Positions 1-64,000 of a stretch of DNA of 64,000 nt are shown here, piece by piece. Positions within the stretch are counted from its first letter, which is position 1, and the number at the start of each line of letters is the position of its first letter. This stretch comes from Dipteronia dyeriana (taxonomy: Eukaryota > Streptophyta > Magnoliopsida > Sapindales > Sapindaceae). The notes beneath the pieces are model-generated. The model did not search any database. It was not told where the DNA came from and saw nothing but the letters and a program-made list of their open reading frames with translations. The translations under genes were made by a program, and so were the position numbers. Location: contig CM065299.1 in NCBI GenBank assembly GCA_032871835.1, forward strand, positions 78,456,204 to 78,520,203. The letters run 5' to 3'.

Positions 1-195
1 AGTTTTCATTTGTTTCCATCCTTAGGTATGCAATTCAAAGAAAGGAAGCTCACACTCCTAGGTGATTCACGTTCGTGATTGGATTGAAAGATCTTACGGA
101 TTCAATTTGACGCTAGTTCAATCTTCACGAGAAAAATGTATGATACTTTTAATATACGTCAATTAATCTAGAGTTATTGTTCTTTTTTTTTTAGA
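1..195 (+). repeat. Copia-type LTR fragment (R/U5 side)
   Basis: The stretch around the motif TTTGTTTCCATCCT and the following TAGGTGATTCACGTTCGTGA matches the reverse complement of the C1 copia LTR near 14590-14750 and 22400-22560. Similarity fades after about position 180, before the LTR terminus. It is therefore a diverged fragment of the same LTR family in the opposite orientation, cut by the window start. No primer-binding site follows. Confidence 0.7.
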
Positions 196-273
196 AAAAC
201 TTGAATGGAGGATGTAGAGAGAATTGAAGAAACTCTTTCTTCTATGTGTTTCAAAAACACACAAAACATGAAA

Positions 274-277
<4 letters not shown>

Positions 278-313
<36 letters not shown>
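278..313. repeat. (AT)n microsatellite
   Basis: An uninterrupted AT dinucleotide run of about 36 bases. Open reading frames that cross it translate only into Tyr-Ile repeats and are not genes. Confidence 0.95.
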
Positions 314-316
<3 letters not shown>

Positions 317-323
317 TCCTTGG

Positions 324-435
324 TCTTTTTCACAAATATATAGAAAGATATCTTGCCTGCTCTTTTTCACAAGTATATCTATATATATGTCGCCTGCTTT
401 TTTTCACAAATATATCTATATATCAAGCTGCTTGC
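324..435. repeat. Degenerate ~36-bp tandem repeat, three units
   Basis: Three successive copies of a unit of the form CTTTTTCACAARTATATC followed by a TATA-rich stretch and GCCTGC. The units differ by substitutions and small indels. It lies directly after the AT microsatellite. Confidence 0.7.
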
Positions 436-990
436 TTCACTGTATATATATATATCAATTACGTATTTGCATCCTATGCAAATTCTTATTTTAACTATTG
501 TTTCATGTACACACCAATTTGCATCCAATTCAATCTCTTGTGTTATTAATTGATATATATCATTTAATTATACTTTTTAAATATATCTAATATATTAAAA
601 GTGATAATAAGTATTTTAAATTTAAACTTAAATTCAAATACTTAGATAAATGATTTAGTAAAAATAAAATAATCCTATTATTTTATCTTCACCTAAATCC
701 ATATATCAACTAACACCCTCCAATTAATAGTTAATTAATAATTCATAATTATCAATATAATTAAATAATCTAATTATTTAATTAATTTAACTATTAACAT
801 TCATTAATTAAATAATCTCATTTTCAATTAATTCCTGAATATATACGTGTCATCATAAAAAAGATGAGTCAATTTCAGCCTCCAAATTGGCCACTTAAGC
901 ATGCAGAGCTTGATTTTCCTCCACCTGCTCTCTAGCTTTTTCCTTCAGGAGTTTTTCTCCATGGCTCGCCGCTCAGACTTGAAGGTCTCT
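436..990. other. AT-rich non-coding sequence
   Basis: Very AT-rich, dominated by TTAATTAA-like runs between 720 and 840, resembling the U3 part of the copia LTRs further right but not alignable by eye. I see no gene or defined element boundary here. Confidence 0.5.
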
Positions 991-1866
991 TGATCAAGAG
1001 CACATTTCAACCTCTCAAGGTCACAATGAGTATCCTACAATGCCTTCTCTATCGTATTCAGGTTGAGATTAATCACTTGCACCAAGCTCCCCTCGGGTTA
1101 CCTCGGAATCAGATTCAACATTTCCAGCGCGAGTCCTCAACGAGGCCATTTGATGACTTTTGCTACGTTATACTTGAAATTCTACAAAACACAGCAACCA
1201 TGTTAGTCAACACCAGGATACCAGTTATGCGAATGCCAGAATAATAATGAGATGGGATATGACTCCACACTTACCTCGACAATAAGGTCAGAACCTTAGA
1301 TGGTAAAAAGGTCATTAGAGCTAAACTTCCACCAGAGCAGGAGGGTACGAACTGGTTGAAGACCTTGTTTTGTTTAGAAATCCTCGATCGAGGTCTTGTA
1401 TTCACACGGGGAGTTACAGAGGTGGTGGCATCAGAGGATTTAATACCCCCTCGCTATTCAGGGAGGTACTAAAGCAGGCAGAGGAGGTTGAATTGTAGCA
1501 ACAACAGAAGAAGTAAAGACGATAGTAATGGAGCTAGGAGCAGCAATAATGGTAGCAAGATGAGCAGTAAAGCCCTAACCTTTCACCCTGGATAGCCAGG
1601 ATGCGAAGACATCCATTTGAGACGTAGGTCTAGGGGTGAGAGGTGCCCTAAGGATCCCAACGGGTATGCACCTCATTGCGGCAGGAGGAAAAGCAGACCT
1701 AACAGTTTGAGCTACAAGGGAACCAAAAGGAGAAGAAAGTCTTGGAAGGGACTGGATATCTAGCAAGCCGGGCTCCCGCTGGACCGATAGTGGAATAGTA
1801 GAATAGTAGAAACTACATAAATTAATAGAGAATTAGAATACGTTAACAACAGGCAAGAAACACGCA
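991..1866. other. Unassigned sequence next to the transposon pseudogene
   Basis: No recognised domain. Base composition is more balanced than in the preceding AT-rich stretch, and short open frames occur on both strands. It lies downstream, in the minus direction, of the PF04195-like pseudogene and may hold its decayed C-terminal part. This is inference only. Confidence 0.3.
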
Positions 1867-2895
1867 TCAACAAGAAACTGAGAGGTTTGTCATACCAAGA
1901 AAAGCAGTAGAGATGCACATATACCGATTCACCCTACCCGGATCATAAGCTTCTGAGGTAGGAAACTCCAGGTTGACATACTTACGGTCAATGATTGCTT
2001 TCAAGATCGCCCTTGATTCTACCTGCAGAAACGTCTTCCCCCAGACTAGTTTGTCATTAAACTGGGTAGGGACTTGATACTCTGTCCCCCCGATGAAAGT
2101 GGAGCTTGCCCAATCTCCGCCGACCACCCATCATTCTTCTCTCCAAGAGGCGTCTTTCTTTGTAGCACCCGGTATGATGAATTTCAAATTATTCTTCACC
2201 CAAAGATAGAACTACCCCTTAAGACCAAAAGATAAAATAGTGATCGGGAAAAGGAACAACAGCTCATCTAATCCTAGTTCCCTATCAACATTATCCTTCT
2301 CACGTTGCTCCTTCCATTGAATGAGAAAACACACCAAGTGCCTTCAAAACCCCGGTGTAAACTGAAGAGGAGCGAGCTGAAGGGCATGGAGCTCCCTACG
2401 GAGGAACGGGTGGAGAGGCAGCCTCAACCCGTTTTCATGGGCAGCGGTATGGATAGGAAGCACGCTAGGGGGATGGCTATACACATCGTACCTCCTATAA
2501 GAAATAGTGATTGTAATACTATCAAGAACGCCAAACTTTTCCCTCAGACGGCCTATCGACTCCATAGAAGTGGTGGAATTAGGGACTATTCTAAAATCAT
2601 GAGGTAGGGAAACTACCCCTCTCGGTACGATGGAGGCAACTTCGACCTGCTCCTCACTAGCTTTAAGGCTGCCTAATTCTTCGCTTGAATTCCCCTTTAT
2701 TTTTTCCAGTGAGGTATCGAGGTTGTTCAAAAACCTGATCCTGATAGCGATATTCGGGCCAGAATGACGATGCGGTTGTAGGGAAGAAGCGTCGCTCTCT
2801 TCGCTATCTTTTTCTCAGGCAAGTTTCCTACCAAAGAGACTCAGGAAATCACCCTCCACCAATCTTTCAATACTATTACGGCCTGAGCTTGCCAT
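1867..2895 (-). pseudogene. Putative gypsy-type transposon protein (PF04195-like), broken
   Basis: On the minus strand a start at 2895 (MASSGRNSIERL) is followed by a stop after about 26 codons. Then comes a longer open stretch with the pattern LREKFGV...SHPPS...ENGLRLPLHPFLRREL, ending near LQLAPLQFTPG. That order (LREKYG, then GLRFPLHPF, then LAPxQLxPN) is the signature of the plant 'putative gypsy-type transposon' domain PF04195, found with Tat-like retrotransposons. Further left, fragments with WVVGGDWASS and a FYLWVK-like segment continue the same protein in other frames. Several stops and frameshifts make it non-functional. The original function is unknown beyond being element-encoded. 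Confidence 0.6.
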
Positions 2896-3045
2896 GTTAA
2901 TAACGAATTCGTGGCATGAGCGAGGGGAGGAGAAAGTTAAAAAGAGGCAAAAAAAAACAAAGAGATTAGGGATTGGAGAATTTTTGTAATGTAAAAAAAA
3001 ACAACAGAAGGTTTGGAAGCGTGAGAGAAAGAAAAGGAGGACAGG

Positions 3046-3053
3046 TTTAAATA
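3046..3053 (-). promoter_or_regulatory. Candidate TATA box for the minus-strand pseudogene
   Basis: Reads TATTTAAA on the minus strand, about 150 bases upstream of the pseudogene start at 2895 and in a stretch without other features. Position and sequence suit a plant TATA element, but this is one short motif in AT-rich DNA. Confidence 0.3.
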
Positions 3054-3060
3054 GACATAA

Positions 3061-4210
3061 TGAAACAGTAACCGGTGATAAAAACATGATCAAGAAGGTG
3101 AGATTTTCACCTCGATACTCGTAAACTTCCAAAAACTTACCCTTTTTCAAACGGGAAACATTCCCCTCACTTGACACGTGACCATCGCATTTAATGAAAA
3201 GATCTCTCCCCATATCCTGGTAGCCAGTAAAAACAGAAAATTTCCTAAACAAATAGGAAATCTGACTCCAACCCCAAATCAATCGTCGGTGTTCAAGTCA
3301 ACGGGGAATTCTGTTAATAACCAAATTTGGCAAAGGCCCAAAGAGAAATTTTCCACCTAGTTAGCATCTGATAGAAAGCGTCTCCACACACCAGATATGT
3401 ACCAGATATAATGGTTTACCTCAAAGTGTTAGGCCTAGCATAACCTAGGTACCTCGACCTTATCGAAGTAGCAAGATGAAGCTCATGCATTCTCACGAAC
3501 CAATTGGTACCTAAGTACCTTGGTGTTGCCCTATAAAAGTATTTATCATGTCTTTCCATCAAAAGGGAAGATACCCGTAAATCTCTTAGGAGATCGTAAA
3601 GCTCTAGCAAGATCAACCAGACACCTATCTACAACAATGGTACCTCGAGGTACCTCACTAGAGAAACCAATCAAGCGCCACATCACCAGAATGATGCCCC
3701 ATGGTACACCTCTAGCAGGTTGGTACCTCGGGATACCTCACCACCGGCATCAGTCAAGCACCACCTCACTAGGATGGTACCTCAGGATACCACACTAGCA
3801 TGCTTGCACTCCAAGATACTCTACCATATCATCGGGTCAATGCTTTGAAGTACCATGCCGATAACAGAGGAAGTCGAATTATTCTTCAAGGTGTAAGCAA
3901 ACTCCACGTGTGCATAATTGTAGTGACAGAATCCAAAAAGGAAACAAAAATGTTTCCCACCAAGATATCCTCCACCAACCGATTCTCCAGTGTCAATCAT
4001 ACTAAACTGAAAATCCCGCCAAATAGGCGAATAAAATCAATATAGTGATCTTCGACTTATATGCCAAAGATTAGCTTTAGATATAAATATAGAGATAAAA
4101 TCGACAGTGGAAAAGGTAAAAAAAAATGAGAGAGCTATCGCTTGATTCTACAATCTAGAGCAAGCCTAACCATTACCGTTGAGAGTTGTGTCCACTTATC
4201 AACAGATACG
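3061..4210. other. Non-coding, LTR-like, with GGTACC-type repeats
   Basis: No coding sequence recognised. Between about 3640 and 3800 the motif GGTACCTCRRGRTACC recurs three times at irregular spacing, and a TATAAATATAGAGATA stretch lies near 4082. A similar density of GGTACC/GATACC words occurs in the Tat-element LTR near 8160-8780, so this may be part of a related LTR. It is the left flank into which B1 inserted. Confidence 0.4.
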
Positions 4211-4215
4211 AGTTC

Positions 4216-5011
4216 TGATGAGAATCAAGAAGTCATCAAATGATCCATTGCATGTTCTGGTTGGGCCAATAACAAGGGCAAGAGCTAAATAGATTCAAAG
4301 AAGCACTAAATGGCCTAATTCAAGACACTTTGGCTGATTTTGAACTGTTGAAGTCCAAGATCAGCCCACATGTAGACCAAGACGTAATTAATGTCATCAA
4401 AGCAATTGATTGGGCAGAATAAGGAAGACTTGGGCGTGTGTCACAAGCTAGGAGAATAGTCAACTTTGGATGATTTATTTCTTTTGAATTTCCAAAGAAT
4501 AATAGTTGATTTGTTTCCCAAATTAAGGGGATGATTTGTTTCCAGATTTAGTTTTCCAATTAGGAAGCAAGTCAATATTGCTAGTTTAGTATTTATTTAT
4601 TTCCTAAATTTGTTTGCATTTATTTTCATGATTGTAAGGTATTAATTGCATAATATTTATTCCTTTTTAGGTCTTAGATATTTTTAGTATAAAAGAGACC
4701 AATTAATGTAATTTGAGAATAGATTTTTGAATTGAAATAAATTTGAGAGAATTTTCTCTTTGGTTCTTCATAGAACTTGTGAACTTATCAAGGTTCTACC
4801 TTGCGGCGTTCAAACCTTGACTTATCACTCACCTTCTTTCTTATTCTTGAGTGTGGCGTCTACAACTTTCTTGATACCGTTGGTTCTTATCTTCATATAG
4901 ATAACGTGTCATGGTCCGATAACGTTCTTGTTTGTAAACTTGGTTAGAAAACGATCCTTCGTTACCATTTATTGGTTCTGGGTCTCACTGCTCTTAGTGA
5001 GGTTCATATCA
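4216..5011 (+). repeat. B1 5' LTR
   Basis: Runs from TGATGAGAATC to TTCATATCA. It is followed two bases later by a tRNA-Met-type primer site. It contains a TAGTATAAAAG stretch near 4687, a likely TATA region. The left edge borders the AGTTC duplication. Confidence 0.9.
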
Positions 5012-5013
5012 GT

Positions 5014-5025
5014 TGGTATCAGAGC
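5014..5025 (+). promoter_or_regulatory. B1 primer-binding site
   Basis: TGGTATCAGAGC, complementary to the 3' end of initiator tRNA-Met, as used by many plant gypsy and copia elements. It starts two bases after the 5' LTR. Confidence 0.9.
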
Positions 5026-5236
5026 TTAGGCTTCTAAATCAGGTTTAATATATCCATGTTCTTCTTCTTCTATTGTTTTTTCTGATTGATTTTCTTAAAA
5101 AAAAATCAGATCTATTACAAAAAAAAATCAGCTTTGTTATAAAAAATAATCCCGAAAAAAAAGAAAGTACAGTTTTTTTAGTTCGTGTAGTTGAACTTAT
5201 ATCAACAATTTTTATTCCTTTTCTTGTTTTCGTGCA

Positions 5237-5575
5237 TTGATAAAAAAAAAGATGTCTTTAAAAGGAGATTCATCAAAAAAAGATAAAAGGGGGGAACCAT
5301 CCTTTGTGCTACAGTTTGTCAACAACATTATGGTGAAGATTCGAGGACGAATTCTTTTGAGGAGAAGGGGAATGATGAGAATCAAGAAATCAAATGATCC
5401 ATTGCATGTTCTTGTTGAGCCAATAACAAGGGCAAGAGTTAAGAGACTCAAAAAAGCACTAAATGGCCTAATTCAAGACACTTGGGCTGATTTTGAATTT
5501 TTGAAGTCCAAGATAAGCCCACATGAAGACCAAGACGTAATTAATGTCATCAAGACAATTGATTGGGCCGAATAA
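5237..5575 (+). pseudogene. B1 fused gag-start/pol-end ORF
   Basis: Starts at the expected gag ATG (MSLKGDSSKKDKR) and passes within about 25 codons into bases that encode the end of pol in related elements. It then runs on into the 3' LTR (ITRARVKRLKKALN). The pol-end sequence GAAGATTCGAGGACGAA is read out of its native frame, where relatives show [10 protein letters not shown]. It has no catalytic domain. The 112-codon ORF is a by-product of the internal deletion and its product is probably without function. Confidence 0.5.
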
Positions 5576-6165
5576 GGAAGACTTGGGCGTGTGTCACAAG
5601 CTAGGAGAATAGTCAAATTTGGCTGATTTATTTCTTTTTAATTTCCAAAGAATAAGAGTTGATTTGTTTCCCAAATTAAGGGGCTGATTTGTTTCCAGAT
5701 TTAGCTTTCCAATTAGGAAGCAAGTCAATAGTTGCTAGTTTAGTATTTATTTATTTCCTAAATTTGTTTGCATTTATTTTCATGATTGTAAGGCATTAAT
5801 TGCCTAATATTTATTCCTTTTTAGGTCTTAGATATTTTTAGTATAAAAGGGACCAATTGATGTAATTTGAGAATAGATTTTTGAATTGAAATAAATTTGA
5901 GAGAAATTTCTCTTTGGTTCTTCATAGAACTTGTGAACTTATCAAGGTTCTACCTTGTGGCGTTCAAACCTTGACTTATCACTCACCTTCTTTCTTATTC
6001 TTGAGTGTGGCGTCTACAACTTTCTTGATACCGTTGGTTCTTATCTTCATATAGATAATGGGTCGCGGTCCGATAACGTTCTTGTTTGTAAACTTGGTTA
6101 GAAAATGATCCTTCGTTACCATATATTGGTTTCGGGTCTCACTGCTCTTGGTGAGGTTCATATCA
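5373..6165 (+). repeat. B1 3' LTR
   Basis: Same termini as the 5' LTR, with scattered substitutions. A purine-rich polypurine tract (GGAGAAGGGGAA) lies immediately upstream. Confidence 0.9.
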
Positions 6166-6170
6166 AGTTC

Positions 6171-6314
6171 GCCACCTCCAAATTAGTTTAGTAGGAGAGA
6201 CAGAGTTTGAGAGTTACACACCATTATATTGTTATCGTTTTGTTGTACTTGTTGCTTCATTTGATCAAGAATATCATCTAATACATCATCATTTATTTCG
6301 TTAGTCTCACCCAT
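6171..6314 (-). pseudogene. T3 Tat-like gag N-terminus
   Basis: Minus-strand ATG at 6314 opens a short acidic reading frame (MGETNEINDDVLDDILDQM) that ends in a stop before the B1 junction. It lies about 450 bases downstream of the T3 primer site, where a gypsy gag is expected. B1 has cut it off from whatever followed. Confidence 0.45.
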
Positions 6315-6748
6315 ATTTACACGTGAAACTGATACCGAAGGTACCTACCCTTACCTCGATCCTCCGTTGTCGTGGTCCTGAGGGTGTTAATTGAGATTCC
6401 TCACCTAGAGCAAATTTTCAGCTAATAGTAACAAATTAGATTAATCTTAAGGATCTACAACATGATGCACTCCACATGTTCAATGTTTTTAAATAGAAAC
6501 ATACATAAGGCAAAATATCAACCAATCATAACTAGAGTCCATTTAGATCACAAGATTCTTGCAAACTTATGCAATAATGCTAGTAATATGAAACTAGTAA
6601 GGCGAAATAAAGATGGCATCATGGCATAAACATGTAGTGAATATAGCAGTTGAATGCATTAAATTACACATAAAGTGATAATATGTAGGGGATGTAGATA
6701 CATACGCTCATATAGAGACAAGGTAGCGACGTTGGTCAAGTGAGTTTT
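6315..6748 (-). other. T3 leader between primer site and gag
   Basis: Untranslated leader of the Tat-like element, minus strand. No open frame of note. It has a CGAAGGTACC-type word near 6339, as in the neighbouring LTR. Confidence 0.4.
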
Positions 6749-6763
6749 CCACAGATGGTGCCA
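6749..6763 (-). promoter_or_regulatory. T3 primer-binding site (TGGCRCC type)
   Basis: On the minus strand reads TGGCACCATCTGTGG, a variant of the TGGCGCC-type primer site common in Tat/Athila gypsy elements. It follows the LTR end TTAACA by five bases. Confidence 0.65.
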
Positions 6764-6895
6764 AAAAGTGTTAACCGAAAATTCATTTGGGTATAAAATT
6801 TCGATCACACCCTTAAGCCACAACCTGTAGGTCGCAACGGGGTAGATACCTTGTACCGTGATTTTGACAAGGTGAATATAACTAATAAGGGAAAA

Positions 6896-7640
6896 TGATA
6901 TGAACCTCACCAAGAACAGTGAGACCTGGAACCAATATATGGTAGTAAGGATCGTTCTCGAAATTCAAGTTTGTAAGCAAGAACAATATAGGACCGTAAC
7001 CCATTATTTATATTAAGATAAGAACCAAAAGTATCAAGAAAGTGAAAGATGTCACACTCAAGAACAAGATAGAAAGGTGAGTGATAAGTCAATTTTTAGA
7101 ACCAAAGAGAAAATTCTCTCTATTTTTTTATTCAAAATCTAGTCTGTCTAAATAATACATCAATTTGTCCCTTATATACTAAAAATATCTAAGACCTAAA
7201 AGGGAATAAATATTTGGCAACTATTGCCTTATAATCAGAAAAATAAATGCAAACAAATTTAGAAAATAAATGAAAACTAAAAACTAGCAACTAGTTGAAT
7301 TGCTCCTTATTTGAAAAACAAACTAACCCTTTATTTGGGAAACAAATCAACTCTTTACTTGGGGAAATAAATAAAATAAGGAATATGCTGAAATTGGATT
7401 CTCCTCCAACCATACGTCGCCCAAAATGTAGGAAATCTGTTGAAAAAGGAAATATGCTAGAACTGGATTCTCTTCTAACCATACACCGCTCACCACACGC
7501 CCTAGCATATGCCACATGCACAAGATCTCTTATTCATCCCAATCAGCCCATTAAGTACTTCTTTAATCTTCTTGGCCATTGTAATTGGTTTAACTGGAAC
7601 ATGCAATGGATCCTTTGGTGATGCTTCTTGATTCTCATCA
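6896..7640 (-). mobile_element. B3: solo family-B LTR
   Basis: The reverse complement begins TGATGAGAATC and ends GGTTCATATCA as in B1, with no internal region on either side. Flanks are GAAAA on the left and AAAAA on the right, a possible five-base duplication with one change. Solo LTRs arise by recombination between the two LTRs of one element. Confidence 0.85.
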
Positions 7641-8270
7641 AAAAAGGCACAACATGTGTCAAGTAAAAATAAGGGGAATTGACTATTTTAGTACTCACTA
7701 AATTGATATAGTGGTGACAACAATTTTCAATATAAGACTCTCTTTTCTCTCTCTCTTTCTCTCTCGGTTTTACACTGATGGCGGTGGCGATCTCATGCTA
7801 TTCGATAAGTGGATATACCTCTGTAAGTTAATGGTGAAAACTCTCTTTAAGTGATGGTGAATTCTCGATTTTTTCTTAGGTGTTCAATTCTCTGATTTCT
7901 GGATCTTTTACTTTAAATACTATTACTTTATTTATGGTCTCCGATTCTTCCAGTCAATCCCCATAAATCTGTCTAATTGATTTGCAAGCATCGGATTTTA
8001 CTGACGTTGACTGAAACAGTGATTAGAGCGGGAATTATCCCCTTGAATATGTAATGGTTTTCGTTATATTTGAATTCCGATTGAGTTGACCATTTTGTCT
8101 CATTTATGGTACTTTAAGTGTCGATGAGGTAAACAATGTTAGCTTTGTTTCTTTAGCCATGGTACTAGTCCATCCTCCCAGGGATACCGGTCCTCTTTTG
8201 TTGGTGTGGTTCTCACTCTAGCACACCAGTACCTTATTGGTACCATTCTTCCTACTGGGCAAATGAGATG

Positions 8271-8620
8271 TGATATGAACCTCACTAAGAACAGTAAGAC
8301 CCGGAACCAATATATGGTAACGAAGGATCGTTTTCTAATTCAAGTTTATAAACAAAGAAAATAAAATAAAAAGACCACGACCCGTTATCTATATGGAGAT
8401 AAGAACCAATGATATCAAGAAGGTTGTAGACGCCACACTCAAGAACAAGAAAGAAGGTGAGTGATAATTCAAAATTTAAAATGCCACAAGGTAGAACCTT
8501 GATAAGTTTATAGTTCTATGAAGAACCGAAGAGAAAAATTCTCTCAATTTTATTTCAATTCAAGTCTCTTTTCAAATTACATCAATTGGTTCCTTTGGTG
8601 AGGCTTCTTAATTCTCATCA
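8271..8620 (-). mobile_element. B4: truncated solo family-B LTR with TSD
   Basis: Both family-B LTR termini are present and flanked by identical AGATG (8266-8270 and 8621-8625), but the middle ~430 bases are missing. The junction reads GGTTCCTTTGGTG. In full copies CCTTT occurs at both points that have been joined, so the loss probably used this short match. Confidence 0.85.
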
Positions 8621-8849
8621 AGATGCACATATTGGATTGGTCTTAGACTGATATATGGTTATTGGGCTCCAGATAGGTGTCGCAGTACCTAGATACTAGG
8701 TAAAAGGTATCAGGGAACCAGTTCTTATTGATACCAGGTAAAGGTATGATGTGGCATCAACATTTCCCAGATTATGGTATGGATATTTTCTAGTACCTAG
8801 GAACTGATCCCTGATCAGATCCTACCAGATGAAAAATTCTTCTTTAGTC

Positions 8850-10164
8850 CCTTGTCAATAAAGGTTGTTAATAACTCTCTTCTTCAATGCGGCTCCTATC
8901 TTCACCGTCTTTGTGGGTCATCTCCCTTGATGGGTACATCTTCTAATTCTTCTACAGAGCGCCCACTGGCCCACCCTCGATCTTTCTCTTTAATCACAAC
9001 TAATACTTCTACTACCGGTTCCTCTTCTATCACTCTAAATACCTCTGCTCCCCCTAAGTCATCTTAACCTCCTCCTGGCACCAGCTTGGTATGCATGACA
9101 GTCACCTGTGCGCATTACTTGGCTATTGTTGTAGGGTTGGTAGATACAGCATAATACTTATGTGCTCCTTGCTGATCTCCTCGAACTTCTCATACCTTGT
9201 CTCCTACTAGGAATTTCAGTTCATTGTGGTAAATGGACAATACTCTTTTAATTACTGATAGGAAAGGTCACCCTAAGATGACATTGTAGGCGGATTGAGT
9301 ATCGACTACAACAAAGTCTGTCATTAGGTTTTGCTAAAAAGGTGTTTCCTCAATAATAACTGAGAGGATCATTAACCCGGTAGACGCTAGTAAGTCCCCA
9401 GTAAATCCGTATAAAGGCGTGGTACAACAGTTGTAGTAAGGATTCTTCAAGTTAAACTTCTCGAGTGCCTCCATAAAAAGGATATCGACACTACTCCCTG
9501 TATCGATCAGAACACGGTGAACCTAACAATTGGTTATATGTACCGTGACGACCATGTGATCATCATGTGGTTACACAGTGTTGTAGACATCCTCCTTTGT
9601 AAACACAATTTAGGTTGAGCGAGAAGGCTCCCGTAACCCCCTAAAGACTCTAAGAACGTCATGACCTGTAATAAGTCGGGGTTTCATTCTGGCATGGTTC
9701 ATTTAAGAATTATGGAAGGTTCCTGCTAATGTGGGACCTCCGTTGGTAGTATGGATGATCTGGATTTGTTGCATTAGATCTTTCCCATTTTCTTTTCTTC
9801 TTTCTTCTGCTTCATGTACCTCATTCCCTATCCGGATGTTGTCACATACTTGTTACAAAAATTTGACCAAAAGACCTCCTCTTACCAATCCTTCGATCTA
9901 ATAGTAAAGGCTATAGCATTCTGACGAGTTGTGCCCCACGACCTCATGGAAATCATAGTACTTGTAATGATTTCGCTAGTCTACTGCTAGCTTCATTGGA
10001 TTGGGCTTTCTTAGCAACCCGTTATCGTGAATGGCGAGATTTATGGTCTCACGGGAAGTGATAAGAGAGGTATAATGGCTATATTCTTCCTCCTTCCTTG
10101 CTATCCGCGCTACTTCCCTTTATGAAGGTGTTGCTTTAAGAGGGGTCCTTCTATGATACTATAT
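8850..10164 (-). pseudogene. T2: Tat-like gag end and aspartic protease
   Basis: Minus-strand translation, interrupted by stops, shows a gag C-terminal segment with SRETINLAIHDNGLL and then YKYYDFHE..GHNSSECY (about 9900-10080). A linker follows, then a protease domain with the active-site pattern VLIDTGSSVDILF (about 9465-9525) and the downstream AYNVILG motif (about 9260-9290). This order matches Tat-lineage Ty3/gypsy elements. RT, RNase H and integrase are absent; the protease runs into the LTR at about 8840. The right end is cut by B2. Confidence 0.7.
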
Positions 10165-10601
10165 GTTACCAAAAAAAATTTATCAGATTCGTTATATTAA
10201 AAAAATACATTTTTTTAGGTTGTGTATTTGAACTTATTTCAATTTTTTTTTATATTCCTTTTCTTGATTCCGTGTGTTGATATTAAAAAATAAACTTTCA
10301 GTAGACTCTCGTCTTTGTTATTCTTGTCCTATTTTATTTATTTATTATTTAATTTTTTTGTTTTTTTTTTGTTACATCTTATTTCTTAAACTTCTTGTGA
10401 GTGTGTCATTTAAGTCAAAAAAAAAGAACTGAAAGAGTGAATAAAGAGTGAACAAAAGCAAGAGAGTGCGAGTTTATCAGAGGGTTAAAGCCAAAAGATT
10501 GAGTGAAACACGAGTGTGAGTGCCACCATCTTTGAGGGTAAACATGTGAGGGAGTGTGTTTGAGAGGCTTACTTGCTTTCTTTGTTTTGCAGGATTAAAA
10601 T

Positions 10602-11060
10602 ATGTCCCGTGATAAGTGTAAAGACTTATCTGATGATGCACCAGAAATGGTAGACCTCAATTTTTTATATAAAGCCATACAAAAAAGCATGGAGTAGATA
10701 GAGATTAAGTTTGATGAGGTTCATGATAGGATAGACAAAGTGGAGTCTAGTTCGCAAATGGAGCAACCATTTAGGGCCCCTAAGGTGGAACGAAGAAAAA
10801 GAAACCCACCTAGGAATGATTATGAAGATGATTATGGGATTGACCTAGATGAGAATGATCGCATGTCTAATATGGGTGCGGGCAGATTTCGACTTGGAAT
10901 GGGAGGTAGAGGAGTTAGGTATGGGAATATAGAAGTTAGGTATAGGAATAGAGGAGATAGGTATGGAGAGCTTTTGGTGGCAAGAAGAGCTCATAGTGAT
11001 CAAGCCAAGGAAGATGATGAGGTACAACGTGACAATTTTTCACACTCGCTGCCATGTTAA
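10602..11060 (+). pseudogene. B2 gag remnant
   Basis: Begins MSRDKCKDLSDDAPEM, hits an in-frame TAG after about 30 codons, then continues through an Arg/Gly-rich segment (GAGRFRLGMGGRGVRYG). The gag core and zinc knuckle expected from family A are missing, and the reading frame shifts into the protease frame near 10970. It encoded the capsid precursor in the intact ancestor. Confidence 0.6.
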
Positions 11061-11427
11061 TGATAAGGTATGTAGCACGATTATTGATGGGGGGAGTTCT
11101 ACTAATGTGGCTAGCACTAGTTTTGTGGAGAAACTGAATTTGGCCACTTTGAAGCACCCAAAACCTTATAAGCTACAATATGATAGTGGGGAAATCAAGG
11201 TGATTAAACAGGTGTTGGTGTCGTTTTCAATTGGAAAAAAAAAAGATGAAGTCCTTTGTGATGTGGTACCAACGAATGCAAGTCATATCCTTTTAGGGAG
11301 ACCATGGCAATTTGATAGGCATGTGACGCATGATGGGTATACCAATAGATACTCATTTGTACTCAATAAAAAGCAAATCACTCTTGTACCTTTAACCCCA
11401 AAACAAGTGTATGAAGATCAAGTTTAG
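10963..11427 (+). pseudogene. B2 aspartic protease domain
   Basis: 154 codons with strong similarity to the family-A protease region in this window: HTRCHVNDKVCSTIIDGG, NVASTSFVEKLNL, KHPKPYKLQ, CDVVPTNASHILLGRPW. The catalytic DSG of family A reads DGG here. The flap and ILLGRPW motifs are intact. The reading frame ends just before the Lys/Glu-rich linker. Confidence 0.75.
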
Positions 11428-11580
11428 AAAAAGAGAGAGATGTCAAAAAAGAGAGTGAGAGTGAGAGTGAGAGTTCAAAAGAAAGAGAGAGAAAAGAAAA
11501 AGAGTCTGAAATAGCAAAAAAAAAAGATGAAAATGAAAAAGAGGCTGATGAGAAAAAAAAAAGAAAAAACAAGAGTTTTT
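11425..11580 (+). repeat. Purine-rich low-complexity linker
   Basis: Almost pure A/G on the plus strand, with GAGAGTGAGAGTGAGAG repeats. It corresponds to the charged spacer between protease and RT in the related A elements. It is no longer in one open frame. Confidence 0.7.
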
Positions 11581-11790
11581 ATGCAAGAGATAGTGAGATC
11601 AAAAAGGCTTTGTTTTCAAATCAGCCAATGATTGTCTTTTGTACAAAGAGGCATTTTAGTACTAATGGAATTAACCCTTCCTTGCCTAGTGTTGTTGCTT
11701 CTCATTTGCAAGGCTTTGATGAAGTGTCACAGGCAATCAACAACATTATGGTGAAGATTCGAGGACGAATCCTTTTGAAGAGAGGGGGAA

Positions 11791-12743
11791 TGATGAGAAT
11801 CAAAAAGCATCATCAAAGGAACCATTGCAAATTCCAATTGGGCCAATTAAAGGGAAGCAAGAGGATCAAAGAAGTATTAAATGATGGGCTGATTCCGAGT
11901 TGCTAAAGTCCAAATTCTGCCCACATGAAGACCAAATCCGGGCTGAACTTCGTGGACCTCTACAGAGAGCATCTGAAGTTGGATTTTCTATTATAATATG
12001 TTTTCGGAAAGCCCAAGACAAGCTCTACAGATTCTATGAAGACCCCATCCTCCAAAACAGATTAAAACAAGTCCAAATTCAGCCATCGATCTTATTGCTT
12101 GAAGACTTGAGTTGAGGAGTCCGAATTTCAACATATTTCTTATATTTTGGGCGATGTATGGTTGGAGGAGAATTCAATTTCAGCATATTGCATATTTCAG
12201 TATATTCCTTATTTTATTTATTTCCCTAAATAAAGAGTTGATTTGTCTTCCAAATAAAGGACTAATTTGTTTCCCAAATTCAGCTTTCCAAATAATGAAC
12301 AAATCAACTAGTTGCTAGTTTAGTATTTATTTATTTTCTAAATTTGTTTGTATTTATTTTCCAGATTGTATGGCATTAATTGCCTAATATTTATTCCCTT
12401 TTAGGTCTTAGATATTTTTAGTATAAAAGGAACCAATTTATGTAATTTTATAGAGATTTTGAGTTGAAATAAATTTGAGAGAATTTTCTCTTTGGTTCTT
12501 CATAGAACTTGTGAACTTATCAAGGTTCTACCTTGTGGCGTTCAAACCTTGACTTATCACTCACCTTCTTTCTTATTCTTGAGTGTGGCATCTACAACTT
12601 TCTTGATACTGTTGGTTCTTACCTCCTTATAGGTAACGGGTCACGGTCCGATAATATTCTTGTTTAAAAACTTGATTAGAAAACGATCCTTCGTTACCAT
12701 ATATTGGTTCCGGATCTCACTGCTCTTGGTGAGGTTCATATCA
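11791..12743 (+). repeat. B2 3' LTR
   Basis: Starts TGATGAGAATC after the purine tract AGAGGGGGAA and ends GGTTCATATCA. It includes about 160 bases absent from the B1 LTRs but largely present in B3, around 11960-12130. Confidence 0.85.
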
Positions 12744-13400
12744 GTAGTTATCCCGAAAGCACATTTGAAGGGGTTCAACCGCATCTAGTTTTCCCTTAGG
12801 ATCATAAAAGTTCTGTGAAGGTCGTCATGATGTCCTTCTGTGGATTGTGATTTTGTGATCATGTCGTCGATGTATACCTCCATCAACCTTTCGATTTTGA
12901 GCCTTAATATCGGTTAACTAGCTGCTGGTATGTAGCCTCAGCATTCTTAAGTCCAAACGGTATCACCTTGTAGCATTACAAACCCTGTCCGGTAATGAAA
13001 CTGGTCTTATCTTGATCTACTAGGTGCATCTTAATCTGATTGTACCTTGAGAACGCATCCATGAAGCTTAGGAGCTTATTCTCGGACGTGGAGTCAACCA
13101 AATGATGGATCTTCGGTAGAGGAAAGCTGTCTTTTAGACATGCTCTATAAGGTCAGTATAGTCGACGCACATACTCCATTTCACATTTGCCTTTGTGACT
13201 ATGACCACGTTGGCCATCCACTCAGGGTAGCACGTCTCTCTGACGAATCCTGATATGATCAGCTTGATAACTTCCTCCCGAACCGCTGTGTTTCTTTCAT
13301 CGTTAAAGTGACACCGTTTTTGCCTGACAGGCTCGAAGGTTGGATCCACTGCTAATCGATAAACAGCCAAAGATATGGGGATCCCGGGAATCTCATCATG
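12744..13400 (-). pseudogene. T1 reverse transcriptase N-terminal part
   Basis: Minus-strand frame 13370-13134 carries VDPTFEPVRQKRCHFNDER, then EVIKLIISGFVRE, YPEWMANVVIV and KWSMCVDYTDL. This is the fingers region of a Ty3/gypsy RT of Tat type. Further left the frames are broken, but RLNPFKCAFGIT is still readable just before the B2 junction. The palm catalytic motif is not clearly preserved. The sequence stops at B2, and no continuation was found on its other side. Confidence 0.75.
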
Positions 13401-13756
13401 ACTCCAAGTGAAGATGTTGCTAAATTCTTAGAGAAGTCCGATCAAACTTTCTTTCACTCCCGACTCAAGGGTAGCTCTGACCTTGACAACCTTGGAAGGA
13501 TCGCCATTCCTAATGGGTACCTCTTTTAGCTTATCCACAGGGTGTCCGTTGGCCCATTCCCTGCTCTGTTCTCCCTCCTCTAGCTATAGAGAGTCATCTT
13601 CTGGGTGATAGGTGGGCTCTGTGTCCTTCAAGGTCATCCTGGGTGTTTCCAATTCCTAGATCGTTGCAACTTGTACAAACTGTTTTGCTAAAGTTGTCGG
13701 ATTGGCAAACATTGCGTAAGACTTTCTGGCTACTTATTGGTCACCACGCACCTCCC

Positions 13757-14473
13757 CTACCTTGCCTCTACTGGAAACTTTAAGACTTTGTGGTAGATGG
13801 ACAAGACACCTTTCAAGGAAGCTAAGAATGGTCTTCCTAGTATCGCGTTGTAGGTCGATGAGGTATCAACCATAACGAATTCTGTCATAACATTTTGTTG
13901 GAAAGATGCTGTTTCAGGGATCACTGGGAGGATCTTCGATCCCACTGGTATGATCGAGTCCGTAGTGAATCTATACAGCGTGCTTGTGCAGCTGTTGTAA
14001 CACCACTGCTTCAATTTTAACTTCTCCAAGGTATCTTTAAAGAGGATGTCGAAGAGCACACGGTGGGCCACGCAATTGGCAATATATACCATGATCACCA
14101 TAGGATCATCACGAGGCTGCACGGTGTTGTAGACATCCACCTCGGTGAAAATAATCTCTACTGACTGGGAGAGGCCAGCCGGGCTCTAGTCGACCTTGAA
14201 GATACCCTGACCTTCATCTACACGAGGAATCTTCCTCGCGTGGTTTTTTTCTAGAATTATTAGAGGTGCCAGCCAGAGTGGGCCCTTCGCTGATGGTATG
14301 TATCACCAGGATTTATTGTATCATATTAGTATGCTCCCCCTTTCTTTTCTTAGCGTGCTCACAGATCTCAGCTTGTACTTCCCTTACAGTCTGAATATTG
14401 TCCCTGACCTACTGCAAGAACTCTATCAAACATCCTCCCATTATCAAAGCCTCGATCTGGTTGTGCAGGTTAT
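13757..14473 (-). pseudogene. T1 gag C-terminus and aspartic protease
   Basis: From the C1 junction the minus strand reads NLHNQIEALIMGG, the end of gag, then a linker. The protease frame (14140-13757) has YIANCVAHRVLFD, SIIPVGS, VDTSSTYNAILGRPFL and LKFP. The catalytic DTGSS present in T2 is missing: the sequence jumps from VLFD to ILF. It is the downstream half of the element whose gag start lies at 30612-31800. Confidence 0.75.
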
Positions 14474-15794
14474 TGTAGGGAAAATAAAACCCCGCGCAGC
14501 GGACACGTGATAAAATTTAATAAAATTAGGGTTTGCGTATAAATAAAAAAATTTCCTTTTAATAACAAAAACCTTAACCCTAGATTAATTGATGTATATA
14601 AAAAATATCGTACCTTTTTTTTCGTGACGATTGAACTAGCATCGAATTGAATCCGCAAGATCTTCCAAACCAATCACGAACGTGAATCACCTAGGATTGT
14701 GGGCTCCATTTCTTTAAATTGTTTTCCTGAGGATGGAAACAAATAAAATCTTTTTCTTTGTTAGTCACAATAATTCTCCAAGAGAAAAAACCAAAGAAAG
14801 TCCGGTCACTTGTGAATTATCAATCAATTTGATTGAAACTCGCGTGAACCTTGATTCGATGTTGTACACAAAACCATTTTGATGCGAAGGATACTAGTGT
14901 ACTTTCGAAAACAAAAACGTTCACTCTTTTCTCTATGCTTGGCCGAATTCTTCACACGATGAGTTGGATGAAGTTTTTTTTATATATAACAATAAAAAAC
15001 AAATAAAAAAACATCTTCTCACACCAAAAATTCATGCTTGGTCAAAATTTACAAGTATATATATAGGAGACCAAATCCTCTCCTAAATATGATTTACTTG
15101 GTGGACAAGAATCCTTTCCTTAGGTGGATTTACTTGGTGGTTAAGAATTCTTTTCTAAAAGGAATTCTATCCTACACCAAGACTCCTAATCCAACTCAAT
15201 AGTGTATTTGTATCCATATTAAAGACTTTCTAATTTGATTAGATAAATAATTCCTTTTATTTATCTACTTGTCAAATATAGTCTTTAATATTAATTATAC
15301 TACCAACAGGAGACCATCTCCTAAAAGAAAAAGATTTTGACTTTTAATTAAATAATTAATTAATCAACAAATTCATTAATTTCCATTTAAATAAATAATA
15401 AAATAAAAATAATATAATTAAGCTATTCTAAATAGTCTTGCCGCCCAACACATATATATGGGTCTTATATTACTTTTCTTAATTTTTTAAATCCATTGGA
15501 CCTTAATCAAAAGTCCACATGCGAACTAGACATATTCTTACAATAAGAAACAAGTTCACATGCCTTAATACAATTCTAAATGGACCCCTAAATTGGTCCG
15601 ATAGAATATATCAAGTGATCCATGCAAGTTCGTGTGGATTGGGGATCTTGGCGGGCTATCTAAATTTAAGCTCCAATAGACACAACCCAATCACAATCAA
15701 CAAATGATTCACTTAGGTCCGATCTATTTAATTTTAGTTCGTTCTACTAAAAAACTAAAATTGAACTCTTAAATAAAGATAGAATAAGTTGATG
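14474..15794 (-). repeat. C1 left (3') LTR, truncated
   Basis: The left end TGTAGGGAAAATAAAACC matches the right copy's TGTAAGGAAAATAAAACC. Homology with the right LTR continues to GTTGATG at 15794 and stops, so about 0.9 kb of U3 sequence present at 29728-30611 is missing here. Confidence 0.85.
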
Positions 15795-18700
15795 ATCTTC
15801 AAGCTTCGGAGCTTGATGATCTTCATTTTTCGGGTTTTCTTCATACTTGGTGCAACAAGAGAAGCAACGGTTGTATCTCTAAGATATTGGATAGAGTTCT
15901 TGTCAACAATGATTGGCTTGTCAAGTTTGAGAATTCTTAAGCAATTTTCCTTCCCCCTAGCATTTCGGATCATTGTCCTCCGTGGTTAAGCTTGGGTTGC
16001 AAGGTATTAAGAAAAATCGCCCTTTCAAATTTTTCAACTTTCTAACGGATAGAGCAGATTTCCTCCCCTTGGTTGAAAGGTGTTGGCGGGAGCAAGTTCA
16101 TGGCACCTTGCAGTACTAGCTTTGCTCTAAGCTTCGAAATCTTAAGAAGGTTCTTAAGACCCTCAACAATGACAAGGTGAGCAATTTGACAACTAATTCA
16201 ATTAAAGCCAAAGCTGCCCTTGATGATTGTCAACGCCTCTTTGACCCCTTGATTCTAACCTTAGAAATCGGGAAAAGGAGCTTATAAGCTGTTATACTTC
16301 GACTCTCCATGCAAAAATCTAGAATCCAATGGCTTAAGGCTGGTGACCGGAACTCCTCTTATTTCTTCAAAGCCATCAATGGTAGATGCAATAGATGCAA
16401 GATCCACTCTATTACTGGTGTTGATGGCTCCTTGATTGAAGGTGACATTCCGGACAAGAATGAAGCTATCCGTCATTTTCAGAATATTCTTGGTTGCTCT
16501 ATGCCTGTTAGACATGGTATTGGTACTTTGAGCAATATTATTGATAATGTCATCTCCAATGATCACGCCGATTCAATGGATAGAGATGTCACTAATTATG
16601 AGATTTGATAGGTTTGCTTCTCTCTCCACCTTAACAAGGCACCTGGTCCGGATGGCTTCAACGCTCATTTTTTCAAGAAAACTTGGGACATTATGGTGAA
16701 GATGTGATTAATGCTATCCAAGAATTCTTTAGGTCTGACCATCTTCTCAAAGAGCTAAATACTACAATTCTAGCGTTGGTCCCTAAAATCCCAAACCCTT
16801 CTACGATGAAAGACTTTAGTCCTATATCTTGTTGCAACACTCTCTATAAGATCATTGCCAAGATCATTGCCAATAGGATCAAACCTTATCTCCCGGATAT
16901 TATCAGTCATTCCCAATCGACTTTTGTGGCTGGCAGGAGTATAGGGGACAACATCCTTCTTGTGCAAGAGCTTATGAGGAATTATCATAAGGATATTGGC
17001 TGCCCTAGGTTGGCTCTAAAGGTAGATTTGATGAAGGCTTTTGATATGGTGGATTGGGGCTTCTTGCTTGAAACCCTCACTGCTTTTCACTTTCCTCCTA
17101 AGATTATTACATGGATCAAAGCTTGCCTTACTACCCCCAAGTTCTCTATCTCCATCAATGGTGAACTAACTAGTTTTTTCTCCAGAAAAAAAGGTCTTCG
17201 GTAAGGGGATCATATGTCCCCATACCTCTTTATAATAGCTATGGAAGTTCTATCTAAAATTCTGACCAAGCGAATTGCGGACTCTCCGAGCTTCAAGTAT
17301 CATTGGAAGTGTGACAAGATAAAGCTCTCCCACCTCTGTTTTGCTGATGATTTTATAATACTTTGCCATGGCTCCCCTTCTTAAGCTCTAGTCCTTAAGG
17401 CTGCCCTCGATGAGTTCTCTTTGCTTTCAGGCCTCCTTGCTAATCAAGCCAAGAGCAATATTTTTACTTCGGGTTTATCCTCTACAACCAACCAACAGCT
17501 CATTAACCTCTTTGGTTACACAGTCGGTTCTCTCCCCATTCACTATCAAGGTACCCCTATCATCTCTACTAAACTTTGTCTCCTCTTGTGGACAAAGTTT
17601 CGGGCAGACTTACCTCTTGGATGAACCGCAGTCGTTCTTCTGTGGGTTGTTTGCAGCTCATTATATGGGTTTTGTCGAGTTTACAAGTCTTTTGGGCTAG
17701 TTATCTCTGCCTTCCTATCAAGATTTTAAAGATTATAGAACATAAATTCCGTAGTTTCTTATGGAAAGGGGTTGAAGGTGATGGTAAGGGCGTAAAAATT
17801 TCTTGGTCTGATATTTGTCTCCCTAAGAAAGAGGGTGGTCTTGGAATCAAGGATCTCTCTTCTTGGAACAAGGCCCTGATGATTAGGCATCTTTGGATTC
17901 TGATTTATGGTACGAATAACCTCTGGTCTTCTTGGATCAAAGCCTATCACCTCAAAGGCTCAAACCTTTGGGAGGCTAAAGCCCCTTCTACATGCTCTTG
18001 GAATTAGAGGAAACTCCTCTATCTTTGGCCAATTGGTCGACCTTTAATTTAGCACTACATTGGCAATGGTTCTAGTACTTCCTTATGGTTTGATAATTGG
18101 CATCCGGATGGTCCTCTCCTTTCTAATGGAGCTCCCGTGTGGTTTATGATTCTGGCCTCCCTCTCAACGCAATGGTTAATGCCATTGTTCTTGTTGATTC
18201 TTGGAATTGGCCAGTTGCTATGTCCATTGATCTTGTTGAAATTAAAAGTCGAATGCCTTCTTACAATCCTAACTCCAATATAGAGGATAGTATTCGATGA
18301 CACCCTTCTCCCAATGGTATTTACTCAGCCTCTTCTGCTTTGGCTTCTCTTAGAGCCCCTCACCCTCTTATTCCTTGGTTCAAGCTAGTTTGGTTCCCTC
18401 AAAACATTCTGAGAATGAGTTTTATACTTTGGATGGCTGTTAGAGGTAGGCTCCCCACCAGGGACCGCATTCATAAGTATGACCCTGGGGTTGTTACTAC
18501 TTGTGTTATTTGCAACTCCCATCTCGAGTCTCATGCTCACCTGTTCTTTAAGTGTTTATTCAGTAGAGCCATTTGGACTCAACTTCTGAACTATTGTGGG
18601 ACTCATTGGATTGGTCTTTGCTCGAATGATTTTATTGCTTGGGCGTCCACCCATTGGAGAGGAAACACCCTTGTTATCGTGGCTAAGAAGCTTTGTCTTG

Positions 18701-19059
18701 GGGCTGCTGTTTATCACATTTGGAGAGAGCGTAATTGTCGTATTTTTAAAGGGACCAAATGAACTAGCTCGGTTGTTGCGCGCTCCATTATTGACACCAT
18801 TCGCTGCCGGCTATCATCTATCAATCTCAAAGACCACCCTCTTATAGCTTTGAATTGGAATGTAAACGCTAATTGATTTTAGGCTTTGCTCTTGTTGTTC
18901 TTGTTTTGAGCCCTTGTCTAGCTCTTGCTTTTTGTTTACTCATGCGTTGAGCTTTTTTTGAGCCTTGGTTTAGCTCTTGCTCTGCTTATTGGGCTATGCA
19001 CTTGTATTTGTTCTTTCTTTTTCTTTTTATGATACTATTTACTTACCCAAAAAAAAAAG
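15795..19059 (+). mobile_element. 5'-truncated plant LINE
   Basis: Carries the C-terminal end of an endonuclease domain, a reverse transcriptase and an RVT zinc-binding region, followed by a 3' UTR and an A-rich tail (19050-19059). The orientation is opposite to C1. The right flank is C1 integrase sequence and the left flank is C1 LTR, so insertion was accompanied or followed by loss of C1 RT sequence. No clear target duplication is seen. Confidence 0.85.
15830..18762 (+). pseudogene. LINE ORF2: endonuclease end, RT, zf-RVT
   Basis: In order: endonuclease tail (TWCNKRSNG, LDRVLVNNDW, SDHCP; about 15835-15985), a linker (PFKFFNFLTDRADF), then RT. The RT has ILALVPKIPNP, FSPISCCNTLYKIIAKI, FVAGRSIGDNIL, LKVDLMKAFDMVDW, GDHMSPYLF and the catalytic CFADDFIIL (about 17336-17360). 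A zinc-binding region follows with WFPQNILRMSFILW and a Cys/His pattern CVICNSHLESHAHLFFKC (about 18500-18555). Stops, for example at LR*GD near 17202, and frameshifts between 17400 and 18340 make it inactive. It encoded the endonuclease and reverse transcriptase for target-primed retrotransposition. Confidence 0.85.
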
Positions 19060-20161
19060 ATCTGAAGGATTATAAAAATAATATCTTTTTGTTTCTTTTG
19101 GATACCCTACAAATATGCATGTTTCTGAACGGGACTCCATCTTTTCTATCTTTCTTTTTAACACATGCGTAGGACATCCAAATATCCTTAAGTGTTGTAA
19201 ACTAGGATTTCGCCCGGTCCACAACTCATGCAGTGTTTTAGGAACCGACTTAGATGGTACATCGTTTAGAATGTACATTGCGGTTTGTAAAGCATATCCC
19301 CAAAAAGAATTAGGAAGTGTTGAATAACTCAACATAGACCTAACCATGTCCAAAAGAGTTCTATTTCTCCTTTATGCAACCCTATTTTGTTGAGGTGTGC
19401 CTGGAGCAGAAAACTGAGAAATTATCCCATTATCAATAAGATATTGCTAAAACTCACCAAATAGATATTCTCCACCACGATCAGACCTCAAGATTTTTAT
19501 GCGTTTCTCAAGCTGATTTTCAACTTCAGCTTTAAATGTTTTGAACATGTCAAAAGCATCCGACGTATGTCTCATGAGATACACATGCCAAATCTTGAGT
19601 GATCATCCATGAAAGTGACGAAGTACTCATATCCACCTCTAGCTTGAATGCTCATAAGTCCATACACATCAGTGTGTATCAAACCTAAACATTCAGTGGC
19701 TCATGTGCCTTTGGCCGTAAACAAGATTCACAAGTTGGTAGATCATCAACCTTTAAGTCACTTAGAGATCCGTCACTAACCAATCTTTTAATCCTATTAA
19801 GGTTAATATGACCTAGGCACAAATGCCATAGGTGGGTTTCATCTTTTGATAATTTTACTCTTTTATGATTAGGTTTCGTTGATTCCGTGTCTAACAAGTG
19901 AGAGATATTTCTATGCAGCTAGAATAAACCATTTTCCAATGTACCTTTACAAACAAATTTATTATTCTTACTAATAATAAAACCTTTATTAAAAGTAACC
20001 GAATATTCAAATTTATTTAAACAAGAAACTGAAATTAAATTCTTCTTGAATTGAGGTACATAATAAATGTCTATTAAATCTAAATGCCTATAATAATCTA
20101 AATTGATTCTTATATCTCCCACTAAACTAGTAGACAACAATGCTCCATTGCCTAAATGCAA
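19060..20161 (-). pseudogene. C1 protease remnant, GAG-pre-integrase and integrase
   Basis: Minus strand in order: a protease C-terminal part (LHLGNGALLST, YYVPQFKKNLISVS), a GAG-pre-integrase zinc region (HLWHLCLGHINLNRIKRL, CESCLRPKAHEPL), a decayed integrase core, and the integrase end ([41 protein letters not shown]). The protease active-site region is missing, and several stops break the core. The sequence ends at the LINE tail, so RT and RNase H of C1 are absent. Confidence 0.8.
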
Positions 20162-20239
20162 ATTGAATTCATTCTTATTCAGTCTAATCCTTTGACCCTT
20201 TTCATCACAAAGGAAACATTTCCTTTTGATCTTTGTTAC

Positions 20240-20946
20240 TTTCTTGGTCTCCTTCTAAGAAGGTCCGAGTTGCTTTTTCTTCTGTTGTCTCTTGACCTTC
20301 TTACGGGTCTTTAACAGCAGCAACTTACCAAGCATATGAATCTTTTGACCCTTGCCTTTTACAAGGATTTTCTTGGTGCTTTGAACATCTTGCAGCAGGC
20401 CTTGCAAGGTGTATTCCTTATTGTTTAAGGTGTAGTCCAACTTAAATTGATCAAAGGAATCTGACAGTGAGTTGACGATCATGTCAATTTTGGTATCACC
20501 ATCTATCTCAGCACCATTCAGCTCAACAATGTTGAGATGTGGTATGACTTTCATCATGTGATCTTTTACACCCTGTCCAGGTTTCATCCTAAGATTCATA
20601 AAAGCAGTCGCTACCTCTCTCTTAGTCTTCCTATACCTCATAGCAAACATCTTCTCTAGAGACATCATTATATATGCGGCAATCTCCATTCCTTCATGTT
20701 GCTGTTGCAACACGTCGGAGATGGTGGCCATAATGTAACGTACATTTAGCCATCTCATCTCTTCCAGTACTGATACTCATCTCTTTGCTCCTGAGTATAT
20801 TCATTAGTTTGGTTGTTAAGGAATAGACATAACGAATTTTATGTTTTTCAATTTGCATTAACAACCCAATTTTCCTTTTTCCATGTGACATAATTATCAT
20901 CAGTTAAAGTATTATCTTTTAGGATGTTGATTAGGGATGGGGTCAT
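20240..20946 (-). pseudogene. C1 gag (copia, UBN2 type)
   Basis: The minus-strand start at 20946 reads MTPSLINILKDNTLTDD and then GLLMQIEKHKIRYV. A frame change follows, then ISDVLQQQHEGMEIA, MNLRMKPGQGVKDHM, IVNSLSDSFDQFKLDYTLNN and LLQDVQSTKKILVKGK. These motifs are typical of copia gag. The CCHC knuckle is reduced to KCFLCDEKGQ near 20200, because a deletion joins gag to the protease C-terminal part. It encoded the nucleocapsid precursor. Confidence 0.8.
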
Positions 20947-22260
20947 GATTTCTTTTTAATAACAAAAATTATATAAGTAAATAATCATGATAAAACACTT
21001 TTGAATATTTATCTTGAATTAAATAAAATAATTCAATCGTAAAAATTCAACGGTGATCCAACACCCATAAATGTCACGTCTTCTTTGGGAGTACGCACCA
21101 TTTACTAGTTGGACTAGTTTTCTATTTTAGCCTTGCAATTTTATTAACAAGAATTCTTGGGAGGATATTAATAAAATTACATTGAGTGTGTTACCAAGTT
21201 ATCGACCTTCAATATAATCCCTCACGAATATCCCTCCTTTGGGAGTAAATATCGTTTGGGTTAATTGTCTAGTCTATCCTTGTAAGGAAGTATCTTGCTA
21301 AATTCCATTCATGAATACCCCTTTGGGGATTATTCACGAAACATAAAGCTCAACTAAACTTGGAGGCCGTAGGTGTTCCAAAACACCTTCTCCCACTCAA
21401 TTGTTTAAGGCGTGTGATCGAATTTCAAAGATTGATTTACCAAGTTATCTAGATGCCAATTTAGATACTTAAATCATTCAATGCATGTTCACACCAAAAG
21501 AGATATATGAGTGGCACTCCTTTTCTATATGACATGTTATCAAACAATGACAAACATTGCAATATTTACAAAAAATATAAATAGCTACAATTTTGGTCCA
21601 TCCTAGAAAAGCAAGTAAATTACATGTCTTTGAATACAAAAAACTCATTTCTTGAAGAACAAGTCTTCACGCAACCTTCGTCGTCTAGACTCTCTCGGCT
21701 GCCACCCATGGGCGTGCGCACCCTTGGCCCTTACCCATGGGCATGCGCATGCCACAAACCCATAAAGGGCTGTCATGCGCAGCCCATGGCTTCCATAGGG
21801 CTGCCGTGCGCAGCCCATGCCACAACAAATGTGGATGCGTGCTCTTCGCACGCACGTTCGTTGCTACGGCTCGCACGGTCCCAAACTTGTTCCGGTTGCT
21901 TCCAATTCTTCAAACCTTCGAGTTTTCGATACTTGAATGTATTACAGAAGAATTATAAATTAAAAAATACTGCAGTTTTTTTCTACTACAATAACAAAAA
22001 AAAAACATACTACCAAGAAGGAAATTATGGCGATGATAGACCACCCTTCTTGTTACAATCCCAAAACAAAATTACATTGAAATTCTATGACCAAAATTGA
22101 GCAATAACTAACCACATATAAAACATATACATATCCATACATTCCAATATAAATATTTATGTGAATACCTAGAGTGTCATATATTTCTAAAACATGCATA
22201 TATACAATAAAATGAAAAAGATTCACATACACATACATCAATTAATCAAGGGTACAACCA
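20947..22260 (-). other. C1 leader with GC-rich patch
   Basis: About 1.3 kb between primer site and gag, long for a copia leader. It is mostly AT-rich and non-coding. A GC-rich island at 21685-21890 has repeated GCGCAGCCCATG and CCCATGGGC words. Open frames across it on both strands look like composition effects, and no domain is recognised. Confidence 0.5.
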
Positions 22261-22261
22261 G

Positions 22262-22273
22262 ACTCTGATACCA
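22262..22273 (-). promoter_or_regulatory. C1 primer-binding site
   Basis: On the minus strand reads TGGTATCAGAGT, complementary to the 3' end of initiator tRNA-Met. It lies two bases from the LTR edge at 22276 and fixes the minus-strand orientation of C1. Confidence 0.9.
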
Positions 22274-22275
22274 AT

Positions 22276-23439
22276 TGTAAGGAAAATAAAACCCCGCGCA
22301 GCGGAAGCGTGATAAAATTTATTAAAAATAGGGTTTACGTAAAAATAAATAAAAAAATCCTTTTAATAAAAAAAAACCTTAACCCTAGATTAATTGATGT
22401 ATATAAAAAATATCGTACCTTTATTTTTCCGTGACGATTGAACTAGCGTCGAATTGAATCCGCAAGATCTTCCAATCCAATCACGAAGGTGAATCACCTA
22501 GGAGTATGGGCTCTCTTTCTTTAAATTGTATACTTGAGGATGGAAACAAACAAAATCTTCTTCTTTGTTAGTCACAATAATCCTCCAAGAGAAAAAACCA
22601 AAGAACATCCGGTTACTTGTAAATTATCAATCAATTTGATTGAAACTCGAGTGAACCTTGATTCGATGTTGTACACAAAACCCTTTTGATGCAAAGGATA
22701 CTAGTGTACTATCGAAAACAAAAACGTTCACTCTTTTCTCTATGCTTGGCCAAATTCTTCACACAATGAGTTGGAAGAAGTTTTTTTTTTATATAACAAT
22801 AAAAGACAAATAAAAAAACAACTTCTCATACCAAAAATTCTTGATTGGTCGAAATTTACAAGTATATATATATATAGGAGACCAAATCCTCTCCTAAAAA
22901 TGATTTACTTGGTGGTCAATAATCATTTCCTTAGGTGGATTTACTTGGTGGTTAAGAATTCTTTTCTAAAAAGAATTATATCCTACACCAAGACTCCTAA
23001 TCCAACTCAATAGTGTATTTGTAACTATATTAAAGACTTTCTAATTTGATTAGTTAAATAATTCCTTTTATTTATCTACTTATCAAATATAGTCTTTAAT
23101 ATTAATTATACTACCAACAATAGTATATTATTAGGAGACCATCTCCTAAAAGAAAAAGATTTTGACTTTTAATTAAATAATTAATTAATCAACAAATTAA
23201 TTAATTTCTATTTAATTAAATAATAAAATAAAAATAATATAATTAAGCTATTCTAAATAGCCTTGCCGCCCAACACATATATATGGACCTTATATTATTT
23301 TTCTTATTTTATTAAATCCATTGGACCTTAATAAAAAGTCCACATGTGAACTAGACCTATTCTTACAAAAGAAACAAGTTGACATGCCTTAATACAATTC
23401 TAAATGGACCCCTAAATTGGTCCGGTAGAATATATCAAG
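22276..23439 (-). repeat. C1 right (5') LTR, U5-side part
   Basis: Near-identical in order to the left LTR, including the CCCCGCGCAGCGG motif near the end and a TATATATA run at 22864-22875. It is interrupted at 23440 by A1 and continues at 29561. Confidence 0.9.
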
Positions 23440-24414
23440 TGATGGAAATCATTAACTTAGCAACCATACACCCCAATAGCTAAAGAGCTATGATACATAT
23501 GGAATGCAATTTAACACCCTCAAACTAATTGAAAACAAACCCGATCGTTCAAGATTGAAGTAAGAGAAAATATTCTAATCACTTTATCAATGAAATGATG
23601 ATAAAAGCTAATTAGAACAGCACTTTGATTTCCCCAAAATGCCACAAACTATGAAGTTTGATAAGTTTAAAGGCAAAACAAAGATTTTGAGGTTGTTGAA
23701 CGCCACAAGCCGAATAAGCTTGATAAGTTCCAAAGTTCATGCAAGAACTTAAGAACAAAACACTCACAAAGTGCTCAAATAAGTTTATATTACTCAAATC
23801 TCTGCCCTTCATAGAAAAAGCAGTCTTGTTTATATAGAACAAAGGCCAAGGACAATACAACACAAATGTGTAACCTCCCACTAAATGACGTTTAGACCAT
23901 GAATAATGGGCATAAAGGATTCAGCCTTTGTAACATCTTATTCCTAATCAAAGAACACATGAACTCACCCAACACAAAAACCCAAACTATTCATAAAATA
24001 AGCCCACAAAACCCAACACAATTAAACCCAAACTAATAAGAAAATAAGCTCACAAAACCCAACATAATTAAACCCAAACTAATTATAAAATAGGCCCACA
24101 AAACCCAACATGGCCGAATGGCCTTTTATTCTTCAAGATAGGCTAGAATACTTCATTCTAACAAGGTTGGACTCTTGTCTTCGGGATTTGGACTTGTTTG
24201 AAACATGTTAACCATATTATACTCTTCTTGCATCCTTAGAACCTTGACCAAATCTTGACTAGCTTGCTCCTTCCAAATGCTTCCCATTAAACAAGTTAAG
24301 GCTTCTTTTATCCTTTTAGCTTTAGCTCTTGTCATTGGTCCTCCATGAATGGTTAAAGGATCTGGATCTTTTCCAACCTTAGCCTAATTGTGATCAACAG
24401 GTTGGTCCTCATCA
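23440..24414 (-). repeat. A1 3' LTR
   Basis: On the minus strand runs from TGATGAGGACCAACC to GATTTCCATCA (975 bases). It contains a ~50-base unit repeated about three times at 23963-24115, built on AAACCCAAACTA...AAAACCCAACA. Confidence 0.9.
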
Positions 24415-24638
24415 TTCCCCCTTTCCTCGAAAGGATTCGTCCTAGAATCAGCACCTTCATCACCTACATCAAACAAAGACAAATCAGAAACATTGAAAGT
24501 TGCACTAACATTGCCATACTCACTTGGTAGTTCCAGCTTGTATGCATTGTCATTGATTCTTTGAAGGACTTGAAATGGTCTTTCCCCTATTGGCATGAGT
24601 TTAGACTTTCGTTGGTTAGGAAATCTTTCCTTCCTCAA
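24153..24638 (-). pseudogene. A1 integrase C-terminus and LTR-encoded tail
   Basis: Frame 24638-24384 holds the integrase C-terminal GPY/F-like region ([45 protein letters not shown]) and the end [16 protein letters not shown], which crosses into the LTR. After one stop the same protein continues as GGPMTRAKAKRIKEAL to 24153. A tail of this type, encoded in the LTR, is known from CRM-clade chromoviruses. Confidence 0.8.
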
Positions 24639-24680
24639 GTGTACCCAGACCCAATCACCAGGTTCAAATACTACTTGCTT

Positions 24681-25211
24681 TCAGTCCTTGTTGTGTTGCT
24701 TCTCATATTGTAGAGTTTTCTTTTCAATTTGTGTGCGCACCTTTTCATGCAAGGCTTTGACAAAATCAGCTTTTTGCTTACCATCCAAATTAGCTCTTTC
24801 CAAAGGTAAAGGTAGTAAATCCATAGGAGATAATGGATTGAACCCGTACACAACTTCAAATGGTGAATGGTTTGTTGTAGCATGCACACTTCGATTATAA
24901 GCAAACTCCACATGTGGCAAACATTCCTCCCAATTCTTTAAATTCCTTTGAATTATGGCCCTCAAAAGCATTGATAAAGTTCTGTTTACCACCTCTGTTT
25001 TTCCATCTGTTTGTTGATGACAAGTGGTTGAATACAGCAGCTTTATACCCAACTTTCTCCAAAGCGTTTTCCAAAAGTGGCTAAGGAACTTCACATCTCT
25101 ATCACTCACAATTGTCATTGGAATTCCATGTAACCTCACAATTTCTCTGAAGAATAGCCCCGCAACAAAAGTTGCATCATCTGTTTTGTGGCAAGGAATG
25201 AAATGTGCCAT
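24681..25211 (-). pseudogene. A1 integrase catalytic core
   Basis: 176 codons with [35 protein letters not shown] (second Asp), [18 protein letters not shown] (catalytic Glu) and [21 protein letters not shown]. It is separated from the upstream frame by a single-base insertion in a G run near 25255. A stop after QHNKD splits it from the C-terminal part. The DDE residues are present. Confidence 0.9.
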
Positions 25212-25224
25212 CTTGTTGAACCTG

Positions 25225-26967
25225 TCAACAACAACAAAAATAGAATCTCTCTCCCCCTTTTGACCTAGGTAATCCTAAGACAAAGTCCATTGATATATCA
25301 ACCCAAGGCTCACTAGGTATAGGAAGAGGAGTATACAGCCCATGAGGCATTACGTTAGATTTAGCTCGTTTACAAGTAATGCATCTCTCACATATTCTCT
25401 CAACGTCTCTTTTCATGTGTGGCCAAAAGAAATGATCATTTAACACACCCAAAGTCTTTTTAACTCCAAAATGCCCCATTAACCCGCCACTATGTGATTC
25501 TCTCACAAGCAATTCTCTCATTGAACATCTAGGAACACACAGCTTGTTTTCTTTGAAAAGAAAACCAACATGCCTAAAGAACTTGTCAAAACCCCCTTTC
25601 TCACATGCCCCATAAACATTAGCAAAATCAAAGTCAGAATTGTATAAGTCTTTAATGTACTCAAAACCCAATAATTTTGTATCAAGTTTAAAAATTAAAG
25701 CATACCTTCTAGAAAGAGCATCGGCAACCACATTCTCCTTACCTTGCTTGTACTTGATGATGTATGGAAAGGATTCAATAAACTCCACCCATTTTGCATG
25801 CCTATGGCTTAGCTTTCCTTGTCCTTTGAGATATTTCAAGGACTCATGATCGGTGTGTATAATGAATTCCTTGTACCAAAGATATTGCTGCCATGTCTCT
25901 AACACTCTCACCAAAGCATAAAACTCCTTATCATACGTCGGGTAGTTAAGACTTGCTCCACTTAGCTTCTCACTAAAGAATGCAATGGGTTTGCCTTCTT
26001 GCATTAAGACTCCTCCAATACCTATTCCATTTGCATCACACTCAATCTCAAAAGTTTTAGCAAAGTTAGGCAAAGCAAGCAAGGGTGCTGAACTAAGTTT
26101 GTGTTTAAGCAAGTTAAAAGCATCATCTTGTTCTTTACCCCACCTAAATCCCACATTCTTTTTGATGCATTCAGTTAATGGTGCAGCAATGGTAGAAAAA
26201 TCCTTAATGAATCTCCTATAAAAGCTAGCAAGACCATGAAAACTCCTTACATTACTAACACAAGTGGGTTTCGGCCACCCCCTAATTACTTTCACTTTTT
26301 CTTGATCAACATGTATTCCTTTATCATTAACATAACCAAGAAAAGTAAGTTCATTAGTGCAAAAAATGCATTTCTTTAGATTAACATATAACTTTTCTTT
26401 CCTAAACACATCAAAAACAGCCTTTAAATGTGTTACATGCTCGTCTAAATTTTTGCTATACACAAGTATATCATCAAAATAAACTACTACAAACTTTCCA
26501 ATGTAAGCACGCAAAACATGGTTCATCAATCTCATAAAAGTACTAGGTGCGTTAGTTAGGCCAAAAGGCATTACTAACCATTCATATAGACCATGTTTAG
26601 TTTTGAAATCGGTTTTCCATTCATCACCCTCATGCATTCTTATTTGATGATATCCAGATTTCAAATCAATCTTTGAAAACACACAAGAACCATGCAATTC
26701 ATCCAACATATCATCTAACCTAGGGATAGGATGTCTATACTTTACCATGATTTTGTTGATGGCTCGACAATCAACACACATTCTCCAAGAACCATCCTTT
26801 TTAGGTACCAACAAAACAGGAACCGTACAAGGACTCATGCTTTCACGTACATATCCCTTTTCCATAAGCTCACTTACTTGCTTTTGGATTTCCTTAGTCT
26901 CTTCGGGGTTGCATCTATAAGCTGGCCTATTTGGTATGCTTGCACCCAGAATGAAATCAATTTGATG
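25225..26967 (-). pseudogene. A1 RT, RNase H and integrase zinc domain
   Basis: One long open frame. [57 protein letters not shown] and the catalytic [13 protein letters not shown]. RNase [56 protein letters not shown]. Integrase zinc finger: [14 protein letters not shown] with [11 protein letters not shown]. The frame is continuous with the upstream gag-protease ORF except for one nonsense codon (GAA to TAA) at 26968. It ends by frameshift near 25255. The catalytic residues appear intact. Confidence 0.92.
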
Positions 26968-28956
26968 TTAAATTCCTCTAATTGGTGGCAAACCAATATG
27001 AACATCTTCGGGAAAGAGATCCTCATTTTTCTGCAAAATATCAAGACTAACACTAGGCAAACTCTTGTTAATTTCATTAGAAACAATTAAAACATCCTTG
27101 TAAATAAGTACAAGTAAGGGCTGCCTCATGGTTAATGCTTTCTTCACATCACACATTTTTGCATAAACACTCATTTTTCTTTTACTCAAGCCTTCCTTGT
27201 TTTCTCTCCCCTTGTGTTTCACATGGCTCTCATTTTTACCACTCAACTCACCTTTTTTTTTCTCTCTTTCTTGCTCCCTTCCCAAAGTTTCAGCTGATGA
27301 AGATTCAAGCTCTTCATATTGCTGTTTTATACGCATTTGGTCTTCAAAAATTGTCTTTGGAGGCAAAGGTCCAAGTTGGTATTTCTGTCCCTCCATGATC
27401 AAAGAATAACGGTTCTTAAACCCATCATGCATTACCCTTCGATCATATTGCCATGGTCTCCCAAATAACATGTGACCAGCATACATAGGTACCACATCAC
27501 ACCAAACATCATCCTTAAATCTACCAATTGAAAAAGATATTAACACTTGCCGATTTACCTTTACAACACCACTATCATTCAACCATTGCAACTTGTATGG
27601 TTTTGGATGTTTAATAGTAGGTAATTTCAGTTTCTCCACAAGCAAGGTACTTGCCACATTTGTACAACTTCCACTATCCACAATCACATTACACAACTTG
27701 TTAGCAATCAAACAATGAGTATGAAACAAATTTTCACGTTGCTCACCATGTTCATTATTTTTACTTTGCAAACTAAGTGTGCGTTGTACAACCAAATTTT
27801 TTCCACTAGCATACTCTACATCACTAGCATCTTCTAAATGTGGCATGTCATCTTCATCCTCTATCTCACTTTCTGATTCAACTGTCCCATCCCTCATGAT
27901 CATTACCCTTTTATTAGGACATTCACATGCCACATGACCATGTCCAAGGCACTTAAAACACTTAATGCCTCTAGTTTGATTAGGTTGATTCTCACCTCTA
28001 CCCTTGCTGCCTATTTCATTTTTTCTTTTAGTTTCATCAATTTTAGGCTTAACAATGGGTTTATCATCCTTTTTACTCCAATTTGGTTTCCAAGAAGAAG
28101 AAGAACCTGAATAAGGTTTTGAATCATATCTGATGCCTTTTCTTTTGAGTTGCCTTTCAATCTTCATGGCCACACCCACCATGTCCTCAATCTCCACATA
28201 ATGTTGTAACTCCACAAGATCAGCAATGTTCTTGTTTAACCCACTCAAAAACCGAGCCATGGTGGCCTCACGGTCCTCCTCCACATTAGCCCTTATCATG
28301 GTTATCTCCATTTCTTTGTGATATTCTTCTACACTCATGGAACCTTGTGTCAAAATTTGTAACCGTTGATGCAAATCCCTATAGTAATGGCTAGGGACAA
28401 ACCTCCTCCTCATGATTTGTTTCATCTCCAACCATGTCTCTACGGGTCTTTCACTATTTCTACGCCTGCCTTTACACAATTGATCCCACCAAACAATAGC
28501 ATAATCACCAAATTCAACAGCAGCTAGTTTTACCTTTTTCTCTTCGGAGTAATTATGACATTCAAATATCAGCTCCACTTTTCGTTCCCATTCAAAATAG
28601 GCATCCGGATTGTTCTTCCCTTGAAAAGGAGGAATTTTCATTTTTATGTTGCCTATGTTTCGGTCCACACCATCAAAACGTCCTCTCCTAGCTTGTCTTC
28701 TAGGATTAACGTCTAGACCAATGATGGTATTTTGGCCATCATCCGTGTCTTCTCCACCATCATATACATCATTGACAAAAGCTGGTTGTCTTCCACGTCG
28801 TGGTTCTCTTTGCAATCTGGTAATTGCTTCGTCATGTCTTTCTAGACGATCTCCTACATCTCCCATCACTTTGAATAAACGTTCAAATTGTTGTTGCATT
28901 GCTTGAATCACTTGATCATTTGAGGAAGAACTCACTTCTTTATCTTTGTTAGACAT
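26968..28956 (-). CDS. A1 gag-protease polyprotein
   Basis: 662 codons from MSNKDKEVSSSSNDQ. A coiled-coil-like N-terminus (residues ~15-50) is followed by a retrotransposon gag core (YFEWERKVELIFECHNYS, VWWDQL, YYRDLHQRLQ; ~120-270). Next come a CCHC knuckle CFKCLGHGHVACEC (~335-350), an aspartic protease with VIVDSGSCTNVAS (~430-445) and GHMLFGRPWQ, a Glu/Lys-rich linker, and the start of the RT region (LPPIRGI). The stop at 26968 replaces a Glu codon of the related A2 copy, so it is a premature end of gag-pol. It would make capsid, nucleocapsid and protease. Confidence 0.9.
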   Translation of the reverse strand: MSNKDKEVSSSSNDQVIQAMQQQFERLFKVMGDVGDRLERHDEAITRLQREPRRGRQPAFVNDVYDGGEDTDDGQNTIIGLDVNPRRQARRGRFDGVDRNIGNIKMKIPPFQGKNNPDAYFEWERKVELIFECHNYSEEKKVKLAAVEFGDYAIVWWDQLCKGRRRNSERPVETWLEMKQIMRRRFVPSHYYRDLHQRLQILTQGSMSVEEYHKEMEITMIRANVEEDREATMARFLSGLNKNIADLVELQHYVEIEDMVGVAMKIERQLKRKGIRYDSKPYSGSSSSWKPNWSKKDDKPIVKPKIDETKRKNEIGSKGRGENQPNQTRGIKCFKCLGHGHVACECPNKRVMIMRDGTVESESEIEDEDDMPHLEDASDVEYASGKNLVVQRTLSLQSKNNEHGEQRENLFHTHCLIANKLCNVIVDSGSCTNVASTLLVEKLKLPTIKHPKPYKLQWLNDSGVVKVNRQVLISFSIGRFKDDVWCDVVPMYAGHMLFGRPWQYDRRVMHDGFKNRYSLIMEGQKYQLGPLPPKTIFEDQMRIKQQYEELESSSAETLGREQEREKKKGELSGKNESHVKHKGRENKEGLSKRKMSVYAKMCDVKKALTMRQPLLVLIYKDVLIVSNEINKSLPSVSLDILQKNEDLFPEDVHIGLPPIRGI

Positions 28957-29560
28957 GTTTAAAACCTGAAAAAAAAAGTTAAAACAGCCTCACAATCACT
29001 CCCTCACATGTTTCTCTCAAAGAATTGATTCACACCACTCGTTTTTCTCACAATTATTTGTCTTTTCTCGATGCTAATCTCACCACTCTTGCCTTTTACC
29101 TTTCTTGTTTTGTTCTTTGGGTTCTTAGATTAACTAAGGTCCTTTTAAACAAACAATTCAGATTATGGCAAATTCAACGGAGTGAAATTGGGTAGGTCTA
29201 AAAAAACAAATAAAAGGTAGGCCACTTAAAGTAAACAAAGATTAGAACTGAAATATCAATTTCTCTCCCAAATAGAATTCTGTTTGTTTTGGTTAAGAAA
29301 ACAATATTTAAATATTTCCCAAACCGAAACAAGAACGATATGAACAAAGAAAGATTTTTGGAATTTTGCAAGAATTCCTTGAATCCGCAATACTTTTTTT
29401 TCGTCTTTTTTTTCTGCAGAAAATAAAGAAGAATGATAATAACATCAAGAAGGACAAATATTAAGATGAATTATAGATACGGTGCTATAAGATGAAGAAG
29501 AAAAGAAAGTGAGAAAAAAAAACTAAAAGAACAACAAATAAATGGATATGCAAACCTCAA
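28957..29560 (-). other. A1 leader, truncated
   Basis: Matches the A2 leader (36845-37391) in reverse orientation up to GGTTTGCATATCC. The primer site is gone. Non-coding, with poly-T/poly-A runs near 29394-29412. Confidence 0.8.
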
Positions 29561-30611
29561 ATTCGTGTGGATTGAGGATCTTGGCGGGCTATCTAAATTT
29601 AAGCTCCAATAGACACAACCCAATCACAATCAACAAATGATTCACTTAGGTCCAATCTATTTAATTTTAGTTCATTCTACTAAATAACTAAAATTGAACT
29701 CTTAAATAAAGATAGAATATGTTGATGTTACTCATTCATACCCTAGAAAACCTTATTGGAGAAAGTGTATCCTCGTGAAGAATATCAGTAATTGCCAAGA
29801 GCTCATAGACCGCCTATAACTCTCCAAGTTACCATATTTACTCATATGACCACATTTGAACTTTGATAATTTGACTTGTCCAGAAGCCATGTTTCAATAG
29901 ACACTATTGAAAACTTAACGTTAAGATTTAATATCCAGTACCTCAAAATATCCATATGATGATATTCTACTCTCATTTAATAAATTGAGCCACGATGTCC
30001 ATATCTATAAATGAAGTCCTCTATCGATTAACAAATGAATACCACCAAACTATCGAGGATAGACTATGCTATATAATCGTACTCATTGATAGCTCAAATG
30101 ATAACACTTGCAACCATAAGTCCATCATTTATCTAAGGATTGAGATAGACTCTCCGATTGTCTTCAAATGAAAACTTTTATCCACTAACGGTTCTAGATA
30201 AAGTATTTCATTGTGATCCAATTCAATGCACCTAGTGCACTAGATTCTTTTGCCCAAAAACACCACACTTTGATGATTTTAGACTCAACATAACACATTT
30301 GATCCCACTCAAATGCTAGTAAAAGAATCTACAACTTTAACAAGATAAAGGTGCCCAACCTTTTATCTTAAGTTGTGAATATTATTCAAGACTAACTAAA
30401 GAATTGTGTCTACCTCATACATATCTAGATGTATAAACAATTATTCTTTTCTCAGTCTTTTGACCTTATGATTATTTACTTTTGATAATTATAATAATAG
30501 TTTAACTATAAATGCTATAAGATTTGTTAAACTAGAAATCACTTTATTAATAGGAAAAGATTGTCAAATACATTATTACACTCACGCTATCGAGCATAAT
30601 CCCAATAGTCA
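29561..30611 (-). repeat. C1 right LTR, U3-side part
   Basis: Continues the C1 LTR after the A1 insertion (TTCGTGTGGATTGAGGATC). Up to 29727 it matches the left LTR; the remaining ~0.9 kb has no counterpart there. The right terminus is placed at ...CAATAGTCA because the next bases continue T1 gag codons. This assignment depends on the T1 frame and is moderately sure. Confidence 0.6.
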
Positions 30612-31800
30612 TAGCACTCTGAAGTGTTAGGACCCATGTCTTCATAGAAGTCGTAGTACTTGTACCGGTTCCTCCTATCGATTAAGGCTTTCGTGGGTAC
30701 GGGCTTATGTAGTAGCCCCTTTTCCTGAATGGTGGGATAGATTGTTTCACGAGATGCATTTAAGGGGGGGTAGTGGTCATACCCTCTCTCATCTCACGTT
30801 ACAGGGGCTACAGTCGTGGGAGAAGGCAAAACTCACTGAGGGTTCGCCTTGCTGGATACCTTTCTTGCTTGGGTTGAGAAACGGAAAGTTGTATGTCGAC
30901 CTATTGGGAGGTTTGTTCTGGTTTTTTAGAGCTGGCTCAGGTCTGGGAGTTTCCTTCTTCAGGCACTTCACCGTTTTCATATCATCATGCTCCATTTTGA
31001 CCTTGAGTTGTTCGTCAATTTTGACTTGGTCTAGTGCCAGGTCATAGGCCTCCTGATAGGTCTCTGTAGGTCACTTGGCAAAGGATCATAAAGCTTACCT
31101 GCCCACAGGTTCCACCAAAAGTTGGCAAGGGTCTCTTTCTCAGTGAAAACTCTCATTTGGATGACTTCCTTATGGAAGCATTCCACGTATGACCAGAGTG
31201 TCTCACCTCGCTTCTGGATCACATATTGTAGGTGTATGGGATCCTTTGTATGTGGTTTGACCCCTTAGAACTGCGAGCAGAAATCTGTTGATAGTTTTGT
31301 GAAAGAATCCATGCTACCAGTAGACAGCTTCTTAAACCAAGTCTTTGCGTAGTCAGTCAGAATGGTAGGGAACATCCTGCACATGGCATCCATGGTAGAA
31401 TTCTGGACTTCTATTTGCTGAACGAAGCTCTCCAGATGGCTCTAGGAGTCTTCTGTTTCGAAAAATTTATCTATCGGCATCTTAAAATTTAGCAGGAGCT
31501 CCGCCTCCCGAATCCTTCTAGTGAAGGGAGTATTCATCTCGCTCAAAGGATCCTTCTTGTCCTCCTTATGCTTTCCCTCCTTTATCTGCTGAATCTCTTA
31601 GGCACTTGTCCTCGAGTTTCTTTGAGTTGACCTCAGATTCCTTACCATCGGATCCCTCCGATGAACTGGCAATTTCCATCTGGTCTTCTCTATGAATGGG
31701 ATCTGCCTGGGGGTTTTGCTGACTACCTTCCTCTCTAGCCCAGGCTTCCCTCCTTGTGGTCGCCGGGTGAGGAGCCTCTCGCTGCCCCCGGAGCAAGACG
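30612..31800 (-). pseudogene. T1 Tat-like gag
   Basis: Minus-strand pieces in order: a charged N-terminal segment (31796-31566), then TRRIREAELLLNFKMP, AKTWFKKLSTGSMDSFTKL and QKRGETLWSYVECFHKEV (the retrotransposon gag core). The end has NASRETIYPTIQEKGLL and YKYYDFYEDMGPNTSECY. Several stops and frameshifts separate them. It continues on the far side of C1 at 14473, where the next codons read NLHNQIEALI. Confidence 0.75.
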
Positions 31801-32295
31801 TCAGCCGCAGATTTAACTTGTCTGAGCTGGTAATGTGATGGCCTGCCAGAAACTGGGTATGGGCCCTAGCCCATCCCGGATCAAAGGTTGAAGCCTAGCC
31901 CTATCGCGGATTGGCTCTAGCAGAGGAGGCCCAACCAATCGAAGGCGGGTTACCTGGTTCCTGGCTTGATCGACTCTCCCTTAGTGTTGGGATTTATTTA
32001 TTGAATCGCGATGCCCTCGGTGAGCAGACGAAGGCATACATTTTCCACGAAGGGTGCCACTTATTGATCGAGTGCGGCCTGACTTATCATAAGAGGGCAA
32101 GAAGCCCATGCAACAGTTGGCTGGACCGAAACTTGGTTACGGTGCCTGGGTTTTTTTCCTTTCCTCAAGGCCTTTCACGTTGACGTAGCAGAAGATTGTT
32201 CCAAAGCCTCGGGCTATCCTTGTGAGGAGCGGAGCCTCATAGCTTCTGCGAAATAACAAACACGTAATTATTGATCTGATTAACTAGGTGTGGAA
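31801..32295 (-). other. T1 leader
   Basis: Sequence between T1 gag and its primer site, more GC-rich than its surroundings. No reliable gene was recognised; short open frames occur on both strands. Confidence 0.4.
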
Positions 32296-32315
32296 TTTTC
32301 CTATAGAAGGCGCCT
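32296..32315 (-). promoter_or_regulatory. T1 primer-binding site (TGGCGCC type, altered)
   Basis: The minus strand reads AGGCGCCTTCTATAGGAAAA directly after an LTR end TTAACACTTTC. It is parallel to the T3 site (TTAACACTTTTTGGCACC), with one change in the first base of TGGCGCC. Confidence 0.55.
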
Positions 32316-32320
32316 GAAAG

Positions 32321-32690
32321 TGTTAATGGAAAATTCGCTCGGGGTAAGGACTTTCAGCTAACACCCTCAAGATCACTATCACAGAGGTGATGGTCAGGGT
32401 TGATAACATTTGTACCAAGTATGTTTGTGTGATGACAAATGTGAATATGAATGGCAATGACAGATATTTGGATAAACCAAGTGAAATGGAGTTATATCAT
32501 TATTTCGTTATATAATGTATACAAAAATCACTCAGATGCTCTCGATCTCTCTAAGGTACAGTAGAGTGGCAATCTCGTGCCTATCGAAAAGTAGATAACG
32601 ATGAAGGTCGTGTTCTAAAGTTAGAACTTAAGACGGAGTGGACTTTCCCTCTCTCTATCTATTGTTTTATCAGTTGTCCATCACTTTCTT
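32321..32690 (-). repeat. T1 5' LTR fragment
   Basis: Begins TGTTAATGG beside the primer site. Truncated on the right where copia C2 pol sequence begins, so the true LTR length is unknown. No gene within it. Confidence 0.5.
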
Positions 32691-32707
32691 CATTCATGTT
32701 TGGTATA

Positions 32708-33100
32708 TTAAAGCATGTGAGGCATGTCTCGTAACCCTAGACCATCTAGGTGACCCAAAAACACTTTAGCTGGTAAGGTTTTCGTAAATGGATCAGCATG
32801 ATTATCTTGTGAGGCTATCTTGGTGACAATCACATCTTCTCTCTGCATTATCTCTCTAATGAGACGATACTTTCTCTCTATATGCTTCCCTCTCTTGTGG
32901 CTTCTTGGTTCTTTGGAATTAGCCACAGAACTATTGTTATCACAATAAAGTGTAATGTGCCTATCCAGATCTGGAACAACTTCCAGATCACTCAAGAACT
33001 TACGGAGCCAAACAGCCTCTTTAGCAGCTTCACAAGCGGCTACATATTCGGCTTCCATGGTGGAGTCAGCAATGCAAGATTGCTTGATACTTCTCCACAC
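32708..33100 (-). pseudogene. C2 RNase H domain
   Basis: 130 codons: CIADSTMEAEYVAACEAAKE, LYCDNNSSVANSKEP, HKRGKHIERKYRLIREI and NHADPFTKTLPAKVF, ending GLRDMPHML. This is a complete copia RNase H with conserved acidic residues (E in MEAEY, D in LYCDN). It would degrade the RNA strand during reverse transcription. Confidence 0.9.
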
Positions 33101-33509
33101 AATGGCTCCACCACCTAGAATCCCTGTCTGACTGAAAATCAGAATCTGTGTATCCTAACGGGATCAAATCCTGCCCGGAATATACTAGCATATAGTCTCT
33201 CGTTCTCCAATGATACTTGAGAATTGTCTTTGAAAGCAACCCAATGATCCAATCATGGGTTGAACTGGTATCAGCTGACTACTCCCACTGCATAGCAGAT
33301 TTCTGGTCTCATGTATAACATAGCATACATGAGACTACCTACTGCCGATGCATAAGGTACACGTCTCATATCCTCAACTTCTTGAGGTGTCTTAGGACAT
33401 TATTCCTTAGACAAATGAACTCCATGCCTGGAAGGTAAATTACCTTTCTTGGAGTTCTGCATCGAAAATCGCATAAGAATCTTGTCGATATATGATGCCT
33501 GAGACAGTG

Positions 33510-34080
33510 CTATGAGTTTGTTCTTACGATCCATAGAACATAACTTGCCTCTCCCAAATCTTTCATTTGGAATTGGCTAGCCAGCCAGCCCTTTACATCA
33601 GACAACACTCCCACATCATTCCCAATGAGTAGGATATCATCTATGTATAGGACCAAGAAAACTACTTTCTTATCAATGATGCACTTGTAGACACAAGGAT
33701 TATCGACGTTCTGCTCGAAGCCATAGGTTTTGATCACATCATCAAACCTAACGTTCCAAGATCTAGATGCTTGCTTAAGTCCATAAAAGGACCTTTGCAG
33801 CTTGCAAACCTTTTGCTCTTGATCTGGAGGCACGAATCCCTCTGGTTGTATCATATAGATGCTCTCATCAAGATTGCTATTCAAGAATGCAGTATTGCCA
33901 AATTTCGTAATCGAAATAGGCAGCAATGGATAAGAGAATCCTAATAGACTTAAACATGGCTACTGGCGAGAAGGTCTCTTCATAATCGACCCTCTCTTCT
34001 AGGTATAACTCTTGGCCACTAGCCTTGCCTTGAAGGTCTCTACCTTCCCATCTACTCCTCTCTTTCTCTTGTAGATCCAC
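33510..34080 (-). pseudogene. C2 reverse transcriptase
   Basis: Frame 34080-33877 has GVDYEETFSPVAMFKSIRIL, as VDYEETFSPVA. After a frameshift and small loss, frame 33926-33510 has YMIQPEGFVPP, CKLQRSFYGLKQASRSWN and the catalytic VLYIDDILLIGND. YIDD is intact. The stretch between RT and RNase H (33101-33509) is open only in short pieces (LMYAMLYMRPEICYA-like). Confidence 0.85.
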
Positions 34081-34175
34081 TTACACCCTATAGGTTATAC
34101 CCCATCCAGTAAGTCTACAAGATTCCATACTGAGTTAGAGTACATGGACTTCATATCAAGATTCATGGCTTTAAG

Positions 34176-34655
34176 TCATTCCTCGTTATCAGGATCTTCC
34201 ATTGCATTCTTAAATGTCAACGGATCATCCACACTATCAGAAGAGACAACACATTGTCCCTCACCTATACCTAAATAGTGTTCAGGTTGTCTCATAACCC
34301 TCTCACTACGTCTAGCTAGCAGAGTATCCTGATCATGAACCATCTGACTTTCAGATGTTTGTGGATCAACAACCCTTGTTGATGACGCACTAGTCTCACC
34401 AGGCTCCAACTCATTTAATACAATCTTGGAACAAGGTTTATGGTCACTAATGTAATTGTCCTCAAGAAACGTTGCATTTATTGATACAAATACTTTGTTA
34501 TCTTTAGGACTATAGAAGTGTCCACCTCTGGTCTCCTTGGAGTATCCTACAAATAGATAGACAACAGACTTAGAGTCTAGCTTTCCAATTCTGTTCTTCA
34601 GCATGTGTGCTGGATGCCCCATATGCGGAAATGTCTCAAACTAGCACTTGGCTAT
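34176..34655 (-). pseudogene. C2 integrase C-terminal part
   Basis: GHPAHMLKNRIGKLDSKS, LFVGYSKETRGGHFYSPKD and NATFLEDNYISDHKP, then an acidic linker with RRSERVMRQPEHYLG before RT. Typical of the copia integrase end. At the right edge the sequence merges with E2 gag at CTTGACCACAT. Confidence 0.85.
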
Positions 34656-35841
34656 CTTGACCACATCGTTGAATATGCCCAAAATTGGGACACTATTGGT
34701 TCCTATGAGTCCATGAGCAAACCACAACCATCTCCATTTATTGGAGGCATTTAAAATCTTAGGGAAGATCATGACCTTTAAGCTAGATTTGCATCTCTAG
34801 CTAAGAAAGTTAAAGCTTTAGAAACTAAAACGAGTGAACATATGAAATCTGTACAAGAAATTGCATGCCATGTATGTGATTCTGATGATCATATCACTCA
34901 TAGTTGCCCAACTTTAACAGCTTTAAAAGATTTCCTTCATGAACAAGCCAATGCTTTGCACGCTTTCAACAAGCTAAATTCCAACCCATACTCACAAACC
35001 TACAATCCTGGTTGGAGAAATCATCCAAACTTTAGTTTGAGGAACAACAATCAAGCTCAGTCTTCACAACCACTAAGGTCCATCACATCCACAAACACAC
35101 CAGAATTTCCAAAACCCTCAAGTTTATACACCTTATGTCCCACCATCTAGGAAAAACCTTGAAGACACTTTGCACTCATTCATTGAGAAGCAAGAATCCA
35201 TTAACAGCCAAACTGCACAAACCTTGACAGATGTTAAAGATACTTTGGCAAAGATTGATTCTACACTCACCACACACAAAAAAGGTAAGTTGCCATCTCA
35301 ACCACAACCAAATCCCAAGAGTCAGTTAAGTTCCTATAATAATAACCAACGCCCAGATCAAGTCAAATCAATTATCACTCTTCGTAGTGGTAAGGTCATC
35401 GAAAAACCTATTCTTGAATCTGGTAAAAATGATAATGAGTCATTTTCCAAGGGTAAGGAAGGGGTTGATGAAACCACTGTTAACGAAAAAATAATTGAAT
35501 CCCTAGATACACTCACATATCCTCAAGCTCTTAAAAATTCACAAAAATCAAAACATCCCCTGAGATTTTTAAAATTTTCAAACAGGTAAAGATCAATATC
35601 CTTTTGTTATACGCAATCAAAAAAGTACCTTCCTATGCCACATTTTTAAAGGATCTGTGCACTGTGAAAAGAAAGCATCAGGTAAGAAAGAAAGCCTTTA
35701 TGGCTGAACAAGTAAGTTCTATTCTTTCCAATAAAAATGTTTTGAAATATAAAGATCCCGGTTGTCCCACTATTTCCTGCATAATTGGTAACTGTAAAAT
35801 TAAGCATGCTTTACTTGACCTAGGTGCTAGTGTAAATTTGC
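34656..35841 (+). pseudogene. E2 gag and start of protease
   Basis: Begins inside gag (LDHIVEYAQNWDTIGSYE), equivalent to about residue 285 of E1 gag. It shows the CCHC knuckle CHVCDSDDHITHSC, then LHEQANALHAFNK, a Pro/Gln-rich linker, ITLRSGKVIEKPI, and the protease start (PTISCIIGNCKIKHALLD, LGASVNLL). A2 interrupts it exactly in the Leu codons of SVNLL. Stops occur near 34778, 35150 and 35589. Gag would form the particle and the protease would cleave the polyprotein. Confidence 0.85.
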
Positions 35842-36820
35842 TGATGAGGACCAGCCAGTTGATCACAATTCGGCAAAAGTTAGAAAAGATCCAGGTCCTT
35901 TGACCATTCATGAAGGACCAATGACAAGAGCTAAAGCTAAAAAGATGAAAGAAGCCTTAACTTGTTTAATGGAAAGCATTTGGAAGGAGCAAGCTAGTCA
36001 AGATTTGGTCAAGGTTCTAAAGATGCAAGTAGAGTATAAAATGGTTAACATGTTTCAAACAAGTCCAAATCTCGAAGACAAGAGTCCAGCCTTATTAAAA
36101 TGAAGTATTCTAGCCTATCTTGAAGAATAAAAGGTCATTCGGCCATGTTGGGTTTAATTATGTTGGGTTTTGTGGGCTTATTTTCTGATTAGTTTGGGTT
36201 TTAATTGTGTTGGGTTTTGTGGGCTTATTTTATGAATAGTTTGGGTTTTTGTGTTGGGTTTTATTTTGTTAAGTGTGAGTTCATGTTTTCTTTTATTAGG
36301 AATAAGGAGTTACAAAGGCTGAATACTTTATGGCCATTATTCATGGTCTAAATGTCATTTAGTGGGAGGTTACGCATTTAATGGGCAGTTATATTTGTGT
36401 TGTATTGTCCTTGACCTTTGTTTTATATAAACAAGGCTGCTTTTTCCATGTAATGGCAGAGATTTGGGTAATATAAACTTATTTGAGCACTTTGTGAGTG
36501 TTTTGTTTTTAAGTTCTTGCATGAACTTTGGAACTTATCAAGCTTATTCAGCTTGTGGGGTTCAACAACCTCAAAATCTTTGTTTTGCCTTTAAACTTAT
36601 CAAACTTCCTAGTTTGTGGCGTTTTGGGGAAATCAAAGTGTTGTTCTAATTAGCTTTTATCATCATTCTATTGATAAAGTGATTAGAATAGTTTCTCTTA
36701 CTTTAATCTTGAACGATCGGGTTTGTTTCAATTAGTTGGAGGGTGTTAAATTGCATTCCATATGTATCATAGCTCTTTAGCTATTGGGGTGTATGGTTGC
36801 TAAGTTAATGATTTCCATCA
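35842..36820 (+). repeat. A2 5' LTR
   Basis: From TGATGAGGACCAGCC to GATTTCCATCA. It contains ATATAAACAAGG near 36425 as a probable TATA region. The pol-tail reading frame (GPMTRAKAKKMKEAL, 35900-36103) is also open in this copy. Confidence 0.95.
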
Positions 36821-36823
36821 TTT

Positions 36824-36835
36824 TGGTATCAAAGG
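36824..36835 (+). promoter_or_regulatory. A2 primer-binding site (altered)
   Basis: TGGTATCAAAGG, three bases after the LTR. It departs from the usual TGGTATCAGAGC at two positions. Confidence 0.8.
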
Positions 36836-37391
36836 TTGGCTCAAGTTTGAGGTTTGCATATCCATTTATTTGTTGTTCTTTTAGTTTTTTTTTCACTTTC
36901 TTTTCTTCTTCATCTTATAGCACCGTATCTATAATTCATCTTAATTGTTGTGCTTCTTGAGGTTATTGCCATTCTTCTTTGTTTTCTGCACACAAAAAAA
37001 GAGAAAAAAAACAAAACAGAAAACAAAACAAAAAGTATTTAAATAGTCTGCTTAACCAAAACAAACAGAATTCTTGTTGGGATAGAAATTGATATTTCAG
37101 TTCTAATCTTTGCTTACTTTAAATGACCTACCTTTTGTTTGTTTTTTTTAGACCTACCAAATTTCACTCCGTTGAATTTGCCATAATCTGAATTGTTTGT
37201 TTAAAAGGACCTTAGTTAATCTAAGAACCCAAAGAACAAAACAAGAGAGGTAAAAGGCAAGAGTGGTGAGATTAGCATCGAGAAAAGCCAAATAATTGTG
37301 TGAAACACGAGTGGTGTGAATAAATTCTTTGAGAGAAACACGTGAGGGAGTGATTGAGAGGATGTTCTAACTTTTTTTTCAGGTTTTAAAC
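36836..37391 (+). other. A2 leader
   Basis: Non-coding leader between primer site and gag, with long T- and A-runs. It matches the truncated A1 leader. Confidence 0.8.
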
Positions 37392-39104
37392 ATGTCTAAC
37401 AAGGATAAAGAAGTGAGTTCTTCCTCAAATGATCAAGTGATTAAAGCAATGCAGCAACAATTTCAACGTTTGTTCAAAGTGATGGGAGATGTAGGAGATC
37501 GTCTAGAAAGACAAGATAAAGCAATTACCATATTGCAAAGAGAACCACGACGTGGAAGACAACTAGCCTTTGTCAATGATGTATATGATGGTGGAGAAGA
37601 CACTGATGATGGCCAAGCTACCATCATTGGTCTAGAAGTTAATCCTAGAAGACAAGCTATGAGAGGACGTTTTGATGGTGTGGACCGGAACATAGGCAGC
37701 ATTTAAATGAAAATTCCTCCTTTTCAAGGGAAGAACAATCTGGATGCCTATTTGGAATGGGAACGAAAAGTGGAGCTGATATTTGAATGTCATAACTACT
37801 CCGAAGAGAAAAATGTAAAACTAACTGCTGTTGAATTTTATGATTATGCTATTATTTGGTGGGATCAATTGTGTAAAGACAGACGTAGAAATAGTGAAAG
37901 ACCCGAAGAGACTTGGTTGGATATGAAACAAATCATGAGGAGGAGATTTTTCCCTAGCCATTACTATAAGGATTTGCATCAACGGTTGCAAACTTTGACA
38001 CAAGGTTCCATGAGTTTAGAAGAATATCACAAGGAAATGGAGATATTCATGATAAGGGCTAATGTGGAGGAGGACTGTGAGGCCACCATGGCTCGGTTTT
38101 TGAGTGGGTTAAACAAGAACATTGTTGATCTTGTGGAGTTGAAACATTATGTGGAGATTGAGGACATGGTGGGTGTGGCCATGAAGATTGAAAGGCAACT
38201 CAAAAGAAAAGGCATCAGGTATGATTCAAAACCTTATTCAGGTTCTTCTTCTTCTTGGAAACCGAATTAGAGTAAAAAGGATGATAAACCCATTGTTAAG
38301 CCTAAAATTGATAAAACTAAAAGCAAAAATGAAATAGGCAGCAAGGGTAGAGGTGAGAATCAACCTGATCAAACTAGAGGCATTAAGTGTTTTAAGTGTC
38401 TTGGACATGGTCATGTGGCACGTGAATGTCCTAATAAAAGGGTAATGATCATGAGGAATGGGACAATTGAATCAGAAAGTGAGAGAGAGGATGAAGATGA
38501 CATGCCACATTTAGAAGATGCTAGTGATGTAGAGTATGCTAGTGGAGAAAATTTGGTTGTACAACGCACACTTAGTTTGCAAAGTAAAAATAATGAACAT
38601 GGCGAGCAACATGAAAATTTGTTTCATACTCATTGTTTGATTGCTAACAAGTTGTGTAATGTGATTGTTGATAGGGTAAGTTGTACAAATGTGGCAAGTA
38701 CATTACTTGTAGAGAAACTGAAATTACCTACTATTAAACATCCAAAACCATACAAGTTACAATGGTTGAATGATAGTGGTGTTGTGAAGGTAAATCGACA
38801 AGTGTTAATTTCTTTTTCAATTGGTAGATATAAGGATGATGTTTGGTGTGATGTGGTACCTATGTATGCTGGTCACATGTTATTGGAGAGAAAATGGCAA
38901 TATGATCGAATGGTAATGCATGATGGGTTTAAGAACCGTTATTCTTTGATCATGGAGGGACGGAAATACCAACTTGGACCTTTTCCTCCAAAGACAACTT
39001 TTGAAGACCAAATACGCATCAAACAGCAATATGAAGAGCTTGAATCTTCATTAGCTGAAACTTTGAGAAGGGAGCAAGAAAGAGAGAGAAAAAAGGTGAG
39101 TTGA
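37392..39104 (+). pseudogene. A2 gag-protease
   Basis: Same start as A1 (MSNKDKEVSSSSND). In-frame stops replace a Lys codon at 37704 and a Trp codon at 38268. The gag core, the knuckle CFKCLGHGHVARECPNKR and the protease follow in the same frame. The protease active site reads VIVDRVSC where A1 has VIVDSGSC, so the catalytic DSG is lost, and GHMLLERKW replaces GHMLFGRPW. A frameshift in the Lys/Glu-rich linker ends the frame at 39104. Confidence 0.9.
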
Positions 39105-39204
39105 GTGGTAAAAATGATAGCAATGGGAAACACAAGAGGAGAGAAAATAAGGAAGGCTTGAGTGAAAGAAAAACGAGTGTTTATGCAAAAATGTGTGATG
39201 TGAA

Positions 39205-40435
39205 GTGAGGCAGCCCTTACTTGTACTTATGTACAAGGATGTTTTAATTATTTCTAACGAAATTAACAAGAGTTTGCCTAGTGTTATTGTTGATCATTTA
39301 CAGAAAAATGAGGATCTCTTTCCCGAAGATGTTCCTATTGGTTTGCCACCAATTAGAGGAATTGAACATCAAATTGATTTCATTCTGGGTGCAAGCATAC
39401 CAAATAGGTCAGCATATAGATGTAACCCCGAAGAGACCAAGGAAATCCAAAAGCAAGTAAGTGAGCTTATGGAAAAGGGATATGTACGTGAAAGCATGAG
39501 TCCATGTGCGGTTCCTGTTTTGTTGGTGCCTAAAAATGATGGTTCTTGGAGAATGTGTGTTGATTGTCGAGCCATCAACAAAATCACGGTAAAGTATAGA
39601 CATCCTATCCCTAGGTTAGATGATATGTTGGATGAATTGCATGGTTCTTGTGTGTTTTCAAGGATTGATTTGAAATCTGGATATCATCAAATAAGAATGC
39701 ATGAGGGTGATGAATGGAAAACCGCTTTCAAAACTAAACATGGTCTATATGAATGATTAGTAATGCCTTTTGGCCTAACTAACGCACCTAGTACTTTTAT
39801 GAGATTGATGAACCATGTTTTGCGTGCTTACAATGGAAAGTTTGCAGTAGTTTACTTGTGTATAGCAAAAATTTAGACGTGCATGTAACACATTTAAAGA
39901 TTGTTTTTGATGTGCTTAGAAAAGAAAGTTATATGCTAATCTAAAGATTTGTATTTTTTGCACCAATGAACTTACTTTTCTTAATTATGTTGTTAATGAT
40001 AAAGGAATACATGTTGATCAAGAAAAAGTGAAAGTAATTAGGGAGTGGCCGAAACCCACTTGTGTTAGTGATGTAAGGAGTTTTCATGGTCTTGCTAGCT
40101 TTTATAGGAGATTCATTAAGGATTTTTCTACCATTGCTGCACCATTAACTGAATGCATAAAAAAGAATGTGGGATTTAGGTGGGGTAAAGAACAAGATGA
40201 TGCTTTTAACTTGCTTAAACACAAACTTAGTTCAGCACCTTTGCTTGCTTTGCCTAACTTTGCTAAAACTTTTGAGATTGAGTGTGATGAAAGTGGAATA
40301 GGTATTGGAGGAGTCTTAATGCAAGAGGGCAAACCCATTGCATTCTTTAGTGAGAAGCTAAGTGGAGCAAGTCTTAACTACCTGACGTATGATAAGGAGT
40401 TGTATGCCTTGGTGAGAGTGTTAGAGACATGGTAG
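39205..40435 (+). pseudogene. A2 reverse transcriptase and start of RNase H
   Basis: Open from MRQPLLVLMYKDVL through [27 protein letters not shown] and [15 protein letters not shown] to a stop at 39756 (YE*LVMPFG). The catalytic YFDD is missing: 13 bases present in A1 are absent after 39854, which also shifts the frame. The thumb/connection resumes at 40028 ([19 protein letters not shown]) and RNase H begins with [15 protein letters not shown], ending in a stop at 40433 (TW*HYLW). Confidence 0.9.
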
Positions 40436-40483
40436 CACTATCTTTGGTACAAGGAATTCATTATACACACCGATCATGAGTCC

Positions 40484-42157
40484 TTGAAATATCTCAAAGG
40501 ACAAGGAAAGCTAATCCATAGGCATGCAAAATGGGTGGAGTTTATTGAATCCTTTCCATACATCATCAAGTACAAACAAGGTAAGGAGAATGTGGTTGCC
40601 GATGCTCTTTCTAGAAAGTATGCTCTAATTTCTAAACTTGATGCAAAATTATTGGGTTTTGAGTACATTAAAGACTTATACAATTCTGACTTTGATTTTG
40701 TTAATGTTTATGGGGCATGTGAGCAAAGGGGTTTTGACAAGTTCTTTAGGCATGATGGTTTTCTTTTCAAAGAAAACAAGTTGTGTGTTCCTAGATGTTC
40801 AATGAGAGAATTGCTTATGAGAAAGGCACATAGTGGCGGGTTAATGGGGCATTTTGGAGTTAAAAAGACTTTGGGTGTGTTAAGTGATCATTTCTTTTGG
40901 CCACACATGAAAAGAGACGTTGAGAGAATATGTGATAAATGCATTGCTTGCAAACGTGCTAAATCTAAAGTAATGCATCATGGGCTGTATACTCCTCTTC
41001 CTATACCTAGTGAGCCTTGGGTTGATATATCAATGGACTTTGTCTTGAGATTACCTAGGTCAAAATGAGGGAGAGATTCTAGTTTTGTTGTTGTTGACAG
41101 GTTCAGCAAGATGGCGCATTTCATTCCTTGCCGCAAAACAGATGATACAACATTTGTTGCGGGACTGTTCTTCGGAGAAATTGTGAGGTTACACGAAATT
41201 CCAAGGACAATTGTGAGTGATAGAGATGTGAAGTTCCTTAGCCACTTTTGGAAAACGCTTTGGAGAAAGTTGGGTACAAAGATGCTGTATTCAACCACTT
41301 GTCATCCACAAACAGATGTGGTAAACAGAACTTTATCAATGCTTTTGAGGGCCATAATTCAAAGGAATTTGAAGAAATGGGAGGAATGTTTACCACATGT
41401 GGAGTTTGCTTATAATCGAAGTGTGCATGCTATAACAAACCATTCACCATTTGAAGTTGTGTGCGGGTTCAATCCATTATCTCCTATGGATTTACTACCT
41501 TTGCCTTTGGAAAGAGCTAATTTGGATGGTAAGCAAAAAGCTGATTTTGTCAAAGCCTTGCACGAATATGTGCGCACTCAAATTGAAAAGAAAACTCTAC
41601 AATATGAGAAGCAACACAACAAGGGCCGAAAGCAAGTAGTATTTGAACCTAGTGATTGAGTTTGGGTACACTTGAGGAAGGAAAGATTTCCTAGCCAACG
41701 AAAGTCTAAACTCATGCCAAGAGGGGATGGACCATTTCGAGTCCTTCAAAGAATCAATGACAATGCATACAATCTGGAACTACCAAGTGAGTATGGCAAT
41801 GTTAGTGCAACTTTCAAAGTTTCTGATTTGTCTTTGTTTGATGTAGGTTACGAAGGTGCTGATTCGAGGATGAATCCTTTCGAGGAAAGAGGGAATGATG
41901 AGGACCAGCCAGTTGATCACAATTCAGCTAAGGTTGGAAAAGATCCAGATCCTTTGACCATTCATGGAGGACCAATGACAAGAGCTAAAGCTAAAAAGAT
42001 GAAAGAAGCCTTAACTTGTTTAATGGAAAGCATTTGGAAGGAGCAAGCTAGTCAAGATTTGGTCAAGGTTCTAAAGATGCAAGTAGAGTATAAAATGGTT
42101 AACATGTTTCAAACAAGTCCAAATCTCGAAGACAGGAGTCCAGCCTTATTAGAATGA
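40484..42157 (+). pseudogene. A2 RNase H end, integrase and LTR-crossing tail
   Basis: Contains [12 protein letters not shown], the zinc finger ([25 protein letters not shown]), the core from [12 protein letters not shown] with [14 protein letters not shown], and the C-terminal region. In the core, TTCHPQTD passes directly to VVNRTL: 12 bases encoding GKTE in A1 are deleted, removing the catalytic Glu. Stops lie at 41066 and 41657. The last frame (41672-42157) crosses the polypurine tract and runs about 260 bases into the 3' LTR. Confidence 0.9.
41880..41895 (+). promoter_or_regulatory. A2 polypurine tract
   Basis: CGAGGAAAGAGGGAA immediately before the 3' LTR, also coding for the pol end (FEERGN). 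It primes plus-strand DNA synthesis in LTR elements. Confidence 0.75.
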
Positions 42158-42874
42158 AGTATTCTAGCCTATCTTGAAGAATAAATGGCCATTCGGCCAT
42201 GTTGGGTTTAATTATGTTGGGTTTTGTGGGCTTATTTTCTGATTAGTTTGGGTTTTAATTGTGTTGGGTTTTGTGGGCTTATTTTATGAATAGTTTGGGT
42301 TTTTGTGTTGGGTTTTATTTTGTTAAGTGTGAGTTCATGTTTTCTTTTATTAGGAATAAGGAGTTACAAAGGCTGAATACTTTATGGCCATTATTCATGG
42401 TCTAAATGTCATTTAGTGGGAGGTTACACCTTTAATGGGCAGTTATATTTGTGTTGTATTGTCCTTGGCCTTTGTTCTATATAAACAAGACTGCTTTTTC
42501 CATGTAAGAGCAGAGATTTGAGTAATATAAACTTATTTGAGCACTTTGTGAGTGTTTTGTTTTTAAGTTCTTGCATGAACCTTGGAACTTATCAAGCTTA
42601 TTCAGCTTGTGGCGTTCAACAACCTCAAAATCTTTGTTTTGCCTTTAAACATATCAAACTTCATAGTTTGTGGCGTTTTGGGGAAATCAAAGTGTTGTTC
42701 TAATTAGCTTTTATCATTATTCTATTGATAAAGTGATTAGAATAGTTTTTCTTACTTCAATCTTGAACGATCGGGTTTGTTTCAATTAGTTGGAGGGTAT
42801 TAAATTGCATTCCATATGTATCATAGCTCTTTATATATTGGGGTGTATGGTTGCTAAGTTAATGATTTCCATCA
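41896..42874 (+). repeat. A2 3' LTR
   Basis: 979 bases, same length as the 5' LTR, with scattered substitutions (for example at 41936-41962 and 42427-42515). Borders the TTTGC duplication. Confidence 0.95.
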
Positions 42875-42879
42875 TTTGC

Positions 42880-42992
42880 TCCCATACTCATTTTATCAGC
42901 GACTTAAACTTGGTGAGTTAAGGTCGACTTCAACCACACTTTGTCATGCTGATAGGTCAATTAAAATACCAAAAGGAATAGTGGAAGATGTG
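42880..42992 (+). pseudogene. E2 protease, middle segment between A2 and E1
   Basis: Continues E2 protease after A2: encodes a YSFYQRLKLGEL-like segment and SIKIPKGIVEDV. It stops at GAAGATGTG, where E1 inserted, and resumes at 55387 with LVQVDKFICPVDFIVLE. Confidence 0.85.
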
Positions 42993-43256
42993 TGACACGT
43001 CGTAAAGAAGTGTTCCTACTCCCAAGTATAAGAGTGTCATAGTAATAAATTAATTGGTAAGACCGGGTCGAACCACAGGGAGGTTGTTCACTAGTCCTTT
43101 TAGAATTAATTATCTAGATTAATTACTAAGCTTGTTATAAAATGTAAATCAATTAAAATTAAAACTGAGGCGAAGGGATCCACTGTTGGTAATTCGAATA
43201 TGATCAAATTATTAATATTTAGTTCAGATTAATGGGAGGGTATTCCACTCCACTGA

Positions 43257-43650
43257 CTACTCTCTGATAGATGTGGGTAAAAGTACCAACTGTGCTAGAC
43301 AACATCTGATGCCTACATTGAGTCAAAACTCCACAAAGATCAGAGGGGATAAACCACTCTCTAATAGATATGGGTAAAAGTACTCATTGTGCTAGACAAT
43401 ATCTGTCTGTCTACAGTGAGTCAAAAACTCCACAAAGAGCAGAGGGAGAGAAACCACTCTCTGGTAAATATGGGTAAAAGTACTCATTGTGCTAGACAAT
43501 ATCTGTCTGTCTACAGTGAGTCAAAAACTCCACAAAGAGCAGAGGGGAGAAACCACTCTCTGATAAATATAGGTAAGAGTACTTATTGTGCTAGACAATA
43601 TTTGTCTGTCTACAGTGAGTCAAAAACTCCACAAAGATCAGAGGGGAGAA
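43257..43650. repeat. ~97-bp minisatellite in E1 left LTR, four units
   Basis: Each unit runs CTCTCTRRTARATRTGGGTAAAAGT ... GAGTCAAAAACTCCACAAAGA, in pieces of fewer than 20 conserved bases broken by variants. Four units are present here and three in the other LTR (53298-53600). Confidence 0.9.
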
Positions 43651-44242
43651 AGCAAAAAAAATAATAAACTTACCATAATTTAATCATATTTTCCATACCA
43701 ACAGTATCACCTTTGGCCCTAGCTATATAAAATTAGCCAAAACATAATTTAACTAGAAAATAACTACTTTATTTAAACTGCGAATTTGAGAACAAAAGAG
43801 AGAGAATTTCACAAATCTAATATCATATTTGGATTCAGAATATGGAAATTAAAGGGGAGAGGCCACCTATTTATACAAAATACGGATGAAAATTGACCAT
43901 CGAATGAATTTAGAATGGAGCGTCCAGATTTTGCTATGTCATCAGTGAATAATGAACAGTGACATTGTACAGTAAACGAATCCGTGAAAGTAAATAGTGA
44001 ACAGTAAACGCATCCGTGAAAGTGAATAGTAAACAATGCACCGGCTTCTAGAACATTATTCTCTATAGCACGTGTACGGTGCAATCATAATTTAGGTCAA
44101 TAGAAATGTGTCATATCATCTGTCAATAATCTTCTAGAAAGTCAACTATGAACAGTGCATCGACTTCTAGAATATGATTCTCTGCAGCTGCGTGTATGGT
44201 GCACTCACAATTTAGGACAATAGGAATGTGCCACATCATCAA

Positions 44243-44318
44243 GAACAGTGAAAGTCAACAGTGATCAGTGAAAGTCAACTGTGATCAGTGAAAGTCAACT
44301 GTGATCAGTGAATAGTCA
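44243..44318. repeat. ~20-bp tandem repeat in E1 LTR
   Basis: GTGATCAGTGAAAGTCAACT repeated about three and a half times. Shorter, more diverged arrays of the same words occur at 43915-44040 and, in the other LTR, at 53885-53950 and 54160-54225. Confidence 0.85.
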
Positions 44319-44584
44319 AAATTACAAAAATACCCTTCGTGGCCTTCCAAAGGTTTTTGACGTTCTAAACTTGAAAACGATATTTGTTTTGCTATCTGAC
44401 TTCTCTATAATTCTGAATTGATCGAATTACCTTTGAAATACAAGGAAAAATACACTGATTACTACACAACACATTTTTTTAAGCGAGCGAACGAAATTAT
44501 GTCTAAATTGGGGAATTAATCATATTGGAAGTGTAAAATGATGATATTATCCCTTAGTAAACATACACTTTCAGTGTTAATCAA

Positions 44585-44602
44585 CCCCCCCCCCCCCCCC
44601 CC
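44585..44602 (-). promoter_or_regulatory. E1 polypurine tract: run of 18 G
   Basis: Eighteen consecutive C on the plus strand (G on the element's strand) one base from the 3' LTR. Position and purine content suit the plus-strand primer. The E2 equivalent at 63841-63852 is GGTTGTGGGGTG. Confidence 0.7.
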
Positions 44603-45774
44603 AACCAGCTTATTGCTAATCCCTAGCAACTAAAGCGAAAATAGTAAAAACTCAAATTCAAATCTCTAAACTACCAAATAGACAAACTCTCTCATACCTC
44701 TTTTCTCACCCTTTGACAAACCAGTCATCAATTGAGTTATCAATCAAACTTTCTTGTGCTCAATAAAGATCAACACAATAACTATGAGATTCAATTGAAA
44801 TCAAGCAATATTTTCATTCCGAAATCTCATCAGGGCTTCTTTCTTAGGCAGTAGTTTTATTTTATTTTATTTTTTTGGTTTTTTTTAATATAACAAAATT
44901 GAAAACAAACATTTCATCTTTAATCCATGTAGCGAGCGTTAGGCCAATGACTCCCAAACCAGTTGACTTTAGAGCATCAAGTGTTAAAACACTCCTACGG
45001 GCTTAATTACTCGGATTGTAGATGTTTTTTTTTAGTACAATTCCCTTAAACTTTCTCTTCAACCCGTGTAACGAGCTTTGGGTCAATGACTCTCAAACCA
45101 GTTGGTCTTAGGGCATTAGGTGTTAAAACACCCCTCGGACTTAATTGCTCGAGTTAAAGAGGCTACGAAACTGCACTTTATTCTTATCCAAACTCCACCG
45201 TTTTATGTGAACACTCTATGCTTACCGAGGCATGAGGACCGACTAAATATAGCAAAATCTCAACTTACTGCACATAATCACGTGTCAATGTGCGTGTGTG
45301 TCTAGAAAAGTTCAAAAAATTTCTCAAGATGACTTAATGAACAAAAGGATTAGTCAATGATATCACAATAGAGAATTTATAAATTTGAAAAGTCATAAGA
45401 GAGGAAAAAAAATACATCAGAACTACAAAAGATGGGTCTCAGAAGTATCTAAAAGATCTTCTTACTCGGCCATCTTTACAAAAAAAATGGTCAGAAATTA
45501 GTTTTTTTTTTTAAAAACAAAAGTTATTGAATTAACTATCCCCTCCCCCCAACCAGAACAAGACATTGTCCTCAATGTCTTTAGAAAGAGTTAAGGTTTA
45601 TAAGATATCACCTGAACAACTTGAAAGACAACAAAATCCTGCAAAACAACAAAAGAAATACAAAATAAAGGAAAATAAAATGCAAAAAAAACATGGGACA
45701 ATCACAAACTAAGATTCAGATCAATTCTGTGTTTCTTGTTCTCTTCATCAATAGACCAATCAATTTTGGAGGTT
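44603..45774 (-). other. E1 3' non-coding region with duplicated ~95-bp block
   Basis: Non-coding sequence between LOG and the polypurine tract, conserved with 62598-63840 of E2. A block including CAAACCAGTTG, GTGTTAAAACAC and CTTAATT occurs twice (about 44930-45017 and 45062-45155). It also holds the palindrome at 45563-45578 and a C-rich run at 45541-45550. The open frames inside it are not conserved as protein. Confidence 0.7.
45563..45578. promoter_or_regulatory. Conserved palindrome in E1 3' region
   Basis: ACATTGTCCTCAATGT: six-base arms ACATTG/CAATGT around TCCT. The same element in E2 is at 62785-62800. It is followed, on the element strand, by CTTGTTCTGGTTGGG and a G-rich stretch. 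Confidence 0.7.
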
Positions 45775-46300
45775 GAAATATCTGGCTCATAATTGAAAGC
45801 TTGTAACTGGTCAATCAACTCATGAAGACTTGAAGCAGAGATAAAGATTTTTCAGATTGAATGTGGAATGTAATAATTTTTCAGAGCATGATCAAGAAAT
45901 GAAAGCAAACCATTATAAAATTTATTAACATTCAACAAACTGATGGGTTTCTCATGGATTTGTAGTTGCGCCCAGGATGCCATTGTAAAGATTTCTTCTA
46001 AGGTTCCAAAACCACCTGGCAAAGCTATAAACGCATCAGCATGATGTAACATAGCAGTCAATCTTTCAGCCAGACCTAAAACAACTACGTTTGTCTTTCC
46101 GATGATGTCTGCTGCGACCATAGGTTTTGGGACAATACCCAGAAATTGACTACCTCCATCTTGTGCAGCTCGTGAAACACAACCAATTAATCCCAAGTTA
46201 CCTCCTCCATACACTAGGTGTATTTTTCGCTTAGCCAAAACCTTACCAAAATGAGTTGCAGCCTCAACAAACTCTCTGTATTTATAGATCCTGAAAAGGT
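45775..46300 (-). pseudogene. LOG: E1 LOG-family cytokinin riboside monophosphate phosphoribohydrolase, truncated
   Basis: LOG enzymes release active cytokinin bases from their riboside 5'-monophosphates in plant cytosol and nucleus. This copy starts at KYREFVEAATHF, without the first ~22 codons of the E2 copy (ATG, start of the Rossmann fold). It keeps the glycine-rich HLVYGGGNLGLIG, then HADAFIALPGGFGTLEE (the family hallmark PGGxGTxxE), SWAQLQIHEKP and LLNVNKFYNGLLSFLDHA. A TGA replaces an Arg codon at 45852-45854; sequence homologous to the C-terminus continues to about 45775. A few codons after IIGKTN are also lost relative to E2. There are no introns, so it derives from a spliced mRNA. 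It lies between the third ORF and the 3' LTR, on the element's coding strand. Confidence 0.9.
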
Positions 46301-46448
46301 AACACAATGATACACCTATATGTATAGAGCGGCGTATTTGTCAATGATATTAGATCCAAATGGCTCAAAAATCAAAAGTAAATAACAATAATTACAAAAG
46401 ACATTAAATGCAAAAGGAAAAAGATAATAAAAACAAAAGGGTATTTAC
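46291..46448 (-). other. Candidate intron between third ORF and LOG in E1
   Basis: On the minus strand a GTAAAT donor follows CTACCA at 46448, and a good acceptor ACCTTTTCAG ends at 46291, directly before the LOG remnant. In E2 the equivalent acceptor reads TCTTTGCGG and has lost its AG. Removal would bring LOG close to the third ORF's 3' end. Prediction only. Confidence 0.4.
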
Positions 46449-46511
46449 TGGTAGTTATGATTGGTTCACATCTTCCTCTGGTTTTACGTCCAGAAACGGC
46501 TTCAACGCCCT

Positions 46512-47060
46512 TTATGGGTCAGGGATATGCTTTCCATCCAATTTTCTTATAAATTGGCAAACAGTGTATTTTAAAGTCAGATTCCCAAGATTATATTGTG
46601 CATGTTCTTTTTGAAATTGTGGCCATAATCGGTCAATTTCCATTTGCACATATCCACTAGGATGTGCATCAAGAGTCGTTAGGTTATACAATGACTCCGT
46701 ATGCAAACCATGCCTAATGAATAAAATTTTATCTTTCCGATTATTAGACATCATTCCTAAAGAACGACAACGTGTGTTGCAAGTTTTACGTGCACATTTG
46801 TGACAAGTAACCCCTAACTTCTTAGCTCCTTATTTTTTTACAAGGTTACTTCTTCCAAAACAAGGCATGTAAGATATAAATGAATCAGCAGACTCAACTG
46901 CTAGACGTACCTTAGCTTCGATCAACCAGCGAATTTCAACAGGAATTTTGTTTATTATCAGTAAGCGTAATCTTTCGGAACGTGCTTCGTAAATTTTTTT
47001 CAGAGCATTTTGGGGCAACGATGGAAAATGTTTTCGCAGGTTTGTGAAAATTTCGTCCAT
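46512..47060 (-). pseudogene. E1 third ORF, unrecognised, Cys-rich centre
   Basis: 182 codons from MDEIFTNLRKHFPSLPQ to a stop after KLDGKHIPDP, with one internal TAA near 46830. The first part is basic and helical in character (KIYEARSERLRLLIINKIP, WLIEAKVRLAVESADSF). The centre has CHKCARKTCNTRC, a C-x2-C-x4-C-x3-C pattern that might bind zinc. The last part includes ILFIRHGLHTESLYNL and IDRLWPQFQKEHAQY. I do not recognise the family. No signal peptide or clear membrane segment is seen, so it does not resemble Athila env-like ORFs. E2 carries a homologue at 58951-59524. A short intron upstream suggests expression from spliced RNA. Confidence 0.7.
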
Positions 47061-47195
47061 GCCTTGTTTTGGGGATCAGTTATTTAGGAAACTGAATTAA
47101 ACCGACTTGAATTGTCACAGAGTACCGTTATCTGCCACTTAACCGGGGTTATATAGCAAAACACACCATGCAAAAACTGAACCTAGAAATTAATC

Positions 47196-47286
47196 CTGCA
47201 AAAATTCAAAACGTAAAAGAGAACAAAAACAAAAATAATAATTGCAAACACAAATAAAGTCAAAAGAAAAAGATTTGTTTACTCAC
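47196..47286 (-). other. Candidate 91-base intron at the end of E1 pol
   Basis: The donor AAAG|GTGAGT (47286) overlaps the pol stop codon. The acceptor is TTTTTGCAG|GATTAA (ending 47196), preceded by a T-rich stretch typical of plant introns. The third-ORF start codon at 47060 is the next conserved coding start. Splicing would remove the pol stop and leader, fitting production of a subgenomic RNA. Confidence 0.5.
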
Positions 47287-48407
47287 CTTTGTAACAAGGG
47301 TCAAAAAGTACGGCAAAGTCTTTTTGAAAATTTGTATTTTCTAAGAATGGTTTCACACGTTGTCCATTTACTTTAAACACATTACCATTCCTTGGATTCT
47401 CAATGTTAAGGGCACCAAATGGATACACGTGTTTCACAACAAATGGACCACTCCATTTTGATTTCAATTTGCCAGGAAATAAATGAAGTCGAGAATTATA
47501 AATCAAAACCTTTGGACCAACTTAAAATGATCTTCTTAAAATTCATTTGTCATGAAAGGTTTTAGATTTTTCTTTAAGATTTTTTACATTTTCATATGCA
47601 TCATTTCTTAATTCTTCAAGTTCATTTATTTGCAACTTGCGCAATTCACCAGTATCATTTAGGTTAGAATTGAAAGCTTTAATGGCCCAATATGCATTTT
47701 TGTTAAGTTTAACAGGTAAGTGGAAAGGTTTTCCATAAACTAAACGATAAGGAGACGTATTGCAGTGCGGTAATCCCAAAGTGCATCATTTAGTCTAAGA
47801 GACCAATCTTTTCGATCAGGGTTAACCATTTTTGCAAGATATGTTTTATCTCCCTATTTGCTAACTCAACTTGACCACTTGTTTGAGGGTGATATGGTGT
47901 AGCAATTTTGTGTGTGACTCCATATTTCTTCATTAAAGACTCAAAAGGTTTGTTACAAAAGTGCTTGCCTCCATCACTGATAATGGCTCAAGGGATTCCA
48001 AATCGACTCAAAAGATTTTCCTTTAAAAACTTAATCACTGTTTTGTGATCATTATTTCGACAAGGAATTGCCTCAACCCATTTTAACACATAATCAACGA
48101 TAATCAAAATGTACGAAAATCCAAATGACGGTGAAAATGGACCCATAAAATCAATTCCTCAACAATCAAATATTTCAATGACAAGAATGGGGTTTAAAGG
48201 CATCATGTTTCGCTTGGAAATGGATCCTAACTTTTGACAATTTTCGCAGGTTTTACAGAATGCATGTGAGTCTTTAAACAAGGTGGGCCAATAAAATCCA
48301 CACTGTAAGATTTTTGCAGCCGTTTTCTTTGACGAAAAATGACCACCACATGCTTTTGAATGACAAAATTTAATGACGATACTTATCTCATTGCCTGGAA
48401 TACACCG
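47279..48407 (-). pseudogene. E1 integrase
   Basis: Fragments in order: zinc finger (CHSKACGGHFSSKKT, CKTCENCQKLG), core (GIDFMGPF first Asp, [14 protein letters not shown] second Asp, [20 protein letters not shown] with catalytic Glu), [15 protein letters not shown], and a C-terminal region (SRLHLFPGKLKSKWSGPF, VKHVYPFGALNIENP, FKVNGQRVKPFLE), ending DPCYKGE. Several stops and frameshifts occur. The last codons contain the splice donor described above. It would insert the element DNA into chromosomes. Confidence 0.85.
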
Positions 48408-49157
48408 TCAAAAAATTTGATCAGGACAATACTTGAATAAGTACGGGTCATCCCAGTAAAAATGTTTTACCTCGGTCAAAATTTTCTTTTTATCCTTTGC
48501 ATTCCAATCGAGTGGCATCATTCCCTTTTTCTCCTTGATTGTGAGATTGAATTCTTGTAGCAACAAAATCCAACGAATCAATATTGGATTTGCATCCTGT
48601 TTAGACATTAAATACTTGAAAGCAGCGTGATCAGTAAAAACAATGGTTGAAGCACCAATCAAGTATGACCAAAATTTATCCAATGCAAATATCACAAGAA
48701 GTAATTCTTTCTCAGTGGTGGTGTAATTCATTTGTGCACTATTCAAAGTTTTACTTGCGTAATAAATCACAAAAGGCTTACCTTCTCTTCTCTGTCCTAA
48801 GACAGCTCCAACAACAAAATCACTCGCATCACACATCAATTCAAAAGGCAATGACCAATCAGGGGATTGCATGATAGGAGCAGATGTTAAAAGGTCAACT
48901 ATCTTTTTAAACGACTCTCTACACTCTTGTGTCCATTCAAAGTTTGCATCTTTTAATAAGAGGTTACAAAGTGGTTTAGATATGACACTGAAATCTTTAA
49001 TAAACCTCCTATAAAATCCTGCATGTCCTAAAAATGACCGTACATCTTTGACTGTTTGTGGTGATGGTAACTTTGAAATGACTTCAATCTTTACCTTATC
49101 AACCTCGATACCTTTTGATGACACAACATGACCCAAAACAATTCCAGGCGTGGTCAT
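48408..49157 (-). pseudogene. E1 RT thumb and RNase H
   Basis: Open frame of 249 codons: [89 protein letters not shown]. After LTIKEKKG the sequence jumps to MMPLDWNAKDKKKILTEV. Compared with E2 this is a deletion removing the ENIVADHLSDL end of RNase H and the first part of the integrase region. A stop separates it from RT. Confidence 0.88.
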
Positions 49158-49169
49158 ATAATGACACTT

Positions 49170-49754
49170 TTAGCAGTTAAGTACAAGTCCTTTTTCTATG
49201 CAACGTTTCAAGACTCTTTCCAAGTTTATTAGACATTCATCAAAAGAATTCCCAAACACAGTTAAATCATCCATAAAGACCTCTAAACAATGTTCAATCA
49301 TGTCACTAAAAATGCTTAACATGCATCGTTGAAATGTAGCTGGAGCATTACACAAACCAAATGTCATTCTTCTAAATGCAAAGGTTCCAAAAGGACAAGT
49401 GAATGTGGTTTTTTCTTGGTCTTCTAATGCAATGGGAATTTGATAGTATCCTGAATACCCATCAAGAAAGCAGTAGTAGGGATGTCTTGCTACTCTTTCT
49501 AAAATTTGGTCAAGGAATGGAAGGGGAAAATGATCTTTTCTAGTGGCATCATTTAATTTTCTATAATCAATGCACATGCGCCAACTAGATGGAACACGAG
49601 TTGGAATTAACTCACCCTTTTCATTTTTAACAACAGTGATTTTAGATTTTTTTGGCACAACTTGTGTAGGACTCACCCACTTACTATCAGAGATAGGGTA
49701 GATAATTCTCACGTCAAGTAATTTAAGGACTTCAGTCTTAACAACTTCTTTCAT
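49170..49754 (-). pseudogene. E1 reverse transcriptase
   Basis: 194 codons from MKEVVKTEVLKLLDVRIIYP: SKWVSPTQVVPKKS, SSWRMCIDYRKLNDATRKD, CFLDGYSGYYQIPIALEDQ, TFGLCNAPATFQRCM and the catalytic VFMDDLTVFGNSFDECL (FMDD form of the YxDD motif, as commonly seen in Athila elements). All RT core motifs are readable. A stop after LVLNC interrupts the polyprotein. Confidence 0.9.
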
Positions 49755-50074
49755 CTATGGGTTAAGTATTTTTTGGGGTTGTCGATATGTTTTAGCATTT
49801 TCCTCTAAATTTATTCGATGTGAACAAATCAAAGGGTTAATACCTTTCAAATCTTTCAAAGTCCAACCAATTGCATTCTTATTTATCTTTAAACATATAA
49901 CAACTTACCGTCTTGCTCTTCTGTGAGGTTAGAAGAGATTACCACTGGGTAGGTCTGGTTGTCTCTAAGGTAAGTATATTTAAGTCCTTCTGGTAAGGGC
50001 TTCAAATCCAGTTGAAGTGCTTTTTCTTCTGACACGTCATCTTTCTGTTCCAATTCTTCAAAATCTAAAGTGTC

Positions 50075-50710
50075 TCATTCTTCTTCGATAACTTGCAAAC
50101 AATCATCAAGATGTGAATGCATGCTTGACTCAGGTGAATTGATCAAACAAATTTCAGATGAGTTAAAAGAATCCTTTTGAACATGATCTTTAACAATAGT
50201 TTCAATAATGTCTACATCAACATCTTCATTTTCATCATCAAATGGTTCCTTAGACATGTTGAAAACATTAAGCTTAATTTCCATATTTCCAAAAGACAAG
50301 CTCATTATTCCATTCCTGCAATTAATCAAGGCATTAGCAGTAGCTAAAAATGGTCGGCCCAATATAACAGGAATTGATTTTTGCTCATTAACAACAGGTT
50401 GTGCTTCCAAGACAATAAAATCTACTTGGTAGATAAATTTATCGACTTGTACTAACACATCTTCCACTATTCTTTTTGGTATTTTAATTGACCTATCAGC
50501 AAGACAAAGTGTGGTTGAAGTCAGCTTTAATTCACCAAGTTTAAGTCGATGATAAAATGAGTATGTGAGCAAATTTACACTAGCACCTTGGTCAAGTAAA
50601 GCATGCTCAATTTTATAGTTACCAATTGTGCAGAAAATAGTGGGACAACCATGATCTTTATATTTCAAAACATTTTTATTGGAAAGAATGGAACTTACCT
50701 GTTCAACCAT
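50075..50710 (-). pseudogene. E1 aspartic protease and linker
   Basis: 211 codons. The protease starts with CPTIFCTIGNYKIEHALLD, whose active site reads LLDQGASVNLL. The LLDxGAS form without a DSG/DTG is a known feature of this lineage. Then LADRSIKIPKRIVEDVLVQ, VDFIVLEAQ and IPVILGRPFLATANALINC, followed by an acidic linker to about 50075. The stretch 49755-50074 continues the linker (EGLKYTYL, YPVVISSNL) with stops. Confidence 0.88.
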
Positions 50711-50728
50711 AAAGGCTTTCTTTCTTAC

Positions 50729-51187
50729 CTAATGCTTCCTTTTCACAGTGTACAGATCCTTCAAAAATTTGGCATAGGAAGGTACCTGTTTGATTGCGTC
50801 CAACAAAAGGATATTGATCTTTATCTGTTTGAAATTTTCAAAAATCTTTAGGGGATGCTTCGATTTCTGTGAATTTTTAAGAGCATGAGGATATGAGAGT
50901 GTAGGTGGGGATTCAATTATTTCTTCGTCAACAGTGGTTTCATCAACCCCTTCCTTACCCTTGGAAAATGACTCATCGTCATTTTTACCAAATTCAAGAA
51001 TAGGTTTTTCGATGACCTTACCACTGCGAAGAGTGATAATTGATTTGACTTGATCTGGACGTTGGTTATTGTCATAGGAACTTGACTGACTCTTGGGATT
51101 TGGTTGTGGTTGAGATGGAAACTTACATTTTTCGTGTGTGGTGAGTGAATAAGCAATCTTTGCCAAAGTATCTTTAACATCTATCAA
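50729..51187 (-). pseudogene. E1 gag-protease linker
   Basis: 152 codons with a Pro/Gln/Ser-rich part (PSQPQPNPKSQSSSY), ITLRSGKVIEKPILE, an acidic stretch (EGVDETTVDEEIIES) and FLKDLYTVKRKH. Conserved with E2 35200-35690. One stop separates it from the protease. Confidence 0.8.
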
Positions 51188-51307
51188 GGTTTGTGCAATT
51201 TGGCTGTTAATGGATTCTTGCTTCTAAATGAATGAGTGTAAAGTGTCTTCAAGGTTTTTCCTAGATGGTGGGACATAAGGTGCATAACTTTGAGGGTTTC
51301 GGAAATT

Positions 51308-52564
51308 CTAGTGTGTTTGTGGATGTGATGGACCTGGTGGTTGTGAAGACTGGGCTTGATTGTTGTTCCTCAAATTAAAGTTTGGATGATTTCTCCAATC
51401 AAGATTGTAGGTTTGTGAATATGGGTTGGAATTTGGCTTGTTGAAAGCGTGCAAAGCATTGGCTTGTTCATGAAGGCAGTCTTTTAAAGCTGGTAAAGTT
51501 GGGCAACTATGAGTGATATGATCATCAAAATCACATACATGGCATGCAATTTCTTGTACAAATTTTACTTGTTCACTCTTTTTAGTTCCTAAAGCTTCAA
51601 CTTTCCTACCTAGGGATACGAATCTAGCTTGAAGGTCATGATCTTCCTTAAGATTGTAAATGCCTCCACTAGATGGAGATGGTTGTGGTTTGCTCATGGA
51701 CTCATAGGAACCAATGGTGTCCCAATTTTGAGCACTATTGGCAATATGGTCAAAGTATTCAAGTGCTTCTTCAGGATTTTTGTCACTGAACTCCCCATTA
51801 CACACCATTTCCATGACTTGTCTACTTTGGGGTGTGAGTCCCTCATAGAAATGTGACACTATCCTCCATGTTTCAAAACCGTGATATGGACAGACATTTA
51901 ACAACTCTTTGAACCTATCCCAACATTGGTAAAGTGTTTCCCCAGGTTTTTGGGCAAATGAAGTGATTTGCCGCTTAAGAGAGTTTGTTCTATGAGGTGG
52001 AAAAAAATTCTTTAAGAACTGTTGTTGCATGTCATTCCAAGTTTGGATTGATCCTGACCTAAGATTTTGTAACCAAGTTTTAACTTTTTCTTTTAAGGAA
52101 AAAGGGAAAAACTTAAGCCTGATTATACCCATGCTAACATTTTGGTCAGTACAAGTGTTACAGACTTCCTCAAACTCCCTAAGATGCAAATATGGGTTTT
52201 CAGATTCAAGACCGTGAAAATTGGGTAAAAGCTGAATGATTCCCGGTTTAAAATTAAAGTGTCTTGCATTTGGTGGGAAAGCTATACATGAAGGTGCTCC
52301 AGTATCTGTGGGGTTCATGTAGTCTCTAAGAGTTCTAGGTGGATTTAGGTTAATGTGTTGGTCATGGTTAACATAAGGTGGATGGTTGTTGTGTTGAGAT
52401 ATGTTGTCAAGGTTGTCTAAAAGGTTCTCGACTTGGTTTCCTGCTGGATGTCTAAGTGGGTTTTCAGCCATGTTGTTGGTGAATTCAGCCATGTTGTTGG
52501 TGAATGTGGGTGATTGTGATTTTCTAATTAATCTACCACTAGATGTTTGAGACCAATGTCTCAT
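51308..52564 (-). CDS. E1 gag polyprotein
   Basis: Open for 418 codons. An Asn-rich N-terminus with a repeated AEFTNNMAE block precedes RTLRDYMNPTDTGAPSCI, FKPGIIQLLPNFHGLESENP and HLREFEEVCNT. The gag core follows (IRLKFFPFSLKEKVKTWLQN, WNDMQQQFLKNFFPPHRT, KPGETLYQCWDRFKELL, HGFETWRIVSHFYEGL), then the knuckle CHVCDFDDHITHSC (CX2CX4HX4C; ~338-351) and an Asn/Gln-rich tail. This is a typical Athila-type gag. It would form the virus-like particle and bind element RNA. A stop at 51308 separates it from the linker. Confidence 0.9.
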   Translation of the reverse strand: MRHWSQTSSGRLIRKSQSPTFTNNMAEFTNNMAENPLRHPAGNQVENLLDNLDNISQHNNHPPYVNHDQHINLNPPRTLRDYMNPTDTGAPSCIAFPPNARHFNFKPGIIQLLPNFHGLESENPYLHLREFEEVCNTCTDQNVSMGIIRLKFFPFSLKEKVKTWLQNLRSGSIQTWNDMQQQFLKNFFPPHRTNSLKRQITSFAQKPGETLYQCWDRFKELLNVCPYHGFETWRIVSHFYEGLTPQSRQVMEMVCNGEFSDKNPEEALEYFDHIANSAQNWDTIGSYESMSKPQPSPSSGGIYNLKEDHDLQARFVSLGRKVEALGTKKSEQVKFVQEIACHVCDFDDHITHSCPTLPALKDCLHEQANALHAFNKPNSNPYSQTYNLDWRNHPNFNLRNNNQAQSSQPPGPSHPQTH

Positions 52565-53014
52565 GCAAATTTAATGAGGGTTCATGGAGGTGAAATACAC
52601 AAAAATAAAGAAAATAAAAGAAAAAGTGATAAAAATAACAAGATGCAAAATTCTAGGGGTGTAAATGTAAATATACACAAGTGTTAGGGTAAAAGTGCAA
52701 ATAATTATAAATATAGGGAATGAAGTGAAAATGCAATAATTACAGGGACTGATACGTAAAAATGAAAAATAAAATGACCTATATACAAATGCAAACTAGA
52801 TCTAAGCTAAAATGCAAATAAAAAGTTGAACGACTAAAATGCAAAAATGTGATTAATGATTACAAGTGTTTTTTTTTTAAGTGGATGAAGTTTATGATTG
52901 AGATGAGTGATGCAAAACTGAATACAAAATAAGAACAAATAAGATAGAAAAAAATAGCAAAACTAAAATAAAATTAAAAATAAATTACTTATACAAAGAA
53001 AAGACGGACTTATC
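52565..53014 (-). other. E1 leader
   Basis: About 450 bases of AT-rich non-coding leader between primer site and gag, with poly-A-like stretches. No open frame of note. Confidence 0.8.
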
Positions 53015-53032
53015 TCTCCGGCAACGGCGCCA
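53015..53032 (-). promoter_or_regulatory. E1 primer-binding site
   Basis: The minus strand reads TGGCGCCGTTGCCGGAGA, the conserved Athila-type primer site. It starts six bases from the LTR edge. Confidence 0.9.
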
Positions 53033-53038
53033 AAAACC

Positions 53039-55381
53039 TGACACGTCTTAAAGGAGTGTTCCTACTCTCAAGTATAAGAGTGTCATAGTAATAAATTAAC
53101 CGGTAAGACCGGGTTGAACCACAAGGAGATTGTTCACTAGTCCTTGTAGAATTAATTATCTAGATTAATTACTAAGCTTGTTATAAAATGTAAATCAATT
53201 AAACTTAAAACTGGGGCTAAGAGATCCACTGTTGGTAATTCAAATATGATCAAATTATTAATATTTAGTCCAGATTAATGGGAGGGTATTCCACTCCACT
53301 GAACACTCTCTGATAGATGTGGGTAAAAGTACCCACTGTGCTAAACAACATCTGTCTGTCTACAGTGAGTCAAAACTACACAAAGATCAGAGGAGATAAA
53401 CCACTCTCTAATAGATATGGGTAAAAGTACTCACTATGCTAGACAATATCTGTCTGTCTACAGTGAGTCAAAAACTCCACAAAGATCAAGGGGGAGAAAC
53501 AACTCTTTGATAAATATAGGTAAAAGTACTCATTGTGCTAGACAATATTTGTCTGTCTACAGTGAGTCAAAAACTCCACAAAGATCAGAGAGGAGAAAGT
53601 AAAAAAATAATAAACTTACCATAATTGGATCATATTTTCCATACCAACAGTATCACCTTTGGCCCCAGCTATATAAAATTAGCCAGACATAATTTAACTA
53701 GAAAATAACTATTTTATTTAAACTGAGAATTTGAGAACAAAAGAGAAAGAATTTCACAAATCTAATATCAGATTTGGATTCAGAATATGGAATTTAAGGG
53801 GGAGAGGCCCTATTTATACAAAATACGGATGAAAATTGACCATCGGATGAATTTAGAATGGAGCCTCCAGATTTCACCACATCATCAGTGAATAGTGAAC
53901 AGTGAACAGTAAACGCATCCGTGAAGTGAATAGTGAATAGTGAACAGTGCACCGGCTTCTAGAATATTATTCTCTGCAGCACGTGTACGGTGCACTCACA
54001 ATTTAGGCCAATAGAAATGTGCCACATCATCGGTCAATAATATTCTAGAAAGTCAACTATGAACAATGCACCAACTTCTAGAATGTGATTCTTTGCAGCC
54101 ACGTGTACGGTGCACTCGCAGTTTGGGCCAATAGGAGTGTGCCACGTTATCAGGAATAGTGAAAATCAATTGTGAACAGTGAAAGTCAACTATGATCAGT
54201 GAAAGTCAACTATGATCAGTGAATAGTCAAAATAACAAAAATGCCCTTCGTGGTCTTCCTAAGGTTTTTGACGTTCTAAACTTAAAAACGATGTTTGTTT
54301 TGCTATCTAACTTCTCCATAATTCTGAATTGATCCAATTATCTCTGAAATACAAGGAAAAATACTATGGGTGGGCACCAACCCGACTAGGTTGGGTTGGG
54401 TTGCTCTTAAGATTGGGTTGGGTTGGGTTGGGTTAATAAAATATAACCCAACCCAACCCGACAACCCGATAAAATTAATAAAAAAAATTAAATAATTTTA
54501 TTTACTATTAGATTTATTATGAAATCTCAAATTTTTAAAAATATTAAAAATTTACTCATACACCATTTATAATATTTTAAATGGCAAATAAAAGTACATA
54601 ATTTTAAATATTGTATACCGTAATATATAATACATTTATTAAAAATATACGATTATATTAATATATTATCTTCATATTTTGTATTAAATGGCACATCCTG
54701 GATTATACTTTAAAATACTATTTTTTCCTTAGGATTTGATTAATAACTTAGTAGAAAAAGTCTAATAATTGTATATAAACTCAAACTATTATGTTTGTTG
54801 AAATAAATAATAGATTATCCAACAATGGGATATTTAACGAAGTGATTATAATTGTAAAATGGATGGGAGACTTAGATGGAGACTTTCCAAGTTGGATAAA
54901 TTGCTATATTTTAATTTTTTAATTATGTAAGAGATATTTAAACAATTTGTATTATATGTTATGATTTTATTTTGATACTTTTAAGTAATCTAAACTCAAC
55001 GTGATATGATATTATGGTGAAAAATTATTTTAAATTTGAATTTTGATATAACAAAATTTGAATTTAAATATATTTTTTCTATTGGGCTTAAAAAGCCCAA
55101 CCCGATCAACCCAACCCAACCCGACCCGACAAATATTAGGTTGGGTTGGGTTGGGTTAAAATTTACGTTGGGTTGGATTGGGTTGAAAAATTTTCAACCC
55201 AACCCAACCCAACCCAACCCAACCCGAAAACGCCCACCCCTAAAAAATACATTGATTACTACACAACACATTTATTTAAGCGAGCGAACGAAATTATGTC
55301 TAAATTGGGGAATTAATCATATTGGAAGTGTAAAATGATGATATTATCCCTTAGTAAACATACACTTTTCAGTGTTAATGA
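53039..55381 (-). repeat. E1 right (5') LTR with hAT-like insertion
   Basis: Homologous to the left LTR throughout, with three rather than four ~97-base units (53298-53600) and an 878-base insertion at 54365. The right terminus reads TTAATGA instead of TTAATCA, a change in the last bases of the LTR, directly before the ATGTG duplication. Confidence 0.92.
54365..55242. mobile_element. hAT-like non-autonomous DNA element (MITE)
   Basis: The ends TATGGGTGGGC and GCCCACCCCTA form short terminal inverted repeats of the TAGGGGTGGGC type. It is flanked by the identical eight bases AAAAATAC (54357-54364 and 55243-55250), and the other E1 LTR has the empty site. Both subterminal regions hold arrays of GGGTT/AACCC. 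The 600-base middle is AT-rich and shows no transposase, so it would depend on a host hAT transposase. Confidence 0.9.
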
Positions 55382-55386
55382 ATGTG

Positions 55387-56078
55387 TTAGTACAGGTCGA
55401 TAAATTTATATGCCCAGTAGATTTTATTGTTTTGGAAACACAACATGTTGTTAATGAGTACAAATCAATTCCTGTTATATTGGGTTTTCCATTTTTAGCT
55501 ATTGCAAATGCCTTGATTGATTGCAGGAATGGAATAATGAACATGTCTTTTGAAAATATGGAAATTAAGCTTAATGTTTTCAACATGTCTAAGGAACCAT
55601 TTGAAGATGAAAATGAAGATGCGGATATTATTGAAACCATTGTTAAAGATCATGTTCAAAAGGATTATTTTAACTCATCTGAAGTTTGTTTGATCAATGC
55701 ACCTAAGTCATGCACGCATTCACATCTTGATAATTGTTTGCAGGTTGCCGAAGAAGAAGGAGACACTTCAGATTTTGAAGAATTGGAACAGAAAGATGAC
55801 GAGCCAGAAGAAAAAGCACCACAACTGGATTTAAAGCCCTTACCAGAAGGACTCAAATATGCGTACCTTGGAGACGAGCAGATTTACCCAGTGGTAATCT
55901 CTTCTAACCTCATAGAAGAGCAAGAAGGTAAGTTGCTACATGTTTTAAAGAAAAATAAGAATGCAATTGATTGGACTTTGAAAGATTTGAAATGTATTAA
56001 CCCATTGATTTGTTCACATCGAATAAATTTAGAGGAAAATGCTAAAACATATTGACAACCCCAAAGAAGACAAAACCC
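55387..56078 (+). pseudogene. E2 protease end and linker
   Basis: Resumes E2 after E1: LVQVDKFICPVDFIVLE, IPVILGFPFLAIANALIDC (GRPF changed to GFPF), then an acidic linker (FEELEQKDDEPEEKAPQLD), EGLKYAYLGDEQIYPVVIS and the RT lead-in (NAIDWTLKDLKCINPLICSH). It is open to 56055, ending in a stop at AKTY. Confidence 0.85.
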
Positions 56079-56079
56079 A

Positions 56080-57362
56080 CACATGAAAAAAGTTGTCAAG
56101 ACCGAAGTCCTTAAATTACATGACGTGGAAATTAACTACCCTATCTCTGATAGTAAATGGGTGAGTCGTACATAAGTTGTGTCAAAAAAATTTGGAATCA
56201 CTGTTGTTAAAAATGAAAATGGTGAGTTAATTCCAACTCGTGTTCCATCTAGTTGGCACATGTACATTGATTATAGAAAATTAAAAGATGCCACTAGAAA
56301 AGATCATTTTCCCCTTCCATTCCTTGACCAGGTTTTAGAAAGAGTAGCAGGTCATCCCTACTACTACTTTCTTGATGGGTGTTCTGGATACTATCAAATT
56401 CTCATTGCATTAGAAGACCGAGAAAATACCACATTCACATGTCCTTTTGGAACCTTTGCATTTAGAAGAATGCCATTTGATTTGTGTAATGCTCCAACCA
56501 CATTTCAACGATGCATGCTAAGCAAATTTAATGACGTGATTGAACATTGTTTAGATGTCTTTATGGATGATTTAACTGTGTTTGGGAATTCTTTTGATGA
56601 ATGTCTGAATAACTTGGAAAGAGTCTTGAAACTTTGCATAGAAAAATGATTTGTGCTTAACTGAAAAATGTGTCATTATATGATCACATCTGGAATTGTT
56701 TTGGGTCATGTTGTGTCATCTAAAGGAATCAAGGTTGACAAGGTAAAAATTGAAGTCATTTCGAAGTTACCACCACCACAAACAGTCAAAGATGTGTGGT
56801 CATTTTTAAGGCATGCAAGATTTTATAGAAGGTTTATTAAAGATTTCAGTGTCATATCTAAACCACTTTGTAACCTCTTATTAAAAGATGCAAAGTTCGA
56901 ATGGACACAAGAGTGTAAAGAGACCTTTAAAAAGATAATTGACCTTTTAATATCTGCTCCTATCATACGATCCCCTAATTGGTCCTTGCCTTTTGAATTG
57001 ATGTGTGATGCGAGTGATTTTGCTGTTGGAACTGTCTTAGGACAGAAAAGAGAAGGTAAGCCTTTTATGATTTATTACACAAGTAAAACTTTGAATTGTG
57101 CACAAATAAATTACACCACCACTAAGAAAGAATTACTCGCTATGATATTTGCATTGGATAAATTTCGGTCATACTTGATTGGCGCTTCAACCATTGTTTT
57201 TACTGATCACCCAGCTTTGAAGTATTTAATGTCTAAACAGATGCAAAACCAAGATTGATTCGCTAGATTTTGTTGCTACAAGAATTCAATCTCACAATCA
57301 AGGACAAAAAGGGTGCTGAAAATATCGTTGCAGACCATTTATCAGATTTGATAAAGCACCCA
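56080..57362 (+). pseudogene. E2 reverse transcriptase and RNase H
   Basis: RT from MKKVVKTEVLKLHD, with a stop near 56173, then NENGELIPTRVPSSW, IDYRKLKDATRKDHFPLP, FLDGCSGYYQILIALED and the catalytic VFMDDLTVFGNSFDEC. A stop at 56647 is followed by the thumb (GHVVSSKGIKVDKVKIE) and RNase H (ELMCDASDFAVGTVLGQ, YTTTKKELLAMIFALDKF, IVFTDHPALKYL). A frameshift occurs at 57258, then a readable AENIVADHLSDLIKHP. Core motifs remain recognisable. Confidence 0.88.
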
Positions 57363-58735
57363 TGAATGATTCTTTTCCTGATGATCTTTTATTCTCTGTC
57401 ACAACTTTGCCTTGGTATGCTGACATGGTTAATTATCTCACAACAGGAATGATGCCACTCGATTGGAATGCACATGACAAAAAGAAATTTTTGACTGAGG
57501 TAAAACGTTTTTACTGGGATGACCCGTACTTATTCAAGTATTGTCCTGATCAAATTGTTCGACGGTGTATTCCAGGCAATGAGGTAAGTAGTGTCATTGA
57601 ATTTTGTCATTCTGAAGCATGTGGTGGTCATTTTTCGTCAAAGAAAACGACTGTAAAAATCTTACAGTGTGGATTTTATTGGCCCACCATGTTTAAAGAC
57701 GCACATACATTCTGTAAAACCTGTGAAATTTGTCAAAAGTTAGGATCCATTTCCAAGTGAAATATGATGCCTTTAAACCTCATTCTTGTCATTGAAATAT
57801 TTGATTGTTGAGGAATTGATTTTATAGGTCCATTTCCACCGTCATTTGGATTTTTGTACATTTTGGTTGCCATTGATTATGTGTCAAAATGGGTTAAGGC
57901 AATTCCTTGTTGAAATAATGATCACAAAACAATGATTAAGATTTTAAAGGAAAATCTTTTGAGTTGATTTGGAATCCCTCAAGTCATTATCAATGATGGA
58001 GACAAACACTTTTGTAACAAACCTTTTGAGTCTTTAATGAAGTAATATGAAGTCACACACAAAATTGCCACACCATACCACCCTCAAACAAGTGGTCAAG
58101 TTGAGTTAGCAAATAGGGAGATAAAACATATCTTGTAAAAAATGGTTAACCCTGATCGAAAAGATTGGTCTCTTAGACTAAATGATGCACTTTAGGCTTA
58201 CCGCACTACATTCAAAACATCTTTGGGTATGTCTCCCTATCATTTGGTTTATGGAAAACCTTACCACTTACCTGTTGAACTTGAGAAAAAAGCATATTGG
58301 GTCATTAAAGCTTTCAATTCTAACCTAAATGATGTTGGTGAATTGCGCAAGTTGTAAATAAATGAACTTGAAGAATTAAGAAACGATGCATATGAAAATA
58401 CAAAAATTCTTAAAGAAAAGTCTAAAACCTTTCATGACAGACAAATTTTAAGAAGATCATTTGAAGTTGGTCAAAAGGTTTTGCTTTATAATTCTCGACT
58501 TCATTTATTTCCTGGCAAATTGAAATCAAAATGGAGTGGTCCATTTGTTATGAAACACGTGTATCTGCTTGTTGTGAAACACGTGTATCCATATGGTGCC
58601 CTTGACATTGAGAATCCAAGTAATAGTAATGTGTTTAAAGTAAATGGACAACGTGTGAAACCATTCTTAGAAAAAACAGATGTTCAAAAAGACTATGCCG
58701 TCCTTTCTGACCCTTGTTACAAAGGTGAGTAAACA
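57362..58735 (+). pseudogene. E2 integrase
   Basis: The zinc finger (CHSEACGGHFSSKKT, CKTCEICQKLG) is in the open frame 57362-57760. The core, broken by stops, has [22 protein letters not shown] and [19 protein letters not shown], then SPYHLVYGKPYHLPVELE and the C-terminal SRLHLFPGKLKSKWSGPF. A 27-base local duplication repeats KHVY (58543-58600). It ends DPCYKGE, with the splice donor AAAG|GTGAGT at 58725 overlapping the stop. Confidence 0.87.
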
Positions 58736-58950
58736 AATCTTTTGCTTTTGACTTTATTTGTGTTTGCAATTATTTTTTTGTTTTTGTTCGCTTTTACGTT
58801 TTGAATTTTGAAGGATTAATTTCTAGGTTCAATTTTTGCTAGGTGTGTTTTGCTATATAACCCCGGTTAAGTGGCGAATAACAGTACTCCGTGACAATTA
58901 AAGTCGGTTTAATTCAGTTTCCTAAATAACTGATCCCCAAAACAAGGCAT

Positions 58951-59524
58951 TGACGAAATTTTCACAAACCTGTAAAAACATTTTCCATCGTTTCCCCAAA
59001 ATGTTATGAAAAAGATTTACAAAGCACGTTCCGAAAGATTACGCTTACTGATGATAAACAACATTCCTGTTGAAATTTGCTGGTTGATCAAAGCTAAGGT
59101 ACGTCTAGCAGGTGAGTCTGCTGATTCATTTATATATTACAAGCTTGGTTTTGGAAGAAGTAACCTCGCAAGAAAACAAGAAGTAACCTCGCAAGAAAAC
59201 AAAGAGCTAAGAAGTTAGGCATTACTTGTCACAAATGTGCACGTACAACTTGCAACACACGTTGTCGTTCTTTAGGAATGGTGTCTAATAATCGAGAATA
59301 TAAAATTTTATTAATTAGGCATGGTTTGCGTAGGGAGTCATTGGATAATATCCTAACGACTCTTGATGCACATCTTAGTGAATATGTGCAAATGGCAATT
59401 GACCGATTATGACCACAATTTCAAAAAGAACATGCACAATATAGTCTTGGGAATCTAATTTTAAAAAACCCTGTTTGTCAATTTATAAGAAAATTGGATG
59501 GGATGCATATCCCCGACCCATAGA
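58951..59524 (+). pseudogene. E2 third ORF, unrecognised
   Basis: Homologue of the E1 third ORF. The start codon is changed (ATTGAC where E1 has ATGGAC). Readable parts are KIYKARSERLRLLMINNIP, then a 23-base tandem duplication near 59157-59202 that shifts the frame. Next come AKKLGITCHKCARTTCNTRC with the same C-x2-C-x4-C-x3-C spacing, and the end RKLDGMHIPDP with a stop at the same place as in E1. Conservation of the Cys pattern and of the stop in both copies supports a real ancestral gene. Function unknown. Confidence 0.65.
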
Positions 59525-59827
59525 GGGTGTTGAAGTCGTTTCTGGACTTAAAACCAGAGGAAGATGTGAGCCACAATCACAACTACCAGTAAATATCATT
59601 TTTTTTATTATCTTTTTTCTTCCGCATTTAATGTTTTTTGTAATTATTGTTGTTACTTTTGATTTTTGAACCATTTGGATCTAATATCATTGACAAATAC
59701 GTCGCCCTATACATATAGGTGTATCATTATGTTATCTTTGCGGGATCTAAAAATACAAGCATTTGTTTTCCTTTTTTGCTTCAAAGCACCCATAAACATT
59801 CAAAAGAAAAATTCATAGAGTGCATTA
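59525..59827 (+). other. E2 spacer before LOG
   Basis: Contains the candidate donor CCA|GTAAAT near 59589 and a decayed acceptor near 59744, then about 80 bases that look like a LOG 5' untranslated region. No gene. Confidence 0.5.
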
Positions 59828-60409
59828 ATGGCATCACCTTTAACTAAACGATTCACAAACATTTGTGTGTTTGGTGGCACTAATTATGGGAAATACAGAG
59901 AGTTTGTTGAGGCTGCAACTCATCTTGGTAAAGTTTTGGTTGATCGAAAAATACACCTAGTGTATGGAGGAGGTAACTTGGGATTAATGGGGCGTGTTTC
60001 ACGAGCTACACGAGACGGAGGTAGTCAAGTTCTGGGGATTGTCCCAAAACCTATGGCCGCAACAGACATCATCGGAAAGACAAACGACGAAGAGCTAGTT
60101 TTTTCAGGTATGCCTGAAAGATTGACTGCTAAGTTACATCATGCTGATGCATTTATAGCTTTGCCAGGTGGTTTTGGAACCTTAGAAGAAATCTTTACAA
60201 TGGCATCCTAGGCGCAACTACACATCCATGAGAAACCCATCGGTTTGTTGAATGTTAATAAATTTTATGATGGTTTGCTTTCATTTCTTGATCATGCTCT
60301 GAAGAATTATTACATTCCACCTTCAATCCGAAAAATCTTTATCTCTACTTCAAGTCCTCATAAGCTGATTGACCAGTTACAAGCTTTTAATTATGAGTCA
60401 GATCCCTGA
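59828..60409 (+). pseudogene. LOG: E2 LOG-family cytokinin riboside monophosphate phosphoribohydrolase
   Basis: 193 codons plus stop, within the usual length of LOG proteins, with one premature TAG at codon 128. The E1 copy has Trp there. It begins MASPLTKRFTNICVFGGTN; the first Rossmann strand and glycine loop are residues 11-21, YGGGNLGLMG 46-55, HADAFIALPGGFGTLEE 105-121 with the family motif PGGxGTxxE at 113-121, and LLNVNKFYDGLLSFLDHA after the stop. LOG enzymes cut ribose 5'-phosphate from cytokinin ribotides to give active cytokinin. The gene lacks introns, is on the element's coding strand, and lies between the third ORF and the 3' LTR. Without the stop it would be a full-length LOG. 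Confidence 0.92.
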
Positions 60410-60426
60410 ACCTCCAAAATAGATTG

Positions 60427-62597
60427 TGAAATTTCCCTTTATCTTTACAGTGTAAATATACCTAGAGGGGGTGAATAGGTATATACTCCAATTTTTGTCT
60501 TCTTTTAAAACAATGCACTTTTAACAATGCCTAATGAAAATTGCAAACAATGACACACAATATTTACGTGGTAAACCTCCGAAGAGGAAACATCCACGGG
60601 TTGATACCACAACCACCGGCAAAAGCAAATCCACTATTTCAAAAGAGTTACACACTCAAGCAATCACACATGCTCTCCAAGCTATCACTCTCATTCTATC
60701 CTTCAACCTAGTGATCTACTAAGCCTACTTCGTATCCAATACCTCTTGTCTCTAGGAAGATTCCTTGCTCACATATCCGGATCCTCCCGACCCTAGGTAA
60801 GACTTCTTGCTCAACTATCTGAGTCCTCCCGACTCTAGTCAAGACTTCATCGCTCAACAATCCGAGGTCACACACCTCTTGTCGAGACTTCCACTTGCTT
60901 AGCTATCCAAGTCCTTCCGACTCTAGCTAAGACTTCCAATTGCTCAAATCAAAGAATCACTCTAAGATATGAGACTTTCTACCTCTTCACAAGGCATCTA
61001 AGTGATCATGAATGCAAAACGCAAACAAGCACTCAACATAGAAAATGATGATCAACAAATTCTATGGACATGCAACTAGATAGCTAGATTATGCTTTCAA
61101 AGAACAATCACCAATGTATCTAGGTAACCTAAGCATGTTATCAACTGAGAACCAAATCAATGAAATGAATATACCAATTGATGTAGACCTAGTTCTTAGA
61201 AAATGAAATTAAATCTAGAAATAGTCAATCAAGCATAAGAACAAAAGATTTCTAGAAACAATTTCATGTTTATCAAGTTTAGCACAAATCAATCAACTTA
61301 TCACAAATCTAGCTAAACTTGAAACTTCAAATCAACAAACCACAAAATGATATCAAAATCATCCTAGTCATGCATCTTAATCAAATAGCATCAATCAATA
61401 AGAGGATCTAAGAAGAAAACTAAGAAGAAGATGATTTTACCAACAAGAATGAAAACCACGAACTGAAGATCTGATCACAGACAAAACTCTAGACATCATT
61501 TGGTTTTGGAAATGCTTGGGGTTTTTAGAAATCTTCAAGACACTTGAAATCGGTTTTTGAATCAAGTGATTCGGAGTTAAAATAAAAAAGTTATCACAAA
61601 AACAAAAATCAAAATGTTGAAAGAAAAATTCTGCACTTGTTCTTCAAATTTTTTTTTTCTCAACTTGTCTTGAATAAGAGAGAATGAGAGGTTTTAAAGA
61701 GAGAACAACCAAAAGACCAAAAAGCCTTCATGGTTTAGTGCCTCCCCAAGATGGCGCGTGGGCATCTCAAGGCAAAGCAACTTTGGGGCCGAGATGGCCA
61801 CGCGCCATCTCGGGATGGTGCCAAGTGATGGCTTATGCCATCGCACCTCTTCCCTTGCGCTCCTTTCGTGTTTTTCAACTGTTCTTTGGCCTCTAAACTC
61901 CAAATTTGAATCCATTTAAATATTACGAACCAGAACTCCCTCACGGACATGGAAATATAAGATACCCAACCCAGAAAATAAGAATTTGACTCAATATATG
62001 AAGACGAAAACAATGTATGCAACATGAGTTGAAAGTGTAGTATCTTTTGACTTAGAACTTGAAATCAATAGTTTGAGTAACAGAAATGATCGAAACTCAA
62101 TCAAGAATGATTTAAGACTGAAATCAAGTTCAATATCCATGTTATACAAACATATACATATACAAACACAATTCACACTAGAATGTAAACTACATAGAGA
62201 TAGTCTCCAATCATGCATTTTCCAAAACATGTTATTTCCATACCAATGCATGAGCATTCATTTTCAAGTGTGTGAATGTGTTATACATGGTGCACAATGA
62301 TGCAGGGACACATATGAATGAATTATATATGTGTGCCTATAATGGTGCACAACGATGTAGGGACACATATGTATGAATTATGTGTGTGTGTGCCTTACGC
62401 CTTGCAAGAAGAAGAAGAATCTCGATACCTTAGCATCCAAGAATAGTACCAATCCTCTTGAAGACGAACTTTGCATCATGAGAAGTTGTTGTTCTTCCTT
62501 GAAGCTCTTATCATCATGAACCACTTAAGCAACTAAGCATTACAAAGAAATAAAGTTTTGTTATGGAATCAAGCCAACACAAATCTAAAAATTAACA
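60427..62597 (-). mobile_element. S1: 2.2-kb solo LTR inserted in E2
   Basis: Absent from the corresponding place in E1. The ends are TGAAATTTCCC and AAATTAACA, flanked by GATTG (60422-60426) and TATTG (62598-62602), a probable five-base duplication with one change. CTAGAGGGGGTGAATAGG lies near the left end; its complement is common near the U5 end of plant copia LTRs, so minus orientation is inferred. A ~53-base block with GGTGCACAAYGATG is duplicated near 62286-62400. Open frames inside are not recognised. Confidence 0.65.
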
Positions 62598-63852
62598 TAT
62601 TGGTCCATTGATGAAGAGAACAAGAAACGCAGAATTGATCTAAATCTCAGTTTGTAATTGTCGCATGGTTTTTATGCATTTTATTTTCCTTTATTTTGTA
62701 TTTCTTTTGTATTTCTTTTGTTGTTTTGCTGGATTTTGTTATCTTTCAAGTTCTTCATGTGATATCTTTTAAACCTTAACTCAGACATTGGGGACAATGT
62801 CTTGTTCTGGTTGGGAGGAGGGGATAGTTGATTCAATAACTTTTGTTTTTAAAAAAACTAACTTCTGACCATTTTTTTTTTGTAAAGATGACTGAGTAAG
62901 GAGATCTTTTAGATACTTCTAATATGCATCTTTATAGTTCTGATGCATTTTTTTTCCTCTCTTCTGACTATTCAAATTTATAAACTCTCCATTGTGATAT
63001 CATTGATTAATCCTTTTGTTCATTAAGTAATCTTGAGAAATATTTTGAACTATTTTGGACACACACGCATATTAACACGTGATTATGTGCAGTAAGTTGA
63101 GATTTTGTGATATTTAGTTCTAAAACATAATTCAAGGGTAACAACCGAATGCAGTGGTCTTGTTAAAAAATATATATAGTAATGTTTTTTGATCAAAACT
63201 CTTATTTAGTAGTCGGGCCTCATGCCTCAGTAAGCATAGAGTGATTGCGTAAAATGGTGGAGTCTGGATAAGAATAAAGTGCAGTTTCGTAGCCTCTTTA
63301 ACTCGAGTAATTAAGTCCGAGGCATGCTTAAACACCTAATGCCTTAAGACCAACTGGTTTGGGAGTCATTGACCCAAAGCTCGTTACACGGGTTAAAGAG
63401 AAAGCTTAAGGGAATTGAACTAAAAATAACATCTACAATTTGAGTAATTAAGCCCGTAGGAGTGTTTTAACACTTAATGCCCTAAAGCCAACTGGTTTGG
63501 GAGCCATTGGCCTAAAGCTCGCTACATGGATTAAAGATGGAATGTTTGTATTCAATTTTGTTATATTTTCTAGTTAAAAATAAAATAGAAGAAGAAAATA
63601 AAACTACTGCCTACGGAAGAAACCTTGATGAGATTTCAGAATGAAAATGTTGCTCGATTTCAATTGAATCTCATAGTTATTGTGTTGATCTTTATTGAGC
63701 ACAAGAAAGTTTGATTAATGACTGATTGACAAAGGGTGAGAAAAGAGGTCTGGGAGAGTTTGTTTATCTGGTAGTTTTTTTAGATTTGAATTTGAGTTTT
63801 TACTATTTTCGCTTTAGTTGCTAGGGACTAGCAATAAGCTGGTTGTGGGGTG
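62598..63852 (+). other. E2 3' non-coding region and polypurine tract
   Basis: Homologous in reverse to E1 44584-45760. It holds the palindrome ACATTGGGGACAATGT (62785-62800), a G-rich stretch (62809-62823), two copies of the ~95-base block (about 63298-63395 and 63430-63530) and the polypurine tract GGTTGTGGGGTG (63841-63852). No gene. Confidence 0.75.
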
Positions 63853-63972
63853 TGATTAACACTGAAAAGTGTATGTTTATTAAGGGATAATACCATCATT
63901 TTACACTTCCAACATGATTAATTTCCCAATTTAGATATATTTTCGTTTGCTCATTTAAATAAATGTGTTGTC
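63853..63972 (+). repeat. E2 3' LTR, start only
   Basis: Begins TGATTAACACTGAAAAGTG like the E1 LTRs in the same orientation. Homology stops at ATGTGTTGT (63972); the last 28 bases of the window (CAAGTCCTAGGAAGG...) do not match the E1 LTRs. The LTR is therefore interrupted or truncated there, or another element begins. Confidence 0.8.
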
Positions 63973-64000
63973 AAGTCCTAGGAAGGCCATGACGGGCATT

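What the first reader, a model, noticed from the sequence alone, without database searches (positions are those of the whole stretch)
59828..60409. Cytokinin-activating LOG gene carried as cargo by an Athila-like retrotransposon
A full-length, intronless LOG-family gene (PGGxGTxxE, YGGGNLGLMG, 193 codons) lies between pol and the 3' LTR on the coding strand of E2. The same gene at the same place occurs in E1. Plant retroelements sometimes capture gene fragments, but a nearly intact hormone-activation enzyme kept through transposition would be unusual. It could let an element alter cytokinin in the cells where it is active. Seen: sequence and position. Known: the LOG family reaction. Inferred: benefit to the element.
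Basis: partly seen in the sequence, partly recalled or inferred. Interest (0 to 1): 0.88.

Follow-up and report, generated by a model that had tools for sequence, protein, structure and literature searches.

The report
Retrotransposon family carrying cytokinin-activating LOG gene
A multi-copy plant retrotransposon family carries, after its own replication genes, a zinc-finger gene faintly resembling one of carlaviruses and a gene like those that activate the plant hormone cytokinin; both copies in this window are broken, but some other copies keep the hormone gene open.

Summary
Partly right. A LOG homologue (PF03641) lies between pol and the 3' LTR in both elements, but neither copy is intact: E2 has an in-frame TAG at codon 128 and its tail is cut off by a 2.2-kb insertion; E1 lacks its ATG and has another stop. 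Between E1 and E2 it diverges neutrally (dN/dS 0.89).

It is still an element component. The genome (probably Dipteronia dyeriana) gives at least 150 LOG matches. Of 35 fetched with flanks, all 32 informative ones keep the order integrase, zinc-finger ORF, LOG, tail; a same-family LTR follows in 39 of 41 copies; 11 of 41 keep a 217-codon LOG.

LOG in Gypsy elements is already in print. Not found in print: its partner, an ORF resembling carlavirus nucleic-acid-binding protein (PF01623, near cut-off), also beside LOG in Citrus, Orobanche and Primulina models; and a C-terminal LxLxL tail. Element-type LOGs form one clade over rosids and asterids, with long-term constraint (dN/dS about 0.2 against one plant contig) but none visible within this genome, where some stops are shared by copies. 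Most likely an old accessory module; function untested.

The parts
59828..60406 (+). LOG (cytokinin riboside 5'-monophosphate phosphoribohydrolase-like) pseudogene of E2, residues 1-193; in-frame TAG at 60209-60211
60427..62598 (.). insertion in E2 that separates LOG from its C-terminal tail (absent at the homologous place of E1)
62601..62654 (+). displaced C-terminal tail of the E2 LOG (WSIDEENKKRRIDLNLSL)
58976..59466 (+). E2 remnant of a zinc-finger ORF resembling carlavirus nucleic-acid-binding protein, broken into open pieces
   Evidence: pieces 53-65% identical to Citrus proteins that also hold LOG, best E 6e-27 and 2e-25; place from L052; PF01623 above cut-off in the open copy L045, below it in the window pieces
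57362..57757 (+). E2 integrase zinc-binding (H2C2) part of pol
   Evidence: PF17921 E=2e-14
56179..56649 (+). E2 reverse transcriptase part of pol
   Evidence: PF00078 E=6.7e-16
55382..63978 (+). element E2, 5'-truncated in pol; 3' LTR begins about 63979 and lies almost wholly outside the window (L063 183-1264)
45701..46283 (-). LOG pseudogene of E1: ATG and about 60 bp of coding sequence missing, 9-bp deletion, one nonsense codon, tail RIDLNLSL present
46548..47057 (-). E1 remnant of the zinc-finger ORF (two open pieces; approximate ends)
   Evidence: 56-61% identity to Citrus proteins, best E 6e-28 and 3e-34
51308..52564 (-). E1 gag ORF
   Evidence: PF03732 E=3.6e-20
53018..53032 (-). E1 primer binding site TGGCGCCGTTGCCGG, 6 bases inside the 5' LTR border (tRNA-Asp type; that assignment is recalled)
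53039..54366 (-). E1 5' LTR
   Evidence: direct repeat with 42993-44453, K2P 0.084
42993..44453 (-). E1 3' LTR
   Evidence: used as LTR query

Best explanation
A multi-copy, Athila-like Ty3/gypsy LTR retrotransposon family carries a 3' accessory module between pol and the 3' LTR: (1) an ORF of about 183 codons for a basic zinc-finger protein resembling carlavirus nucleic-acid-binding proteins, and (2) an intronless 217-codon LOG with a C-terminal basic/LxLxL tail. The LOG most likely came once from a spliced plant LOG mRNA and was then inherited with elements across eudicots, kept open by selection on transposing lineages, while dead copies such as E1 and E2 decay neutrally after insertion. 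Proposed action: in cells where the element is transcribed, the LOG makes active cytokinin directly from nucleotide precursors (or acts by other means where the last Glu of its motif is lost, as in Citrus), and the zinc-finger protein binds nucleic acid; together they may favour element expression or spread in dividing, germline-forming cells. Shown: the module, its order, copy number, clade, and codon-level constraint between two LOG lineages. Inferred: mRNA capture, expression, enzyme activity, benefit to the element.
For: Order integrase-zinc finger-LOG-tail on one strand in 32 of 32 loci with three or more parts, of 35 long loci. Same-family LTR 0.6-1.5 kb downstream of LOG in 39 of 41 copies, E1 being the source of the query. 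150 scored genomic LOG matches of 671 candidates. A 217-aa LOG ORF ending in DLNLSL in 11 of 41 copies, 10 of the 11 with PGGxGTxxE. Elsewhere, of 83 long LOG-matching proteins 13 have PF03641 together with gag, RT, RNase H or integrase domains (7 Citrus sinensis, 1 Citrus x changshan-huyou, 4 Primulina eburnea, 1 P. tabacum) and 10 have PF01623 listed beside LOG (7 Citrus, 2 Orobanche, 1 Primulina) (my count of its table). Two Acer saccharum models join this gag type to LOG (59-65% identity to E1 gag). Element-type LOGs: one clade of 46 of 63 rows (99/95), apart from LOG1/3/8-type rows (99/94) and four bacterial rows. Constraint: dN/dS 0.18-0.23 for 11 open copies against L001; pN/pS 0.38 in frame, 0.95 and 1.37 out of frame. 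LxLxL in the last 20 residues of 85 of 121 element-type rows and 0 of 120 LOG1/3-type rows.
Against: Within this genome no selection is visible: pooled pN/pS 0.66 for LOG, 0.78 for the zinc-finger ORF, 0.68 for integrase, against 0.50-0.78 in shifted frames and spacer. Ten LOG stop positions recur in two to four of 41 copies, as if broken LOGs had been copied (or the sites mutate often). L001 is a contaminant contig with no match to the element proteins outside LOG, so its constraint may have acted on host genes. The zinc-finger ORF's match to viral NABP is weak: PF01623 21.8 against cut-off 20.9 in L045; of the ten proteins with PF01623, all rescanned, five reach the cut-off and five do not; of three window pieces one matches below it. 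In Citrus the last Glu of PGGxGTxxE is lost in 11 of 12 rows looked at, the twelfth being unresolved. Six full-length Xanthoceras rows and three metagenome rows lack LxLxL. Gene models join neighbours: some Citrus models join LOG to LRR, BED/hAT, MULE or other unrelated domains. The 41 copies come from the best-scoring 150, so integrity is over-estimated. Host LOG genes with introns were not located. No expression data.
Confidence: 0.55

Rival explanations
1. Passenger: the element captured LOG and the zinc-finger sequence, and they spread only because the master copies carried them; open frames in some copies reflect youth, not function.
For: Neutral divergence of E1 and E2; no selection beyond controls within the genome, integrase behaving the same; 30 of 41 copies lack the complete 217-codon frame; ten stop positions shared by two to four copies.
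Against: Open 212-217 codon LOGs in distant plants of one clade, with active-site positions nearly invariant in the 121-row alignment; in-frame constraint against L001 at dS 1.4-1.6, with no stop in frame and 11-19 in each other frame of both sequences; zinc-finger ORF and LOG together in Sapindales and Lamiales models.
Confidence: 0.3
2. The clade is a host family of intronless LOG genes (annotated LOGL10 in Populus) from which different elements picked up LOG several times.
For: L001 holds an intact intronless LOG without recognisable element genes on 4.1 kb; for the Populus, Parasponia, Xanthoceras and metagenome rows I saw no flanking DNA.
Against: Element-joined models occur on several branches of the clade (Acer, Citrus, Primulina, window); some rows stand for large clusters (39, 35, 79, 205 member sequences, assemblies pooled); Gypsy consensus sequences with LOG are in print for Citrus and Populus (PMC9289625).
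Confidence: 0.15

Closest known systems
LOG-like ORFs in Ty3/gypsy (Athila-like) elements: Steinbauerova et al. 2011 Genetica 139:1543 (not held; seen only as cited; its abstract, as I recall it, names two Athila-like elements similar to LOGL4); PMC9289625 (passages and section 12 read: YgdH domain in Gypsy consensus of Citrus sinensis, C. clementina and Populus trichocarpa)
   Same: LOG domain as an extra domain or ORF in plant Gypsy elements, Citrus and Populus included
   Different: Section 12 mentions no carlavirus-like ORF beside LOG (it reports another zinc-finger domain, AIR1, in Gypsy elements of other species), no LxLxL tail, no single clade over rosids and asterids and no motif loss in Citrus; Dipteronia, Acer, Orobanche and Primulina are not named there for LOG
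Plant LOG phosphoribohydrolases (At2g37210/2a33 = AtLOG3, At5g11950/1ydh = AtLOG8; LOG numbers recalled)
   Same: PF03641 and TIGR00730, YGGGxxGLMG, PGGxGTxxE, Arg98 and Glu121 kept in the sampled copies
   Different: top 150 genome matches are 41-49% identical to Dipteronia sinensis LOG3; separate clade; intronless; basic plus LxLxL tail in 85 of 121 rows
Carlavirus nucleic-acid-binding (cysteine-rich) proteins, PF01623/PF05515; cysteine-rich proteins of mandariviruses are pathogenicity determinants, one a silencing suppressor (PMC12172455, abstract read; that they are related to the carlavirus family is recalled)
   Same: basic stretch followed by a Cys-rich finger; PF01623 above cut-off in Orobanche P0254/P0262, Primulina P0302, Citrus P0249/P0260 and Dipteronia L045, PF05515 above cut-off in the two Orobanche proteins
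   Different: weak, partial match (about 25-90 residues); finger spacing CX2CX4CX3-4C; encoded in an LTR element; function untested

Membership tests
LOG (TIGR00730 / PF03641) proteins | family profile above curated cut-off | tested here: met
   L045 LOG: PF03641 125.2 bits (cut-off 27), TIGR00730 153.9 bits (cut-off 96.35); window E2 with X 117.8 bits
LOG (TIGR00730 / PF03641) proteins | PGGxGTxxE with its last Glu, and Arg98 | tested here: met
   41 of 41 sampled copies keep R98 and E121 (sample biased to high scores); not met in Citrus: 11 of 12 rows looked at lack the last Glu
LOG (TIGR00730 / PF03641) proteins | cytokinin riboside 5'-monophosphate phosphoribohydrolase activity | not testable with these tools
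   needs enzyme assay; the prokaryote equivalog NF058542 (cut-off 300) was not met (104.3 bits)
LTR retrotransposon, Ty3/gypsy | two LTRs, PBS, gag, RT, integrase in gypsy order | tested here: met
   E1: LTRs, PBS, gag; pol by DNA homology with E2, whose RT and integrase parts have Pfam hits
Athila lineage | place in RT/RH/INT phylogeny, absence of a second RNase H, PBS type | tested here: inconclusive
   PBS of tRNA-Asp type (assignment recalled); no lineage tree was built; PF03078 did not appear among the Pfam hits of the few pieces scanned
Carlavirus NABP (PF01623) | profile above curated cut-off | tested here: inconclusive
   met in L045 (21.8 against 20.9), P0249, P0254, P0260, P0262, P0302; not met in P0246, P0255, P0266, P0277, P0314 nor in the window pieces taken singly
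Carlavirus NABP (PF01623) | nucleic-acid binding or silencing suppression | not testable with these tools
   no assay; the AlphaFold model of the finger part of P0254 was uninformative (pLDDT mostly under 50)
EAR-motif proteins | LxLxL sequence that binds TOPLESS (recalled) | tested here: inconclusive
   sequence present in 85 of 121 rows; binding not testable here

The most novel reading that the evidence does not exclude
An Athila-like retroelement lineage has carried, since before the split of rosids and asterids, a plant-virus-like host-manipulation module: a carlavirus-type zinc-finger (possibly silencing-suppressing) protein and a cytokinin-activating LOG with an EAR-like tail, one acting on RNA silencing and one on cell proliferation or transcription. 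In Citrus the LOG has lost the last Glu of its motif yet is kept in a large cluster, which would mean a non-enzymatic role.
Probability: 0.25. Interest if true: 0.85.

Novelty: new variant of a known kind. Interest (0 to 1): 0.6.

Why it matters
If the module works, a transposable element manipulates a plant hormone, and perhaps RNA silencing, much as a virus does, for its own transmission. It may also explain part of the 'LOG' and 'LOGL10' genes listed in plant genomes: some are element genes and should not be counted in the plant's cytokinin pathway. The pairing with a virus-like zinc-finger protein gives a concrete, testable hypothesis for the extra ORFs of Athila-type elements, whose functions are an open question.

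Tried and rejected
Rejected: 'full-length intact LOG in the window' (stops and deletions). 'Only two copies'. 'LOG inserted independently of the element' (same order and LTR distance in other copies). Bacterial origin: the LOG groups with plant LOGs apart from four bacterial rows, and 16 of the 17 loci, all but the plant-like L001, match at 34-41%.

Led nowhere: viral-contig scans with LOG and the zinc-finger alignment gave no confirmed locus. The structure model of P0254 was poor. Solved-structure search with the zinc-finger alignment gave one chance-level hit (E 0.94). Host LOG3 as query returned 150 scored matches of 786 candidates, all 41-49% identical, so no host exon was seen; the follow-up with its last part did not complete, nor the genome count of the zinc-finger ORF. 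Parsimony counts by codon position (third-to-first/second ratio on inner branches LOG 1.32, integrase 1.00, zinc finger 0.71, spacer 1.77) were uninformative. One search used wrong columns for strand and is superseded; one of the 12 ORFs listed (L044) is not LOG and is not among the 11. Steinbauerova et al. 2011 is not held. Passages of PMC7264820 and PMC6317226 named no LOG.

Full report
What is in the window. At 59828 on the plus strand, downstream of integrase, there is a sequence encoding a LOG-type protein (PF03641, E=4.7e-34 with the stop as X; best solved relative At2g37210, E=5.3e-51). It is not: an in-frame TAG at codon 128 leaves 127 codons, the TGA at 60407 is a second nonsense codon, and the C-terminus lies 2.2 kb further on, displaced by an insertion at 60427-62598. 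The copy in E1, on the minus strand, has a deletion of about 140 bp that takes the ATG and about 60 coding bases, a 9-bp deletion and another nonsense codon. E1 and E2 share no LOG stop, so their common source probably had an open LOG (inference). Across the 41 copies studied, however, ten stop positions recur in two to four copies, E2's two among them: either broken LOGs were copied, or those sites mutate often.

Neutral decay of these two copies. K2P distance between E1 and E2 is 0.078 in LOG, 0.078-0.090 in pol, 0.084 in the spacer, 0.084-0.097 in the 3' non-coding region, and 0.084 between E1's own LTRs. LOG dN/dS between them is 0.89-0.95.

The element. E1 has a gag ORF (PF03732), pol homology, two LTRs and a PBS; E2 is 5'-truncated in pol and has its 3' LTR just past the window end. 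The window lies in a 914-Mb assembly whose contig lengths (82,658,277, 116,943,948 and 115,342,490) are close to those of Dipteronia dyeriana records (82,664,400, 116,951,285 and 115,350,299). I take it as that species or one very near it (Sapindaceae). The Dipteronia dyeriana proteins are then paralogous copies, not cross-species evidence.

Copy number and architecture. A six-frame search found 671 first-look candidates and scored 150; all 150 are over the PF03641 cut-off (a lower bound). With five further short loci (rows 2, 4, 6, 8, 10) and E1 this gives 41 copies; E2 is among them as L052. In the 35 long loci, integrase was found in 25, the two zinc-finger parts in 31 and 33, LOG in 35 and the tail in 33; the order was kept in 32 of 32 loci with three or more parts. 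An LTR of the same family follows LOG on the same strand in 39 of 41, E1 itself being the source of the query; the two without are L025, a short locus, and L052, where the LTR lies beyond the fetched piece. A complete 217-codon LOG is open in 11 of 41, and 10 of these 11 have PGGxGTxxE; 18 of 41 have no in-frame stop in the aligned codons; R98 and E121 are kept in 41 of 41. The sample comes from the best 150 and is biased towards good copies. All this makes LOG a component of the element.

A second accessory ORF. Between pol and LOG lies an ORF, 183 codons in L045 and L047, for a basic zinc-finger protein with CHKCARTTCNTRC or the like. In E1 and E2 it is broken; searched piece by piece, the pieces match Citrus proteins at 53-65% identity (best E 3e-34). 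Pfam's carlavirus nucleic-acid-binding family (PF01623, cut-off 20.9) is reached by L045 (21.8), Citrus P0249 and P0260, Primulina P0302 and Orobanche P0254 and P0262, the last two also reaching PF05515; it is not reached by Citrus P0246, P0255, P0266, P0277 and P0314 or by the single window pieces. In Orobanche (P0254, P0262) and Citrus (P0249, P0255, P0260) gene models the finger and LOG form one predicted protein. The viral resemblance is weak but repeated; a structure model did not help.

Other plants. Searching LOG among longer proteins gave 83 hits. By my count of its table, 13 have PF03641 together with gag, RT, RNase H or integrase domains: 7 from Citrus sinensis, 1 from Citrus x changshan-huyou, 4 from Primulina eburnea, 1 from P. 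tabacum; three more Citrus models have such domains and a LOG match without PF03641. Ten carry PF01623. Two Acer saccharum models join the same gag type to LOG (59-65% identity to E1 gag). Gene models can join neighbours by error, and some Citrus models join LOG to LRR, BED/hAT or MULE domains; but the element neighbours recur in three genera (Citrus, Primulina, Acer) and in the order seen here at DNA level.

One old clade. In a tree of 63 chosen LOG domains, the 46 element-type rows (window, Dipteronia, Acer, Xanthoceras, Citrus, Populus, Parasponia, Orobanche, Primulina, metagenome rows, L001) form one clade (99/95), apart from 13 rows of LOG1/3/8 type (99/94) and four bacterial rows. Xanthoceras and Acer fall together on the first branch, weakly (82/36). 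Other host LOG subfamilies were not sampled as such. Rosids and asterids are both inside (lineages), which suggests capture before their split, or horizontal movement.

Selection in the long run. L001, a 4.1-kb plant-like contig inside a Mycobacterium assembly, has an intact intronless LOG ending in KLDLDLHL. Eleven open Dipteronia copies against it give dN/dS 0.18-0.23 at dS 1.4-1.6; pN/pS for L045 is 0.38 in frame and 0.95 and 1.37 in the other frames. So the lineage has been constrained, although L001 is not shown to sit in an element. Within this genome there is no signal: pN/pS is LOG 0.66, finger 0.78, integrase 0.68, against 0.50-0.78 in shifted frames and spacer. Integrase, needed for transposition, looks the same, so the comparison has little power after a burst.

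The tail and Citrus. LxLxL within the last 20 residues occurs in 85 of 121 element-type rows and in 0 of 120 LOG1/3-type rows. Several of the other 36 rows are truncated, but six full-length Xanthoceras rows (ending KKRRLA or KKRKLA) and three metagenome rows (ending RRRLD) lack it; the two of the latter that are in the tree group with Acer. It resembles an EAR motif, which recruits TOPLESS (recalled). In Citrus the motif reads DLATLEA, DLATFEA or DLTTLEA with the last Glu lost in 11 of 12 rows looked at, the twelfth (P0265) being unresolved; one such row, P0084, stands for 79 member sequences. A role other than catalysis is therefore possible there.

How it may work. Most likely the element carries LOG as an accessory gene. 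Where the element is transcribed, LOG would release active cytokinin and so favour division of the cells in which new copies are made, while the zinc-finger protein binds nucleic acid, perhaps against silencing, as one mandarivirus cysteine-rich protein does (PMC12172455, abstract). TATAAATA lies within 160 bp upstream of LOG in 32 of 41 copies, and TTTTCAG (a possible splice acceptor) in 19 of 41; how LOG is expressed is unknown. Everything after 'the module exists and its LOG lineage was constrained' is inference.

What is known. LOG in Gypsy elements is in print: PMC9289625 (section 12 read) reports it for two Citrus species and Populus and cites Steinbauerova et al. 2011, whose abstract, as I recall it, names two Athila-like elements with LOGL4 similarity (paper not held). 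I found no paper tying a carlavirus-like domain to LTR elements in the searches (listings only; of 309 papers, 20 were listed). The novelty is therefore a new variant of a known kind: the two-gene module, the tail, the single deep clade and the Citrus loss of the motif's last residue.

Noticed in passing
58976-59466 (+) and about 46548-47057 (-): Zinc-finger ORF resembling carlavirus NABP between pol and LOG; its two parts are found in 31 and 33 of 35 long loci of this genome, and it sits next to LOG in Citrus, Orobanche and Primulina gene models.
   Followed up: yes
54368-55242: AT-rich insertion with ends ATGGGTGGGCACC...CGCCCACCCCTA and GGGTTGGGTT repeats at the outer edge of the E1 5' LTR; looks like a non-autonomous DNA transposon.
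   Followed up: no
55243-55382 with 44446-44584 and 63855-63971: The same ~120-bp element tail occurs next to the outer side of the E1 5' LTR, inside E1 before the 3' LTR, and inverted at the end of E2; suggests that E1 and E2 belong to a rearranged (inverted or tandem) pair rather than two clean insertions.
   Followed up: partly
23436-29317 and 37033-42878: A second repeated element pair, 93% identical and inverted, with ~980-bp LTR-like ends; one copy sits inside an older Athila-like fragment (34643-35842 and 42874-42993).
   Followed up: no
L001 1-4148: A contig filed under Mycobacterium sp. 852014-52450_SCH5900713 looks like plant DNA (intronless plant-type LOG, possible LTR/PBS sequence downstream): probable contamination of a public genome.
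   Followed up: partly
57809 (+) and its E1 counterpart: A stop after FDC in the integrase is seen in both E1 and E2 translations, whereas E1 and E2 share no LOG stop; the source may already have had a broken integrase, or the site was hit twice.
   Followed up: no
LOG codons 8, 40, 48, 59, 62, 128, 130, 158, 194, 200: LOG stop positions seen in two to four of 41 copies: copied broken LOGs or mutable sites, not told apart.
   Followed up: no
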